In this document: positions 1-64,000 of the stretch, in pieces
Layout of the letters: every line of letters begins with the position of its first letter
Position numbering within the stretch: position 1 is the first letter of the stretch
Assembly: GCA_037178675.1 (NCBI GenBank)
Contig: JAYMGJ010000460.1
Location: 50,677-114,676, forward strand
Direction: 5' to 3'
DNA length: 64,000 bases
Origin: Scleroderma bovista
Taxonomy: Eukaryota; Basidiomycota; Agaricomycetes; Boletales; Sclerodermataceae
Made by a program: the position numbers and the translations under genes
Notes under the pieces: generated by a model
Database searches by the model: none
What the model saw: the letters and a program-made list of their open reading frames with translations, nothing else
What the model was told of the DNA's origin: nothing

Positions 1-307
1 CGAAATTATTCGGTTCCCATACATCCACCACATTAAAGCCCATGCACGGAGAAATGTGTACGTTAGCAGGACCTCAGTCACTGCATGTATTATGGCAAAA
101 TAAAAAATAAGGACAAACAATGTGTTCTGGTATATAATGTCCCATCATTCACAGCATGCCCTAATGTGTGCTCTTAATCCACTCCCTATGAACCCACCCA
201 GGCTGTCCGACTTTGCACCAGTGTGGTTCAGCCCATTATTCCTGGAGTCACTTCAGTAGAGTAGAAAAATAAATTTATTGGAACTAATATGAATACAATA
301 CAAAAAA
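1..307. other. unassigned sequence
   Basis: No coding region, RNA gene or repeat boundary is supported here. The stretch is moderately AT-rich and precedes the first minisatellite. It may be the edge of a mobile element that starts outside the window, but nothing in the bases proves this. Confidence 0.4.
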
Positions 308-631
308 CTAAGTAATATAATATTCAAATGGCAGGGATGGGGGTTGTTGTGTCATCACCATCAACACTGGGGACAGCAACAGGGATGGGGACGGGATCAT
401 CATTGTCGTCATCGTCATCACACAGGTGGCGATTGTTGAGGGCTGGGTGTTCTTGTCATCACTGGTGGTGATTGCCACGTTGTCAGCACAGGTGGTGGTG
501 ATCATCGTTGTCATCAGGTCACAATGACAATGCTGGCAGTGGGATGGTGGCCATGTCGTCGCTGGTGGATGCGTTGTCAACACAGGCCATAGTCGGTGCC
601 GTTGCTGGTATGGTGTGGGACACCTAATCAC
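308..631. repeat. degenerate GT-rich minisatellite, array 1
   Basis: Short degenerate repeats built on gtggtgatg and gttgtcatc words, with the G-rich strand on plus. Open frames through it translate to Thr/Met/His-rich low-complexity peptides and are not genes. The right end runs into a short sequence (about 613-647) that recurs inverted at the start of the next array. Confidence 0.7.
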
Positions 632-1446
632 CGCATGTTTTGTGCAACTGCCAATTTGGGCCTAAGAAAAAAAATCATATAACCCTAACCCTACATACAA
701 GCTCAATGGGTCAGAATGAACCAAAATGACAGTGTGAATGGTGCTACAGAATAGTTTAGTGTGAGTGTGTTGTGTGGCTTGTTCAAATCATGGGCAAGAA
801 ATGTCAGAATGCTGCAGCAGCACACGCAAGGCAAGCCTGATGGCTGGCCCCATGCAGTTCAGACAACCTGGTGGATGGTTCCATGCATGTGGATGCCACT
901 CCGATTGTGGTGGATGTTGATTCCAGCTCAGAATGTGGATATATTGGTGGTGTGGATGTGGACAGTGAGGATTCAGATGACAAGTATGATGAAGGTGGGC
1001 AGAAGGGGAGTGAATGGGAACTGAGTGATTCCAACTCACTCAATGAGCTAGAGGGGGATGAGTTGGAAGAAAATTTGCAAATGCTCTAGGCTGAAGCTCA
1101 GGGTGGCAAGACTGGAAAAACCCTCTGCTTTTGAACAAATTCACAACAAAGGAGGCACAGATACAGGTCAGAAAGTTTAACTCAACTAAGTATACGGGCC
1201 ATTGATGCATCCCTGAGGCTGTAGCTTGTGTTTTTGATGATGCTGTACCATAGATTACACTTACCACCAAATTGTCCCGATATGAAAAAAAATATCTCCC
1301 TCAAATTCTACTTAAATAAAATTCTGTCTTGGGATCTGATTCCCCTTGTTGAAAGAAGCATTTTTGCCAGAGGAAATGTAATTTGGATCAGCATGGCGAT
1401 GGCTCAGAACCTTGCACAAAACATGCGGTGACTAGGTGTCCTGCAC
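613..1446. repeat. inverted repeat bracketing the region between arrays 1 and 2
   Basis: About 34 bp at 613-647, containing caccgcatgttttgtgcaa, are present in reverse complement at 1412-1446 (ttgcacaaaacatgcggtg) with only a few mismatches. The two copies form inverted ends around about 0.75 kb of single-copy DNA. They may be remnants of terminal inverted repeats or of an inverted duplication of the minisatellite edge; no target duplication was seen. Confidence 0.5.
871..1089 (+). pseudogene. acidic coding fragment, possibly transposon-derived
   Basis: A 72-codon open frame rich in Asp, Glu and Ser, ending in the segment ELEGDELEENLQML. The style resembles the acidic regions of mushroom transposon-associated proteins, in which a similar acidic LEG-[DE]-EL motif precedes a basic stretch. 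Sequence after the stop still reads as possible continuation in shifted frames, so this is best seen as a relic. Family assignment is from memory of such proteins and is weak. The surrounding 648-870 and 1090-1411 hold nothing else I can name. Confidence 0.25.
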
Positions 1447-1866
1447 CATAGCTGTTGTCGCCATTGTCTGGTTGACAATGCTGGTGGGTGTTGGACGATG
1501 GTGGAGATGGGGATGGGGATGATCGTGTCATCGCTGTTGATGCTAGGGATGGTGATGGGGGTAGTCATCATTGTCATTGTCATGGGTGGCCATGTTGACA
1601 ACACTGGGGATAGTGGCGGGGGGGGGTGCTGGTGGTGAGATGGTGGTGGCCACGTCATTGTGGTCATGGTCGGTGCCATCGCTGGGAGCTGTCATTGTCA
1701 CGTTGGTGATGGCTGCCACCATCATCATCACTGATGGTGGTGGTGGTTGTGTCAACGATGCTGGTGGTGGTGGTTGGTATCATCGCCATCATCTGTTGTC
1801 CATGGTGGGTCATTGTTGCCATCACTGATGGTGGTGGTTGTGTCAATGATGCTGGTGATGGAGGTG
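1440..1866. repeat. degenerate GT-rich minisatellite, array 2
   Basis: Same word family as array 1 (gatggtggtggttgtgtca, gttgacaatgctggtgg), G-rich strand on plus. Near-duplicate blocks occur at about 1731-1770 and 1825-1860. Frames through it on both strands are low-complexity translations only. Confidence 0.75.
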
Positions 1867-2004
1867 GGGAGGTATGTACTATGTAGTGAAGTGGTAAATA
1901 TGATTAGGAAATATTGGTAGTTGATATGCTGATATAATCATGCATAAACACATGCACACACAAACACTTCAAAAATTTCTTGAAGTCCCCCATCCTTATT
2001 CTCT

Positions 2005-2446
2005 CCATCTTCCACCACCACCACCACCATCGACAATGACACAACCACCAGTGTCACCGATGACATGACCACCACCACCAGCACAACAACGTGACTACTA
2101 CCGCCGTTGACCACAATGTGACCAACACTGGTGTCGACGGCAATGACCACCACCACCACCACCAGCATCACCAACAACATGACCACCACCACCAGTGCAA
2201 TGACACGACCACTACCACTGTTGACCATGATGATGACTGCCACCAGTGTTGACCATGACACCGACTGCCATCAGCATTGACCACGACACGACCACCACCA
2301 GCATCGACCACGACCACCACCAGTGACGATGACGACAACCACTTGACGCAACCACCACCTGCATTGTCGACGCAACCATCATCAGCGACAATGACCACAC
2401 CACCATCATCGACAACGTGATCACTACCCACCCCCACCTGTGTCGA
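2005..2446. repeat. CA-rich minisatellite, array 3, inverted relative to arrays 1 and 2
   Basis: Repeats of caccaccaccag-gacatgaccac-gttgaccac type, that is the complement of the words in arrays 1 and 2, so the C-rich strand is now plus. The orientation switches across about 1867-2004, a non-repetitive AT-richer spacer. The arrays could pair as a long imperfect hairpin. Frames here read as Val/Ser/Asp-rich peptides and are not credible genes. Confidence 0.75.
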
Positions 2447-2918
2447 CAGCCCTTAGTATATAATATTTAGTCTTTGTACTGTACATAATTAATATAAAAT
2501 TGGTTAACTTGAACATTGAGTGAATTAAGATGGTCAAAAACTAAGTACAGGCAGTCAAGCTATTGGTACTGTTGGCTTGTACAAGTACTTCTGGAGCAGT
2601 TTGGGACAGTCTGGGACAGCTGGAACAGCCTGGGACAAGTACTGGAACAGTCTGTCCAGTGTTAGCCAGTTAGGTACCTTGCTGGGAGAGCTGTCCAGTA
2701 CAGGGGAGGGTTGGTTTGCTGATAAGTTACTTACAAGAAAAGCCACATTTGCTAATGTAATGATGACAAATGGCCATAAAATGGCCAGTTGCGATGTCAT
2801 GGATGAAATGAACAGGCACAGAGTCACTGGTTAGGAGTGAACAAAAACATTCCCAATGGATGTTGCAGTGGTGCAAGAAGCCGGGAATGCTGCTAGGACG
2901 GATGATTTGGGTGTCAAT
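2447..2918. other. intergenic sequence with a short degenerate repeat
   Basis: About 2590-2660 contains several degenerate copies of a gggacag-ctggaacag word; both strands stay open for about 90 codons because of it. No gene is supported. The last five bases (2914-2918, tcaat) are the left target-site duplication of the LTR element that starts at 2919. Confidence 0.5.
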
Positions 2919-3229
2919 TGTTGTAAATTAACCAGCATGTGTTACTAGTACTTAGGCACGTGACCACGCGATGCTTACATAAGCCTTTTGAGTGTACTAT
3001 AGACAGTAGTATTTTCCATTAGTCCCTCAGTAGCTTGAACATCTACTGAGGGTAAGTAGTCCACACACACTCATTCTTACTCATACTAACTTGTAGTAGT
3101 TACTACAGGTATTACTCTAATACAGTAGCTTGAACATCTACTGAGGTTACTACAGGGTTACCAATTTCCTACCACAGCTTCTGTCCTACAGGTCCACTGC
3201 AGCAACCCCCCAACACACTTTTTCCAAGA
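2919..3229 (+). repeat. 5' LTR of the 8.9-kb pol-less element
   Basis: Starts TGTTGTAAATTAACC and ends CTTTTTCCAAGA; 311 bp. It contains two copies of a cagtagcttgaacatctactg-type segment about 95 bp apart, a layout shared with the solo LTR at 15856-16137, so the two belong to related families. The end is not the canonical CA, but the TSD fixes the boundary. Confidence 0.9.
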
Positions 3230-3243
3230 GGTTATGAGCCCTG
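3230..3243 (+). other. primer-binding site (half-tRNA-iMet type)
   Basis: GGTTATGAGCCCTG follows the LTR with no gap. It is complementary to the anticodon-loop region (CAGGGCUCAUAACC) of the fungal initiator methionine tRNA, the half-tRNA priming arrangement known from copia-type elements. The same 14 bases sit next to LTRs at 22691-22704, 38468-38481 and 51524-51537. Confidence 0.75.
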
Positions 3244-3312
3244 CTCTTGCCTGAAGGAAGAAGCAGCTTGTGGAAAACAGGATTTACCCTTACTTCAAAA
3301 GTTTCAAGTGAA

Positions 3313-3757
3313 ATGGTCCTCGAAATTCCCAAACTCACGTGAGAAAATCAAAACTGGAAAATTTACCGCACGCATATCCTCGATAGTGCAGCCGCGGAAG
3401 GTGTAGTCAGCCACCTCTCAAGTGCAGCACCAAAACCAGTCCGAGATTCGTGTGAACTCGAAGCATGGAATGTGTCTAATGCATTGGCTAAGTATATTAT
3501 ACTGGAAGTGATTACAGATTCTCTTCTCACGCGACTCATGCACCATGAGCTCGCATATACTCTCTTCAGCCACCTCACAGCCATTTTTGGCGACCATGAA
3601 CCTATAGCTATTGAAACACCAGCGGAACGGAGTGACCAAGACGAGCCTCTCCATGAGGACTCGCACCTCAAGTTGGACGGCGCTGACTCAGTGCACACCA
3701 CGAATATTGTCGAAGGAAAAGATGTCCAAAGAGCTGGCACATCCCCATGCATTGCGC
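3313..3757 (+). pseudogene. gag-like N-terminal fragment of the pol-less LTR element
   Basis: Reading from the ATG at 3313, the frame has a TGA at 3340 and is then open up to the TRIM insertion at 3758. The translation (NWKIYR near the start, then ALAKYIILEVITDSLLTRLM and TLFSHLTAIFGDHEP) has the helical style of copia-type Gag, with the common NW-x-x-Y start. It then passes into an acidic tail. The frame is cut by the nested TRIM; the matching downstream part of this protein seems to resume at about 9141. No zinc knuckle is visible in this part. The TGA is at a position where an Arg CGA codon would be plausible. Confidence 0.55.
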
Positions 3758-4026
3758 TGTAGGGGGGGGGTTGGGTGTTGCTGCTGCCTCAGGTGAGGCA
3801 CGCTCGACCCAGGGGCTTCTGGAGGTCTGGCAGAGCTCCCAGGGACTGGGGAAACTAGAGGAAGTAGGGAGAGTAGAGGTGTTCAGTCACTCCAGGACTG
3901 AGATCAAACATATACAGAGGAAAGAGGGAAGTTTCTTAGTAAGCTAAGTACAAGCCTACATAGCTAAGGTAAGAATCCAGTATCAGTACTACCAATTCTA
4001 CACCTAGAGACAGGACTGTCTCTACA
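3758..4026 (+). repeat. 5' LTR of the TRIM-like element
   Basis: 269-bp copy, TGTAGGGGGG at the start and CTCTACA at the end; inserted within the gag-like frame. Confidence 0.85.
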
Positions 4027-5077
4027 CCTCCCAGGCACTTGAAACACTGACTGTCCCCAGTCAGGCACTCACCAACCACACCAAACCACAACCAAAGACC
4101 CACTAAACCTTCCAAAACACCAAACAGTCCATCAAAAACGCACAGACTCACATAACCCTGGGAACACGAACACTCCGCACGTCATCAGAGTGGTCCCCAG
4201 ACCTAAGGACGGCAAGAGGTTGACTAACAAGGATGGGGAATGGCAGGAGAAGCAGTCCTGAGGAAGGAGGATAGGAGAGAGCACCTAAAAAAGGCAAAAA
4301 GCGGAGGGGGAGGAGGACAAGGGCGAAGAATTGGAGATATCTCCGGAACGGCTGGGGCGATTGGGGCGATCAAGGTGGCGTTAGAAAGCCCTCATCGAGT
4401 AGTACTTGGCCCTAGAAGCGATAAGGGACCAGCGCAGAAACCGTCGACATAGATGCGGATCATTCTCCCTCCTCTCTGGACTCCAAAATGCGAATATCTC
4501 CGGAACGGCAAGGGAAATGCGCGACGTAAAAACGTATACGAAATCGACGAGATCGAGAGAACTAGAGACTAAAAGGACGAAAGGGCCGGTCGAGAAACAG
4601 AGGCAGAATGGACGAATCTCAGAAAGAGGGGGGGAGGAGGAGAAGCGCAGCATAGCGAGGGAACGGCTGGACGGATGGATGCAGCGTGATAGGATGGTGT
4701 TGCCATAGTACAGAGGGGTTAGGACACGAAAGGACGAAGCAGGACGAGCCTTAGATCCCGAGATATTGACCTATCAGTCCCAAACTCCACCCAAATGCGA
4801 AAATGCGAATATCTCCGCAACCGCTGAACCAATCGCGATGACCCAGGCACCATTCGAAAGCCCTCGACGAGTAGATCTTGATTCCAGAAAAGCGAAAGAT
4901 CCGGCGCAAAAGGGAGCGAGATATGCGCCAAACTCGAGGGGGGCAGGAGGAGAAGATGCTGAAAACTCAAGGGAAAATGATGGAAACTTCAAAGGAGTGA
5001 CTGTAGTTGGTTAAGAGGGACCTAGAAAGAGGATAGGGAGTGCCAAGACACAGAAACCCCTCGCGGTGGGCTCCAGT

Positions 5078-5347
5078 TGTAGGGGGGGGGTTGGGTGTTG
5101 CTGCTGCCTCAGGTGAGGCACGCTCGACCCAGGGGCTTCTGGAGGTCTGGCAGAGCTCCCAGGGACTGGGGAGACTAGAGGAAACTAGGGAGAGTAGAGG
5201 TGTTCAGTCACTCCAGGACTGAGATCAAACATATACAGAGGAAAGAGGGAAGTTTCTTAGTAAGCTAAGTACAAGCCTACATAGCTAAGGTAAGAATCCA
5301 GTATCAGTACTACCAATTCTACACCTAGAGACAGGACTGTCTCTACA
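5078..5347 (+). repeat. 3' LTR of the TRIM-like element
   Basis: 270-bp copy of 3758-4026 with one substitution and a small local change near 5176-5190; followed by the gcgc duplication. Confidence 0.85.
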
Positions 5348-5399
5348 GCGCGCAAAACCTGCTGATTCCAGTCAAGGGTTTGCCACGGAATGGATGTCC

Positions 5400-6790
5400 A
5401 TTTGCGGGTTGATGACCCAGGCAGATAACCACCCACAGGTGGTCAAGAAGGATAACCATTATGTTATCGGGAAAGGTGGTTTATAATGAATGCACTAACC
5501 TTTGCCTTCAATATCCTGCCAGCACCCTTATGGACAACCTCCGCATGCCCCGCCAGAGGGATGGCCATCCACAGTTGGATGGGGGTTAAGGCGGATAGCC
5601 ATTATATTATGCAGGAATAGTTGTTTATAATCAGTCCGCCAACCTCTGCCTTCAATATGCTACCGGAACCCTCATTGAAAACCCCCCGCATACCCCTGCA
5701 GGCAGATATCCATCCGCGGATAGATGGAGGTCAAGAAGGATAACCATTATATTATGTGGGAGTAGTTTTTGATAATTAATACACAAACCTTTGCCTTCAA
5801 TATGCTACCAGCACCATCATTTGAAAACCTTCACATATCCCCACAGGCAGATATCCATCCATGGATAGATAGGGGTCAAGATGGATAGCCATTATATTAT
5901 GCGGGAATAGTTGTTTATAATCAATTCACTAACCTCTGCCTTCAATATGCTACCGGAACCCTCATTGGAAAACTTCCGCATACCCCTGTAGGCAGATATC
6001 CATCTGCGGTTGGATGGGGGTCAAGAAGGATAATTATTATATTATGTGGGAGCAGTTTTTTATAATTAATACACAAACCTCTGCCTTCAATATGCTACCG
6101 GAACCCTCATTGGAAAACCTCCACATATCCCTGCACAGATATCTATCCATGGATAGATGGCAGTCAAGATGGATAGCCATTATAGTATGCAGGAACAGTT
6201 GTTTATAGTCAATTCACTAACCTCTGCTTTCAATATGCTACGGGCACCCTCATTGGAAACTCTCCGCATATCCCGCAGGTAGATATCCATCTGCGGATAG
6301 ATGGCGGTCAAGATGGATAGCCATTATAGTATGCGGGAACAGTTGTTTATAGTCAATTCACTAACCTCTGCCTTCAACATGCTACTGGAACCCTCATTGG
6401 AAAACCTCCGCATATCCCGCAGGTAGATATCCATCCGTGGATAGATGGCAGTCGAGAAGGATAATTATTATATTATGTGGAAGCAGTTTTTTATAATTAA
6501 TACACAAACCTCTGCCTTCAATATGCTACCGGCACCCTCATTGAAACCTCCACATATCCCCGCAGGTGGATATCAATCCGCAGATAGATGGGGATCAAGA
6601 TGGATAGCCATTATATTATACGGGAACAGTTGTTTATAATCAATTCACTAACCTCTTCCTTCAATATGCTACCTGCACCCTCAGTGGAAAACATCTGCAC
6701 GCCCCTGCAGGGGGATATCTATTCGCAGATAGATGGGGCTCAAGATGGATAACCACTGCACTAACCTTTGCCTTCAATATGCTACAAGAA
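5400..6790. repeat. tandem array of a 144-bp unit, about 9 copies
   Basis: The word ctctgccttcaatatgctac recurs at about 5502, 5641, 5786, 5930, 6075, 6221, 6363, 6507 and 6650, a period of 141-146 bp, with a shortened last copy near 6764. Two variants alternate irregularly: one with gtgggag-cagttttttataattaatacac, the other with gcgggaatagttgtttataatc. Each unit carries a gatatccatc-cgcggatagatgg segment that is itself partly self-complementary. Short frames inside (for example 6014-6208 and 6445-6639) are repeat translations. Confidence 0.9.
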
Positions 6791-7494
6791 GCGAATTTGG
6801 ATATTGCGAATTGGTCGACGTGAAACAAACCCAGGCTGCCAGGGACGCCCGCCTCGAAGAAGCTCTCAAGGAAATCGACACTTTGCGGGAATTCATTGAA
6901 GGAATGCAGGTCAAGGTCTTCCCTAACACTACGCAAACTTCTCTGCCCCCCATCCAAACTGAACACTCGCAACCCGCCTCTCCGCTGCATACTGTCTCTG
7001 CAAATGCAGACATCCAACCTGAGCCCCCCATTCCCGCTGTACCTGCTGCAAACTTACTGCCGCAGTGTTTCAGCCCAACCGACCCACCGTCACCATTTTT
7101 ACGACCAGACCTCAGCCCCTCTCCATCTCTCTTGCCCACATCACCGCAGCAACGTGTGCCTTCCCCACCACCCATTCCTTTCCCCGCAGAAGCTGCAGCA
7201 CCTGTTGTTCCCGCGGACCTGGTACCGGATGATAGTGTGTGGCTCAACACTTCATCCACTGTTCCGTCGACTGTCCCCACCGCCCCTGGATACGTGTCCC
7301 CTCGCATTATCCAACTCTTCACTGGTGAGCACACTGATGCTGAGGAGAGTCCTGCCACGACCGCGCCTCCTGTCATCATGGTAAGTGCTCCAGATCATGA
7401 TGCCTCGAAATTGATGGAGGGAACACAAGTGGGGAATGCTTCGGATGGCAAGGGGGTAGTGGGTGAAACAAGTGACAATATGGATACCACTTGA
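6733..7494 (+). CDS. proline-rich protein with a short coiled coil, function unknown
   Basis: A 253-codon open frame inside the pol-less LTR element. The first 16-17 codons come from the last tandem repeat unit, so the true start may be elsewhere. Next comes a charged helical stretch (about residues 30-60: ARDARLEEALKEIDTLREFI) that looks like a coiled coil. Residues 65-200 are strongly Pro/Ser/Thr-rich and disordered, and the tail is acidic and Gly/Asp-rich. No known domain is visible. It could be an accessory or captured gene of the retroelement, or part of a separate insertion that split the gag-like frame between 3757 and 9141. The frame is uninterrupted, unlike most in the window. Confidence 0.4.
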   Translation: MGLKMDNHCTNLCLQYATRSEFGYCELVDVKQTQAARDARLEEALKEIDTLREFIEGMQVKVFPNTTQTSLPPIQTEHSQPASPLHTVSANADIQPEPPIPAVPAANLLPQCFSPTDPPSPFLRPDLSPSPSLLPTSPQQRVPSPPPIPFPAEAAAPVVPADLVPDDSVWLNTSSTVPSTVPTAPGYVSPRIIQLFTGEHTDAEESPATTAPPVIMVSAPDHDASKLMEGTQVGNASDGKGVVGETSDNMDTT

Positions 7495-7755
7495 AGGTAT
7501 CATTTTATTTGTTACATGTTTTATCTTGACCTTAGTTTATCGAACATTTTTCATACTTCTTTACCTTTCATTTTGCACTTGTTCATGTATGCAATAATTT
7601 TACTTATATCACATCATTGTACATACTTTTTCACACATACAACATGGATTCTTGCTGTGGTAGTGAATGGATGGAATGCCCCGCATGTGTGGTGCACTTG
7701 TTGTGGTCAGATTGGGCTTGTTGTTTCCTGTAGTGGCATGTAGCAGTTGGTCCAT
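7495..7755. other. AT-rich spacer after the proline-rich ORF
   Basis: T-rich, 3'-UTR-like sequence follows the stop codon of the proline-rich ORF. Nothing else is supported before the 19-bp array. Confidence 0.4.
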
Positions 7756-8774
7756 GCATATGTAGTGAGTCCGCGCAGTGTAATGAGTCCACACAGGTGT
7801 AGTGAGTCGTGCAGGTATAGTGATTCCGCGCAGTGTAGTGAGTCCACGCGGGTGTAGCGAGTCCACACAGGTGTAATGAGTCTGCACTCGGTGTAGTGAG
7901 TCCGCGAATATGTAATGAGTCCGCGCAGGTGTAGTGAGCCCATGCAGTGTAGTGAATCCATGCAGGTGTGGTGATTCGTGTGGATGTGGTGAGTCCGCAC
8001 AGGTGTAGTGAGTCCGCGCAGGTGCACTGAGTCTGCACAGGTGTAGTGAGTCGTAGGGGTATAGTGAGTCCGCGGAGTGTAATGAGTCCATGTAGGTGTA
8101 GTGAGTCTGTGGAGTGTAGTGAGTCCATCCGTGTGTGGTAAGTCCGTGCAGGTGTAGTGCTTCTGACCATTTGGTCCGCACATGTGTAGTGAGTCCGCGT
8201 AGGTGTAGTGAGTCCATCCATGTGTATTGAGTCCGCGGAGGTGTAGTGCATCAGCACATGCATAGTGAGTCTGGACATGTGCAGTGAGTCCACCCATGTG
8301 CAGTGAGTCCGCACATCTGTAGTGAGTCCGCATAGGTCTAGTGCATCTGCACCTGTGTAGTGAGTCCGCACATCTGTAGTGAGTCAGTGTAGTGAGTCCA
8401 TGCCTGTGTGGTCAGTCCGCGCAGGTGTAGTGCATCCATGCAGGTGTAGTGCATCCAAGCATGTGCAGTGAATCCTTGCATGTGCAATGAGTCCACACAT
8501 CTGTAGTGAATCCACACCTGTGTGGTGATTCCACGCAGGTGTAGTGTGTCCGCGCAGGTGTAGTGCATCCAAACATGTGCAGTGCGTCCACGCATGTGTA
8601 GTGAGTCCACACATGGGTAGTGAGTCTGCGCAGGTGCAGTGAGTCCATGCAGGTGCAGTGAGTCTGCGCAGGTGCAGTGAGTCCACGCAGGTGCAGTGAG
8701 TCCACGCAGGTGTAGTGAGTCCGCGCAGGTGTAGTGAGTCCGCGCAGGTGTAGTGAGTCCGTGCAGGTGTAGTG
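7756..8774. repeat. 19-bp minisatellite, about 50 copies
   Basis: Unit tagtgagtccgcgcaggtg (19 bp), most regular at 8690-8775 and more variable to the left. The unit length is not a multiple of three and the minus-strand unit has no stop in any frame, so long overlapping minus-strand frames (up to 246 codons, His/Thr/Leu/Ser-rich) appear in all three phases; these are not genes. CpG-rich (ccgcgc in many units). Confidence 0.9.
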
Positions 8775-9140
8775 ACCCTGGGGTATCCCAGTCCCTGCAC
8801 CCCTCATTAATAATCCCAAATACTGCCTAACTGGCAGATGCTGCACCAGTTGATGGTACTCACCATTACCTTTGCAATGCAATAAACTCTTGGCCCATCC
8901 ATTCAGATGCAGTACAGTAGCATCCTAGCTGGCCCATATGACATGGTGATATGTATCCTTAAACAACACAACAGCCCACCCATATCACATAGTGACAATA
9001 CTCTAATGTTCAGCCTGCCCGTGTTACACAGTGACAGTCTTTCCCAGGCTCCCCGTCTGCTGGCCCATCAGACCCGGGTGAATATCACCCTCGTCTGGCT
9101 GTCTAATATGGGACAAGGTAGGTGCATTATGTGAGGCGGT
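8775..9140. other. spacer between the 19-bp array and the repetitive frame
   Basis: Single-copy looking sequence with short direct similarities (cacatagtgaca / cacagtgaca near 8985 and 9035). No coding or RNA feature supported. Confidence 0.35.
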
Positions 9141-11420
9141 GGTGAGACGATCGCATGCATACGCCTAGGAGGCATGAGTCCTCGTGCAGACGACGCGAAT
9201 GGTCCTGAACGCCGAATGGAGATGTTGAAAGGGCAGGTGGATGAATCAGAGGGCTGGACAGATGAGTCGAGAGCCCAAGCAGATGCGTCAAACACGCCAA
9301 ACAAAGCTAAAACCGACGTTGTGAGCCATAGAACCAGTGCAGGCACGTACCTGAGCACTGGAGACGCGAAACGTGCTGTCAACAAGACAGATGGCATTTG
9401 CAGCCACGCGGACGTGTTGAGCGGCCACAGAGATGCCCTGAATGCATCAAACAGCGCTGAAATGGGCAGTATGAGCTGTAGAGATGGTGCAGAGACATAC
9501 CTGGGTGCTAGAAATGCGAATCGTGCTGTCGATGAGATGGATGGCATTGGGAGCCACGCGGACGCATTGACTGGGCACGAAGACATCCAAAGCGTCGAAA
9601 CGGACACAGTTACGCCTACAATTGCACCAGAAACTGTCAGTACACACCAAACAGAGTCGGAGGCGCCAAGCCCACCTTCTGGAGATGCGAAATGTGGCGT
9701 TGACGTGACGGATGGCCTTGTGAGCCATATGGACACGTCAAGTGGGCACACGGACACCCCAAGCGTCGAAACGGACACGTTAACATCTAGAAACGCGCCA
9801 AATACTGTCAGCATACCCCAAATGAAGCCAAAAATGCCAGACTTGCCTGGTGATGGCACTAGACTGGCTCTAAATGAGCTAAACAGCTTGGGGAGCCACA
9901 CGGACGCGTTGAGCTCACAGACGGACGCCCCAAATGTTCAAACGGGCGTGAGAACAACTGCAAACAATAGCAGAGGTGTCAGAATGCGTCAAATCGAGCC
10001 AGAAACACCAGACTCACCTGCTGGGAGCGCAGCATCACGCTCAGACATGACGGACGGCTTTGGGAACCACACGGACACATCGAGCCCACGCACACACATG
10101 CAGAGCGTTGGGAATGACGCGCAAAGGGCTGCAAACAGAACGGAACACGTCAGAACGTGTCAAACGGACTCAAAAATGCGAAACTCACTGCATACGCATG
10201 AAATCGCAACACCTGAGCCTACCATTCAATGGAAATGGGTCAGCATCAACAGTACCAATGTGTACCTACTGCAGAACACGCTGATCGACACCTCAAGTTG
10301 AAAATTCATCTTTGGATGAGTTGAGGGTGGAGTAGAGGCGATTGCACCGAAGGTCATCAATGAGACGGCTGGCGATGGTGATGGTGATCGAAACAGAGGT
10401 GACGGTGACATGAATGGCATGACTAGCAGTGGCAACGTCGACTCGACACAAGTCGAGGCAGCACTGCTGGCTACAGACAGTTAGCAAATGCACTCAAGCC
10501 AAATACCATGAAGATATGACTCACCTGTGTCGTCCTGGACACCCACCAACCACGCAGACCATCCGTACAGACCCGCTAGACATCAACGTCGACGTGGAAG
10601 GCTCAAGATCGAGCAAATAAACAACAAAAGCATCAGCCAAATGCCAAAAAGAGTTGAAACGACTCACCTAGGACGCACCTGCGTTATGCAGCCACCTGAC
10701 AACGCATCGAAACATTGCAACAGGGTCGTTGGACCCATCCGACAATGCAATCAAATCAAATTCAAACCTACAAGAGTCAGCCAAGCGTGGAACAGCGAAA
10801 TGACTCACCTAGTGCATGCACACACTGTGCAACCACGCAGAAACCCTTCGAAATGTTTTCATAGGGTCTACACACCCATCCGTTGACACAGGAGACCTAC
10901 AATCAAGTGGACAAATGTCAGCCCAACGCGAAATGGTGAAACGGCCTACCTGAGACGCGGTCCGATTGCGCAGCCATGCGGGGACGACCCACAACGTTCC
11001 TATAGGGTCATTGGACCCAGGCGTTGACGCGGACAACTGAAAACGTGACCTACAAGCATTAGTTGAAAGCGCAAGGAGCAAAATGCTTACCAAGGGCTCT
11101 ACAAGCCCATACACCCCCTACCTCTTGATGCGGACGATCCCTCACGATCCACGTCCATCGGAAGTCTTCTATACGGCCTCCAGAGCTTGAAGAACGACCT
11201 GCAAAAAGGGTTAGCTGCGATGACAAGAAGTCTAATCGCATCAAATACACACCTGAGTGCAAACGGATCAATGACGCACAACATGCTCATCGCGGACACG
11301 TGACTGACCAAATCCAGTAACAACACTGCAGTTGCACAAACCTTCGCAACAAAAGCCTCGGACTCTCGAGCAACAGACTACATTCATTTGGAATCATTGA
11401 GTACTCATTCATTTGATATT
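9141..11420 (+). pseudogene. Thr/Asp/Ser-rich repetitive protein of the pol-less LTR element
   Basis: 9174-10301 is open for 375 codons and made of degenerate modules of about 75-85 residues. Each has a GSHADAL-SGH motif, a D(A/V)xSVETDT motif and an xVSTxQTEPExPDSP-like motif. After a stop at 10302 similar low-complexity coding style continues in broken frames to about 11,400 (basic repeats of a THLxRxxxVQPxxNxSKxxxRV type around 10,500-11,000). I recognise the style from proteins that are abundant in Boletales-type mushroom genomes, and read it as the continuation of the gag-like frame at 3313-3757. It has no enzymatic motif. Its role is unknown; an RNA- or particle-associated structural role is only a guess. 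Confidence 0.5.
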
Positions 11421-11488
11421 TTACACCTTTGGTTTCATTCCATTCATTTTTCTACTGTCCCTACTAACACATACTGTTTAAGGGAGCG

Positions 11489-11799
11489 TGTTGTAAATTA
11501 ACCAGCATGCGTTACTAGTACTTAGGTGCGTGACCACGTGATGCTTACATAAGCCTTTTGAGTGTACTATAGACAGTAGTATTTTCCATTAGTCCCTCAG
11601 TAGCTTGAACATCTACTGAGGGTAAGTAGTCCACACACACTCATTCTTACTCATACTAACTTGTAGTAGTTACTACAGGTATTACTCTAATACAGTAGCT
11701 TGAACATCTACTGAGGTTACTACAGGGTTACCAATTTCCTACCACAGCTTCTGTCCTACAGGTCCACTGCAGCAACCCCCCAACACACTTTTTCCAAGA
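11489..11799 (+). repeat. 3' LTR of the 8.9-kb pol-less element
   Basis: 311 bp, about four differences from 2919-3229 (for example gtgcgtgaccacgtg against cacgtgaccacgcg). Preceded by a short purine tract at 11480-11486 and followed by the tcaat duplication. Confidence 0.9.
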
Positions 11800-11845
11800 T
11801 CAATTTGGACCATTTAGACAGTAATTATTACTATGGTGTTGGGGT

Positions 11846-12145
11846 ATGTCATCTTCTTCATTATATAGCATACTGATAACTGTTCATTTTTTCAATGGTC
11901 AGACACTTTATCCCAATATCAATCTCAGTGATGTAAACAAAGTATTTCAGCACAGCCTTGCACTCATCAAGAATGCCATCATTGCTGAGCTTCCAGCTGG
12001 CACTGTGGACACCAGTGTGGAAGAGTGGTTGCCTCCTGATCCTCTTTTGGATGAAGGTACATTTCAATGGAGGCTTGTCATGGCCGCAAAAGAAACTGCA
12101 TACAAGCAGTACTGTTGGTGGCATACCACCATAGATCAAGGATGA
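11846..12145 (+). other. uncharacterised 99-codon open frame
   Basis: Open frame with a fairly protein-like composition (LALIKNAIIAELPAGTVDTS, EEWLPPDPLLDEGTFQWRL). I do not recognise it. Removing the LTR element joins 2918 to this DNA, so it may be the remainder of something that began to the left. No promoter or intron signals were convincing. Confidence 0.25.
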
Positions 12146-12254
12146 TTGCATCACTACATTTTGTATACAATACTTGCAAGTTGCAATTGGATCTCATTCC
12201 GCAGATTACAAATGTTTATATATAAATCTACTAAAATATGATAGGCAAACACAG

Positions 12255-12515
12255 CAATAGGGGAAGTCATGAGTCAAGCACAGCAAAAAGGGAGGTGAGA
12301 ATCAGGCCTGGAGATGTGAGTTGGGCCCAGCAAAAGGGGAGACATGGGTTGGGCCCAGTGAGAAGGGGAGATATGGTTGGGCCCAGCAAAAGGAGAGGCG
12401 TGAGGCCCAGTGAGAAGGGGAGTCATGAGTCGGGCCCAGCAAAAGGGGAGGCATGGGTCGGACGCAGAGAAAGGGGAGGCATGAGTTGGGCCCAGCAAGA
12501 AGGGGAGGCAGATGC
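12255..12515. repeat. 28-bp minisatellite, about 9 copies
   Basis: Unit close to ttgggcccagcaaaagggga plus ggcatgag, with a variant gtgagaaggggag. Some units are shortened. Open frames across it on both strands are repeat translations. Confidence 0.85.
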
Positions 12516-12875
12516 ACATGAGTGGGTGTGGAATGTGGACTTCATATACTGTTTGTTAAACGTCAGCTGTGAATATCAAGGGAAAATAGAGAAGGGGTTT
12601 CCAGAGTCCAATTGACATACATGTGACCGTACCTTGTTCTTCTCAAAATGATGGACCAAATAAGGCCCTGAATGATAACAGGTCACACAACACTCGACCA
12701 TCACTGACAGGCGCAGTGCAGATGCATAGATTCCACTCACTTTGCCTGACCGTTCCATGTATATGCTCATTGATCTCCACCTGCATACATGTAGCAACTG
12801 CAGGACATGGGCTTTACAAACATATTGCAGAATGTGAGAGCACTATTGGCTACAGGTGGAAACGTGCATGGCCGC
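12516..12875. other. unassigned sequence left of the first 2.3-kb solo LTR
   Basis: No recognisable gene on either strand. The last four bases (ccgc, 12872-12875) are the left target duplication of the following LTR. Confidence 0.4.
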
Positions 12876-15217
12876 TGTCACGCACCAAACGTGTTTGGTA
12901 CTGTGGACATGGAGAAAGTTAGCCGATGAAACTAATGCGAAGAACGCACACCCAAGATCTGTTGAAAGATTGTCCCGACTTGAGGGATACAGACAACCCT
13001 CGCTATCCATATCACGCAAAGTCATGACTATCCTTATGCGAAGGATGAATACAAGCTTGTCATAGCCATCTATCGCACAAGAATGACTATCCTGGAGCAA
13101 GAGATGAATGCCATCGTCTGGCAGTCATCCCTCGCACAAGAACCGCCAAGAAGCAGAAGAATCCAAGGATTGATGATCATTTCAGTATGAGAGAGGAATG
13201 CAACCTACTGCAGTCCAACTCCCATACCAGAACAACCAAAGAAGCAGAAGAAACGATAGAGAAACAAAGGAGAAAAGGAAGAATCATTTTTAGCGCCCAA
13301 ATGTCAAATTTAGGCGCCCAGTGCCGGCATTCCGATATTTTGAATAGCTCCGCCATTTTTGAAGCTATCAATCATGTGACTATACCATCATGGAGCCTAG
13401 ACCGTGGTCTATCTGCCTGTCAAGTTCCGACGTAAATCCGTTCATTTCCCACGGAGATATTCCACCCGCAATCCAGACACCCACTTCATCACTCACTATG
13501 GAGTCCGCATTTTCTCTGGAACGTTTCTCCGCTATTGCAGCAGACCTCAACTATGTCCTGCTCTTGGGACAGCCTCTCCCTGAGCTCCTGTGTACTGTCT
13601 GGTACATATCTTCCCAGCCTTCTCCCTCAGTCCCTCTCGTTCTCGGTCAGCGCGTTCTCCTCGTCAGTCCTGCGTCGCGCACATACTTTGGTCGTCTCAA
13701 GTCTATCGTTAGACTTGAAAATTCATACCTGGTCGTCTCTGTGTCTCCTGAGTCCTCTGCATATGGTCCTTTCATCCCAGAGTCCTGTCACATCCATCTC
13801 CCTCTATCATTCATCTCGCTTCCCTGGACACGTCGAATCCGCTACTTGCGATTCTCTTCCCTGCTATCCTGCAACAAACACGAATGAAACAGTGCTCTAG
13901 AACCCTTCTTAGGAGCCCTAATAGAGTACAGAACCTTCCCCTTACTGCTCAAGGGAAGACTGCACTTCGGGAGCACCAAATTTCGCGTTTTTGCTCTACA
14001 GAAGCTCAATCCAAGGGATTTGTGACACTCTGTGACCAGCTGTGACTCTACTTGTCATTCCAGGCCCCCTGACACTGCTCTTCTGGTCGGATCAATTCTT
14101 TTATTATCCCCCAGCCACTCCCATCAGTGGCACTGCTTCAGAAGCTCATCTCCAGATCTAAAGTTCAATAAATCATAGGTTGTGCTTCCCTTCTTTCTGA
14201 GTCACACAGAGTCACTCTGGCTCACTCTGACTCACTCTGCTGCGCATTATTCATCCCCTCTTGGCATTACTAATCCCCATTACTCCCCTTACCAATCACT
14301 TACCAATCATCCTTCAAATCATGCTTATCATGCTGCTTATCAATTCATGACTCATGCCCCTATGATTCATATGCATTATGTCATCGCATATGCTCATTTA
14401 GCTTCGATCTACTCATCCCATGCTTTCTCCCCCTCTCTTTTGGGCCCCATGCAATGATTTTTCCATATTCTTGGTTATACACCCCTTTTTACCTATGTTT
14501 TTGCTCTTTCCCTTGGCTCAGCAGCTTGTTCAGGCTCTCCCCATCGATGACTCAGCCTGATTACACTGCTTATCAATCGCTTACCAATTTCTTACCAATC
14601 TCTTACCAAGCACTTAGTCATTTGTGCTTACAGGGCCACAGCCCCTCCTGTATATAAACCAGCAGCCAAAGGCTGCAAGGAAGTGTCTGCTTCCCCCTCA
14701 ATAAAGCGACCACATTCTCTCTCCCTCACTGTCTATAAGCTCTATCTCTGTCTTTGGACTTGTAGGTCACTCAGTGCTGGCCTAAAGCTCCTATATTGTT
14801 GTTTATCAGATATATCTTGTATCTGATCATTTCTCTAGGCTCAAGCGCAGTCTAGCATCACTGTCCACTCTATCCCATCACTGTCCATCGCATTCTTGAA
14901 GCAGGAACTGTCCCCTTGCTTCCCCTCTGCTCCATCACTGCTGTTACACCCCTGTCATCAATCTATCATCGCTTTTCTATCCCAGGACTCTTCCTAACCA
15001 CTGTGGTAGGCTGAAGAGGAGTCAATACCATCCCCAGTCGCTTCCATCCCCATCAGAAGCCCTTCCCTTCCCTCCTGCATCCTGCCTGAAGGCGTGCAGC
15101 ACATCCCCCTGAGGAGATTAAATACCAGAAACGCAAAGGAAGACCACCACTCGCATATTGCTGTCATTTGGTGTTGGTTGTTGGTTGTTCTGACCTCTTC
15201 CCTCACTTAGGCGCACA
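12876..15217 (+). mobile_element. 2.34-kb solo LTR, family S1, plus orientation
   Basis: Begins TGTCACGCACC and ends TTAGGCGCACA, with ccgc duplicated on both sides (12872-12875, 15218-15221). A TATA-like tgtatataaacc lies at about 14650 and aataaag at about 14700, as expected for an LTR with U3, promoter and polyadenylation signal. Nearly the same sequence recurs at 29439-31781 (inverted) and, broken by insertions, at 17242-28392 (inverted). A diverged subfamily S2 occurs at 19193-21262 and 42082-43462. No internal retroelement genes are attached, so this is read as a solo LTR of a long-LTR, probably gypsy-type, element. It carries an ORF upstream of its TATA box. Confidence 0.8.
13390..13887 (+). 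CDS. ORF inside the S1 LTR, conserved between LTR subfamilies
   Basis: A 165-codon frame upstream of the LTR's own TATA box. The core from about residue 38 (FSLERFSAIAADL, LLLGQPLPEL, VPLVLGQRVLLVSPASRTYF) is repeated in the other S1 copies (23737-24183 and 30769-31266, minus strand) and, at about 77 percent identity by hand, in S2 (19704-20117). Over 72 aligned codons (13612-13827 against 19839-20054) I count 9, 5 and 23 differences at codon positions 1, 2 and 3, a pattern expected for a selected coding sequence. No known domain is seen; the segment PLVLGQRVLLVS suggests beta strands. Translation has not been shown and no host function is implied. Confidence 0.45.
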   Translation: MEPRPWSICLSSSDVNPFISHGDIPPAIQTPTSSLTMESAFSLERFSAIAADLNYVLLLGQPLPELLCTVWYISSQPSPSVPLVLGQRVLLVSPASRTYFGRLKSIVRLENSYLVVSVSPESSAYGPFIPESCHIHLPLSFISLPWTRRIRYLRFSSLLSCNKHE

Positions 15218-15451
15218 CCGCGATAGAGTACATCCTAAATGGAGGAGGGCTGTAGGCATGTCCGGTCTGTCTTTCTGTGACTTTGTGTGTACATGTACTA
15301 CATGTGTCAGCGCCACACTGAAAAGCACTGAGTCGTGCATTATAATAGTAGTGATCCAAGTGGTATTGATGAATGAAAAACACCGTTGTAGCTTGGGTCA
15401 GTGATGTTATGAATTAGCAGCAATGTTAACCTAGGTGATATTCCAATTGAC
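15218..15451. other. unassigned sequence between solo LTR and the Dus1 pseudogene
   Basis: Downstream flank of the Dus1-derived reading frame. No independent gene signal on either strand. Confidence 0.35.
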
Positions 15452-17241
15452 TCAGGCAACTAGGGCAACTCCAGGTGGCATGCCCTGGAGTCTTTTAAAA
15501 CCATCTCCTTCCTTAGGGTATTCATCCTCCTGCACCCTTTTTGGTGGTATTTGTGAGACTTGAATTCATGTGTGTTTGTCATAGACACATAGATATTCGA
15601 AGATATGACTTACCTTTTGGTGATGTAGGTTCTCTCTCAGTGTGCTTGCTATTCAATGGGCAGAAGTACAACTGTGCAAGCCAGTGAGGAAGAATTTTGA
15701 GCCCTGTTGTAGGCTCAATTGTTATAAGCTCTTCAATGCTCCAATCTGCTGCCTCCTTAGCATCCTGCTGTGTGACCATACAAAGTGATGACCATCAACA
15801 CGATACACCCGATGCAATACAGAACAGAACACTCACCTCCATCCATACCTGCATCTGTTGGAGATAAACAGAATTGTTGTGGTATATTTACCTACTTACA
15901 TAAGCATACATCGCACATACAGTAGAGTCTATTACCATAGTCCCTCAGTAGCTTGCCAGACTACTGAGGGTGAGTACCACCTACTAACCACTTACTACCT
16001 ACTGATACCTTGTAGTTACCTACAGGTATATACTAATATAATAGTAGCTTGCCAGACTACTGAGGTTATCCTACAGGTCTCCTCCTTTTCCCTTCCTTAG
16101 GCTAGACCTTCCCTGTGCAGACCACCACCTTTCTATAGCATCTCCCGCACAACCTCAACATACCTCTCAATAGCATCTGGTCCGCTGATTTTACCCAGGC
16201 ATTCACGCAGATCTGGCTCACACACCAATGCAGGATGCATTATCTTGAAAAGATGTCCCTTGACAGCGCTTGGCACCATGCATGTCTGAAGGCTCTGCAC
16301 AATATCAAGATACTCCAGCGCCATCTCCACATGTGGCAGATGTAGCCCCTCATCAAACGTCATCATCTTCCCCTTACCTTTTCCCCTCCATGCATGTGCA
16401 CACAAACAGCGCAGGATTATACAGCTGGCCCTCAGCAGACATCACAGCATCTGCACCCATCTCCCGCAGACACCGCTCGATATCCGAATGATAGAGGATA
16501 TTCCCATTCGCGAATATGGGCATGGACACTGCTTCTTTGACAGCACAGATTTTGGACCAGTCTGCAAGCCCCATGTGCTGACCATGCTGTTCTCGTATGT
16601 GGCCGTGGCATGTGAGGATCTGGGTGCCAGTGCTCTTGAGCATGCGTGCATATGCGACTGTTTTTTTGGTGCTGGGGAAGACACAGAATTTTATGGTGAC
16701 AGGAACATCGAGGGAGATGTGAAGGATGTTGACTATGATGCCAGTTAGATTAGAGGTTGGACATGTCGCTCGTTTATTCATGCCCTTAGTTGAGAGGGAA
16801 GAAAACACACTGAGTTTATATATCAGGTCCCATTTGTCTTGAAGAAATGAGCTGTAGTGGCCAGATCTTGCTATCTCCTGCGGACACCCCAGATTGAGAT
16901 CGACAGCATCACAGATTCACAGTGGTCTTGGATGGCCTTGGCAGACGCAAGAAGCTGCTCGGGATTGTTTGCACAGAATTGGACAATAAGCGGATGGTTG
17001 GCTGATTCACCCTCTTTGCCATGCATCATGTCGAAGAACTTGTCTTGTTGGACCCTTTTGAAGATGAACATCTGCATAAAATCAGATCGTTGGAGATGGC
17101 AATATGAGGTGCGATGTGAAGCAGCAAACATGGTAAAGACCGACTTTAGCATTGATCATTGGTGTGTAGACGAGCTGTGATTCAAAGTTGTGAGCACACC
17201 TACAATATGGTTGGGCATGCCATACCTGAGCACCATACTGT
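15452..17241 (-). pseudogene. dus1: tRNA-dihydrouridine synthase 1 (Dus1), central and 3' part
   Basis: Dus1 enzymes are FMN-dependent and reduce specific uridines in the tRNA D-loop. Read 17241 to 15452, exons encode QYGAQ, LVYTPMINAK, LIVQFCANNPEQLLASAKAI, VDLNLGCPQEIARSG (catalytic Cys of the Dus motif), TVAYARMLKSTGTQILTCHG, IFANGNILYHSDIERCL, ADAVMSAEGQLYNPALF and, after 15779, KILPHWLAQ. Likely introns lie at about 17225-17175, 17140-17072, 16810-16733 and 16377-16349. Lesions: an 8-bp insertion near 16895 shifts the frame between CES and VDLNLGCP, and a solo LTR sits at 15856-16137. The proposed tail ends at the stop at 15452-15454. The 5' exons lie 15 kb away at 32263-32428 because of nested insertions after 17241. 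Identity is secure; gene death follows from the frameshifts and insertions. Confidence 0.85.
15856..16137 (+). mobile_element. 282-bp solo LTR inside the Dus1 pseudogene
   Basis: TGTTGGAGATAAACAG...CACCTTTCTATA with gcatc on both sides (15851-15855, 16138-16142). It has the same two-copy cagtagcttgccagactactgagg-type layout as the LTRs at 2919 and 11489, so it is a related but distinct family. Orientation is given by that similarity. Confidence 0.8.
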
Positions 17242-17781
17242 TGTGTGCCTAAGTGAGGGAAGAGGTCAGAACAACCAACAACCAACACCAAATGACAGCA
17301 ATATGCGAGTGGTGGTCTTCCTTTGCATTTCTGGTATTTAATCTCCTCAGGGGAATGTGCTGCACGCCTTCAGGCAGGATGGAGGAGGGAAGGGAAGGGC
17401 TTCTGATGGGGATGGAATGCGACTGGGGATGGTATTGACTCCTCTTCAGCCTACCACAGTGGTTAGGAAGAGTCCTGGGATTGAAGAGTGATGATTGATT
17501 GATGACAGGGGTGTAACAGCAGTGATGGAGCAACAGGGAAGCAAGGGCACAGTTCCTGCTTCAAGAATGCGATGGACAGTGATGGGATAGAGTGGACAGT
17601 GATGCTAGACTGCGCTTGAGCCTAGAGAAATGATCAGATACAAGATATATCTGATAAACAGCAATATAGGAGCTTTAGGCCAGCACTGGGTGACCTACAA
17701 GTCCAAAGACAGAGAGGGAGCTTATAGACAGAGGGGGAGAGTGAATGTGGTCGCTTTATTGAGGGGGAAGCAGACACTTCC

Positions 17782-17977
17782 TTTTGTTAGATGGCTCATG
17801 CACAGGGAACTAGCTAGCTCAGAGGCAAACTCAGTGATTCATCTTGGAACACTGAGGTGAAAGGAATCCTCGAATGGATGAAAATAGTCCATGCTTACGT
17901 AAGGATGCTCGTCGCACCAATAAGGAAACTATCAGTAAGTACCAAAGAATGGTAGTGATCGAGTAGGAATTTCAACA
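17782..17977 (-). repeat. 3' LTR of copia family A element
   Basis: 196 bp, minus-strand sequence TGTTGAAATTCC...; follows TSD cttcc. A purine-rich tract (gtcgagtgggtg on minus) adjoins it at 17978-17989. Confidence 0.88.
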
Positions 17978-19192
17978 CACCCACTCGACGAGTAGTCCTT
18001 TAGTAGAAGGGTATAGTATAGGTTTGCATACCTATGATATAGAAAATGAATGGTATAATGCACCCACTCAATGTGCGATGCTTGAGTCCATTGCAAAACT
18101 CGCACGTGTGGCAGTGCCATCCATGCTTTGATAAGCGGTGGTGTGCGTGTTGGTTGCGGTGTCTGCTTTGGTAGTGGTAAGATTGGTGATGGAGGCGCTT
18201 GGCGGATTGTCCGTCTTGATCGCGCTGTGGTCAGACGGATTTTCGACTTCTTCCAACGAATGAGCAGGGGGTCGAACACATAATATATTAGGTGTGACCG
18301 TGGACCAGAGGTCACGACGATCGAATGTGTTGCAGTGCGTGGTGAGTCCCTTTGTGCTGCATTGCGCACTGGCTGTGAGAGACGGGTCACATGACTCCGT
18401 TGCAGCCTTTGCATTGCTATAGTCAACACTGCAGCTCTTGTTGCTGTCCATTTCGACTGGACAAGGTGAGTCTTTGATTCTGTTTGCTTTAGCTGACCTT
18501 TTTCTCCTTTTATTGTTCTTTTACAGCCATCTTTACAGGTCTCCAGGTCGTTGCAGTGCGAATACCCGTTTTGGCCGCAAGTTGGCCCTCTCAAGTCATC
18601 CATTTGGCCTGTAGGAGGCACGATTCGAGTTGGCGGATCGAGCAGTCGGTTCCGGACCCTTTGGGAGGTATGTCCGTCACCATCCATCCGCTTTTCATCC
18701 CCTCTAACCTCCATTTCGATCTTCTTGTCTCCAAACTCGAGTTTGGGGGTTGAGTTGCCTTGATGGCGCGATCTGTCTTGATCGGATCGATTGGATGGCT
18801 TTGCTAACTCGTTTACAGCGTCCTCTTGCCGTTTCAACTCGGGAGCTTGGGTCTTAGAGCCCTCAGAGTTCTCAGCACTCGTTGGCACCCTGAGGTTGGC
18901 CTTTTTGCTTGTAGCAGGCGCGTTTTGAGTCAGCAGCTCGAGCGGTTGATATGGGGCCCCTTTGATAGGTATGTCCCTCGTCATTCCTCTGTTTGTCGTC
19001 GCTTCTGACGTCCGTTTCGATTCCCTTGCCTCCAAAATCAATTTTGGCGGTCAAGTCGCCTTGGTGGCGCGATCTGGCTTGATCGGATGGAACGGATGCA
19101 TTGGCTGACCCGTTTACAGTGTCCTTTTGACGTTTCCAAGCAGGTACTCGAGTGGTGGGCCCGTCTGCATCCTCCACAGCACTCATTGGCGC
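17978..19192 (-). pseudogene. modular repeat coding region of copia family A (part 1)
   Basis: Minus-strand frames, one open for 369 codons (17932-19041), contain two tandem modules of about 290-300 bp (about 18600-18885 and 18886-19192). Each has Q-x-P-A/E-x-K-RQ, S-x-R-S/P-S-DQ-x-R-SRHQG, a K-x-E/D-FG motif and a GHT-QR motif. A third module lies beyond the S2 LTR at 21267-21575. The module style is hydrophilic, without catalytic motifs; it resembles the repeat-rich protein of the element at 2919. The last about 15 codons of the open frame run into the LTR. No function can be assigned. Confidence 0.45.
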
Positions 19193-21262
19193 TGTCACGC
19201 ACCAAAGAGGTTTGGTACAGTGGACATGGAAGATAATGCCTATATTGAATGATCCTTATGTGAAGGATAAGCACGACGGATCCTCATCATAGCCATCTAT
19301 CGCACAAGAAGACTATCCTGATGTGAGAGATGAATGCCAATGCAGACAGTCATCTATCGCACAAGAACCGCCAAGAAGCTGAAGAAACTGAAGGAATAAT
19401 GTCAATTGTGGTATGAGAAAGGAATGCACACGTCTGCAGTCCAACTCCCATACCAGAACGATCAAAGAAGCTGAAGAATTGATGGAGAAACGAAGGAGAA
19501 AGAGAAGAAATGATTTTTAGCGCCCAAATGTCATTTTTAGGCGCCCAGTGCCAGCATTCCGATATTTTGAATAGCTCCATCGTTTCTGAAGCTATCAGGC
19601 ATGTGACTATACTGTCAGAGAGCCTAGAACGTGGTCTATCTGCCTGTCAAGTTCCGATGCAAATCTGTTCATTTCCCATGGAGATATTCCCCCTGCAATC
19701 CAGATGTTCGCTTCATCGCTCACTATGGAGTCCGTATTTTCTCTGGATCATTTCTCTGCTATTGCTGCAGATCTCCACTATGTCCTGCTCTTAGGACAGC
19801 CTCTCCCAGAGTTCCCGTGCACTGCCTGGCACATATCTTCCCAGCCTGCTCCCTCAGTCCCTCTCGTTCTCGGTCAGCGCATTCTCCTCGTCAGTCCTGC
19901 GTCAAGGACGTACTTTGGTCATCTTAGGTCTATTGTCAAGCTTGAGAAGTCTTCTCTGGTCATCTCTGTGTCCCCTGAGCCCTCAGCCTATGGTCCCTTC
20001 CTCCCAGATACTTGCCATGTCCATCTTCCTCTGTCGTTTGTCTTGCTTCCCTGGATGCATCGAATTCAATACTCTATCCACTTCCCTACTTTCAGACGAC
20101 GTCCCCCAGCACCATGACAGTTATTCCCCCACTTTATAGTGCTATTAGGAAGAAGAACCCTCTCTCGTTCTTTCCCAGAAGAGAGCCTGTCAAGGGAGCC
20201 CATGGTTGCACTTCAGCGGCACTAGAACACATGCACTATACCTTAGTGTATGCTGACCCCCCAAAAGACCTCTGGACCCCTGGTACCCTTCTTGTGGCTG
20301 TTTTGTCTCGGATCAATCCCCCTATTAATCTCAGATCTTCCCCATTGTTGTCCCATCAAACTCCTGATGGTACATAGCCCCCCATCAAACTTCTTAGGCT
20401 GTGCATCAATGACTCCTTCTGCTGTGCAGTGACTCATCCCTTGCTTACTGATGCTCTCTTGTCATCATTATTACTCAGCTGATGACTCACTCCCTTACCA
20501 ATCAATCTTGTCATGCAGCTTACTCATTCCTTTACTCAGCAGCTTATTCATGCTTCCTATGCTTACTCATTCCTGCTTATCCCTTGCTTACTGATCGCTT
20601 ACAAACCCCTTACAAACCCCTTACCAATCCCTTACCAATCCTTGACAAATTCTGCTTACTCCCTTCTCTTTTTGTACTTTAATGCTGTGCCCCCCCCCAT
20701 GTATTTAAACCCCTGGGCTCAGCCCAGTAAAAAAGACCCAATTGCACGAAATTATCCCTCTCTCAGACTCTCTCAGTCAGTATCCCTTCAGTCTTTGAGT
20801 CCTTGTAGGCTTCAGTGAAGGTCTAAAGGCTCAATATTGTCAAGTTTATCCAAGTTATTCAAGATCTATTCTTTATACTAGGCTCAAGCAGAGTCTAGGC
20901 TTCATACCAGTCAATCTTCCTCGCCTCTGGACATCAGAGGCATCTCTGCCCCTTTGCTGCACCAATCTCTAGGTGTAGTATCACTGTTTCAGTCTCAGTC
21001 AACCCAATCCCCACTTTGACACTTCCTAGGCTTTAGGAAGAGTCCAGACCCCTATCCCCTTCATCTTCTATTACTCCTGTACCCCAGGAGTATCCTGCAT
21101 CATTGTCTGCATCACCCTGTTGGTGTAGATCCCCTTCCCCCCTCCTCAGCACATCCTCTCTGGACACCACAGAGGTAAACCACCACTCGCACATATTCGT
21201 AGTCCTTTGTTGGTGTTGTGTTTGGGTTATTACTCCAACCCAAATCCACACTTTGACTCACA
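19193..21262 (+). mobile_element. 2.07-kb solo LTR, subfamily S2
   Basis: TGTCACGCACC...GACTCACA, flanked by gcgc and gtgc (one mismatch), inserted between repeat modules of copia A. Diverged from S1 but collinear with it. A TATA-like tgtatttaaacc occurs near 20699 and the 3' third carries tandem cttacaaacccctta-type words. A 5'-truncated S2 copy lies at 42082-43462. Confidence 0.8.
19704..20117 (+). CDS. ORF inside S2 LTR, homologous to the S1 LTR ORF
   Basis: 137 codons with the shared core FSLDHFSAIAADL, LLLGQPLPEF, VPLVLGQRILLVSPASRTYF and AYGPFLPD. Changes from S1 are mostly conservative and fall mostly at third codon positions. The C-terminus differs from S1, so only the core of about 115 residues looks conserved. 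No known domain. Confidence 0.45.
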   Translation: MFASSLTMESVFSLDHFSAIAADLHYVLLLGQPLPEFPCTAWHISSQPAPSVPLVLGQRILLVSPASRTYFGHLRSIVKLEKSSLVISVSPEPSAYGPFLPDTCHVHLPLSFVLLPWMHRIQYSIHFPTFRRRPPAP

Positions 21263-21990
21263 GTGCCCATATGTCCATTTTGCCTGTAGGAGGCGTGTTT
21301 TGAGTTGGTGGATCTAGCAGTCGATTTGGAGCCCTTTGGTAGGTTATTCCCTCTTCATCTATCCACCTTGTGTCCTTTCTAACCTCCATTTTCATCATCT
21401 CGCCTCCAAATTCAGATTTGGCAGTCAAGTCGCCTTGTTGGTGCGATCTCCTTCAATCAGACCAAACGGATGGGTTTACTGACCCTTTTACAGCTTCTCC
21501 TTGCCGTCTCCACGCAGGTGCTTGAGTGGTGGACCCATCTGAGTCCCCCATGACGCTCGTCGGCGTCCTCGGCCCTCCAGGTACATTTGACAGACTTTTT
21601 ATTGACGGTGAAGCGGCTGAGACCGTTTGTGCTTGTCATTGCAAGCCTTCGATTCTCGCCATCAAACCCGTTCGACTTTGGCTTGTTTAATTGTGGTTGG
21701 ACCGTTTTGCTGGGGCCGTTTGTGCTTGCAGTTGCAGGCCTTCGGCTGGGCATTCTGGAGTCATCTCCAGGGTGGTTGACATTTGGTACGTCGTCCGTTG
21801 GTGCTCTGTGCTCGAGTGCTCGGAGCCTTCTGACTAACTGTTTGTTTTAGTGAACATTTCGCACGGTGTTGAGTCACCGGTGATTGTGGGCTTGAATGCC
21901 CAGTTTGGAGTGTCTCCCGCATCTAGTGCGGAGACGGTTTTGCCGTTACAAAGACTGAGTAGGTGTGGAGGCCACAGCACGCAATATTTA
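21263..21990 (-). pseudogene. modular repeat region of copia family A (part 2) and integrase remnant
   Basis: 21267-21575 is a third copy of the 300-bp module (TTQAPAWRRQ in the minus frame). 21580-21840 has further, more diverged repeats in which a GLSRF/NGPSKTV pattern occurs twice. Minus-strand TPCEMFTK near 21,860 matches the TPHE-x-FT motif close to the C-terminal end of copia integrase cores. This is direct evidence that an internal deletion of an autonomous parent produced this element. Confidence 0.45.
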
Positions 21991-22001
21991 CTGAATTGAT
22001 T

Positions 22002-22640
22002 TCATTCGTGGCACATGTGTGCAGATGTGCCGGAGTTGACGATCCATTCCCTTTGAGTAGGGATGGTCTGTCGGGCCACGAACGGACAGAGTGGAGGTAA
22101 GTGGGTTGATCCCATATTCGTGACATGAGCTGCTAATCCCTTCTCTTTCAACACGACATCTTTCTCCTTGGAGCAGATAGTGGCGTTCTTCGCCCACCAT
22201 TCGTCATCGGTATGGCCGCTCTTCGAGCAGTAAGTGCTTGACCTTTTCCTTTGTTCTCTTTTACTACCTTTTCCCTTCCTTTTCCCTCTAGATCGTCCTG
22301 CCATCTCTGTGGCAAGAGCCAAATGGGTCAAGGCTATCTTCCTCGACCTTTCCTCAATCAGAATTTCACTATTGAAAGCGTCCATTGTGAGTTTGTCATT
22401 GGCGGCCATCAAAATGGTTTGAGGAGGTGAATAGGTTGGTGGGCGCGAGATTTCCATGGCAATCGTGGCAAGTGGGTCTTTGAGTGGCTGGCCGGGCGTT
22501 TTTGGCACGTTGGCCTTTTGCCACATGGAGTTTAGAGTAGTTTCCATAGACTCATTGTCCGAGAGCGTGTTGTGGAAGGTCTTGCTTATAAGGAGTGAAA
22601 TTGACTGTTTCCCTTTGAGAATGGGGCAGACATCTTTCGA
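22002..22640 (-). pseudogene. copia family A gag with partial protease
   Basis: Minus-strand frame containing SMETTLNSMWQKANVPKTPG and ILMAANDKLTMDA, the UBN2-type Gag core also present in the family B element (37741 downwards). Next come a basic linker and a damaged zinc knuckle (YCSKSGHTDDEWWAK; the second Cys of CX2CX4HX4C is missing). Last is WIVNSGTSAHM, a retroviral-type aspartic protease site in which the expected D-S-G is N-S-G. The frame ends shortly after. The N-terminal about 100 residues of Gag are missing between 22640 and the primer site. The protein may still package RNA; the protease is presumed dead. Confidence 0.7.
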
Positions 22641-22690
22641 GTAGGAGTAGTCTTGATAGCACAGTTTGCTTGTCTAGTAGTATAGGCCAA

Positions 22691-22704
22691 CAGGGCTCAT
22701 AACC
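22691..22704 (-). other. primer-binding site of copia family A
   Basis: Minus strand GGTTATGAGCCCTG directly beside the LTR, complementary to initiator tRNA-Met anticodon-loop sequence. Confidence 0.75.
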
Positions 22705-22900
22705 TTTTGTTAGATGGCTCGTGCACAGGGAACTAGCTAGCTCAGAGGCAAACTCAGTGATTCATCTTGGAACACTGAGGTGAAAGGAATCCTCGAATGG
22801 ATGAAAATAGTCCATGCTTACGTAAGGATGCTCGTCGCACCAATAAGGAAACTATCAGTAAGTACCAAAGAATGGTAGTGATCGAGTAGGAATTTCAACA
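22705..22900 (-). repeat. 5' LTR of copia family A element
   Basis: 196 bp, one difference from 17782-17977 (gctcgtgc against gctcatgc); followed on plus by TSD cttcc. Confidence 0.88.
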
Positions 22901-23736
22901 CTTCCTTGCAGCCTTTGGCTGCTGGTTTATATACAGGAGGGGCTGTGGCCCTGTAAGCACAAATGACTAAGTGCTTGGTAAGAAATTGGTAAGCAATCAA
23001 TAAGCAGTGTAATCAGGCTGAGTCATCAATGGGGAGAGCCTGAACAAGCTGCTGAGCGAAGGGAATGAGCAAAAACATAGGTAAAAAGGGGTGCATAATC
23101 AAGAATATGGAAAAATCATTGCATGGGGCCCAAAAGAGAGGGGGGGAAAGCATGGGATGAGTAGATCAAAGCTAAATGAGCATATGTGATGACATAATGC
23201 ATATGAATCATAGGGGCATGAGTCATGAATTGATAAGCAACATGATAAGCATGATTTGAAGGATGATTGGTAAGTGATTGGTAAGGGGAGTAATGGGGAT
23301 TAGTAATGCCAAGAGGGGATGAATAATGCGCAGTAGAGTGAGTCAGAGTGAGCCAGAGTGACTCTGTGTGACTCAGACAGAAGGGAAGCACAACCTGTGA
23401 TTTATTGAACTTTAGATCTGGAGATGAGCTTCTGAAGCAGTGCCACTGATGGGAGTGGCTGGGGGATAATAAAAGAATTGATCCAACCAGAAGAGCAGTG
23501 TCAGGGGGCCTGGAATGACAAGTAGAGTCACAGCTGGTCAAAGAGTGTCACAAATCCCTTGGATTGAGCTTCTGTAGAGCAAAAACGTGAAATTTGGTGC
23601 TCCTGAAGTGCAGTCTTCCCTTGAGCAGTAAGGGGAAGGTTCTGTACTCTATTAGGGCTCCTAAGAAGGGTTCTAGAGCACTGTTTCATTTGTGTTTGTT
23701 GCAGGATAGCAGGGAAGTGAAATGTGAATAGCGGAT

Positions 23737-24183
23737 TCAACGTGTCCAGGGAAGCGAGATGAATGATAGAGGGAGATGGATGTGACAGGACTCTGGGATG
23801 AAGGGACCATATGCAGAGGACTCAGGAGACACAGAGACAACCAGGTATGAATTTTCAAGTCTAATGATAGACTTGAGACGACCAAAGTACGTGCGTGACA
23901 CAGGACTGACGAGGAGAACGCGCTGACCGAGAATGAGAGGGACTGAGGGAGCAGGCTGGGAAGATATGTACCAGACAGTACACAGGAGCTCAGGGAGAGG
24001 CTGTCCCAAGAGCAGGACATAGTTGAGGTCTGCTGCAATAGCGGAGAAACGTTCCAGAGAAAATGTGGACTCCATAGTGAGTGATGAAGTGGGTGTCTGG
24101 ATTGCGGGTGAAATATCTCCGTGGGAAATAAACGGATTTACGTCGGAACTTGACAGGCAGATAGACCACGGTCTAGGCTCCAT
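23737..24183 (-). CDS. S1 LTR ORF, second copy, C-terminally shortened
   Basis: 148 codons on the minus strand, nearly identical to the frame at 13390-13887 up to ISLPWTR, where a stop ends it 17 codons early. Lies in the middle piece of the interrupted S1 LTR, just left of the fold-back insertion. Confidence 0.4.
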   Translation of the reverse strand: MEPRPWSICLSSSDVNPFISHGDISPAIQTPTSSLTMESTFSLERFSAIAADLNYVLLLGQPLPELLCTVWYISSQPAPSVPLILGQRVLLVSPVSRTYFGRLKSIIRLENSYLVVSVSPESSAYGPFIPESCHIHLPLSFISLPWTR

Positions 24184-24258
24184 GATGGTATAGTCACATG
24201 ATTGATAGCTTCAAAAATGGCAGAGCTATTCAAAATACACCTAAGTGACACCCTGTGA

Positions 24259-24310
24259 CCTACTAACTAGTAACATGGTCACACCCCTGTCAATGTTACT
24301 AGTTAGTAGG
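24259..24310. repeat. subterminal hairpin of the fold-back element (left arm)
   Basis: Perfect 18-bp stem, cctactaactagtaacat (24259-24276) with its complement at 24293-24310, and a 16-base loop. The mirror copy lies in the right arm at about 27854-27905. Such subterminal structure could be a transposase recognition feature; this is inference. Confidence 0.7.
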
Positions 24311-24464
24311 GATAATCGGATTTGCAGCACTTTAGCACTTTCAGCAGCACTCAGCTGTTGACTTCGAAAATTTCGGAAGTATAGAACACAGCCACACCTA
24401 AATTAGAAGGAAGCCTCTATACCATAGGGGGTGATGGACCCTGTTTGGCCAAACACAGCCACTA

Positions 24465-24835
24465 TTCCAAAAAAGGAAATAGGGTGATCTAGATACCATT
24501 GGACTGCAATTTTCAACCTCTACGCAGCCACCATGATGGCATGATGCCATAATGACATCCAAAAAAGGTAATAGAGTGATATGGGTGCCATCAGACTGCA
24601 ATTTTTGACCTCTACACAGCCATCATCATGGCATGATGCCATAATGACATCCAAAAAAGGTAATAGGGTGATATGGGTACCATCAGACTGCAATTTTCAA
24701 CCTCTACACAGCCACCATGATGGCATGATGCCATAATGACATCCAAAAAAGGTGATAGAATGATATGGGTACCATCAGACTGCATTTTTCAATCTCTACA
24801 TAGCCACCATGATGACATGATGACATAATAATATT
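24465..24835. repeat. 92-bp tandem subrepeats in the left arm, 4 copies
   Basis: Units begin aaaaaaggtaatagggtgat and include ccatcagactgcaattttca. Four units are seen here against five in the right arm (about 27238-27700). The difference of one unit points to slippage or unequal exchange after the palindrome formed. Confidence 0.8.
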
Positions 24836-27800
24836 TAGAGGTGTAATATTTGTAATATGTGGAATAGGGGCTATTCTCAGATGCTATTATCATGCTTCAG
24901 TGTCTTACTAAAAGTCATAGTCACAAATGAGAGGAATCCAAACATATCTTACATAAACAATTCATTAAGATTTGATGGAGCTATGACCAAAATAAATTTT
25001 GAGACCCAGCACAAAAATTTTTGTTCAAGGTACCATCATGTAGCCATATGTTTGAGGAATCCATTCATATGTTATCTACTCAATCAACCTCCATTTAGAT
25101 GAGATATAAGCAAAACATTTTCTTTAACCAACACATGAGTGAACTTTTAGCAGGCCGTCTTCTGCCTTCCTGTGCATCATCGCTGGCCCATATGCAATGT
25201 ACATAGTGTTCTACAAGCCATATTAGTATATAAGACAACACATAGGTGTTTATTTTAGTGTATAAGGACCTCAGGATAAATGGTGAATATTTTAGGGGTA
25301 AATACAAAAAAGTGTCTGCATTTTTGATATATTTGACATATTGACTTGGAAGCTACATCCCCTTCAAGGGGTCATATGTGCTCACAACATATTATCACTG
25401 CTTGACATGGAGTGGGCCCTCTGAGATGCTGACTCATGTTCTTCTCCTACTCATATATCACCATGGCAGGCCATTGACAGAGACAGTGGTGCCTATTGGA
25501 TGGCCTAGAGTGGTGGTACTATACCATGTCCATATGGGCATCAAATATATTGCCCATATAACTGCTACAAGATGAGCAATTAAATAAATCGCATTTTTAC
25601 AACAATAGGGGCTCTATGGGCTCCCAGACTAGGTATTGTCAATCTGACTATCTCAGAAGCTGGGAGGCATCATATAGTATCTACTATAATACCCTCAGAT
25701 CAATACTAAAGTTTGGTGAAGAGGGGGAATGAAAACAACATTCAAAAGGCATGGGAAAATACCTCAAAAATGTGGAGACTTGCAAAACATATGAAACAGT
25801 TGTCATATTACACAACACACAGAACTTGGCACTCTACAAATGATGTCAATGAGTTACTGACATGTCATAAGGCTCATTAGACATATATTAGATACTGGTT
25901 AGAAGTGCAGGTCATGTCAAGTGCTACCTTGGTGATAAGAGTCATGCACACTGTAGTATTGATATGCCACAGTCATACTACTGGCACATTTTCGCATTTT
26001 TGACATTTCATTACTATTCACTTATTAGACTCATTGTATACTATCCTTTTATTAACACTGATGAAATGTCAAAAATGCGAAAATGTGCCAGTAGTATGAC
26101 TGTGGCATATCAATACTACAGTGTGCATGACTCTTATCACCAAGGTAGCACTTGACATGACCTGCACTTCTAACCAGTATCTAATATATGTCTAATGAGC
26201 CTTATGACATGTCAGTAACTCATTGACATCATTTGTAGAGTGCCAAGTTCTGTGTGTTGTGTAATATGACAACTGTTTCATATGTTTTGCAAGTCTCCAC
26301 ATTTTTGAGGTATTTTCCCATGCCTTTTGAATGTTGTTTTCATTCCCCCTCTTCACCAAACTTTAGTATTGATCTGAGGGTATTATAGTAGATACTATAT
26401 GATGCCTCCCAGCTTCTGAGATAGTCAGATTGACAATACCTAGTCTGGGAGCCCATAGAGCCCCTATTGTTGTAAAAATGCGATTTATTTAATTGCTCAT
26501 CTTGTAGCAGTTATATGGGCAATATATTTGATGCCCATATGGACATGGTATAGTACCACCACTCTAGGCCATCCAATAGGCACCACTGTCTCTGTCAATG
26601 GCCTGCCATGGTGATATATGAGTAGGAGAAGAACATGAGTCAGCATCTCAGAGGGCCCACTCCATGTCAAGCAGTGATAATATGTTGTGAGCACATATGA
26701 CCCCTTGAAGGGGATGTAGCTTCCAAGTCAATATGTCAAATATATCAAAAATGCAGACACTTTTTTGTATTTACCCCTAAAATATTCACCATTTATCCTG
26801 AGGTCCTTATACACTAAAATAAACACCTATGTGTTGTCTTATATACTAATATGGCTTGTAGAACACTATGTACATTGCATATGGGCCAGCGATGATGCAC
26901 AGGAAGGCAGAAGACGGCCTGCTAAAAGTTCACTCATGTGTTGGTTAAAGAAAATGTTTTGCTTATATCTCATCTAAATGGAGGTTGATTGAGTAGATAA
27001 CATATGAATGGATTCCTCAAACATATGGCTACATGATGGTACCTTGAACAAAAATTTTTGTGCTGGGTCTCAAAATTTATTTTGGTCATAGCTCCATCAA
27101 ATCTTAATGAATTGTTTATGTAAGATATGTTTGGATTCCTCTCATTTGTGACTATGACTTTTAGTAAGACACTGAAGCATGATAATAGCATCTGAGAATA
27201 GCCCCTATTCCACATATTACAAATATTACACCTCTAAATATTATTATGTCATCATGTCATCATGGTGGCTATGTAGAGATTGAAAAATGCAGTCTGATGG
27301 TACCCATATCATTCTATCACCTTTTTTGGATGTCATTATGGCATCATGCCATCATGGTGGCTGTGTAGAGGTTGAAAATTGCAGTCCGATGGTACCCATA
27401 TCACCCTATTACCTTTTACGAATGTCATTATGCCATCATGCCATCATGGTGGCTGTGTAGAGGTTGAAAATTGCAGTCTGATGGTACCCATATCACCCTA
27501 TTACCTTTTTTGGATGTCATTATGGCATCATGCCATGATGATGGCTGTGTAGAGGTCAAAAATTGCAGTCTGATGGCACCCATATCACTCTATTACCTTT
27601 TTTGGATGTCATTATGGCATCATGCCATCATGGTGGCTGCGTAGAGGTTGAAAATTGCAGTCCAATGGTATCTAGATCACCCTATTTCCTTTTTTGGAAT
27701 AGTGGCTGTGTTTGGCCAAACAGGGTCCATCACCCCCTATGGTATAGAGGCTTCCTTCTAATTTAGGTGTGGCTGTGTTCTATACTTCCGAAATTTTCGA

Positions 27801-28402
27801 AGTCAACAGCTGAGTGCTGCTGAAAGTGCTAAAGTGCTGCAAATCCGATTATCCCTACTAACTAGTAACATTGACAGGGGTGTGACCATGTTACTAGTTA
27901 GTAGGTCACAGGGTGTCACTTAGGTGTCAAAATATCGGAATGCCGGCACTGGGCGCCTAAATTTGACATTTGGGCACTAAAAATGATTCTTCCTTTTCTC
28001 CTTTGTTTCTCTATCATTTCTTCTGCTTCTTTGGTTGTTCTGGTATGGGAGTTGGACTGCAGTAGGTTGCATTCCTCTCTCATACTGAAATGATCATCAA
28101 TCCTTGGATTCTTCTGCTTCTTGGCGGTTCTTGTGCGAGGGATGACTGCTGGACGTCAGCAGTCATCTCTTGCTCCAGAATAGTCATTCTTGTGTGATAG
28201 ATGGCTACAACGAGCTTGTATTCATTCTTCGCATAAGGATAGTCTTGACTTTGCGTGATATGGATAGCGAGGGCTGTCTGTATCCCTCAAGTCGGGACAA
28301 TCTTTCAACAGATCTTGGGTGTGTTCTTCACATTAATTTCATCGGCTAACTTTCTCCATGTCCACAGTACCAAACATGTTTGGTGTGTGACACCATCGAG
28401 AC

Positions 28403-28595
28403 TGTCAGAATATATGGCTGCTACGTGGCAAACTTACAAGACTAATTACAGTTATTAGTTTTGATATATTAGCTGTTCTACCTACAAGATAAATAGTTCG
28501 TAGTCGTACCTTGTATACCCATCGCGTTTGGACCTGGTTCGCACCCACGCACCCATCGTGGTCACCCCGATCGACTCAGCGCGCGAATTCTAACA
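28403..28595 (+). repeat. 5' LTR of the gag-only element
   Basis: 193 bp. The 14 bases after it (caaacgcgatatcc) do not match the primer site used by the other LTR families in this window. Confidence 0.85.
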
Positions 28596-29438
28596 CAAAC
28601 GCGATATCCTTTGTCGTTGTGCGTGTTGCTTTGCAGCTGTTGACCCCCTGTTGTTGACCGTTCTCGCCGTCGTATCGTCGTCGTACCGTCGTTCTCTTGC
28701 CGTTGTAACCGCCATTTGGGGCCGAAGCCAAATCGTCGTCGTCGTCTCCGCCGTACCGTTTCCCCTGTCAAACCCCTGCTGTTATCTGTTGCAGCCAAAT
28801 CACCGCTGTCGTCACGTGTCACACATCACAGCCACAGATCTCGCGCCATGCCAAACTTGTTGCTGCATTTCGCGAACTTGAATGAATCTAACTATGCGGA
28901 ATGGTCGTTGTACATGCGATCTACCTTGATTAAGAAAGGATTATGGAAAGTTGTTGAGGGATCAGAGACTCGCCCACTCGGCTCCCCCAATTCAAAAGCT
29001 GTCAAAGCATTTGAGCACCGCCAAGCCGAAGCTCATGCTGAGATCGTCCTCCGCCTCGAACCGTCGCAGCTGCCGCACACACACTCCACCGACCCCCATG
29101 TCCTCTGGGAAGAGCTCCAGCGCATGCATCGTGCCCAGGGCTTTGCCACGCGCATGACATTCTGTCGAAGGTTTAACACGATGACTAAGCGTGCTGACCA
29201 ATCAATGGGCAGTTGGATAGCTGATGTCCAGCAAGCCGCGTTCCGCTTGAAAGAAGTCGGATATATTGCTACGGATGAGGACAAGATACTCGTCCTTACT
29301 CAAGGCCTCCCCCCGTCCTATGATCCATTCATTATCTCCCTTGACGCCGCCATTGCTAATGGTACTACTGCTGATAATGCATCCATCTCACTTGAGGTAG
29401 TCAAGGCACGCTTACTAAATGAAGAATCACGTCAGCGC

Positions 29439-31781
29439 TGTGCGCCTAAGTGAGGGAAGAGGTCAGAACAACCAACAACCAACACCAAATGACAGCAATA
29501 TGCGAGTGGTGGTCTTCCTTTGCGTTTCTGGTATTTAATGTCCTCAGGGGGATGTGCTGCACGCCTTCAGGCAGGATGCAGGAGGGAAGGGAAGGGCTTC
29601 TGATGGGGAATAGATGCGACTGGGGATGGTATTGACTCCTCTTCAGCCTACCACAGTGGTTAGGAAGAGTCCTGGGATAGAAGAGCGATGATAGATTGGC
29701 AACAGGGGTGTAACAGCAGTGATGGAGCAACAGGGAAGCAAGGGGACAGTTCCTGCTTCAAGAATGCGATGGACAGTGATGGGATAGAGTGGACAGTGAT
29801 GCTAGACTGCGCTTGAGCCTAGAGAAATGATCAGATACAAGATATATCTGATAAACAGCAATATAGGAGCTTTAGGCCAGCACTGAGTGACCTACAAGTC
29901 CAAAGACAGAGATAGAGCTTATAGACAGTGAGGGAGAGTGAATGTGGTCGCTTTATTGAGGGGAAGCAGACACTTCCTTGCAGCCTTTGGCTGCTGGTTT
30001 ATATACAGGAGGGGCTGTGGCCCTGTAAGCACAAATGACTAAGTGCTTGGTAAGAGATTGGTAAGAAATTGGTAAGTGATTGATAAGCAATGTAATCAGG
30101 CTGAGTCATCGATGGGGAGAGCCTGAACAAGCTGCTGAGCCAAGGGAAAGAGCAAAAACATAGGTAAAAAGGGGTGTATAACCAAGAATATGGAAAAATC
30201 ATTGCATGGGGCCCAAAAGAGAGGGGGAGAAAGCATGGGATGAGTAGATCGAAGCTAAATGAGCATATGCGATGACATAATGCATATGAATCATAGGGGC
30301 ATGAGTCATGAATTGATAAGCAGCATGATAAGCATGATTTGAAGGATGATTGGTAAGTGATTGGTAAGGGGAGTAATGGGGATTAGTAATGCCAAGAGGG
30401 GATGAATAATGCGCAGCAGAGTGAGTCAGAGTGAGCCAGAGTGACTCTGTGTGACTCAGAAAGAAGGGAAGCACAACCTATGATTTATTGAACTTTAGAT
30501 CTGGAGATGAGCTTCTGAAGCAGTGCCACTGATGGGAGTGGCTGGGGGATAATAAAAGAATTGATCCGACCAGAAGAGCAGTGTCAGGGGGCCTGGAATG
30601 ACAAGTAGAGTCACAGATGGTCACAGAGTGTCACAAATCCCTTGGATTGAGCTTCTGTAGAGCAAAAACGCGAAATTTGGTGCTCCCGAAGTGCAGTCTT
30701 CCCTTGAGCAGTAAGGGGAAGGTTCTGTACTCTATTAGGGCTCCTAAGAAGGGTTCTAGAGCACTGTTTCATTCGTGTTTGTTGCAGGATAGCAGGGAAG
30801 AGAATCGCAAGTAGCGGATTCGATGTGTCCAGGGAAGCGAGATGAATGATAGAGGGAGATGGATGTGACAGGACTCTTGGATGAAAGGACCATATGCAGA
30901 GGACTCAGGAGACACAGAGACGACCAGGTATGAATTTTCAAGTCTAACGATAGACTTGAGACGACCAAAGTATGTGTGCGACGCAGGACTGACGAGGAGA
31001 ACGCGCTGACCGAGAACGAGAGGGACTGAGGGAGAAGGCTGGGAAGATATGTACCAGACAGTACACAGGAGCTCAGGGAGAGGCTGTCCCAAGAGCAGGA
31101 CATAGTTGAGGTCTGCTGCAATAGCGGAGAAACGTTCCAGAGAAAATGCGGACTCCATAGTGAGTGATGAAGTGGGTGTCTGGATTGCGGGTGGAATATC
31201 TCCGTGGGAAATGAACAGATTTACGTCGGAACTTGACAGGCAGATAGACCACGGTCTAGGCTCCATGATGGTATAGTCACATGATTGATAGCTTCAAAAA
31301 TGGCGGAGCTATTCAAAATATCGGAATGCCGGCACTGGGCGCCTAAATTTGACATTTGGGCGCTAAAAAATGATTCTTCCTTTTCTCCTTTGTTTCTCTA
31401 TCGTTTCTTCTGCTTCTTTGGTTGTTCTGGTATGGGAGTTGGACTGCAGTAGGTTGCATTCCTCTCTCATACTGAAATGATCACCAATCCTTGGATTCTT
31501 CTGCTTCTTGGCGGTTCTTGTGCGAGGGATGACTGCCAGACGATGGCATTCATCTCTTGCTCCAGGACAGTCATTCTTGTGTGATAGATGGCTATGACAA
31601 GCTTGTATTCATCCTTCGCATAAGGATAGTCATGACTTTGCGTGATATGGATAGCGAGGGTTGTCTGTATCCCTCAAGTCGGGACAATCTTTCAACAGAT
31701 CTTGGGTGTGCATTCTTCGCATTAGTTTCATCGGCTAACTTTCTCCATGTCCACAGTACCAAACACGTTTGGTGCGTGACA
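29439..31781 (-). mobile_element. 2.34-kb S1 solo LTR, minus orientation, inside the gag-only element
   Basis: TGTGCGCCTAAG...GGTGCGTGACA, with gcgc on both sides (29435-29438, 31782-31785). Very close to the copy at 12876-15217 in length and sequence, including the TATA-like motif and the internal ORF. Confidence 0.85.
30769..31266 (-). CDS. S1 LTR ORF, third copy
   Basis: 165 codons on minus, differing from the frame at 13390-13887 by only a few residues (for example SHTYF for SRTYF, and IQESCH for IPESCH). Same position relative to the LTR's TATA box. Confidence 0.42.
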   Translation of the reverse strand: MEPRPWSICLSSSDVNLFISHGDIPPAIQTPTSSLTMESAFSLERFSAIAADLNYVLLLGQPLPELLCTVWYISSQPSPSVPLVLGQRVLLVSPASHTYFGRLKSIVRLENSYLVVSVSPESSAYGPFIQESCHIHLPLSFISLPWTHRIRYLRFSSLLSCNKHE

Positions 31782-32069
31782 GCGCGCCGCCCAACCGGTA
31801 ACGAGCCCTGACCCTGTCGCCCTTGCTGTCACCACTATCGCTTTGAAGCTGCGCCACCCACTCGAGCAGATCACCTGTTTCCATTGCGGAGAAAAAGGTC
31901 ATTACCAGATCAATTGCCCGAAACAGAAAGTGGAAGAGAAGGGCACTGCCGCCGCCATCTTCGAAGAAGAAGAACAGTCTTGGTGAAGTCGCGGGATATT
32001 TTCTCCTTTTTTGTTCTCGTGTCTCCCTGTTTCTTTCGTACTTACTGTCTTGTTTCGTTTGTGGGAGAG

Positions 32070-32262
32070 TGTCAGAATATATGGCCGCTACGTGGCAAAC
32101 TTACAAGACTAATTACAGTTATTAGTTTTGATATATTAACTGTTCTACCTACAAGATAAATAGTTCGTAGTCGTACCTTGTATACCCATCGCGTTTGGAC
32201 CTGGTTCGCACCCACGCACCCATCGTGGTCACCCCGATCGACTCAGCGCGCGAATTCTAACA
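32070..32262 (+). repeat. 3' LTR of the gag-only element
   Basis: 193 bp, a couple of differences from 28403-28595 (ggccgc against ggctgc; attaactg against attagctg). Followed by the gagac duplication. Confidence 0.85.
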
Positions 32263-32428
32263 GAGACAAGATCCTCCAAGTCTAAACACCCAGGAAGTCA
32301 TCATATAATGTGAATGCTACACCGTGATCGTGTGACATACCAGCTCACTCTGGTCGACTGCCGAGAATGTTATGGTAAAAGTCGTATCCAGTGAGTTTGT
32401 GAGTCACTACTGTTGCATAGGATACCAT
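32263..32428 (-). pseudogene. dus1: Dus1 pseudogene, 5' exons
   Basis: Minus strand from the ATG at 32428: KLTGYDFYHNILG, the usual start of Dus1, then VDQSEL. After a probable intron (32340-32282, gtatgt...tttag) comes WRILSR, the part that joins QYGAQ at 17241. Between HNILGS and VDQSEL the expected eight or so residues (the PxYVVAPM region) are missing. The loss also changes phase, giving a stop, so about 26 bp were probably deleted. The joining exon is broken by the gag-only element (TSD gagac) and, ten bases on, by the S1 LTR. This placement proves that the two distant Dus1 parts were one gene. Confidence 0.8.
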
Positions 32429-33005
32429 GGTTACTTGTAGAGATGGTGGGGGTGGTATGCACTGGCACAGCGCAGTGCCCTAATCCTCCCAACACCAGGT
32501 CACCAGCCTTGCAGACTGATCATGTTGCTCTCTCCCCACTGTTTGTCGTTTTGGGCCAGAAACCTCTCAGGTTTCACCCAGGTCCGTTTTTTCTTGTCAC
32601 TCCTCTACAGTCCTCCTGTATCTACATCCAGCAGCTAAACTTGACTCCTTTCCATGCTTCAGATCAGCCAAGCATTGACTGGTGTAGAAGACAGAAGGAC
32701 CACAGAACAAAATGACCTAGGGTGTTCTGGCCAGTTTCGGACCGGTTCACGATGCCTCATGGTTTGCAGTGCAGCCAAAGTTTGAAAATGAGGCCCACAG
32801 ATGGAGTTTCAGTTCAATTTCTCCCCTTTGCCCCCTCTTGCAAATTGTAAAACTAAACCATCCCCTCAATGTTTCAATGTATAACACCAGAGATGCTAAA
32901 GAATATCTGCAGGATTGCACTTAGTCCATTTAGCCAATGCAGGGTATGCGAGTCCCACAGCACATTCTGGTGAGGGAGGGGGGTCTGATGTTGTTTCAGC
33001 ATCCT
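32429..33005. other. intergenic region between divergent Dus1 and NLR genes
   Basis: The two gene relics point away from each other, so this stretch should hold both promoters. No clear TATA box was identified. A 100-codon open frame at 32413-32715 is not convincing. Confidence 0.4.
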
Positions 33006-33298
33006 ATGGATCCCTCTACCTCTGGGGGGCCAAGTGTCTTGACTGGGCCCCAGTGCAGGCAACAGCAGGAGGTCGAGGGACCACCACATTCTCAGGAGCC
33101 ATTTGTTGCTAACCCTACCAGTGCAGTGGGGAAAGAAGGTTCATCTGTTGAACACCAAGAGGTATGGCATTATCTACCCATCTGCGAGCTGGTTCTGAAG
33201 GGCCTATATGTAATGCAGGACATCAATCACATACAGAGGGTTGTCTTAATTGTAGGTTCCGTTTGTGACAGCTGTCGTGCAGCAATCAATGCTGCTAC
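33006..33298 (+). pseudogene. NACHT-WD40 NLR gene, N-terminal part
   Basis: From an ATG at 33006 (MDPSTSGGPSVLTG) the frame is open to the copia insertion, ending CDSCRAAINAAT. After removal of the copia element with one TSD copy the phase continues without a break into TYEVCAHACTCIDDAYGF at 38793. The N-terminal about 60 residues are hydrophilic and probably disordered, followed by a hydrophobic segment (RVVLIVGSVCDSC). The domain is not one I can name; it would be the effector-like or signalling end of the NLR. Confidence 0.55.
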
Positions 33299-33604
33299 TT
33301 TTGTGAGGTGAACTGGCAAAACTCAACACTAGACAAGAGTCACAAATGACTCAGTACTTCTGTGCAAACAGAGACTTCATTTAACTAACCTAGACAAGAG
33401 TTACAAATGACTACATAGGTCAGTATCATAGTAAATGAATGTGTAGAGTAGCCTTACCTCAGTACTTCTGTGCAAACAGAGACTGAGGTATGAAACAAAA
33501 GAAAACATCCTATAAAGAACGATCATGATTATGTAAGGAATGCTTGGTGTGTCTGTACTAAGAATAAGGAAAAGATGGTACTGTAGGGACCGGGAATTTC
33601 AACA
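33299..33604 (-). repeat. 3' LTR of copia family B
   Basis: 306 bp. Contains an internal repeat of a gacaagag-tacaaatgact segment. Adjacent purine-rich tract (gagtgggtg on minus). Confidence 0.9.
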
Positions 33605-33628
33605 CACCCACTCAACGAGATAGTCCTT

Positions 33629-34380
33629 TTAAATAATCAAACCCATACCTTCTATAAAATGAATGTGTTTCTCTCGACTGAGAGGTTTTGTGAGTACATC
33701 GGTGACCTGTTCCGCAGTCGGTAGGTACTCCAAGTTGATCTCTCCTTCGTCTACTTTCTCCCTGATGTAATGATGACGGATTGTGATGTGCTTCATCCGA
33801 TCATGGAAAGTAGCATTCTTCACAAGAGACATCGCCAACTGATTGTCAATTAATAGCTTGATGGGCATGCGTGAGAGTGATGGCTCGATCTCCGAAAATA
33901 ATAATTTTAGCCAGGTGGCTTCCTTCACAGCAGTGGCAGCAGCCATATACTCAGCTTCTGTGCTCAAGAGAGCGACAGATGGTTGCTTCTTTGATGACCA
34001 GCTGATAGCTGCTCTGGCTGTAACAAAAGTGTAGCCAGAAATTGAGCGGCGGTCATTGACATTGCCAGCCCAGTCCACATTGATGTAGCCCAGTAGGGAC
34101 ATTTCCAACATCTTCCTGTAAATGAGACAGGTGTCTGTCATGCCACATAGGTAGTGGTAAACTCATTTTAAAGCTGCAAAATGCGCCTGTCTGGGGCAAG
34201 CTGCGTGTTTGCTCAATGCACCCACTGCATATGCCAGGTCTGGGCAGGTCGCCAGCATGGTGTACATGAGTCCACCGAGTGCACTTTGATACGTCTTAGC
34301 GTCGACTTTGGGGACATCAATTTTGACAAGCTTCGCATTGGTCTCAAGTGGGGTGGAGACGGATCATCCATCCTTTAAGC
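33629..34380 (-). pseudogene. copia B RNase H and RT-RNase H connection
   Basis: Minus frame from the end of RT: DVPKVDAKTYQSALGGLMY and DLAYAVGAL, then LLGYINVDWAGNVNDRRS, SGYTFVTARAAISWSSKKQ, ALLSTEAEYMAAATAVKEA and LLIDNQLAMSLVKN, the usual copia RNase H with its D-E-D residues (YINVDWAG, STEAEY, IDNQ). It ends with HFIEGMGLII. In-frame TGA codons lie at about 34367 and 34166, the second in LK-stop-VYHYL where related proteins have Arg. Confidence 0.85.
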
Positions 34381-35581
34381 TGAAACGATCTAAGATCGTC
34401 TCAACATAGCAGTGTTGGGACAAGGTAATGGTTCCTTGTTGGCAGTCACGGATGACCTCCATGCCGAGAATCCACTGTGCTTCACCTAAGTCCATTATTT
34501 CGAAGTGGTCTGACAGCTGTGACTTGAAGTGTTTGATGGCATTGAGGTTCTTTGAGAAAATCAACTTGTCATCAATGTAGACAGCAACAATCAATAGGTC
34601 ACCATCCTTGTCCTTGTAAAAAAGACTGTGGTCAGCCTCGCTGTGCGTGAATCCGAGGGACTCAAACATTTTTTGTAGCATGTCATACCATGCCTTTGAG
34701 GCTTGCTTAAGGCTGTAAAGAGCACGCTGTAAGCACCAAACAATGTTTGGATCGTTGCAGAAACCTGGTGGAGGACAGAGATAAATCTCCTCCAATTCGC
34801 CATTCAGAAAAGTGGCCTTGATGTCTACTTGATGCACTTCAAGATCGTGCTGTGCTGCGAGTGCAAGGAGGGACCAAATGGTGGTGAACTTTGTAACAGG
34901 CATGAATGTATCTGTATAATCGAGTCCTTTGCTCTGCATATACCCTTTCATGACAAGACGTGCCTTGTACTTGTCAATCTTGCCATTTGGCCCATGCTTG
35001 ATTTTAAAGACCCATTTTGAGTTGATTATCTTGTGATCGGGCAGTGTCTCAACTTCCTGGTACAGGCCAATCTCCTTGAACATGTTTAGTTCAATTGCTA
35101 TTGCTCCCAGCCATAGATTGGCATCTGGACAACTGATGGTGTCACTGTAGGTGAGTGGTTTGCTCTCTAGAGGCATTGTGGTGGCAGCACGGCAAGCACT
35201 TTGTGTGAGTGTGTCATGACGTGACTCGTCACAGTCCACCATATCAGCACGTGTGTGCATCTCTCCTCTGTTGTCAACACCCTCAATGCAAGCTGGTAAG
35301 TCATCCATCCCTTCATCATTAAGTTGAATTTCCTCTTCCAGGGTAGTCCTCTCATAGGCATTGATGAAGAAACATGAGTCGTTGTCACAGATCAGCGCTC
35401 TGTGGGCGTGGGAAGAGCACCTCACAGCTGGAGTGGGAATCAGGACTGGATATGGTGATGGCAGGCCTAACGCTTGGCCTGAGCATCCATCTGAGGTATG
35501 TTCCAGTCGTTTGGTGTACCATTGACCCTTACTAACCTGCTGTTCAACAGGAACTTCAACCCTTGCAATTTGGTGGCTCAA
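34364..35581 (-). pseudogene. copia B reverse transcriptase domain
   Basis: A 405-codon minus frame. The RVT_2 domain starts around residue 150 (WLGAIAIELNMFKE) and shows INSKWVFKIKHGPNGK, YKARLVMKGY, DIKATFLNGELEEIYLCPPPG, RALYSLKQASKAWYDML and the catalytic YIDDKLIF. It ends FSLKDG before a TGA. Length and motif order match copia RT. The first about 150 codons are the linker after integrase. Confidence 0.88.
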
Positions 35582-35599
35582 AATGCCATCTGAAGGTGA

Positions 35600-36889
35600 T
35601 CAAGTGCGATCAGATGAAATGGGTGTGTATACCAATGCATTCTCGATGTCATTGACCATTTCTGAAGGTGTCCCATCGACGGATTCACCATCCGAGTCCT
35701 CATTGGCACTGGCTGTCTCCCCATCCCCAACAGGTGAGTATGAGGTCATTTGTATGGCTTCAGGAACCATTCCAACTGCTGACCGTCTTGTTTCTTCAAT
35801 GTTTAGGTTTGTATCATCGATCTTGATGTGGGAGGGGGCATTGGCACTCCCTTCATTGAAGACAATGTCCCTGGACTCAAAAATGCAGCCACTCGCACGA
35901 TGCATGCAAATATAGGCCTTGCAATTCTCTGCAAAGCCCAAGAAGGTGCATTTGATGGATTTAGTGTCGAGTTTGCGCCATTTCTTGTCAGGTACATGGA
36001 CATGCACTTTGCATCTGAAAACTCTCAAATGTGTGACTGACGGCTTGTTTCCAGTGAATGCTTCGTGCGGTGTTAATCTGTCGGCGATCACATGGGTAGG
36101 TACACAATTTAAGACATGTGTAGCATAGAGAATTGCATCCCCCCAGTAGGCGTTGGGGAGTCCAGTGTCAAACAGCATTGCATGAGCCATCTTGACAAGT
36201 GTGTGGTTCATCCGTTCAGAGACACCGTTCTCTTGCAGTGTGTATGCATTCGTCATTTCATGATGAATTCCTTTCGACTTAAAATAGTCTTGTAGAGCAG
36301 TTGACCCATACTCTCCACCTCCGTCGCTGCAAAAATAATTTGCACGTTCACCCGTCTCTGCCTCTGCTTGCTTGAGGTATTCTTTGGTAAGCTTAGGCAC
36401 TTCATTTTTTAACTTTATTAACTTGACGACAAGGTGATGCAAATGGCCGTCAATGAATGTAACAAAGTAGTGGTAGCCTCTCTGCGCTGTTGTTTCCATG
36501 AGTCCACAGATGTCCAAGTACGTTCTGTGTAGTACCCTTGGACTTTCAACATTGGATTTGGAAGGAATCACAGCACAGTGCTGTTTCCCCTCGAGACAGG
36601 GTACACATTTATCTTCGTGCATTTCCTTTGAGTCACTGATAGCCATGCCATCGACCATTCCTTTGTTTAGCAGTTTTAAAATTGATTGAACATTTACATG
36701 TCTGAGTCGATGGTGCCAGACGTCAATGTCGGCTTCCGAAGATGTCTTTCGAGATGTGAGAGCTGAAAGGGGAAGTTCGGGGTCAAGAGAGGTCAAGGGA
36801 CCATGAACTATGTAGGCCATTTGGTCTTTGGGAGAAGGCGTTGCAGCTAGCAGGTATAGTGAGTTCCATTTGTAGCCTTTGCCCACCAC
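35600..36889 (-). pseudogene. copia B integrase
   Basis: A 429-codon minus frame. Zinc-binding HH-CC region WHHRLRH ... CVPC, then the core with D in TYLDICGLM, D in TFIDGHL (usually FIDD) and E in ENGVSERMNHTL. SDGGGEYGS, FTGNKPSVTHLRVF and the C-terminal FLGFAENCKAY follow in the usual order. All three catalytic acidic residues can be placed. The frame ends in an acidic linker (DIENALVYTPISSD). Separated from gag-protease by a stop at 36890-36907. Confidence 0.88.
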
Positions 36890-36907
36890 CTGACTTCCAT
36901 CTAGGAT

Positions 36908-38197
36908 TCAACAGAAGTCACAGCCAAAAGTGACTTCGAGGTTGAATTCAGCTAAATATGAGATGGAAAGAAGATTCCCATCAAGGTCAGGCATGTAGTA
37001 GACATCGCATATGATGGTGGTCACTGTGTGCCCACCATCCAATTTAAGGTTGATGCGGATGTGTCCTATACCCACCGCAGGGATAGATGTTCTGTTTCCA
37101 ATGGTGATGGATTGGGGTGGTACAAGCCAATGATACATTGTGAACCATTTGCACTGGCATGACATATGGGCTGATGCACCCGAGTCTATAATCCAGTCGA
37201 AAATGGTGGCTTTGTCCATCTGGTTTCGGGCCATGAACAGACGTAGAGGTGGAGGTGAGTTTCCATCCACCTGTGCGACACGAGCCACTAACTCAGTCTT
37301 TTCCTCCTTAGGCTTTTCTTTTGACTTGTCCATTCCATCCTTCGTGGCTATGTCGCACTTTTTCTTATAACAGATGTCTTCCGTATGGCCATCCTTTGAG
37401 CAGTAGGTGCAGGTGCCCTTCTTCTTCTCACCCTTTTTACCAGATTTGGCTTTTCCCTTGCCCTTCGTTTGGCTCATCACCTTTGCACTAAGGGCTGTTT
37501 GTCCTGGCGATTTCCGTGACCTCTCTTCAATGAGAACTTGGTTTATAACCATGTCCATCATGAGTTTGTCATCTGCGGCCATTAAAATGGTGCAGAGGGT
37601 CAAATAGGATGTCAGGAGGGATATTACCATAGCTATGGCTACGAGCGAGTCATCAAGCGGCTGGCCAATGGTTTTTAAGACATTAGCCTTTTGCCACATC
37701 AGGTTCAATTGGGATTCCATGGCAGTGTCATCCGAGAGCATGCTCTGAAAAAGTTTGCTTATAAGGTATGCAATAGATTGTTTCCTGCGGCCTTTGTATC
37801 ACTCACTGAGCTTTTTCCAGACTTTGGCGGATGTTGTGGAATAAAGGACTCCGCTGAGGGGTTTGTCCTTCAGTGTGAGCATTAGTTGGGCATGAGCCTC
37901 TTTGTCCTTTGTGAGCCATTCCTCAAATTTGTCTGGCTGCGTGGCTGCATCCGGTTTCAGATCTTCTCCACTAACGACTGACCAAAGGTGTTGGACACCT
38001 AGGACCATTTGGACACGAAATTTCCACATGTGAAAATTTGTCCTGTCATTGTCAAGAGAGGGAATGTCATATAAACAACTTGAGCCAGATGTGGCCTTGT
38101 TTGACACTGTAGAAAGTGTGGTTGCAGACTTTGAGGATTTTCCAGCTGCAGAGGCTGAGGTACCGGGAGTGGACATTGTGTGGGAGTTGTAGTACAA
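36908..38197 (-). pseudogene. copia B gag and protease
   Basis: Starts with a Ser/Thr-rich N-terminus at 38197, then NFHMWKFRVQMVLG and KVWKKLSE. After a stop near 37799 it continues in ESQLNLMWQKANVLKT and ILMAADDKLMMD, a Lys/Gly-rich stretch, the zinc knuckle CTYCSKDGHTEDICYKKK and the protease site FDWIIDSGASAHM (DSG intact), up to LLSISYLAEF. The zinc knuckle has an extended spacing (CX2CX4HX4C). Confidence 0.85.
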
Positions 38198-38225
38198 TGT
38201 TGTCTAGTGTTGTAAGAGCTCAGGG

Positions 38226-38467
38226 TTTTGTTAGCTGGGTTGCACAGGGAACTAGACAGAGGCTATAAGCTAAGTAGGTTAGTACTGAGTAACTAAATGA
38301 ATGTGAGTATGTGTCTTACCTCAGTGCTTCGTCTTCGAACACTGAGGTGAAAAGAATCCCCGAGCAGATGAAAAATAGTCCATGCTTATGTAAGGATACT
38401 CGCTGTACAAATAAGGAAACTATCAGTAAGCCTAAGGAATGGTAGTGAAAGAATAGGAGTTTCAACA
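38226..38467 (-). mobile_element. 242-bp solo LTR (family A-like) in the leader of copia B
   Basis: ttttgttagctggg...gagtttcaaca with TSD caggg (38221-38225, 38468-38472). It shares its two ends and the tagtccatgctta-gtaaggat region with the family A LTRs at 17782 and 22705. The insertion point is the last bases of the primer-binding site, so the duplication preserved that site. Confidence 0.85.
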
Positions 38468-38481
38468 CAGGGCTCATAACC
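38468..38481 (-). other. primer-binding site of copia B
   Basis: Minus GGTTATGAGCCCTG next to the 5' LTR (38482); same half-tRNA-iMet match as in the other families. Confidence 0.75.
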
Positions 38482-38787
38482 TTTTGTGAGGTGAATTGGC
38501 AAAACTTGACACTAGACAAGAGTCACAAATGACTCAGTACTTCTGTGCAAACAAAGACTTCATTTAACTAACCTAAACAAGAGTCACAAATGACTACATA
38601 GGTCAGTATCATAGTAAATGAATGTGTAGAGTAGCCTTACCTCAGTACTTCTGTGCAAACAGAGACTGAGGTATGAAACAAAAGAAAACATCCTATAAAG
38701 AAAGACCGTGATTATGTAAGGAATGCTTGGCATGTCTGTACTAAGAATAAGGAAAAGATGGTACTGTAGGGACCAGGAATTTCAATA
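38482..38787 (-). repeat. 5' LTR of copia family B
   Basis: 306-bp partner of 33299-33604, ending on plus with ttcaata where the other has ttcaaca; followed by gctac. Confidence 0.9.
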
Positions 38788-38792
38788 GCTAC

Positions 38793-41700
38793 TACCTACG
38801 AGGTCTGTGCACATGCATGCACATGCATTGATGATGCTTATGGATTCAACCAGGTGCCAGGCGATATCCAACCTGTTCCAACCGTACTCAGCAACACACA
38901 GGATGCGCACATGGACTACATTCCTGCCCCAGTGAAAATCACTGGTAATTCAATTGATGTTGTAGACATTGTGATGACCCAGTTAGATGGCACCAACACT
39001 GGATATCATCAAACCCTTAGCACCTTTAGTACCGTCATCAATGGCATCATTTGAGTTTGTCATCCCAATCAAAGACGGTCAAGCTTGACTGATGCTTCAC
39101 ACATAGATCCACCCATGTGCTCAAATGGCCCTGAGTGCATTGAACAGGGCCTCCAAGGTATGCATCGATGATGCCCAATGACCTTGATTAACTGGAATCT
39201 GGATAGCTGATCCTGTTGCAAGCGAGTCTCGATGCATCTATCAAGGGCCTTGTCACTACAGTCAAGTGAACTTATGAGTTCATCCTGGAAAACAGGTCTT
39301 CATTGAAGATCAATGCTATGAAAGACATCCTAGTGGAGATTGCCCAAGTCATCCAGGAGTGTGCACAGTTCATCACAAAGTACTCAGAAACCAAAGCTTT
39401 CTGTATGCCGCCTACTCGAGCAGCTTTCATGAAATTCATTTTTTTTTCATAGGGTCATGGCTCAGCAAGAGTGTTCTCTCCAAGACAACATCCAAGGTCA
39501 CCAACTATACCTGGCAGTTAGAGAGGTTGATGCAACAATATCGAGATCAACCAATTCCAGACATCCGATGTGGCATCAAACAGATCTATGAAGATCTTAG
39601 CTCAAACTGCTTGGCTTGTGCGGACAAAGCCAGACTGAACGAGGCAAAAAAGTGCCTAGATGGCATGAGAATTGAGATCTCGAATGAAATCGTTGACTGG
39701 ATCAACAACACAGACACTGCTACACCACACATCTTCTGGCTCTATGGACAGGCTGGAAAGGGGAAATCGGCCATCGCACACACAATTGCCCTGCAAGCCT
39801 GGAATCTCAGCATGCTTGGTTCATGCTTCTGTTTCAGTTGCGTTAGACATCACGAACAGCTCCATATGAAGCTCTTCCCGACCATTGCCCATGACTTGGC
39901 TGTCCATGACATTTGTTTGTGACCGCTCCTGGTTGAGGTGACGACCATCAACCATTCATTGAGGGACACGACAGACGTCGTAGCACAGTGGAAAAAGCTT
40001 ATTCTTGAACCCCTTTCCCAATTGAAAGGTTCCCCTACTGGAAATGTCGTGGTGGTCATTGATGCTTTGGATGAGAGTGGTACAGTGCACATGAGGGTGA
40101 TTGTTCTGGAGGTCCTTGCTGCATATGGTGTGGAACTTCCAGCAAACATCCAGATTCTCCTGACTTCTTGGCCACTTGTGGACATTGGGGAGGCATTCAA
40201 CACCACACTGTATATCCATGCCAGGTCACTCGATGACATTGATGTGGAGTTGACCATGCGCAACATTCATCTTTATGTCTCTACCTGTCTGAAGAGTCTC
40301 CATGACACATTTTCCAACGAAAATTTCCAATGGCTCACTGAAAAATCAGGTGGTGTGTTCAAATGGGCACGTCTGGCATGTGACTTCATGTCATCCCGAA
40401 CTGGAGCAATCCTGAAGGACCGCTTCCATGAAATCATGTCTCATGCTCCTGGCAATGGAAGGAATCTCCTCAATGAAATATATACCACATTTTTGAAGGA
40501 TCTTTTCAGAGGGTCTGATGAGTGCTGGGCATTTCATTTGGTCATGTGGCAGATCCTGTGGTTGAAGGAACCACTTCCCATCAGTGCATTGGACTTTATG
40601 CATGACAGGTTCCCTAGGGAGGATGTCCATTATCCTGTGGGATTCATCCTCAACTCCATGGCATCACTACTTTCTGGTGCTGGTGAGGTATCTACTCCTG
40701 TCTGCCCTTTGCATGCTTCATTCTATGACTTTTTGCTTGATGAAAAGTGAAGCAGAGAGTTCTTTATTCCACAGGGTGATGCATATTGAGATCTTGTCCT
40801 TGCCTCACTTTCTGTTATGCAGGCTGGCCTCCACTTCAATATCTGTAAACTGGAAACATCATACTTATTCAACTCAGAGGTGGCAGACTTGGAAAAGAGG
40901 GTGCAGGAAAACATTCCACCACATCTGTTGTATTCATGTCGATTCTGGGCAATCCACCTCCAAGGTGTAGCATTTGATTCAGACCTCATGCAATTAGTGA
41001 GGATGCTTGTCACTGGAGAGCAGATGCTATTTTGGTTGGAGACCCTTGGTGTATCAAAATTGATTGGGGAGGCCCATTAGGCCCTGATGTCTGTTGAGGA
41101 ATGGTTGCAGGTAAGTCTATTCAGGTGTGATATGAGATGTCATCCCAGTGATACTGGATTAGCAGAGAAGAATGGAGTATGAAGAACTGTTAATGTTTAT
41201 CAAGGATGAGATCAAATTTGCACAGAACTTTGCTGGAATCATTGACAAGAGTACACCACATTTGTACTTGTCAGCATTGGGAAGGTCTCTAATTGGAAAG
41301 TTTGCAAGAATTGCCCAAGTTGCTGTAGAACAACAGGATGATTGGCCCAGGTGTCAACAGGTTCTTCGAGGGCACACTGACTCAGTTGAGTCAGTTGCAT
41401 TCTCACCAGATGGAAGGTACATTGTGTCAGGCTCTGATGATAGGACAGTCCAGCTTTGGGATGCACAGACAGGCATCCAGATGGGCAACCCTCTTAAAGG
41501 GCACACAAATGAAGTTCAGTCAGTTTCATTCTCACCAGATGGAAGGCACATTGTGTCAGGTTCTTGGGATAAGACAATCCAACTTTGGGATGCACAGACA
41601 GGTTGCCAGGTGGGCAACCCCCTCCAAGGGCATACAGGCCCAGTCCTTTCAGTTGCATTCTCATCAGATGGAAGACACATTGCATCAGGTTCTTGGGATA

Positions 41701-41880
41701 GAACAATCTGACTTTGGGATGCACAGACAGGTTGCCAGGTGGGCAACCCCCTTCAAAGGCACACAGGCCCAGTCCTTGCAGTGGCATTCTCACCAGATGG
41801 AAGGCAAATTATATCAGGTTCAGAGGATAAGAAAATCTGACTTTGGGATGTACAGACAGGTTTCCCATATGACATCACTC
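38793..41880 (+). pseudogene. NACHT-WD40 NLR gene (STAND class), central and C-terminal part
   Basis: Fungal NLRs with a NACHT NTPase and WD40 repeats act in allorecognition or immunity-like signalling. Seen in order: VPGDIQPVPTVLSNTQDAHM, a hydrophobic region ending at a TGA (39052), a degenerate stretch to 39358, and Walker A GQAGKGKSAIAHTIA (about 39747). A TGA at 39920 is followed in the same phase by NNVVVVIDALDES-type Walker B (VVVIDALDE near 40058), WLKEPLPISALDF, a winged-helix-like region and PLHASFYDFLLDEK before a stop at 40748. After VEEWLQ an intron (gtaagt...tagcag, about 41111-41170) leads to four WD40 repeats of about 43 residues. The last two repeats have TGA where the others have the residue before LWDAQTG. 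The gene ends in foreign sequence at about 41,880. With the copia insertion and at least five stops it is dead. Confidence 0.85.
41349..41870 (+). repeat. four nearly identical WD40 repeats, 129-bp period
   Basis: Units of about 129 bp (GHT-xxV-xSV-FSPDGR-IVSGS-W/DD-TI-LWDAQTG) start near 41367, 41496, 41625 and 41754 and are much alike even at synonymous sites, for example tcaccagatggaaggcacat. This high internal identity is typical of fungal NLR repeats that reshuffle by recombination. Confidence 0.8.
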
Positions 41881-42081
41881 ACATAGCATTGCACAGCACA
41901 TAGCCTCATGGGTAGCCTTGCGTAGCCCTCGTGTAGAGTAGTATATATACAGTGCAATCCAGCACCCAGAGGCTCTCCATTCGAGCTCATCTTGGGTTAT
42001 TGCTCTAGATACTCACGTCCTACTCTGCCTCAGAGTCTTGCATGTTAGGGTCCTTGGTTGTTTTGCCTAGGGTCATCTCAA
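41880..42081 (+). mobile_element. probable LTR fragment of another family
   Basis: tgacatcactcacatagc...ctcaatca with a clear TATA-like gtatatatacag at about 41940. It replaces the end of the WD40 region and is fused to the truncated S2 LTR. No target duplication found, so the join may be a deletion or recombination junction. Confidence 0.45.
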
Positions 42082-43462
42082 TCAAGGACATACTTTGGTC
42101 ATCTTAGGTCTATTGTCAAGCTTGAAAAGTCTTCTCTGGTTGTCTCTGTGTCCCCTGATCCCTCTGCCTATGGTCCCTTTCTCCCAGACACCACTGCCAT
42201 GTCCATCTTCCTCTGTCGTTTGTCTTGCTTTCTTGGATGCATTGAATTCAATACTCTATCTGCTTCCCTACTTTCAGACGGTGTCCTCCAGCACCATGAC
42301 AGTTATACCCCCACTTTATAGTGCTGTTAGGAAGAAGAACTCTCTCTCTTGTTCTTTCCCAGAAGAGAGCCTGTCAAGGGAACCCATGGTTGCACTTCAG
42401 TGGCATTAGAACACATGCACTATACCTTAGTGTATGCTGACCTCCCAAAGACCTCTGGACCCCTGGTACCCTTCTTGTGGCTGTACTGTCTTGGATCAAT
42501 CCCCCTATTTGTCTCAGATCTTCCCCATTGTTGGGCCATCAAGTTCCTGGTGGTACACAGCCTCCCATGGCTGTGCATCAATGACTCCTCTTGCTGTGCA
42601 GTGACTCATCCCTTGCTTACTGATGCTCTCTTGTCATCAGTATTACTCTATCCCTTTTGCATTTTTGGTATATTACTCAGCTGATGACTCACTCCCTTAC
42701 CAATCAATCTTGTCATGCAGCTTACTCATTCCTTTACTCAGCAGCTTATTCATGCTCCCTATGCTTACTCATTTATGCTTATCCCATGCTTACTGATCAC
42801 TTACAAACCCCTTACAAAGCTCTTACCAATCCCTTACCAATCTTTGATGAATTCTGCTTACTCCCTTCTTTTTTTGTACTTTAATGCTGTGACCCCCCAT
42901 GTATTTAAACCCCTGGGCTCAGCCCAGTGATCATAGACCCAATTGCACAAAATTATCCCTCTCTCAGACTCTCTTAGTCAGTATCCCCTCAGCTCTTTGA
43001 GTCTTGTAGGCTTCAGTGAAGCTCTAAAGACTCTAATATTCAAGTTTTATTTAATTCATTCAAGTCCAAGTATTTCTCTAGGCTCAAGCAGAGTCTAGCC
43101 TGTCAATCCATCATCCCCTATTGCTTCTGGACATCAGGAGCCCCCTTGCCTCTTTGCTGCACCAACCTCTAGGTGTAGTATTGCTACTTCAGTCTCAGTC
43201 ATCCCAATCCCCACTTTGACACTTCCTAGGCTATAGGAAGAGTCGAGACACCTATTCCCTTTGTCATCTACTGCTCCTGTACCCCAGGAGTATCCTGCAT
43301 CACTGTCTGCATCACCCTGTTGGCGTAGATCCCCTTCCCCTCTCCTCAGCAAGTCCTCTCTGGACACCACAGAGGTAAATCATTACTCGCACATTTTCAT
43401 AGTCCTTTGTTGGTGTTGTGTTTGGGTTATTACTCTGACCCAAATCCACACTTTGACTCACA
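42082..43462 (+). mobile_element. S2 solo LTR, 5'-truncated
   Basis: Collinear with 19915-21262 from tcaaggacatactttgg to ctttgactcaca. The first about 720 bp of S2 are missing. The remainder of the LTR ORF is readable (42058-42321: YFGHLRSIVKLEKSSLVVSV), and the TATA-like tgtatttaaacc is kept at 42900. Confidence 0.8.
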
Positions 43463-44277
43463 GCATAGATAACTATTATTCTTGCCCATTTTACCATATT
43501 CTCATATGTAGTAGGTGCACTTTCCATAAACATAGTTATCTGGAAACATGCATCAACATGTGTTAAACACGTGTCTTGCATGTGATAGTTCCAGCTATCT
43601 TGTGGAACTGGTCATGTGATTTACCAGTAATCCAGTTGATACTACTCCAAATCACATGTAACTGTGATCTCTGGAAATTTCCAAGATTAGACAAGATAAG
43701 ATATAATCATACTTTCTTGTCAACAGGAAGGGGTCTCTGAGACCTATTCATTTGTGCAAAGCAACTAGGTCTCAAGACTGTGAAAGCCTCCAAAATGTGG
43801 GTGCCAAGGCACAAGGGTGGGTAGACCAGTGAGGAAATGGTAAGAGAAGAAAGAAAGAGGCTGAGGCTCACAGCCACAGGAGGGCTGAAGATGATATTTC
43901 TACAGATGTACCTGATTGCATAACAGACCAACACTCAAACTCATTTATGGAACTTACCTGCATTGACCACAATCTGGGTCTTACCTATAGGCTATGTGTA
44001 AAGTCCATAGGTCCAAATTTGAATGGGACTTGATGAAATACTGTCCAAGTCACTGTTTGACACTGCTTGATTCATGTTATGTACAATACAAAAAAATGAG
44101 AAGAAACAGAAAAGTCTCTACAGTGGTGAAAGCTCAAATCATAGAAGTGTGAAGGAACCAATAGCTGTATCAACTACCTAATTATCCTTAAGAAGACTTG
44201 GTGTATAACATTCATGCCAAGTAGGGCCATGAGCCATCTTGCTCAAATCAAGCTCAGGACTACCCTCTGTCAAAACC
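43463..44277. other. unassigned sequence
   Basis: Single-copy looking, AT-moderate DNA. It has small direct similarities (cacatgt, tggaaa) but no convincing ORF, intron pattern or terminal repeat. It may be ancestral intergenic DNA. Confidence 0.4.
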
Positions 44278-45546
44278 GGTTCTCCTCAACGATCTTACTA
44301 GGAGGTCCAGAGGTGCAGGGAACTAATGAGGGGGTAAGTCCAGACACTAGTAGGTGCTAGTTAGTGCGGAGAGTCAAGTCCGGGTCAAATGAACGAAGTC
44401 CGGGCACTAGAGGAGCACAGGGAGTAAGTCCGGGTTTTTGCGGAGTAAGTCCGGACCGCGGGAAAGTGGTCCGGAGTTGAGCGCAGCTTGTCCGGAGCGA
44501 AGGACATCCCAGAGGTGGGATAAGTCCTGAGAGGTCTAGCGTCGAGTCTGGGACAGAGGTGGCTTTTGCCCTCGTGCAAGTAGGAGACTTGCTAGGATCG
44601 GACATAGGACCAAGGGGACGAGATAGGACGGAGGCCGGAGTTGGCCGGAGTTCAGGAGAACAAGATGGGATTAGGAGAGCATGGTGGGTAGTACAGAGTG
44701 GGGAGTATCTTAGTCGAGATTTGATCTAAGGACTACTAGGCCGGAGTACGGTAGTTTATATAGTAATGAAACTAAGGTGAGTATATACGGTGACAAGTAA
44801 ACACCTTAATGTCGAGACAAGGGATGGAGCAGAAGCAGACAGGAAAATAAACCAGGTACAAGAAAATAAAGCAGGGACAGGAAAATAAACCGGAGCGGAA
44901 GCAGACACGGGGAACTAGAGTTACAGGGACGACGGAGGAAAAGCAGGGACAAGGGAACTAGGTCGGAAGAGGACAGGTAAGGGTCAGAGGTGGACTTAAC
45001 TAATGTTAAGTCCAGAGCGATGTCCAGGACTGGAGGAAGGACCGGAGGAAGTGGGACCGGAGGAAGTGGAACCGGAGGAAGTGCACGACTGGAGGAAGTG
45101 CAAGAGCAGAGGGAGTGCACAGGTGGAGGAAGGGCGGAGTAGCTGGAGGAAGGTCTGGAGTTGGACATGGAAATGTCCTAAGCCTTTGGTGGACCTGACA
45201 GAGGAAGTGGAGCAGGAGCAGGAGCAGAACTGAGCCGGAGTTGGATGTACCAGCCGGAGTTGGGCTACATCGCAGACAAGGCTAAGGGAGTGGCCGGACT
45301 GAAACCGGAGTAGCGACTAGTGGTAGGTACAGGTCCGACACAGAGGAGTTAGACCGCGGATCTGTCTGTAAGAAGACAGGGGTTAGTCCTGAGGCGGAGA
45401 TGGACGTAGTGACCAGAGTTGAGCTGGAGTGCAGCTATAGGGCTGGAGATGGCCGGACTAGATCCGGAGTTGCATCTATGCCTAAGGACAGGTCAGGCGG
45501 GCCATGGTTAGACTGGAGTTGCGACTGGAAAAGTATGGATATGACA
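44278..45546 (-). mobile_element. 1.27-kb LTR (family G), apparently solo
   Basis: Ends TGTC...GACA; the second copy is at 61912-63027 in the same orientation. That second copy shows a polypurine tract on its right, so the true transcriptional orientation is minus. This copy has extra internal tandem repeats of a ggaggaagtg word (about 45028-45140) and a duplicated aggaaaataaacc block (44848-44895). Its flanks (ccctc left, cctgg right) do not match, so the boundaries may have been changed by recombination. On the right it abuts a gypsy-type gag frame that it seems to have cut. Confidence 0.7.
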
Positions 45547-46050
45547 CCTGGCCCAGTCCCCATAGAACACTGGGACTGTTTCAGCCATCAGTCGTGGGCG
45601 AGGTGGGGGTGCTACGTTTGCTGGGTGTAGTGGCACTGGGGCTGGCGGTGCCAGTTGTGCTACAGGCAGTGGTACATGCTGCACTACAGGTGGCAGTGGT
45701 GCGGTTGTAGGCTGTGGGAGTGTGAGCGCTCGTTGTCGTTGGTTACGTGCAACGATTGTTGATGCTGGTGGGGTCAATGGTAAAAGCTCTGTAAGCTCCC
45801 TGTAGAGCTCGTCGTGGTCTGGGCTGATTGGTGTAGTTCGCCTGCATGTGGACGCGTACTCCAGCGGTGAGGCTGGAGAGAATTCCGGTGACTGTGGTTC
45901 TGATGGAAACAGATACTCGCTGCCTGTGAGCGGTGATGGGGCGTTCGGTGGTGTTGACGACTGTGAGGGCAGGAAGCGACCTCTTGCGTCTCGCTGCAGG
46001 TTTCTACGAGACAGGTTGACAGTGGTGCTGTGGTGGTTTGGAACAGTGGG
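45547..46050 (-). pseudogene. gypsy-type gag N-terminus, truncated by the family G LTR
   Basis: Minus-strand frame starting near NLQRDARGRFLPS and continuing through SPASPLEYASTCRRTT, a Pro/Ala-rich stretch and MAETVPVFYGDWA. The last motif is the usual entry to the capsid domain of mushroom gypsy Gag (VPVFYGD). Capsid, zinc knuckle and all of pol are missing because the LTR begins directly after GDWA. No ATG is clear upstream. Confidence 0.6.
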
Positions 46051-46411
46051 ATTGGACTCAGCTGGGTGTTTTTATTTTTTCTGGCACATGTGGGTCGTGC
46101 CGTGTCCTCATGCTTGCGGTGCGATACAGTGAACGGTGCAGTGAGCGGTACAGTGAATGGTGTGGTGAGCAGTGCAGTGAACAGTGCGGTGAGCGGTGCG
46201 GTGTGTCTAGTGTCAGGCTTAGGTCAAGCCCACTCTCATTACCACAATGGGACAGTGCGATGTGTCGTTGTCGTTGTCGTAGTGGTGATGCTCTACATGT
46301 CTGTCTGTGCTCGTGCTCTACCGCTGCTGACTAAGCCTGTCACCTGACTGCTCCTCCGCCCCTACCCTGGGCCTCCCTACTACAACGTGAAGAACTTCAG
46401 CAAAAAAGGTG
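46051..46411. other. leader-like sequence with a short tandem repeat
   Basis: 46128-46205 contains about eight degenerate copies of a ten-base gtgagcggtg/cagtgaacag word. The rest could be 5' leader of the truncated gypsy. At 46411 it changes abruptly to copia C pol, so there is an unmarked junction here where a copia 3' LTR should be. Confidence 0.5.
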
Positions 46412-47990
46412 CTAGATGCTGCCAGAGGGAAACTGTAAGCCTAGTTGTGCTCTGAACTTCGCAAATTTCTCACATGGTAAGTTCTTGGTGAGCAGATCGG
46501 CGGGATTCTCAGCACCATCAATAAAGAATAGTTCCATGTTACCTTTCGTGACTGACTCATGAATTCCATGGTAGTGAATGTCAATGTGCTTGGAGCGAGG
46601 CTCCGTTACAGGGTTGGATGCCATGAATATGGACCCCTGATTATCACCACAAATCGGGATAGCTTTTAGCTTATACCCGAGCTCACCGAGTAAACTCCGA
46701 ATCCAGGTAACTTGGCAAGCGCAATCGCTCAAAGCCATGTATTCAGCCTCAGTGGACGAGTATGCAATAGTCTTCTGCGCACGAGAAGTCCAACTGATCA
46801 AGCCATCTGCAAGCTTCAGGTAGAAGCCTGTTTGCAAGAGGCGAGAGGTAGGGTCTGATCCCCAATCTGAGTCTGTGCATGCAATCAGGCCAGCACCGGA
46901 TCCACCATTGTACACTAGGGAGTATGTAGGTGTCCCAATTAAATAGTGACAGATATACAGCACTTTGTTTAGGTGGTCCCGGGATGGGTTTGCGGCATGG
47001 CACGAGAGATGCGTGACTGCAAAAGCAATGTCAGGCCTAGTGCCTAACATAAGGTACAGAAGGGACCCAATAACCATCTGGAAACGGGAGCGGAGTTCCA
47101 CATCAACAGGCTCTGTATTTTTGGTGGCATAGTAGCCAGCTGGCAGTGGGGTGCTAGCGGACTTTGCATTTAGCATGCCGCAGCATTCGATGACCTTTTG
47201 GAGGTACGCACATTGATCCAAGTGGATAGCACGGCCTTTGCGAGTGATTCGCATACGGAGGAACTCCTTAGGTTCTCCAAGGTCTCTGCACTCCCATTTG
47301 CGCATGAATTGCGCTTTGATGGCATCAACAACAGCCTTGTTAGGGCCACAGAATAGTGTGTCATCAATGTAGATAATACCAATGACAATGTTGGTGCCTT
47401 TCTTCTTGTAGAAGAAGATGCCTGCTTCAGACTTGAGGCACTCAAACCCGAGCTCCTTGCGAGACTCATTGAGTGTGCGCCACCAAGCTAGGCCGGCCTG
47501 TTTGAGGCCATAGAGGGCATGCCAGAGGCAGAGCACTTTGCGCTCTTGCCCGGGAACTGCAAACCCTTCAGGTTGTTCCATGTAGACCTCTTCGTCGAGC
47601 TTGCCATACAAGTAGGCGCTCTGAATGTTGAGTCCAGTGATATACTAGTTTTCAAGTGCGGCAAGTGCAAGCATGAGGTGCACTGTTTCAAAGCACACGA
47701 CTGGTGAGAAGACCTGGTCGAAATCTAATCCCTCAACCTGGGAGAAGCCTTTCACTACTAAGCGGGCTTTCTTGTGGCCATCCGACTTCATGTCGAAGAC
47801 CCATCAATTCTATATGACCTTCCGGTCTCAGGGATGGTCAACTAGCTCAAAGACTTTGCACTTTTGCAGCATGTGCTCTTCTTGGCAAGCAAGTCACCAG
47901 AGTTTCTGCTCAGCTTGGGGTAAGTGAGCAATGTCCTTATAGGGCCAGTTGCGGACACTCTCATATTGAGGCTCGCTGGTTGTGAGGGCT
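46412..47990 (-). pseudogene. copia C reverse transcriptase and RNase H
   Basis: The lower part is open for 399 codons: LYGKLDEEVYMEQPEGF, ALYGLKQAGLAWW, catalytic YIDDTLF, GSLLYLMLGTRPDIAFAV, then RNase H with CTDSDWGSD, SSTEAEYMALS and PICGDNQGSIFMASN, ending ENPADLLTKNL. Upstream to about 47,990 the N-terminal RT (KARLVVKGFSQVEGLDFDQV, FSPVVCFETVHLML) is readable but has TAG/TGA stops, one at about 47648 where a Trp or Gln is expected before ITGL. Confidence 0.85.
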
Positions 47991-48147
47991 TTGCCCATCA
48001 GGAATCGGACTAGGTTTGCTCCCCCTCACACATCTTTTGCACATCTTCCTCACTGGGCATTGCAGAGGTGTCGGGGAAACCACCAGGAACATGGTCTGGT
48101 GTGTCCGGTTGTGGGGGCCTAGAGGCCTCACCCACTGTTTCTCGCCA

Positions 48148-49500
48148 TCAAGAGGCACTTTTGATATCCCGGAGTTGCTCGACGGGATGTCGCCGCTCAC
48201 CATATACATTACCGGGGCGCAATGGTGCTCTATGTTCACATTGGGGGCAGGCAGGTATATTAACTGCAGGGGGTCGCAGCGCATTCTGGCAGTGTTCAGC
48301 TCGGCCAGGGCGCTGCAGTGCCAGAGGTGGTGGATTTCTCGCTGGTGAAGGTGTTCTCAGTGCCGGTGGAGGCACTGGAGATGGCGTACAGGGAGGATTT
48401 ATTTGAGTAGGCTCTTCCTCAGGAGCCTCGGGTTCCTTGCACTTTGGATTGTCATCCTGCACTTGGGGATGTGGGCAGCCATGGTCATGTTCCACATCGT
48501 CATCACTGTCGATATCATCAGGGGGATTCCCTGGTTGATCGGTGGTAGGTTTTGGATTTACCCTTCCAAAAGGGTTCTCGAGAGGTTTGCACCTGTTTTT
48601 GGGGCAGCGAGGGAAATGGCGTTCATCAAAGATGGCATGAGCAACGGTAAACACTGCATTGGTGGAGCGCATAAACAAGAAGTTGCGCTCATTGCCAGGG
48701 GCAACACCGATATAAGTCATAAGCTCTGACTTGGGAGCCATTTTATTTTCTCGAGCCAAGGCTGGGAGGTAGACAAAGGCTCCACAGCCAAATACACGGA
48801 GGTGGTTGATGTTAGGCATCTCCCCCTTAAGCATTTCGTGGGGGGTGCGCCATTGCAGGCGAGCTATTGGAGTATGGTTGTAAATGTGGGTTGCGTGAGC
48901 GAACACAAATTCCCACCAGCAGTTAGGAATGCAGGCTTGATGCCACATAGACTCAACTTTGTCCATGAGAGTGTACCCTAAACGCTCGGCACGGCCATTC
49001 TGCATGGGGGTTCTTGGAGCACTTTGATATATTTTAATTCCTTTCTCAAGGAGTGCTCAATCAAACAGATCAGATTTATTCTCTCTGCTGGCGTCAGACA
49101 TCCATCCAACAATGTGTGTATCATGTTGGACACGCACCATTTCGAGGAAATCTTTGGCAGCCGTAATTGCTGCAGCTTTGGAGTGAAGAGGCATAGTCCA
49201 GGCATGAGAAGTATAATCGTCATGGAAGATGATAACATATTTAAACTTCCGGTACAACATAACCAGGAAGGATTTCAGGTCAGAGTGCACCAGCTTGAAA
49301 GGCTTGGAAGCACGTCTTTTGCTCTCTGGGAAAGCTTGATTGGGCATCTTGCCAAGAGTACATCCAGGGCAAACACAGTCCTCAGTAAGAAAGTGGATCT
49401 CTGGAAAGTGCTGCATATGCTTTTGCGCGCATCAGAGTACTTCCTTCGAGGGGTGCCCGAATCTCTGGTGCATAATGTCATAATCAACTTTGCTCACAGA
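48148..49500 (-). pseudogene. copia C integrase
   Basis: Minus frames: CVCPGCTLGKM (zinc-binding CC), KPFKLVHSDLKSF (first D), IIFHDDYTSHAWTMPL (second D), then after a frame break MQNGRAERLGYTLMDKVESM (E), THIYNHTPIARLQWRTPHEM and LRVFGCGAFVYLP. The tail is a Pro-rich acidic linker. Stops at 49057 and shifts around 49,010 break it. All three catalytic acidic residues are recognisable. Confidence 0.8.
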
Positions 49501-49638
49501 GGCAATATAGTTAGATCTAATTATTGGGATAGATCTCATCCCAAAAATGATGTTGCGATCGTCTTCTGGGTCTGGCCCAAACCATAGGCATTCAGTTTTG
49601 TAGGTGAGGCTGATGCCTCACTTATCGCCAGTGACTTT

Positions 49639-51329
49639 TTAGTTCCGCTGGAGCATTTCGCCCATAGAAATAAGGCATGCAGTAGTGCCTGGCATATGGA
49701 GCACTTGGGTGAGTGTAATAACTTTCTCATCCCCAGAGTTGTGGTCTAGGCACTGGAGTAATACCGTGCCAATGCCAGCAATCAGTGCTACACCATTTGC
49801 GGTTTTGGCGTAGTGCGCTCGCTTTAGCACGTTGTAGGAGGCAAAATCACCTATGTCACTGGTGAAGTGGCATGATGTGCCAGAGTCTAGTGGCCAGAAG
49901 GCACCAGATAGTTCACTATTGTCAATCATTTTTCCCTTACAGCCAGCACAGCACACATCATTCGAACATGAACAGATATATGCTTTACTCAAGGAGACAC
50001 GACATGACAAATTGTAGTTACTACTCGCTATATACAGTGAGAGTGTGTAGCGCACATGTAAAGGGAGCGTGTCAGTGTCGGTCAGCATGTGTGCAGAAGG
50101 TACTTGCCTGAAAAGGCTGGCCTCCACGCCCATCACCATCGACATCGCGTTGTAGTGGTCGAGGACCATTGCATTGATCTCATCAAACTCATCATCAGCG
50201 AATGGTTCGTGAGTGAAGGGCTCTTCATCCCCAAGGGAGATGGCATCCGCCTCATACATTGTGATGCGCTCCTCAAGACGAGGGTGCTTCAACGAGGAGG
50301 GACTGGCCTCGGGCTGGTCCAGATTCGCACTCGCCAACGACACTACTTGGTCGAGGGTGCGGATGGTCTGGCAGGAGGGCTCTACCCCCAAGCGGTGTGC
50401 CAAATCGAAGGCCCGAATGGTGTTATCGAATGTGGGGGGCTGTAGTGGGCAGCACTGGGAGTGTGAGCCAGGGCGCAAGGGTCGACGGTGGGCTCTGGTC
50501 CATCATAGTGGACATATGTGGCGAAGGCGGCCTGTTGGGTGTTCTCGCAGCGAGTGCGAGCTCTCTTGCCACCACGTTGAGTGCAGCCTCCCTGTCCTTG
50601 GGCAGGAGCATTTCTGCTCATACCGCCGTTGGACCCACCTTGCTGCTGCTGCTGCTGGGCGAACTTGGGGTCAGCTGGCTTGCACTTTACAGCGCTAAGC
50701 TTGTTGGCCTGGGGGCCCTTACCACCGGCGTGGGAAGAGGTGCCTTTCTGCTTGAAAGAGAGAGTGGTGGCCTTGATGATCCCATCAGGCTTGAGGTTCT
50801 TGATCTCGTCGGGCGACATTTGGCTGAGGATCTGAGCTACAACCTCCATAGTAGGAGGGAGCTTACAGAGGATAATCATAGCCTGCACGGGGGCAGGGAA
50901 TTCAAAGCCAGCATCCTTGAGATAAGCAAAGTGGCTAAGCACCTTGGTGATAGCTGGAGCAGGATGGGAGCCAGCGGGAATGGTAGTCACCAGGAGCTTG
51001 CTAAGTTCAGTGTAGGCAGAGCCAATACTGGGGGTGCCGAACTTCTTGAGGTGGTCCCAGACGTCTTTAATGCTGTCAAGGTTTGAGACCACAACCTGGA
51101 TTGAGGGGGCGAGGCGCAAGGTGATGTTACCGAGCGCTCTCTCGGTGTTGTTGTCCCACTCCTTTTGGTCATCGTGACCGTCAGCAGGGTGAATGCGACA
51201 ATGGACAAGCAAGAAAAGAAGAAACACCTGAGTGCTAGTGAAAGCACTTCTGTCAACAGCTAACTCATGACTAGGGTATGCCAGCACAAGTCGTTGACAA
51301 TGTTCGCCATGGTTGGCACAAGTCATCAA
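49639..51329 (-). pseudogene. copia C gag and protease
   Basis: Upper frame (50382-51329): WDNNTERALGNITLRLAPSI, VWDHLKKFGTPSIGSAYTEL, MIILCKLPPTMEVVAQIL, then a Gln/Gly/Arg-rich tail. This is a Gag core without a visible zinc knuckle in this frame. Lower frame (49639-50478): an acidic linker, a Cys-rich CSNDVCCAGCKGK, and the protease site FWPLDSGTSCHF followed by LHMPGTTACLISMG. The two frames overlap by about 100 bp with a shift. Confidence 0.75.
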
Positions 51330-51523
51330 TGAACTTCGCCTGGGGCAATACAGGTGCTCAAACTAGGAGCTCGCTGTCTGGCGCAAGTCGTTGATCAACT
51401 TCACCTTGTGGCTGTGCAGGGGCTCAGCTAGGAGCTCACTGTGGTCCACAGTGTCAAGCTAGTTAAAGCGATGCTCAGGAAGCTGGAGCGCTGTCTGGTG
51501 CATTGCTGCACACAGTGCACTCA

Positions 51524-51537
51524 CAGGGCTCATAACC
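51524..51537 (-). other. primer-binding site of copia C
   Basis: Minus GGTTATGAGCCCTG directly beside the 5' LTR. Confidence 0.72.
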
Positions 51538-51811
51538 TGTTGAAGAAATACCTATATACATAGAGGAACTGCTACTCCAACTCACCTGTTGGGTGGAGTG
51601 CACAACCTGAGATGGTAGCGGTAGCTGGTTAAGAGCTGTTATATTATATAAGCGATGAACACTGTTTATATACAACAAATAGTGTGACATGTGACTGTGA
51701 CATGTAACATCTACTCTAAAGAGGACTATTACTAAGTCTACACTAATATGGGTAGCAGTCTTGTGCGCACTTCATCGACGGTTTACGCTGGGTGCATGTG
51801 CAACTTCAACA
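51538..51811 (-). repeat. 5' LTR of copia C
   Basis: 274 bp, TGTTGAAG...CTTCAACA, whose eight terminal bases are inverted repeats. It matches the inverted solo LTR 60602-60889 throughout, including tatattatataagcgatgaac (TATA-like). It sits directly in the gypsy integrase frame. Confidence 0.85.
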
Positions 51812-52525
51812 TGACCAACAGTACTTGTCAATCTCTCAGCCTAGTTTCGGCCAACAATACCATCTGCAGACATAGTCCACTGTTCTCTGGGCTCCCAGAT
51901 GCCCTAATATTTGATGCACCTGCATGATAATCATGGCGATTATAGTGTTGCCTTCATATTTGGCATGAGGTACACAGAGGACTTCTTCCCCTCCTCTGTT
52001 ATCTGTATATATGAGGTTGTCCCTCACCCTGAATGTTGAGAAATGTTTGGGCTCTTCAAGCACTTTGGACAGCACGCTGTCATTCTTGTATCCCATACTT
52101 ATAGCACCTTCAAGCCCCAGCTGCGCTTGTATATGGTTTGGTAGGTTGGGTGAGCTACCTGCAGATTTGAGTAGGCTGGGATTGTCTCCTGAATTTTCAG
52201 AGAGATCATCTCCCTTACTCCTCTTGGCATTGGTCACCATCTCTTCTGCTTCCATCCTATGAGCTTCCCTCTGCTCAGTCATCCTCCTGTTCTTTGTCAT
52301 GGGTTCACCCCCCACTTCCCTTATCGTGCTAAGGCACAGTTCCTGCCACCAATCATGGGGGAGGTCGTCCCCTTCTGGGTCCAGGTGAATGTCAGCATTT
52401 GCCCAGTCTATATCTTCGTTGGAGGCACATTCTCCACCTCTGTCCTCATAATACCTGGACAGACAGTCCGCTACTTTGTTCTCTGTACCCTTGACGTAGA
52501 CAATTGTCATGTCAAATCTGGACAT
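51812..52525 (-). pseudogene. gypsy linker and integrase zinc-finger, truncated
   Basis: Minus frame with SRFDMTIVYVKGTENKVADC (end of RNase H), an acidic linker, RVRDNLIYTDNRGGEEVLCV and the HHCC-type start HQILGHLGAQRTVDYVCRWY. A TGA follows after WPKLG and the frame is cut at 51811 by the copia LTR. The catalytic core of integrase is missing from the window. Confidence 0.8.
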
Positions 52526-53760
52526 ATAATCCAGCCATTGTACCTGTCTGCTGGACAGCTTTCACTGCATCTTGAGGTATCCCAATGCCTTGTGGTCGGT
52601 GACAATCATGAATTTGAATCTGAGGAGCTTATCCTCCCACTTCATTAATGCTTTGATTATCACAAGTGTCTCTCGCTTGAAAGTCCAGTAGTTCTGCTGG
52701 GCATCCATCAACTTCTTTGACATGAACCCTGCAGGTCTACAGGTCTTCCATTTGGGCCCTTGCCCATACAGGGCACTTACTCCATAAAGTGAAGCATCGC
52801 ACATGAGCCATATAGGCTCAGGTCTTGAGGGGTTGATGGGCCTCAGCATAGGGTATTTGCATGCCAGCACCTTGATAGTTTGGAAACACTTATCGTGGAG
52901 TTCCCTCCACTGGAATGGATGACCATTCCTCTGTATCCCTGTGAGAGGCGTGGCGTATGTAGACACGTCGCACATGAACTGTGCCAGGTATTCTACAAGG
53001 CCCACAAATCTCTGTACCTCATTCAGATTCCTTTGGGTCCTCCAGCCTCTGATCTGGGACATCTTGTCCCTGTCAGTGTGAATGCCCTTTTCATCAATGA
53101 CATGTCCGAGGCAATTGAGTCTTATCACATATAAGTCACATTTTTCCTTCTCAAGGTAGAATCTGTTCTTCCTCAGTATCTCGAATATCTTTCTGAGGTG
53201 CTGTTCATGCTCCTTGATTGTCTCTCTATAGACGAATAAATCATTGAGATAAGTGTAGATGAAACGACCCAGATGGTCACAGAATATAATTGTTATCAGA
53301 CGTTGAAACATTGCTGGGGCGTTGCAGTCCCCTTGTTGCATGACCTGACTGAAGAAGGTCCCATAAATCATGGAGAATGTGGTCTTCCACACATCCTGAG
53401 GCTCTACCCTCACCTGTTCATATGTGTTGGATAGGTCTATCTTTGAGCAGTATTTCACTTGCACTATGTCCATCCGGATCTGATCCTGATCAGGGAAGGG
53501 AGTGACGTCCTTGACAGTATTGTCATTCCTCTTCCAGCAATCTACGACCATTCATAGCTTGCCAGTTTTCTTCGGGATGCATAGCATTGGAGTGGCCTGT
53601 GGGATGCTCTTCATTTCCCACCATCCAGCATCGGTATATGTTCATATCTTTTCCGACAACTGTTGTTTCAGCACATCTGGACACCTGGGCAAATGGTATG
53701 AGTACTGTTTGCCCTTGTCTAAGAGTGGTATCCTGTGGTTCACCTCCCACAAGGGTGGTA
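52526..53760 (-). pseudogene. gypsy reverse transcriptase and RNase H, catalytic site mutated
   Basis: NHRIPLLDKGKQYSYHLPRC and PQATPMLCIPKKTGKL lead into the long frame 52562-53551: VVDCWKRNDNTVKDVTPFPD, YCSKIDLSNTYEQVRVEP, QQGDCNAPAMFQRL and YLNDLFVY. This last motif is normally YLDDLF, so one catalytic Asp is Asn. NCLGHVIDEKGI and the RNase H region (PIWLMCDASLYGVSALYGQG, VTDHKALGYLK) follow. Two frame breaks lie upstream at about 53,550-53,640. Confidence 0.88.
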
Positions 53761-53986
53761 ACTTTGGGATCATCCCACTTGATATGTCATTATATTCTTG
53801 GAGCCACTGGTTCTGTAATTGAGGTATATCCCCCTCAGTCATGGGCTTAACTGCCCTAATTCCTGCAAGTCTCCTCACTGTAATCATAGGTTCTGCTTCG
53901 TTTACTGGGTCTATTCTTCCAATGCTCCCCCCCCTTCCCCTGCATACATGTGACCGGGCACCAGCCAGGTCTGCCTGTGCAGGCAG

Positions 53987-54475
53987 TCAATCACATTGAG
54001 GAGGGTTCCCCAATACACACATGCAAGATGGTCTTGCAGATGGGGCCTCAGGGTCCTGTAACATGGGAATCTCTCCCTGCCCAATGCGCAGTTTCTGTTG
54101 ACCAAAGTCAACAACAGCAGTGTTCTGCCACAGGAATGGTATGCCTAGGATGCAATTGTAGCAGTTGATACTCGCAATATCAAAGTATATTTGGGCTGAA
54201 AATGCCCCGATCGATAGCTGAGCATGCGCTCCATGGGTAATCCTCAAGCGGCTACCCACACATCCCAACTGCAAAGTGAGCTGTTGCTCAAGTGGGAATG
54301 TAGTCACACGGGTGACCGTGGCAAACATGGGGCTCAGGAAATTCCCCATACTCCCAGTGTCAACCATAGTGAGGGCACGACACCCATGAATCAGCGCCTT
54401 GACAGTAATGCAGGCCTGGATGCCTGCAGGAACCATCGGGCACAAGATCGTCCCTTGCAAATTATTTGCGTTCAA
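53987..54475 (-). pseudogene. gypsy aspartic protease
   Basis: A 162-codon minus frame: ALTMVDTGSMGNFLSP (active-site D-T-G), LTLQLGCVGSRLRI, IASINCYNCILGIPFLWQNT (ILGIPFL is the typical strand) and VVDFGQQKLRIG. The preceding frame is shifted relative to gag. Confidence 0.82.
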
Positions 54476-54586
54476 TGCATATCAGAATGCTCAAGCCACA
54501 GGCTCAGTGGTCATCGTGGCCATGCGCTGGTCAACCCTTGCTGGGGCCCTGTCCCCATTCCATGCTCCTGAAGAGATCACAGTCTC

Positions 54587-55414
54587 TCAACCATTTCCGT
54601 GCACTATGACAACTGTGTTGTCCTCATAATGCAATATGCTCATTTCTGTCAATGCTTGGGGGTACATATTCCTTACGGGACTCACTGGGGCTGGCATGGG
54701 AGATTCCCTCACCAAACCGTGAAGTCCCATGCCTGCCACTATGTGATGCAGTTCACTCTCGAACAAGTCATCATGCTCTTCATCATCAGTGACCATTGTC
54801 GGGGGGCTATCTGCCCTTGCAGTTTCATCCCCTACATCCATGGGCCTAGCCTGCTCAGGTGTCACCTCACTGATGTCAACCAACGATTGAGGGGACGTCA
54901 CACGCCCCTCATGCGCATTGCACGCCCATGCCCAGTTGCACTGCATCTGTGCCTGGTCACAGTTGTTCCATCCCCTATCATACTCCTCTCAAGCATGCTG
55001 CTCAATTTCCCACAGTGCAATCACAACTGAAGGGTTGCCATCCCACACTGCTTCATCAAAGTGGCGTATGTACTCCATGCACACTGCACAATTCCCCCAG
55101 TGTATTGTGCCATAACGTGCCCTCCAAGTCCAACGCGAATGTACTCCCTGAGCCACAGTGCTGTTGGCTCCTGCTGGTCTTTCTTGAGGAGTTTCCTCAA
55201 CCTCCAATGGAGCCAGGGTCAGCTCAGTACTGGCATCCAAGGGATCAATCCCCCTGTTATACTCTACTTGCATGGAACAACACTGGATGACGCACTCATC
55301 ATCGGGTTGCTCGAACTCCTCTATGGGGTGCATAGCCCCAAGGAATCTGATGAGTTCATCATTGTCCTCTTCCTCATCAATGGTAGAATACATGTTGAGG
55401 TGTTCCACCTCCAT
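54587..55414 (-). pseudogene. gypsy gag-like region
   Basis: Two minus frames, 54989-55414 (141 codons, acidic, starting MEVEHLNMYSTIDEEEDNDE) and 54587-54946 (119 codons). Neither shows a clear capsid core or zinc knuckle; they are assigned to gag by position before the protease. They could be a lineage-specific N-terminal extension. Confidence 0.5.
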
Positions 55415-55450
55415 CTCATTGTGTCCTTGTGCTTCCTGTGCGATGGATTT

Positions 55451-55696
55451 TTATACCTTGGCTCCAGTGTGAGCTGGATCACTATTGTGATCGTGTCAAT
55501 CACACTGCGAAACATTGTGACCGTAATAAGGTATGTTTCTTCATAACCTACTAGCAAGTTGACTAACGTTGCATGGAGGTTCTGCCCTATGGCATAACTG
55601 AACTAATTTTTGACACTCCCCAAGACTATGGTGTGTTACAATTGAAGGTTAGTTGGAACTCACAAATGCGGTCATTTTCTGATGAGACAATAGATT
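55451..55696. other. spacer between the gypsy remnant and the acidic ORF
   Basis: No gypsy LTR, TIR or gene signal recognised. An LTR is expected near here if the gypsy were complete. Confidence 0.4.
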
Positions 55697-56221
55697 ATGG
55701 TCGACAAAGCTGCCACGGCGCATGTCCACCAGCTATACATTGACCCAGACCATGCTGTATTTGACTTGGTGCCAGGTCCTTTGAATGTGTATCTGGAGGA
55801 GTGTTACAATGAGCTGGGACGTCCAGCTGTCACTTGTCAGATGGTTTGGGCCGTCTACCTTGACCTCCTTCATTTAGTTCAGGACCACGCTGCTAGGTTA
55901 CCTCCCCTCCCTACATACGCGACAATTGAACAAGCTGAATCAGCCAGATCACTTCCATTACTCGACGGCCAACATGATCTTCCGTTCAACGAAGAGGGTG
56001 ACCACTATTACATGGGTGGAGTTGGGGGAGGGCTTGGTCTTGGTAAGTTCAGTGCTGACTTAACAAAGGATGAGACTTATGTTCCAGATGCTGACCATGT
56101 GCAACGCCTGAATGAGTTGGACGCCAAAGACGAACCTGACATTATTGAGGGTGGGCCAGACATTGTCATTTCTGATTTTTCTGATGATGAAGGGGATGAA
56201 GAGTTAGATGACTGGTCTTGA
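55697..56221 (+). CDS. acidic hypothetical protein, single exon
   Basis: An intact 174-codon frame with an ATG. Protein-like helical part (LNVYLEECYNELGRPAVTCQ, MVWAVYLDLLHLVQDHAARL), then PPLPTYATIEQAESARSLPL, a Gly-rich GGVGGGLGLGKFSADLT, DETYVPDADHVQRLNELDAK and an acidic Ser/Asp tail ending DDWS. I do not recognise a named domain. Similar proteins accompany transposable elements in mushroom genomes as far as I recall, so it may be TE-associated. Unlike its neighbours it has no stop or shift. Confidence 0.45.
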   Translation: MVDKAATAHVHQLYIDPDHAVFDLVPGPLNVYLEECYNELGRPAVTCQMVWAVYLDLLHLVQDHAARLPPLPTYATIEQAESARSLPLLDGQHDLPFNEEGDHYYMGGVGGGLGLGKFSADLTKDETYVPDADHVQRLNELDAKDEPDIIEGGPDIVISDFSDDEGDEELDDWS

Positions 56222-56299
56222 GGCGCATGTGGACTACTCTTGATGTGTACTACATATTTGTGTGTGAAGTCCTCACTGGCAATGTGAACCTATGATATG

Positions 56300-56515
56300 G
56301 TATGACAACACCCTACTGTACGATGGTGTGATGTACAGACAATCTGGCTTTCAACTGCACAATGGCATGATGTAATGATGTCCTACTGTATGACAGTGTG
56401 ATGTACGAATGACATGACTTTCAACTGAACAACAGTGTGACATCCTACTGTACGACAGTGTGATTTACAGACAACGTGACTTTCTACTGTACGACGGCGT
56501 GATGTACGACCGAGG
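56300..56515. repeat. degenerate tandem repeat (cctactgtacgacagtgtga type)
   Basis: The word ctactgta-gac-gtgtgatgtac recurs at about 56311, 56381, 56441 and 56482 with shorter copies between; period variable at 40-70 bp. Follows the acidic ORF. Confidence 0.7.
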
Positions 56516-57089
56516 TGTCAGATGTCCTTTTGAAAAACTTCAGTCCAAAAATGGGTTTGCACGCTGCACAACTGCAAGCTGCCATTCGGCCGACAGAATT
56601 CTGGAGCACGAGTGTCTGGCTTTCCATAGACCAGAAACACCTAATAGTGATATGACACCATCACTCACAGAGAACGGATATCTGCAACTGATGGCTGTGG
56701 CTGTGGTGCCAGCAGATACTAGAGATGGAGCAGTGTGTTTATCGGGCACAGGTGAAAGGTTTAGAGTGTGAGTGCGAGTGCGCAAGAGCAGGTGCAGACC
56801 CCCCCAATCGAATCATTTCACGGCCAAAGATCACACAAGCCTGTCCTACTATACCGCCAGAGCCACCATCCCCTGAACAGCCACTTGATATTGGGTCGAG
56901 GGAGAAGAGAACAATGTTGTATGTGCCTCCCGGGGATGGAATAGAGGATGTGCGCTGCTCCAAGGGTGGTGGTGATGAGACTGGTGGGCTGAGGAACCCC
57001 ACCCCGACGTGTCTTACCCATCGATGGACAAGATCAATGGTTGGATTGGTTTTGCCGTTGTCTACTATCGTGCCTGCTACTACACCCAC
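56516..57089. other. unassigned sequence downstream of the WDR5-like pseudogene
   Basis: On the minus strand this should hold the remaining WD40 repeats of the WDR5-like gene, but I cannot find them. A 148-codon minus frame (56739-57185) covers only weak similarity near its start. It may be rearranged or diverged. Confidence 0.3.
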
Positions 57090-57714
57090 CAGTGTGAGTT
57101 TTGTGCATAACGCAGAACACGAAGCTTGTGTGATCCCATAGATGTTTTGTTGTTGAGCCCTGAGGAGCCCACCCATCATTTCCATGAGCGATACATGGGT
57201 AGTAGAGACAAACGTACAGTTTTGATGTTCAATACTATTCGTATACTCGTATTGTCCGATGCAGAAGCAAGGTATGTCCCATCACTCAACCACGAGATGT
57301 CCGAGAGACCCTTTGTATGCCTGCTGAGGTTGCGGATTAGTTCGCCTGTGAAAGGCAACCATACTTTGATGACATGTCGCAAAACATATCACAAGACGTG
57401 AGCAACTCCATGCATACAAGAAACCCAAGCATACACAAAGAGCAGACACACCACAAGCAGCGAGGAGGCTCCCGTCAGGACTAAACTTGACTGCAGATAC
57501 ACACTGGGTATGTCCCCTGAATGTATGTTGCAATCTGTAATTTGATCGTTCGCACGGAGCAGCCTGGATGGTAGAAGTCTGGATTCTGTGCACTGGAAGG
57601 TGGCGGCAGCACTGTTGGGTGAGATTGAGCGGGTGGAGGTGTGGGTATTTGTGGGTCATCTTCGGTCGTCTGAGACGCATTATCGTTGTCGATTCGTCCA
57701 TTCACCTTAGGCAC
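57090..57714 (-). pseudogene. WDR5-like WD40 protein, 5' half
   Basis: WDR5 (Swd3) is the WD40 core subunit of SET1/COMPASS histone H3K4 methyltransferases. Minus strand from 57714: a Pro-rich N-terminus ending SSAQNPDFYHPG, then in a shifted frame NYRLQHTFRGHTQCVSAVKF and SPDGSLLAACG. After an intron-like gap (about 57478-57383) comes VIKVWLPFTGELIRNLSRHT, GLSDISWLSDGTYLASASDN and TSIRI. A second gap (gtacgt...cctcag, about 57218-57160) is followed by GSTTKHLWDHTSFVFCVMHK. The order and wording match the first three blades of WDR5. The frame shift in exon 1, a weak acceptor and an extra base pair after SIRI suggest a decayed copy, and the last blades are not found. Confidence 0.65.
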
Positions 57715-57734
57715 CAGTTTTCGGTGGCAATAGA

Positions 57735-57782
57735 GGTCTCTTAGATAGGTTTTTTTGTTGTGGGAAACCTATCTAAGAGACC
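57735..57782. repeat. perfect hairpin, 18-bp stem
   Basis: ggtctcttagataggttt (57735-57752) and its exact complement (57765-57782) around a 12-base loop, located between the divergent WDR5-like and KDZ genes. It may be a miniature inverted-repeat remnant or joined terminal repeats; no TSD was recognised. Confidence 0.75.
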
Positions 57783-58026
57783 AACCATCTGCACCAGATC
57801 TACCCAGCTGGCCCTGAATTTCCATTTTCTTGGCTGCCCGTCGGCAAATCCTCCTCATTACCTCCAGTATGCTGCCTCTGAGCCTCTATCAGCCCTCTGG
57901 AGACTTCCTACAGACCTCCCCCGATGACGGTCATCCATTCTCCCAGAGCCTCTCAAGCCATGTATTTATCATCAGTTTCATATGTTCTCACGACTTGTCC
58001 TTTCTTTTTCTTCCTGATCATATGCG

Positions 58027-61000
58027 ATGTCAGATCCCCGGCCTACTTGTTCATCACAAACCATCACAACCAGGGGGCTGGGTCGGCACTTCACCAGCCC
58101 TCAAAAGGTGCGGGACAAGAAGAAGAGCTGGATGACTGTGCCCATTCCAGGACATGCTTCTAAACGGCAGAAACTCCTTGATGAACTGCAACTTTTACTA
58201 GCAGCCCCTCCAGAACCCGAGCAGCTGCCAAGCAGCACCGTCATTGCTGCATCTCCGATCCTTTAGCCAGAGGACCTGCTCGAAGTGCCCCCAATGGAGC
58301 TGGAAGATTTGCTAGTCATGTCTGACAGTGAGGATGCGCCCCATGGTGCCACTGCACAGCATATTCGCACTACCCACCCTACTGCCAGGTCAATCTCTTC
58401 ATGTGCTGCCTGGAAGGCTCTTATCCCTACTATCGTCAACCCTTTCCTCAAGTACACGGCAGCAATGCTTCGCCAACCATTAATGGCCCTTGGCTCTCAG
58501 CTCTCTTCGTGTACATCAAGCTGTCAAGACCAAAAATTAACGGTGGTATTGTGTTTATTTTTTGACCGTAAGTAATTCAAACTCCAGCCGTTTCTCTACT
58601 CGTTAACAAACCGCCCCAGGTGTTGTGTCTATAGATATCTCCAGCTGTCTTTGTTCAACTCTCCCTCATGTGCTCATCTCCCATGGACTATTTCTGACTG
58701 CGCCAACTCAGCCACGGATGGCCGTATCCATCAAACTTCTTTCTCTCTTCCATGCAATTTTTGAGTGTTCATGCGACGCGACTCACACCCTCGCGGCTGC
58801 TCTCAGTACATACTATGCTAGGCGAGGCTTCCGCGTGATGGATCACAAAGTAAGTGACATTCATTGTCTCTTTATTCTCATCCCTGATTGTTGCATGCGG
58901 TAAGGGCCAGGCTGTGAGAGATCCATTCCGGCGCAGTCTCAGTCACGCTGCGCAGTGGTACAATATTGAAGTGGAAAAGCAGGTTGACAGCCTCATTCGG
59001 CAATGCTGACTTCTTGTCAAGCCCCCTATTGATCCCCTTTTGGCACCTTCCTCTTCCCCATTGCCCCCAACTGTGCAGCAGGACAGTCTATCCCAGGGTT
59101 CCTGTGCTGAACTTCTCATTCAACGGTGCCCAGCATGCTTTGGTGGCACATTGTTTGGGAGACTGCTCGATGTGGGCAGTGATATTCACGTTGCAATGGA
59201 CGGTAATTTTCATCACTGGCATTGGCACTCTGCAGGTGACTGCCCACAATTCTATGAACCAACTTACTTTATTCCAAAAGCACAGGTAGACACCATTGGG
59301 CGTCACATTGCCTGTGCCCGCCAACGTCGATCAAAACTGGCACCATCCGCAATACCCGACAAGGCCATTGACCAATGCGAGGCCTCATATGAGGCTGCAG
59401 ACAGCCAGAAGCAAAAAACAGCCATGGACAACTTTGATGACTCTGGAATAATGGCGCTCATTTGTCGTCATGACATACTGTTATTTTTGGCAAACATAGA
59501 CACGCCAGGCGAACAACAAAAGTATGGTGTTGCTCTCATTTTGCACCTTTTCTCCCTTCTTCTGTATCAAGCTAACGTTGTGGTGTTATATGACGTGGGC
59601 TGCGTTCTAGTTCACTCGCTCTCCCGGGTAAGTTTTCGTCCCATCAATTCTTTGTTCTAAAATGTTGTTGTTACAGTTTAATATCCTTGAACAACAGATC
59701 ATGTCTTGTCTTCACTTTGCAACCACTGCCATGCATGCGTATGGCCATGAATGGGCATGCCAGCTTGTTTACAACCCACACATTGCTTCTGGGTTGGGTT
59801 TATCTGACGGTGAAGGTACTGAGCGACTGTGGTCGCGATTCATTAAACTTATTGGGATTGAACGCGTATCATCCATAAGTTCGTGGTTTGTATTGATCTC
59901 TTTGCTAATCTTGCCTAGCGACAATGCCACATCTGGCTTCTTGATCGTCATGTGGCAACAGTCGGCTATGAAATGCGGCGTGAGCTCGGGGATTGGCTTA
60001 GGCGCCGCCTCAAAAAGGGCATAGGCGACCAAGGATCTGCGGCACAAGAAGTCCTTGACAACTGCAGCACGAGCGTTACGGAACTCCAGAAACAATGGAC
60101 TGAACAACGAGCGACTCAATTGTCCATCAGAGCATTTAAGTACTTATACTCAAATCACTCCTTTCCCATTAATGAATGTCCTTAGATGCACCTGCCAAGC
60201 TCAAGAAAGAGCTTGACACTGTGCTCACGCTGCAAGCCGACTTGGACAACAGCAATAAGGTGCTGAAACTGGCACGAGCGACTATCGAGAAAGGGAATGC
60301 GTCCCCTGGTATTATGGATGCGCTCGCGAGCCTTGAGCGCAGTCATGCGAGGCTCATGACCAAAGCTGAGGGCCTCTATTCGTCTCTCAACGTGCATGAC
60401 CAATTCCCAGAACTCAAAAATATCAGCCTCGACTTCATGCAGATACTACTGATGGCTCAGGACTTGAAGATAAATATTCGCAAGAGGGTGGTCGGCACTT
60501 TCTTTGAGTGGGACAAGCTCAACCATGCTGTTGGAAGAAAAGACAAGCCTCTGGGTGCGTCCCTGGCCACCCTTCATAGGACCCACCATCCAGGACATTT
60601 TTGTTGAAGTCACACGTGCACCCAGCGTAAACCGTCGACGAAGTGCGCACAAGACTGCAATCCATATTAGTGTAGACTTAGTAATAGTCCTCTTTAGAGT
60701 AGATGTTACATGTCACATGTCACACGTCACAGTCACATGTCACACTATTTGTTGCATATAAACAGCGTTCATCACTTATATAATATAACAGCTCTTAACC
60801 AGCTACCACTACCATCTCTGGTTGTGCACTCCACCCAACAGGTGAGTTGGAGTAGCAGTTCCTCTACGTATATAGGTATTGCTTCAACAATTTTTCGGTA
60901 CCAAGCTTCATCAACAGACATGGAAGGCGATTGGGAAACAGCAGCCTGCACTTACAGCAGCCATTCGCAAATACAACCATTTTTGTGAGCAGCTTTCACA

Positions 61001-61829
61001 GCTTTACGACCCGTCTTGGACGATTCCTTTGCCTTCCCTGCTACCCACGACACTCACCGACTTATGAAACAATCCAATGCTCATGCAAGACCTCTGGATC
61101 ACTCCCTCTGTGGGGGAGGTCCCTCGATGGCTCAAAGACACTGGCGTGCAAGATGGTATCTGTGCTCTCATCAAGACAGAACATTGTCTGGGTTTAGAAG
61201 CAGACAATATGTGTCGTTGGTATGGCTATGAACTCACTGCCATTCATGTCGCATTACGGCAATCTGAAAGTAAGTTCAGCCACCATCAGAAGTCTCTTTC
61301 TTAACTGACAATTTTCAGACAGCAACCATCATTTATTTTGAGACAGCGGCTCGAGGCTGTTTCCAAGCTACAGGAGCGATGGCCGACCACCCTAAGTTCG
61401 CCCTCTCGTTACACAAACCAGATCGAAGTTGCCACCTGGGCTGCTGAAACTATCACGGGAAACTCTCAGCCTTCCTTGTGGTGGCTACTGCCGGTCATTA
61501 TCAATGATCATGTTAATGATGCCAATGATGAGGAGATTTGGGGACTCACCGACATGCTAGGCACTGACCCTGTGCAACTTCCCCTTGACCCCGAACAGGT
61601 CGCGCTTTCAGATGTACTTGAAGTCACCCATTCTGATGATGAAGATGAGTTCAAGCTTGAAGCTGAAACACCATCCAAAGTAACAATGAATTGGGAGCTT
61701 CCAGAGGTAGGATGGATTGCTATTATTAGTCCCCGCTTCACATGGCTTTTGCAGGTAATAAATATTGACAGCAGATTTGACTTGGCAAAGGATGCCCATG
61801 TGCAAGCTATTATGACAACCGTAATATGA
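58027..61829 (+). pseudogene. KDZ-type (Kyakuja-Dileera-Zisupton) transposase
   Basis: Multi-exon plus-strand gene. Exon 1 from ATG 58027 has a Pro/Ser-rich N-terminus and ELEDLLVMSDSEDAPHG, with an in-frame TAG at 58264. Introns with clean borders lie at about 58570-58619 (gtaagt...ccag), 58850-58902 and 59629-59676. The catalytic core has D in AMDGNFHHWHWH (near 59200), D in VVLYDVGCVL (near 59590) and E in GLSDGEGTERLWSR (near 59815), with HAYGHEWACQLVYNP between, so the DDE set is kept. A long helical C-terminal part follows (LKKELDTVLTLQADL, LMAQDLKINIRKRV), then, after a solo LTR, KLHQQTWKAIGKQQP and the acidic end. In-frame TGA at about 59006 (after LIRQC, where Arg is expected). No flanking terminal inverted repeats were found, so the element's ends are unknown. 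Confidence 0.85.
60602..60889 (+). mobile_element. solo LTR of copia family C inside the KDZ gene
   Basis: TGTTGAAGTCAC...TTGCTTCAACA, 288 bp, TSD atttt (60597-60601, 60890-60894). It is the same LTR as 51538-51811 in opposite orientation, with an extra tandem ca-catgt block. It falls in what looks like a short intron between KPLG and TKLHQQ. Confidence 0.88.
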
Positions 61830-61911
61830 CCATCTGTCGATGGCTTCCCTTGACAGACTTTCCACCTGAGTGATACCAGTATATTGGCGTCTCCACAGGC
61901 CTGTCAAGACC

Positions 61912-63027
61912 GGTTCTCCTCAACAATCTTACTAGGAGGTCCAAAGGTGCAGGGAACTAATGAGGAGGTAAGTCCAGACACTAGTAGGTGCTAGTTAGTG
62001 CAGAGAGTCAAGTCTGGGTCAAATGAACGAAGTCCGGGCACTAGAGGAGCACAGGGAGTAAGTCCGGGTTTTTGCGGAGTAAGTCCAGACCGCGGGAAGG
62101 TGGTCCGGAGTTGAGCGCGGCTTGTCTGGAGCGAAGGACATCCTAGAGGTGGGATAAGTCCTGAGAGGTCTAGCATCGAGTCTGGGACAGAGGTGGCTTT
62201 TGCCCTTGTGCAAGTAGGAGACTTGCTAGGATCGGACATAGGACCAAGGGGACGAGATAGGACGGAGGCCGGAGTTGGCCGGAGTTCAGGAGTTCAGATG
62301 AACAGATGGATTAGGAGAGCATAATGGGTAGTACAGAGTGGGGAGTATCTTAGTTGAGATTTGATCTAAGGATCTACTAGGCCGGAGTACGGTAGTTTAT
62401 ATAGTAAAGAGACTAGAGGTGAGTATATACGGTGACAAGTAAACACCCTAGTCGGGACAAGGGATGGAGCAGAAGCAGACAGGAAAATAAACCGGAGTGG
62501 AAGCAGACACGGGGAACTAGAGTTACAGGGACGACAGAGGAAAAGCAGGGACAAGGGAACTAGGTCGGAAGAGGACAGGTAAGGGTCAGAGGTGGACTTA
62601 ACTAATGTTAAGTCCGGAGCGATGTCCAGGAAGGTCCGGAGTTGGACATGGAAATGTCCTAAGCCTTTGGTGGACCTGACAGAGGAAGCAGAGCAGGAGC
62701 AGGAGCAGAACTGAGCCGGAGTTGGATGTACCAGCCGGAGTTGGGCTACGTTGCAGACAAGGCTAAGGGAGTGGCTGGACTGAAACCGGAGTAGCGACTA
62801 GTGGTAGGTACAGGTCCAACACAGAGGAGTTAGACCACGGATCTGTCTGTAGGAAGACAGGGGTTAGTCCTGAGGCGGAGATGGACGTAGTGACCGGAGT
62901 TGAGCTGGAGTGCAGCTATAGGGCTGGAGATGGCCGGACTAGATCCGGAGTTGCATCTATGCCTAAGGAGAGGTCAGGTGGGCCATGGTTAGACTGGAGT
63001 TGCGACTGGAAAAGTATGGATATGACA
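61912..63027 (-). repeat. 3' LTR of a family G LTR element that continues past the window
   Basis: 1116 bp, same family as 44278-45546 but lacking its extra tandem repeats. On its right the plus strand reads gtatccccctctta, the complement of a polypurine tract (aagaggggga), so on the minus strand this is the downstream LTR and the body lies to the right. The left flank (aggcc) would be one TSD copy; its partner is outside the window. Confidence 0.7.
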
Positions 63028-64000
63028 GTATCCCCCTCTTAGGGCCGAGCCCTCGAGGCCTCAGTGCGGATGCAACATAGAATGCAAGGTCTACCATTGG
63101 GACTAACAGAAGGACTAGGCTAAGGTCCGGGTGAACCATCAGTGAGTGATGATACCGGAGATGAGTCCAGGTCCAGGAAGTCCAAGCCAGAGCAAACAGG
63201 TGTCAAGGTCGGAGGGTCAGGCAGGATATCGGAAAAGGTGGAGTGTCTCGGGAGAGCGACAGTAGGTCAGAGCAGTGAGTCAGATGACTCAGGAGACGAC
63301 ATAGGATATCTAGAGTTGAGGTCCGGAGTTTTGAGTTGCAAGCAGGGAACTGCGAGCAGGAGTCAAGGCAGGGAAACAGATGGTTCCGGAGATGATATGA
63401 TAAGTCCGGAGTTTTTTTAGATATGGACCGGAGATCATAAGCAGGAGTCAAGACAAGTAGTTGAATGAATCCAGAGATGATACAAGAAGTCCAGAATTTT
63501 TTGGGTGCAAGCTGAAGATCGCAAGCAGGAGTAGTACCGACAGGGAGTCTGATGACTCTGGAAATGACATGGAAGTCCGGAATTTTGAGATTTCAGCCGG
63601 AGATCACAAGCAGGGTGTCAGGAGAGGGAGTCAGATGACTACAAAGGTGACAAATAAAGTCCAGAGTTTCAAGTCGGAGATCACAAGCAGAACTGCTAGA
63701 GGTGTCAACAAGGACAGAGGACAGGATGTCCAGATTTTTGAGGTGCAAACCAGACAACAAAGCAGAGCTGCTGGAGGTGGGTCAGATGACCCAGGAAGTG
63801 ATACCAGAAGTCCGGAGTTTTGGATAAAAACCGGAGATGCAAAGCAGGACTTGTGAAGATGTCAGAGAGACAGAGGGTCTCGAAGAAAGCACCAGGAGTT
63901 TGGACAGGAAGTCAGATGACTTAGGGAATGTCCAGAGAGGAGGTGCAAACTGGAGTTTGCGAGCAGGACTGCTAGAGCTGACCAGGACGTGACCAGGAAG
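63028..64000 (-). mobile_element. internal region of the family G element, tandem-repeat rich
   Basis: About 90-110-bp degenerate repeats built on a gtcagatgactc-ggagatgac-gaagtccggagtttt pattern with cacaagcaggagtcaaga words, from about 63265 to the window end. Frames on both strands are repeat translations (Asp/Ser-rich on plus). No pol domain is visible in this part, although pol would normally lie next to the polypurine tract, so this too may be a non-autonomous element. Confidence 0.55.

Follow-up and report, generated by a model that had tools for sequence, protein, structure and literature searches.

A near-perfect fold-back transposon with KDZ-like ends in Scleroderma bovista and concerted arm changes in its palindromic relatives

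Introduction

The KDZ transposons of Cryptococcus include KDZ1, described as an element of ∼11 kb with 241-bp terminal inverted repeats and 8-bp duplications on new insertions, and KDZ2 and KDZ3, for which duplications of 4 to 8 bp are given (PMC12810828). Zisupton and a Dileera lineage are also reported with 8-bp duplications, and Kyakuja with 7-bp duplications and without inverted repeats (PMC12730594). Galileo, of the P superfamily in Drosophila, is described as a fold-back element with long, internally repetitive arms that are 98 to 100% alike within a copy, a likeness for which conversion has been proposed; it makes 7-bp duplications, and the longest-armed copy in that account has arms of 1.26 and 1.24 kb at 95.2% identity (PMC3573991). 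Tetris of Drosophila virilis and Tm1 of root-knot nematodes are presented as fold-backs with tandem units in their arms (PMC4079207, PMC3169594), and in Tm1 the number of units is stated to differ between the two arms of one element (PMC3169594). Palindromes of sex chromosomes are reported to have arms that are >99% identical through arm-to-arm conversion (PMC8981503).

Here, we describe a fold-back element of the fungus Scleroderma bovista, found in a window of 64 kb (the whole stretch of DNA that was analyzed), together with its family, F1, and three related palindromic families, F2 to F4. Like KDZ transposons, F1 has 8-bp duplications, terminal inverted repeats, and ends shared with the KDZ elements of its genome, whereas the window element lacks a transposase and is nearly all inverted repeat. 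Given the 7-bp duplications of Kyakuja and its lack of inverted repeats, F1 does not look like Kyakuja. The fold-back form and the repetitive arms alike within a copy recall the published description of Galileo, which differs in superfamily, in the length of its duplications, and in having shorter and less identical arms. The arm-to-arm correction described for sex-chromosome palindromes, which are non-mobile and far larger, resembles what we read from the F2 and F4 palindromes. Tandem units in the arms are shared with Tetris and Tm1, but these are Mutator elements according to their authors, whose accounts, as far as consulted, describe no KDZ-like ends (PMC4079207, PMC3169594).

Results

Geometry and insertion site of the window element

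The element (positions 24238 to 27926; ∼3.7 kb) is almost wholly one inverted repeat (Table 1). The initial annotation had read it as a fold-back transposon and had given the lengths of both arms and the loop, which the arm alignment reproduced to the base. It had also named one extra 92-bp unit as the only difference between the arms. The aligned arms indeed contain no substitutions: they are perfect for 493 bp inward from the termini and for 1,326 bp outward from the loop, and as these stretches overlap, the sole arm difference is one such unit. Lower identity figures (98%; 3 differences in 1,183) result from the unit offset and from counting 7 loop bases as arm. The longest open reading frame (ORF) inside the element has 81 amino acids (minimum, 40 amino acids; table 11), in agreement with the earlier view that the element has no transposase of its own. 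GC content is 39% in the element versus 47.7% in the whole window, and the observed/expected CpG ratio is 0.12 in the left arm versus 0.49 in the rest of the window. Such a dearth of CpG would be expected after long exposure of the DNA to CpG methylation.

The exact 8-bp duplications reported at the outer ends are present, and the empty target site is visible within the window, as had been claimed. For this comparison, the two flanks of the element were joined computationally (128 bases) and set against three sites in the window; these lie in three related sequences, two of them inside copies that the initial annotation had listed by their starts. Related copies occur in both orientations (12873 to 15051, 17242 to 20074, 22968 to 24237, and 27927 to 32272), with one pair at 100% over 1,410 bp, and the palindrome is inserted in one of these several sequence copies. 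Elsewhere in the window, a frame on the minus strand (52562 to 53551) has reverse transcriptase and RNase H domains of a retroelement.

Table 1. Features of the window, in window coordinates
Feature	Position	Strand	Remarks
Left arm	24238..26011	+	1,774 bp; starts CACCTAAGTGACACCC
Loop	26012..26060		49 bp; homologous loop in family F2
Right arm	26061..27926	-	1,866 bp; left arm plus one extra 92-bp unit
Tandem 92-bp units, left arm	24466..24835	+	Limits approximate
Tandem 92-bp units, right arm	27237..27698	-	Limits approximate
Terminal 122 bp	24238..24359	+	75-83% alike to ends of element family L027-L031 (KDZ in L029)
Conserved non-coding core, left copy	25158..25860	+
Conserved non-coding core, right copy	26212..26914	-
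Target site duplication, left, 8 bp	24230..24237		TCAAAATA
Target site duplication, right, 8 bp	27927..27934		TCAAAATA
Empty target site in related sequence	31313..31320	+	10/128 mismatches versus joined flanks
Empty target site in related sequence	13336..13343	-	2/128 mismatches versus joined flanks
Empty target site in related sequence	19563..19570	-	20/128 mismatches versus joined flanks
KDZ transposon relic	57703..61901	+	Left end CACCTTAGGCACCAG is the end of family F4
KDZ transposase domain (PF18758) of relic	59184..59898	+	Two ORF pieces

Dispersed copies and palindromic relatives

A search of the 51.8-Mb assembly (850 contigs) located F1 ends or arms on contigs C160, C668, C237, and C579 and fragments on C191, C766, C809, C531, and C208. 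The copies on C160 and C668 have both ends and are flanked on each side by GAACTGAC and TAAATACT, respectively; perfect 8-bp duplications are present in all three two-ended F1 copies fetched (the window copy, L021, and L022). The terminus search suggested along with the initial annotation has thus yielded other two-ended copies, which contradicts an isolated inverted duplication. F1 copies diverge from one another by at most ∼5%. The remnant on C579 consists of only ∼217 bp of one arm, and the copy on C237 (L020, positions 3325 to 3884) has at its center a tip-plus-loop unit repeated three times in tandem with a period of ∼195 bp, which we read as a mark left by slippage, or by template switching, at the loop.

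Three more palindromic families contain the non-coding core of F1 (∼700 bp), with identities to the window copy of 79 to 82% in F2 and ∼64% in F3 and F4. Most core-bearing relatives are palindromic too, and some, such as L044, retain a single core arm. Palindromes of F3 can be 5 kb long or longer; for the one on C449 (L039, positions 175 to 5215), a possible flanking 9-bp repeat, TGTACTTGA, was seen by eye in this one copy. The F4 end CACCTTAGGCACCAG has 78 exact matches in the genome, among which we counted by hand 16 inverted pairs 1.8 to 2.3 kb apart, 2 of them homologues of two other pairs. Wider pairs on C235, C558, and C240 are read, from their coordinates only, as interrupted palindromes. 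At the five F4 insertion sites with both exact ends, four duplications are exact over 8 bp (L041, L042/L054, L055, and L058) and the fifth matches at 7 of 8 positions (L057, which is not a homologue of L058); L056, the homologue of L055, also shows 7 of 8. L043, without exact ends, was omitted from this count. The F2 homologues L035 and L037 have no recognizable target duplication.

The loops of F1 and F2 are homologous (76% over 236 bp spanning the loop). As this loop is common to families whose cores diverge by 18 to 21%, the ancestral palindrome is older than the families themselves.

We rejected a coding function of the core, as 10 comparisons between families gave no significant codon periodicity (lowest P = 0.053) and all six frames contain stops. 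A known RNA in the core was also rejected: all matches to miRNA precursor models fell below the family thresholds, and such subthreshold matches are expected of any perfect hairpin. Indels in the core are few (1 to 5 gap events per 83 to 258 substitutions), but in other elements from this genome we counted 0 to 9 gap events per 24 to 407 substitutions, and since the gap rate of the core is not unusual enough by this comparison, we do not claim a strong length constraint. Several of the rare arm indels in L021, L036, and L039 are exactly 10 bp long, about one helical turn, and are too few to judge. It is conceivable, though rather doubtful, that the core is an old, selected mobile module, i.e., a self-correcting palindrome that outlasts families and has moved between KDZ families with different ends because its mirror structure (as hairpin DNA or double-stranded RNA) benefits the element.

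Ends shared with KDZ elements

KDZ domains have at least 166 matches in the genome. A KDZ relic had been noted in the window, and it does contain a PF18758 domain (Table 1). KDZ had also been named as one possible mobilizer of the palindrome, an option now backed by termini shared with KDZ elements. The terminal 122 bp of F1 are ∼79% (75 to 83%) alike to the ends of a KDZ-bearing element family. In L029, an F1-type end precedes a PF18758 domain (positions 5432 to 5785) that has one in-frame stop. In L028, an inverted F1-type end lies downstream of an ORF that is 90% identical to the one following the KDZ domain of L029. This ORF, for which no Pfam match was found, recurs downstream of other KDZ domains (L011, L012, and L016 to L018), and the L028 and L029 ends align with each other over ∼700 bp, with an interruption. 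In another locus of the same element family, L027, a KDZ domain (159 to 560, plus strand) lies ∼3 kb from a TET/JBP oxygenase domain (3544 to 4095, minus strand). This neighborhood and the abundance of KDZ matches suggest a basidiomycete host.

For F4, the end CACCTTAGGCACCAG is the very start of the homology between the window relic and L045 (on C456), both of which contain a KDZ transposase domain, and the last ∼92 bp of F4 are 87 to 88% alike to these two elements. The right-hand limit given for the relic is where its match to L045 stops, and the right end is absent from view at both loci. Among the KDZ matches listed, those near F4 ends, assessed by eye, account for 2 of the 78 end sites, which is near chance (∼1 by our own estimate); the argument for F4 therefore rests on the homology that begins at the end. 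The start of the relic is 2 bp away from the end of a WD40-repeat frame (57282 to 57701, minus strand), and the insertion site may thus lie within or beside a gene of this kind.

The proposed search for an autonomous partner by its ends led to KDZ loci with one matching end each, and no locus shows both. L029 has the left end only, and L028, the left part of which is missing, has the right end only. A complete KDZ element on C196 was rejected since the 8 kb upstream, made up of a host gene and other sequence, contains no match to the other end. We therefore infer the KDZ partner from the shared termini, and a KDZ enzyme would act on F1- and F4-type ends in trans.

Duplications of 8 bp would also suit a mobilizer of the hAT or P kind, while Mutator-like elements make duplications of 9 to 11 bp, as opposed to the 8 bp of F1 and F4. 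Published fold-backs have mostly been assigned to Mutator, as stated in PMC4079207. In this genome, 81 matches to the hAT dimerization domain (PF05699) are listed, one of which lies on C596, 3.5 kb inward of an F4 end. However, none of these 81 is on C334, C196, C456, or C459, the contigs of KDZ-type elements with F1- or F4-type ends, and KDZ domains lie inside matching ends on C334, C456, and C459. On the basis of this hAT search and of the ends shared with KDZ elements, we regard a hAT, MULE, or P-type enzyme as an unlikely mobilizer in comparison with a KDZ enzyme. F1-like ends are also present at C8:95402 and C314:172736, with hAT matches ∼23 kb away at corresponding distances; the two look like a homologous contig pair.

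Arm identity within copies

Among the 11 copies having two full core arms, 9 have identical core arms in the compared columns; the arms of L037 (F2) differ at 2 positions and those of L041 (F4) at 5. (L019, L021, L022, L024, L038, and L044 are without a second full core arm and were omitted.) Five additional F4 copies were compared over columns 50 to 735, where the arms are identical in four and differ at 1 position in L056. Between copies, the core differs at 14 to 37 positions in F1, 7 to 18 in F2, and 9 to 15 in F4, with the diverged F2 relative L044 (68 to 72 core differences) omitted. The F3 copies L039 and L040 differ from each other at 1 of 624 positions, so F3 says little about correction. 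Over the outer 231 bp of F1, the three two-ended copies have 0, 0, and 1 arm differences.

Arm differences persist at the palindrome edges. The four F2 copies L034 to L037, from three insertion sites, have seven arm differences in common within the 30 bp beside the spacer, and the F4 copies have common arm differences at the outer and inner edges. Because differences there are common to several copies, the identity counts omit columns after 650 for F2 and F4 in the set of 11 and columns before 50 and after 735 in the later F4 set. Correction thus works within the paired arms and weakens toward the edges. These uncorrected edges fit correction that depends on pairing and do not fit wholesale resynthesis of one arm around the loop.

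The assembly of palindromes is difficult, and our analysis rests on assembled sequence, so fold-back reads or consensus polishing could in principle have made the arms identical. We consider such an artifact very improbable: the palindromes stop exactly at their termini, and at several sites they are bordered by distinct flanks and by duplications; the assembly has retained left/right differences, both at the edges and singly; and there are no Ns in the 64-kb window or in L009 to L038.

Concerted changes in homologous insertions

To examine correction in place, we used insertions that are found on two contigs with the same flanks, of which there are three pairs (C499/C267, C366/C205, and C829/C212). 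These homologues may be alleles or segmental duplicates. A site was counted as concerted when the two arms are alike within each homologue but differ between the homologues. The F2 pair L035/L037 has 11 concerted sites, 15 single-arm changes, and 7 edge differences (seven gapped columns were left uncounted), and L035 has a 1-bp deletion in both arms. The F4 pair L042/L054, which has the same duplication, shows 6 concerted sites, no single-arm changes, and 7 edge differences; the F4 pair L055/L056 shows 1 concerted site, 3 single-arm changes, and 9 common left/right differences. Over the three pairs, 18 concerted substitutions stand against 18 single-arm ones, and the latter are in excess in two pairs (15 versus 11 and 3 versus 1). 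Under independent mutation, the expected numbers of concerted sites are ∼0.05, 0.008, and 0.003, respectively (sum, ∼0.06).

Ten concerted states (6, 3, and 1 by pair) are absent from all other fetched copies, and one more occurs only in L044. Genome-wide privacy was examined for 5 of these 10 sites, using four exact patterns. Two neighboring sites of L035, covered by one pattern, occur in both arms of the L035 palindrome and nowhere else in the assembly; likewise, one site of L042 and one of L054 are each confined, genome-wide, to both arms of their own palindrome. The concerted site of L055/L056 is not private, as its 25-mer is also found on C44, C103, and C614, and with its sole concerted site shared in this way, the pair gives no proof. 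In both F2 and F4, changes younger than the separation of the homologues have thus come to be present in both arms.

That some concerted states, including that of L055/L056, are common to other copies would suit ectopic conversion, in which other copies convert whole palindromes, instead of exchange between arms. We judge this explanation to be quite unlikely, as the assembly contains no further instance of four concerted sites, which are spread over three palindromes. Private changes in both arms, for which the assembly offers no third copy as a donor, indicate correction in place, with no move to a new site. Concerted arms might also result from excision and subsequent repair off the sister chromatid.

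Of the nine concerted sites that are private among the fetched copies (site 689 excluded), seven changed to A or T, which gives no sign of GC-biased conversion, and we rejected this process.

The initial annotation had left two explanations for the uniform arms, recent formation and continuing correction of one arm by the other. If one arm had been copied from the other shortly before or during the latest transposition, there would have been too little time to diverge, and the zero substitutions between the window arms and the perfect target duplication are as expected under this scenario. Recent formation is contradicted for F2 and F4, in which homologues with the same flanks carry two-arm changes absent elsewhere in the assembly, and the loop common to F1 and F2 also speaks against it. 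Continuing correction is thus favored in these two families, and the window copy is compatible with both. For recent formation as the only cause, we see a low probability.

Discussion

The window element is most probably a non-autonomous fold-back transposon of the KDZ type, the arms of which are corrected against each other in place. We propose that a KDZ-type transposase, supplied by other elements, would cut and paste the palindrome and leave 8-bp duplications upon insertion. Only the outermost ∼122 bp resemble the ends of KDZ elements, and the rest of each arm is non-coding. Once inserted, the arms may pair, either as a hairpin or cruciform formed while the DNA replicates or across sister chromatids. 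Mismatches between the paired arms would then be corrected, with the result that a mutation in one arm is either removed or spread to the other. The window copy probably behaves like F2 and F4 in this respect. Correction may proceed by mismatch repair in the hairpin or by ordinary, recombinational gene conversion, and our data fit both alike.

Long-armed fold-backs are already known, as is arm likeness within copies from the published account of Galileo. No description of a KDZ fold-back was found in the parts of the open-access literature searched. Within these limits, the link to KDZ elements, the perfect and longer arms, the core common to families with different ends, and the comparison of homologous insertions appear to be new, and these elements add the KDZ group to those with fold-back members.

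Whether long palindromes persist through correction of their arms by mutual pairing has been studied mainly in large, single palindromes of sex chromosomes. The many small, dispersed palindromes of this genome, together with their homologous pairs, let correction be counted against mutation.
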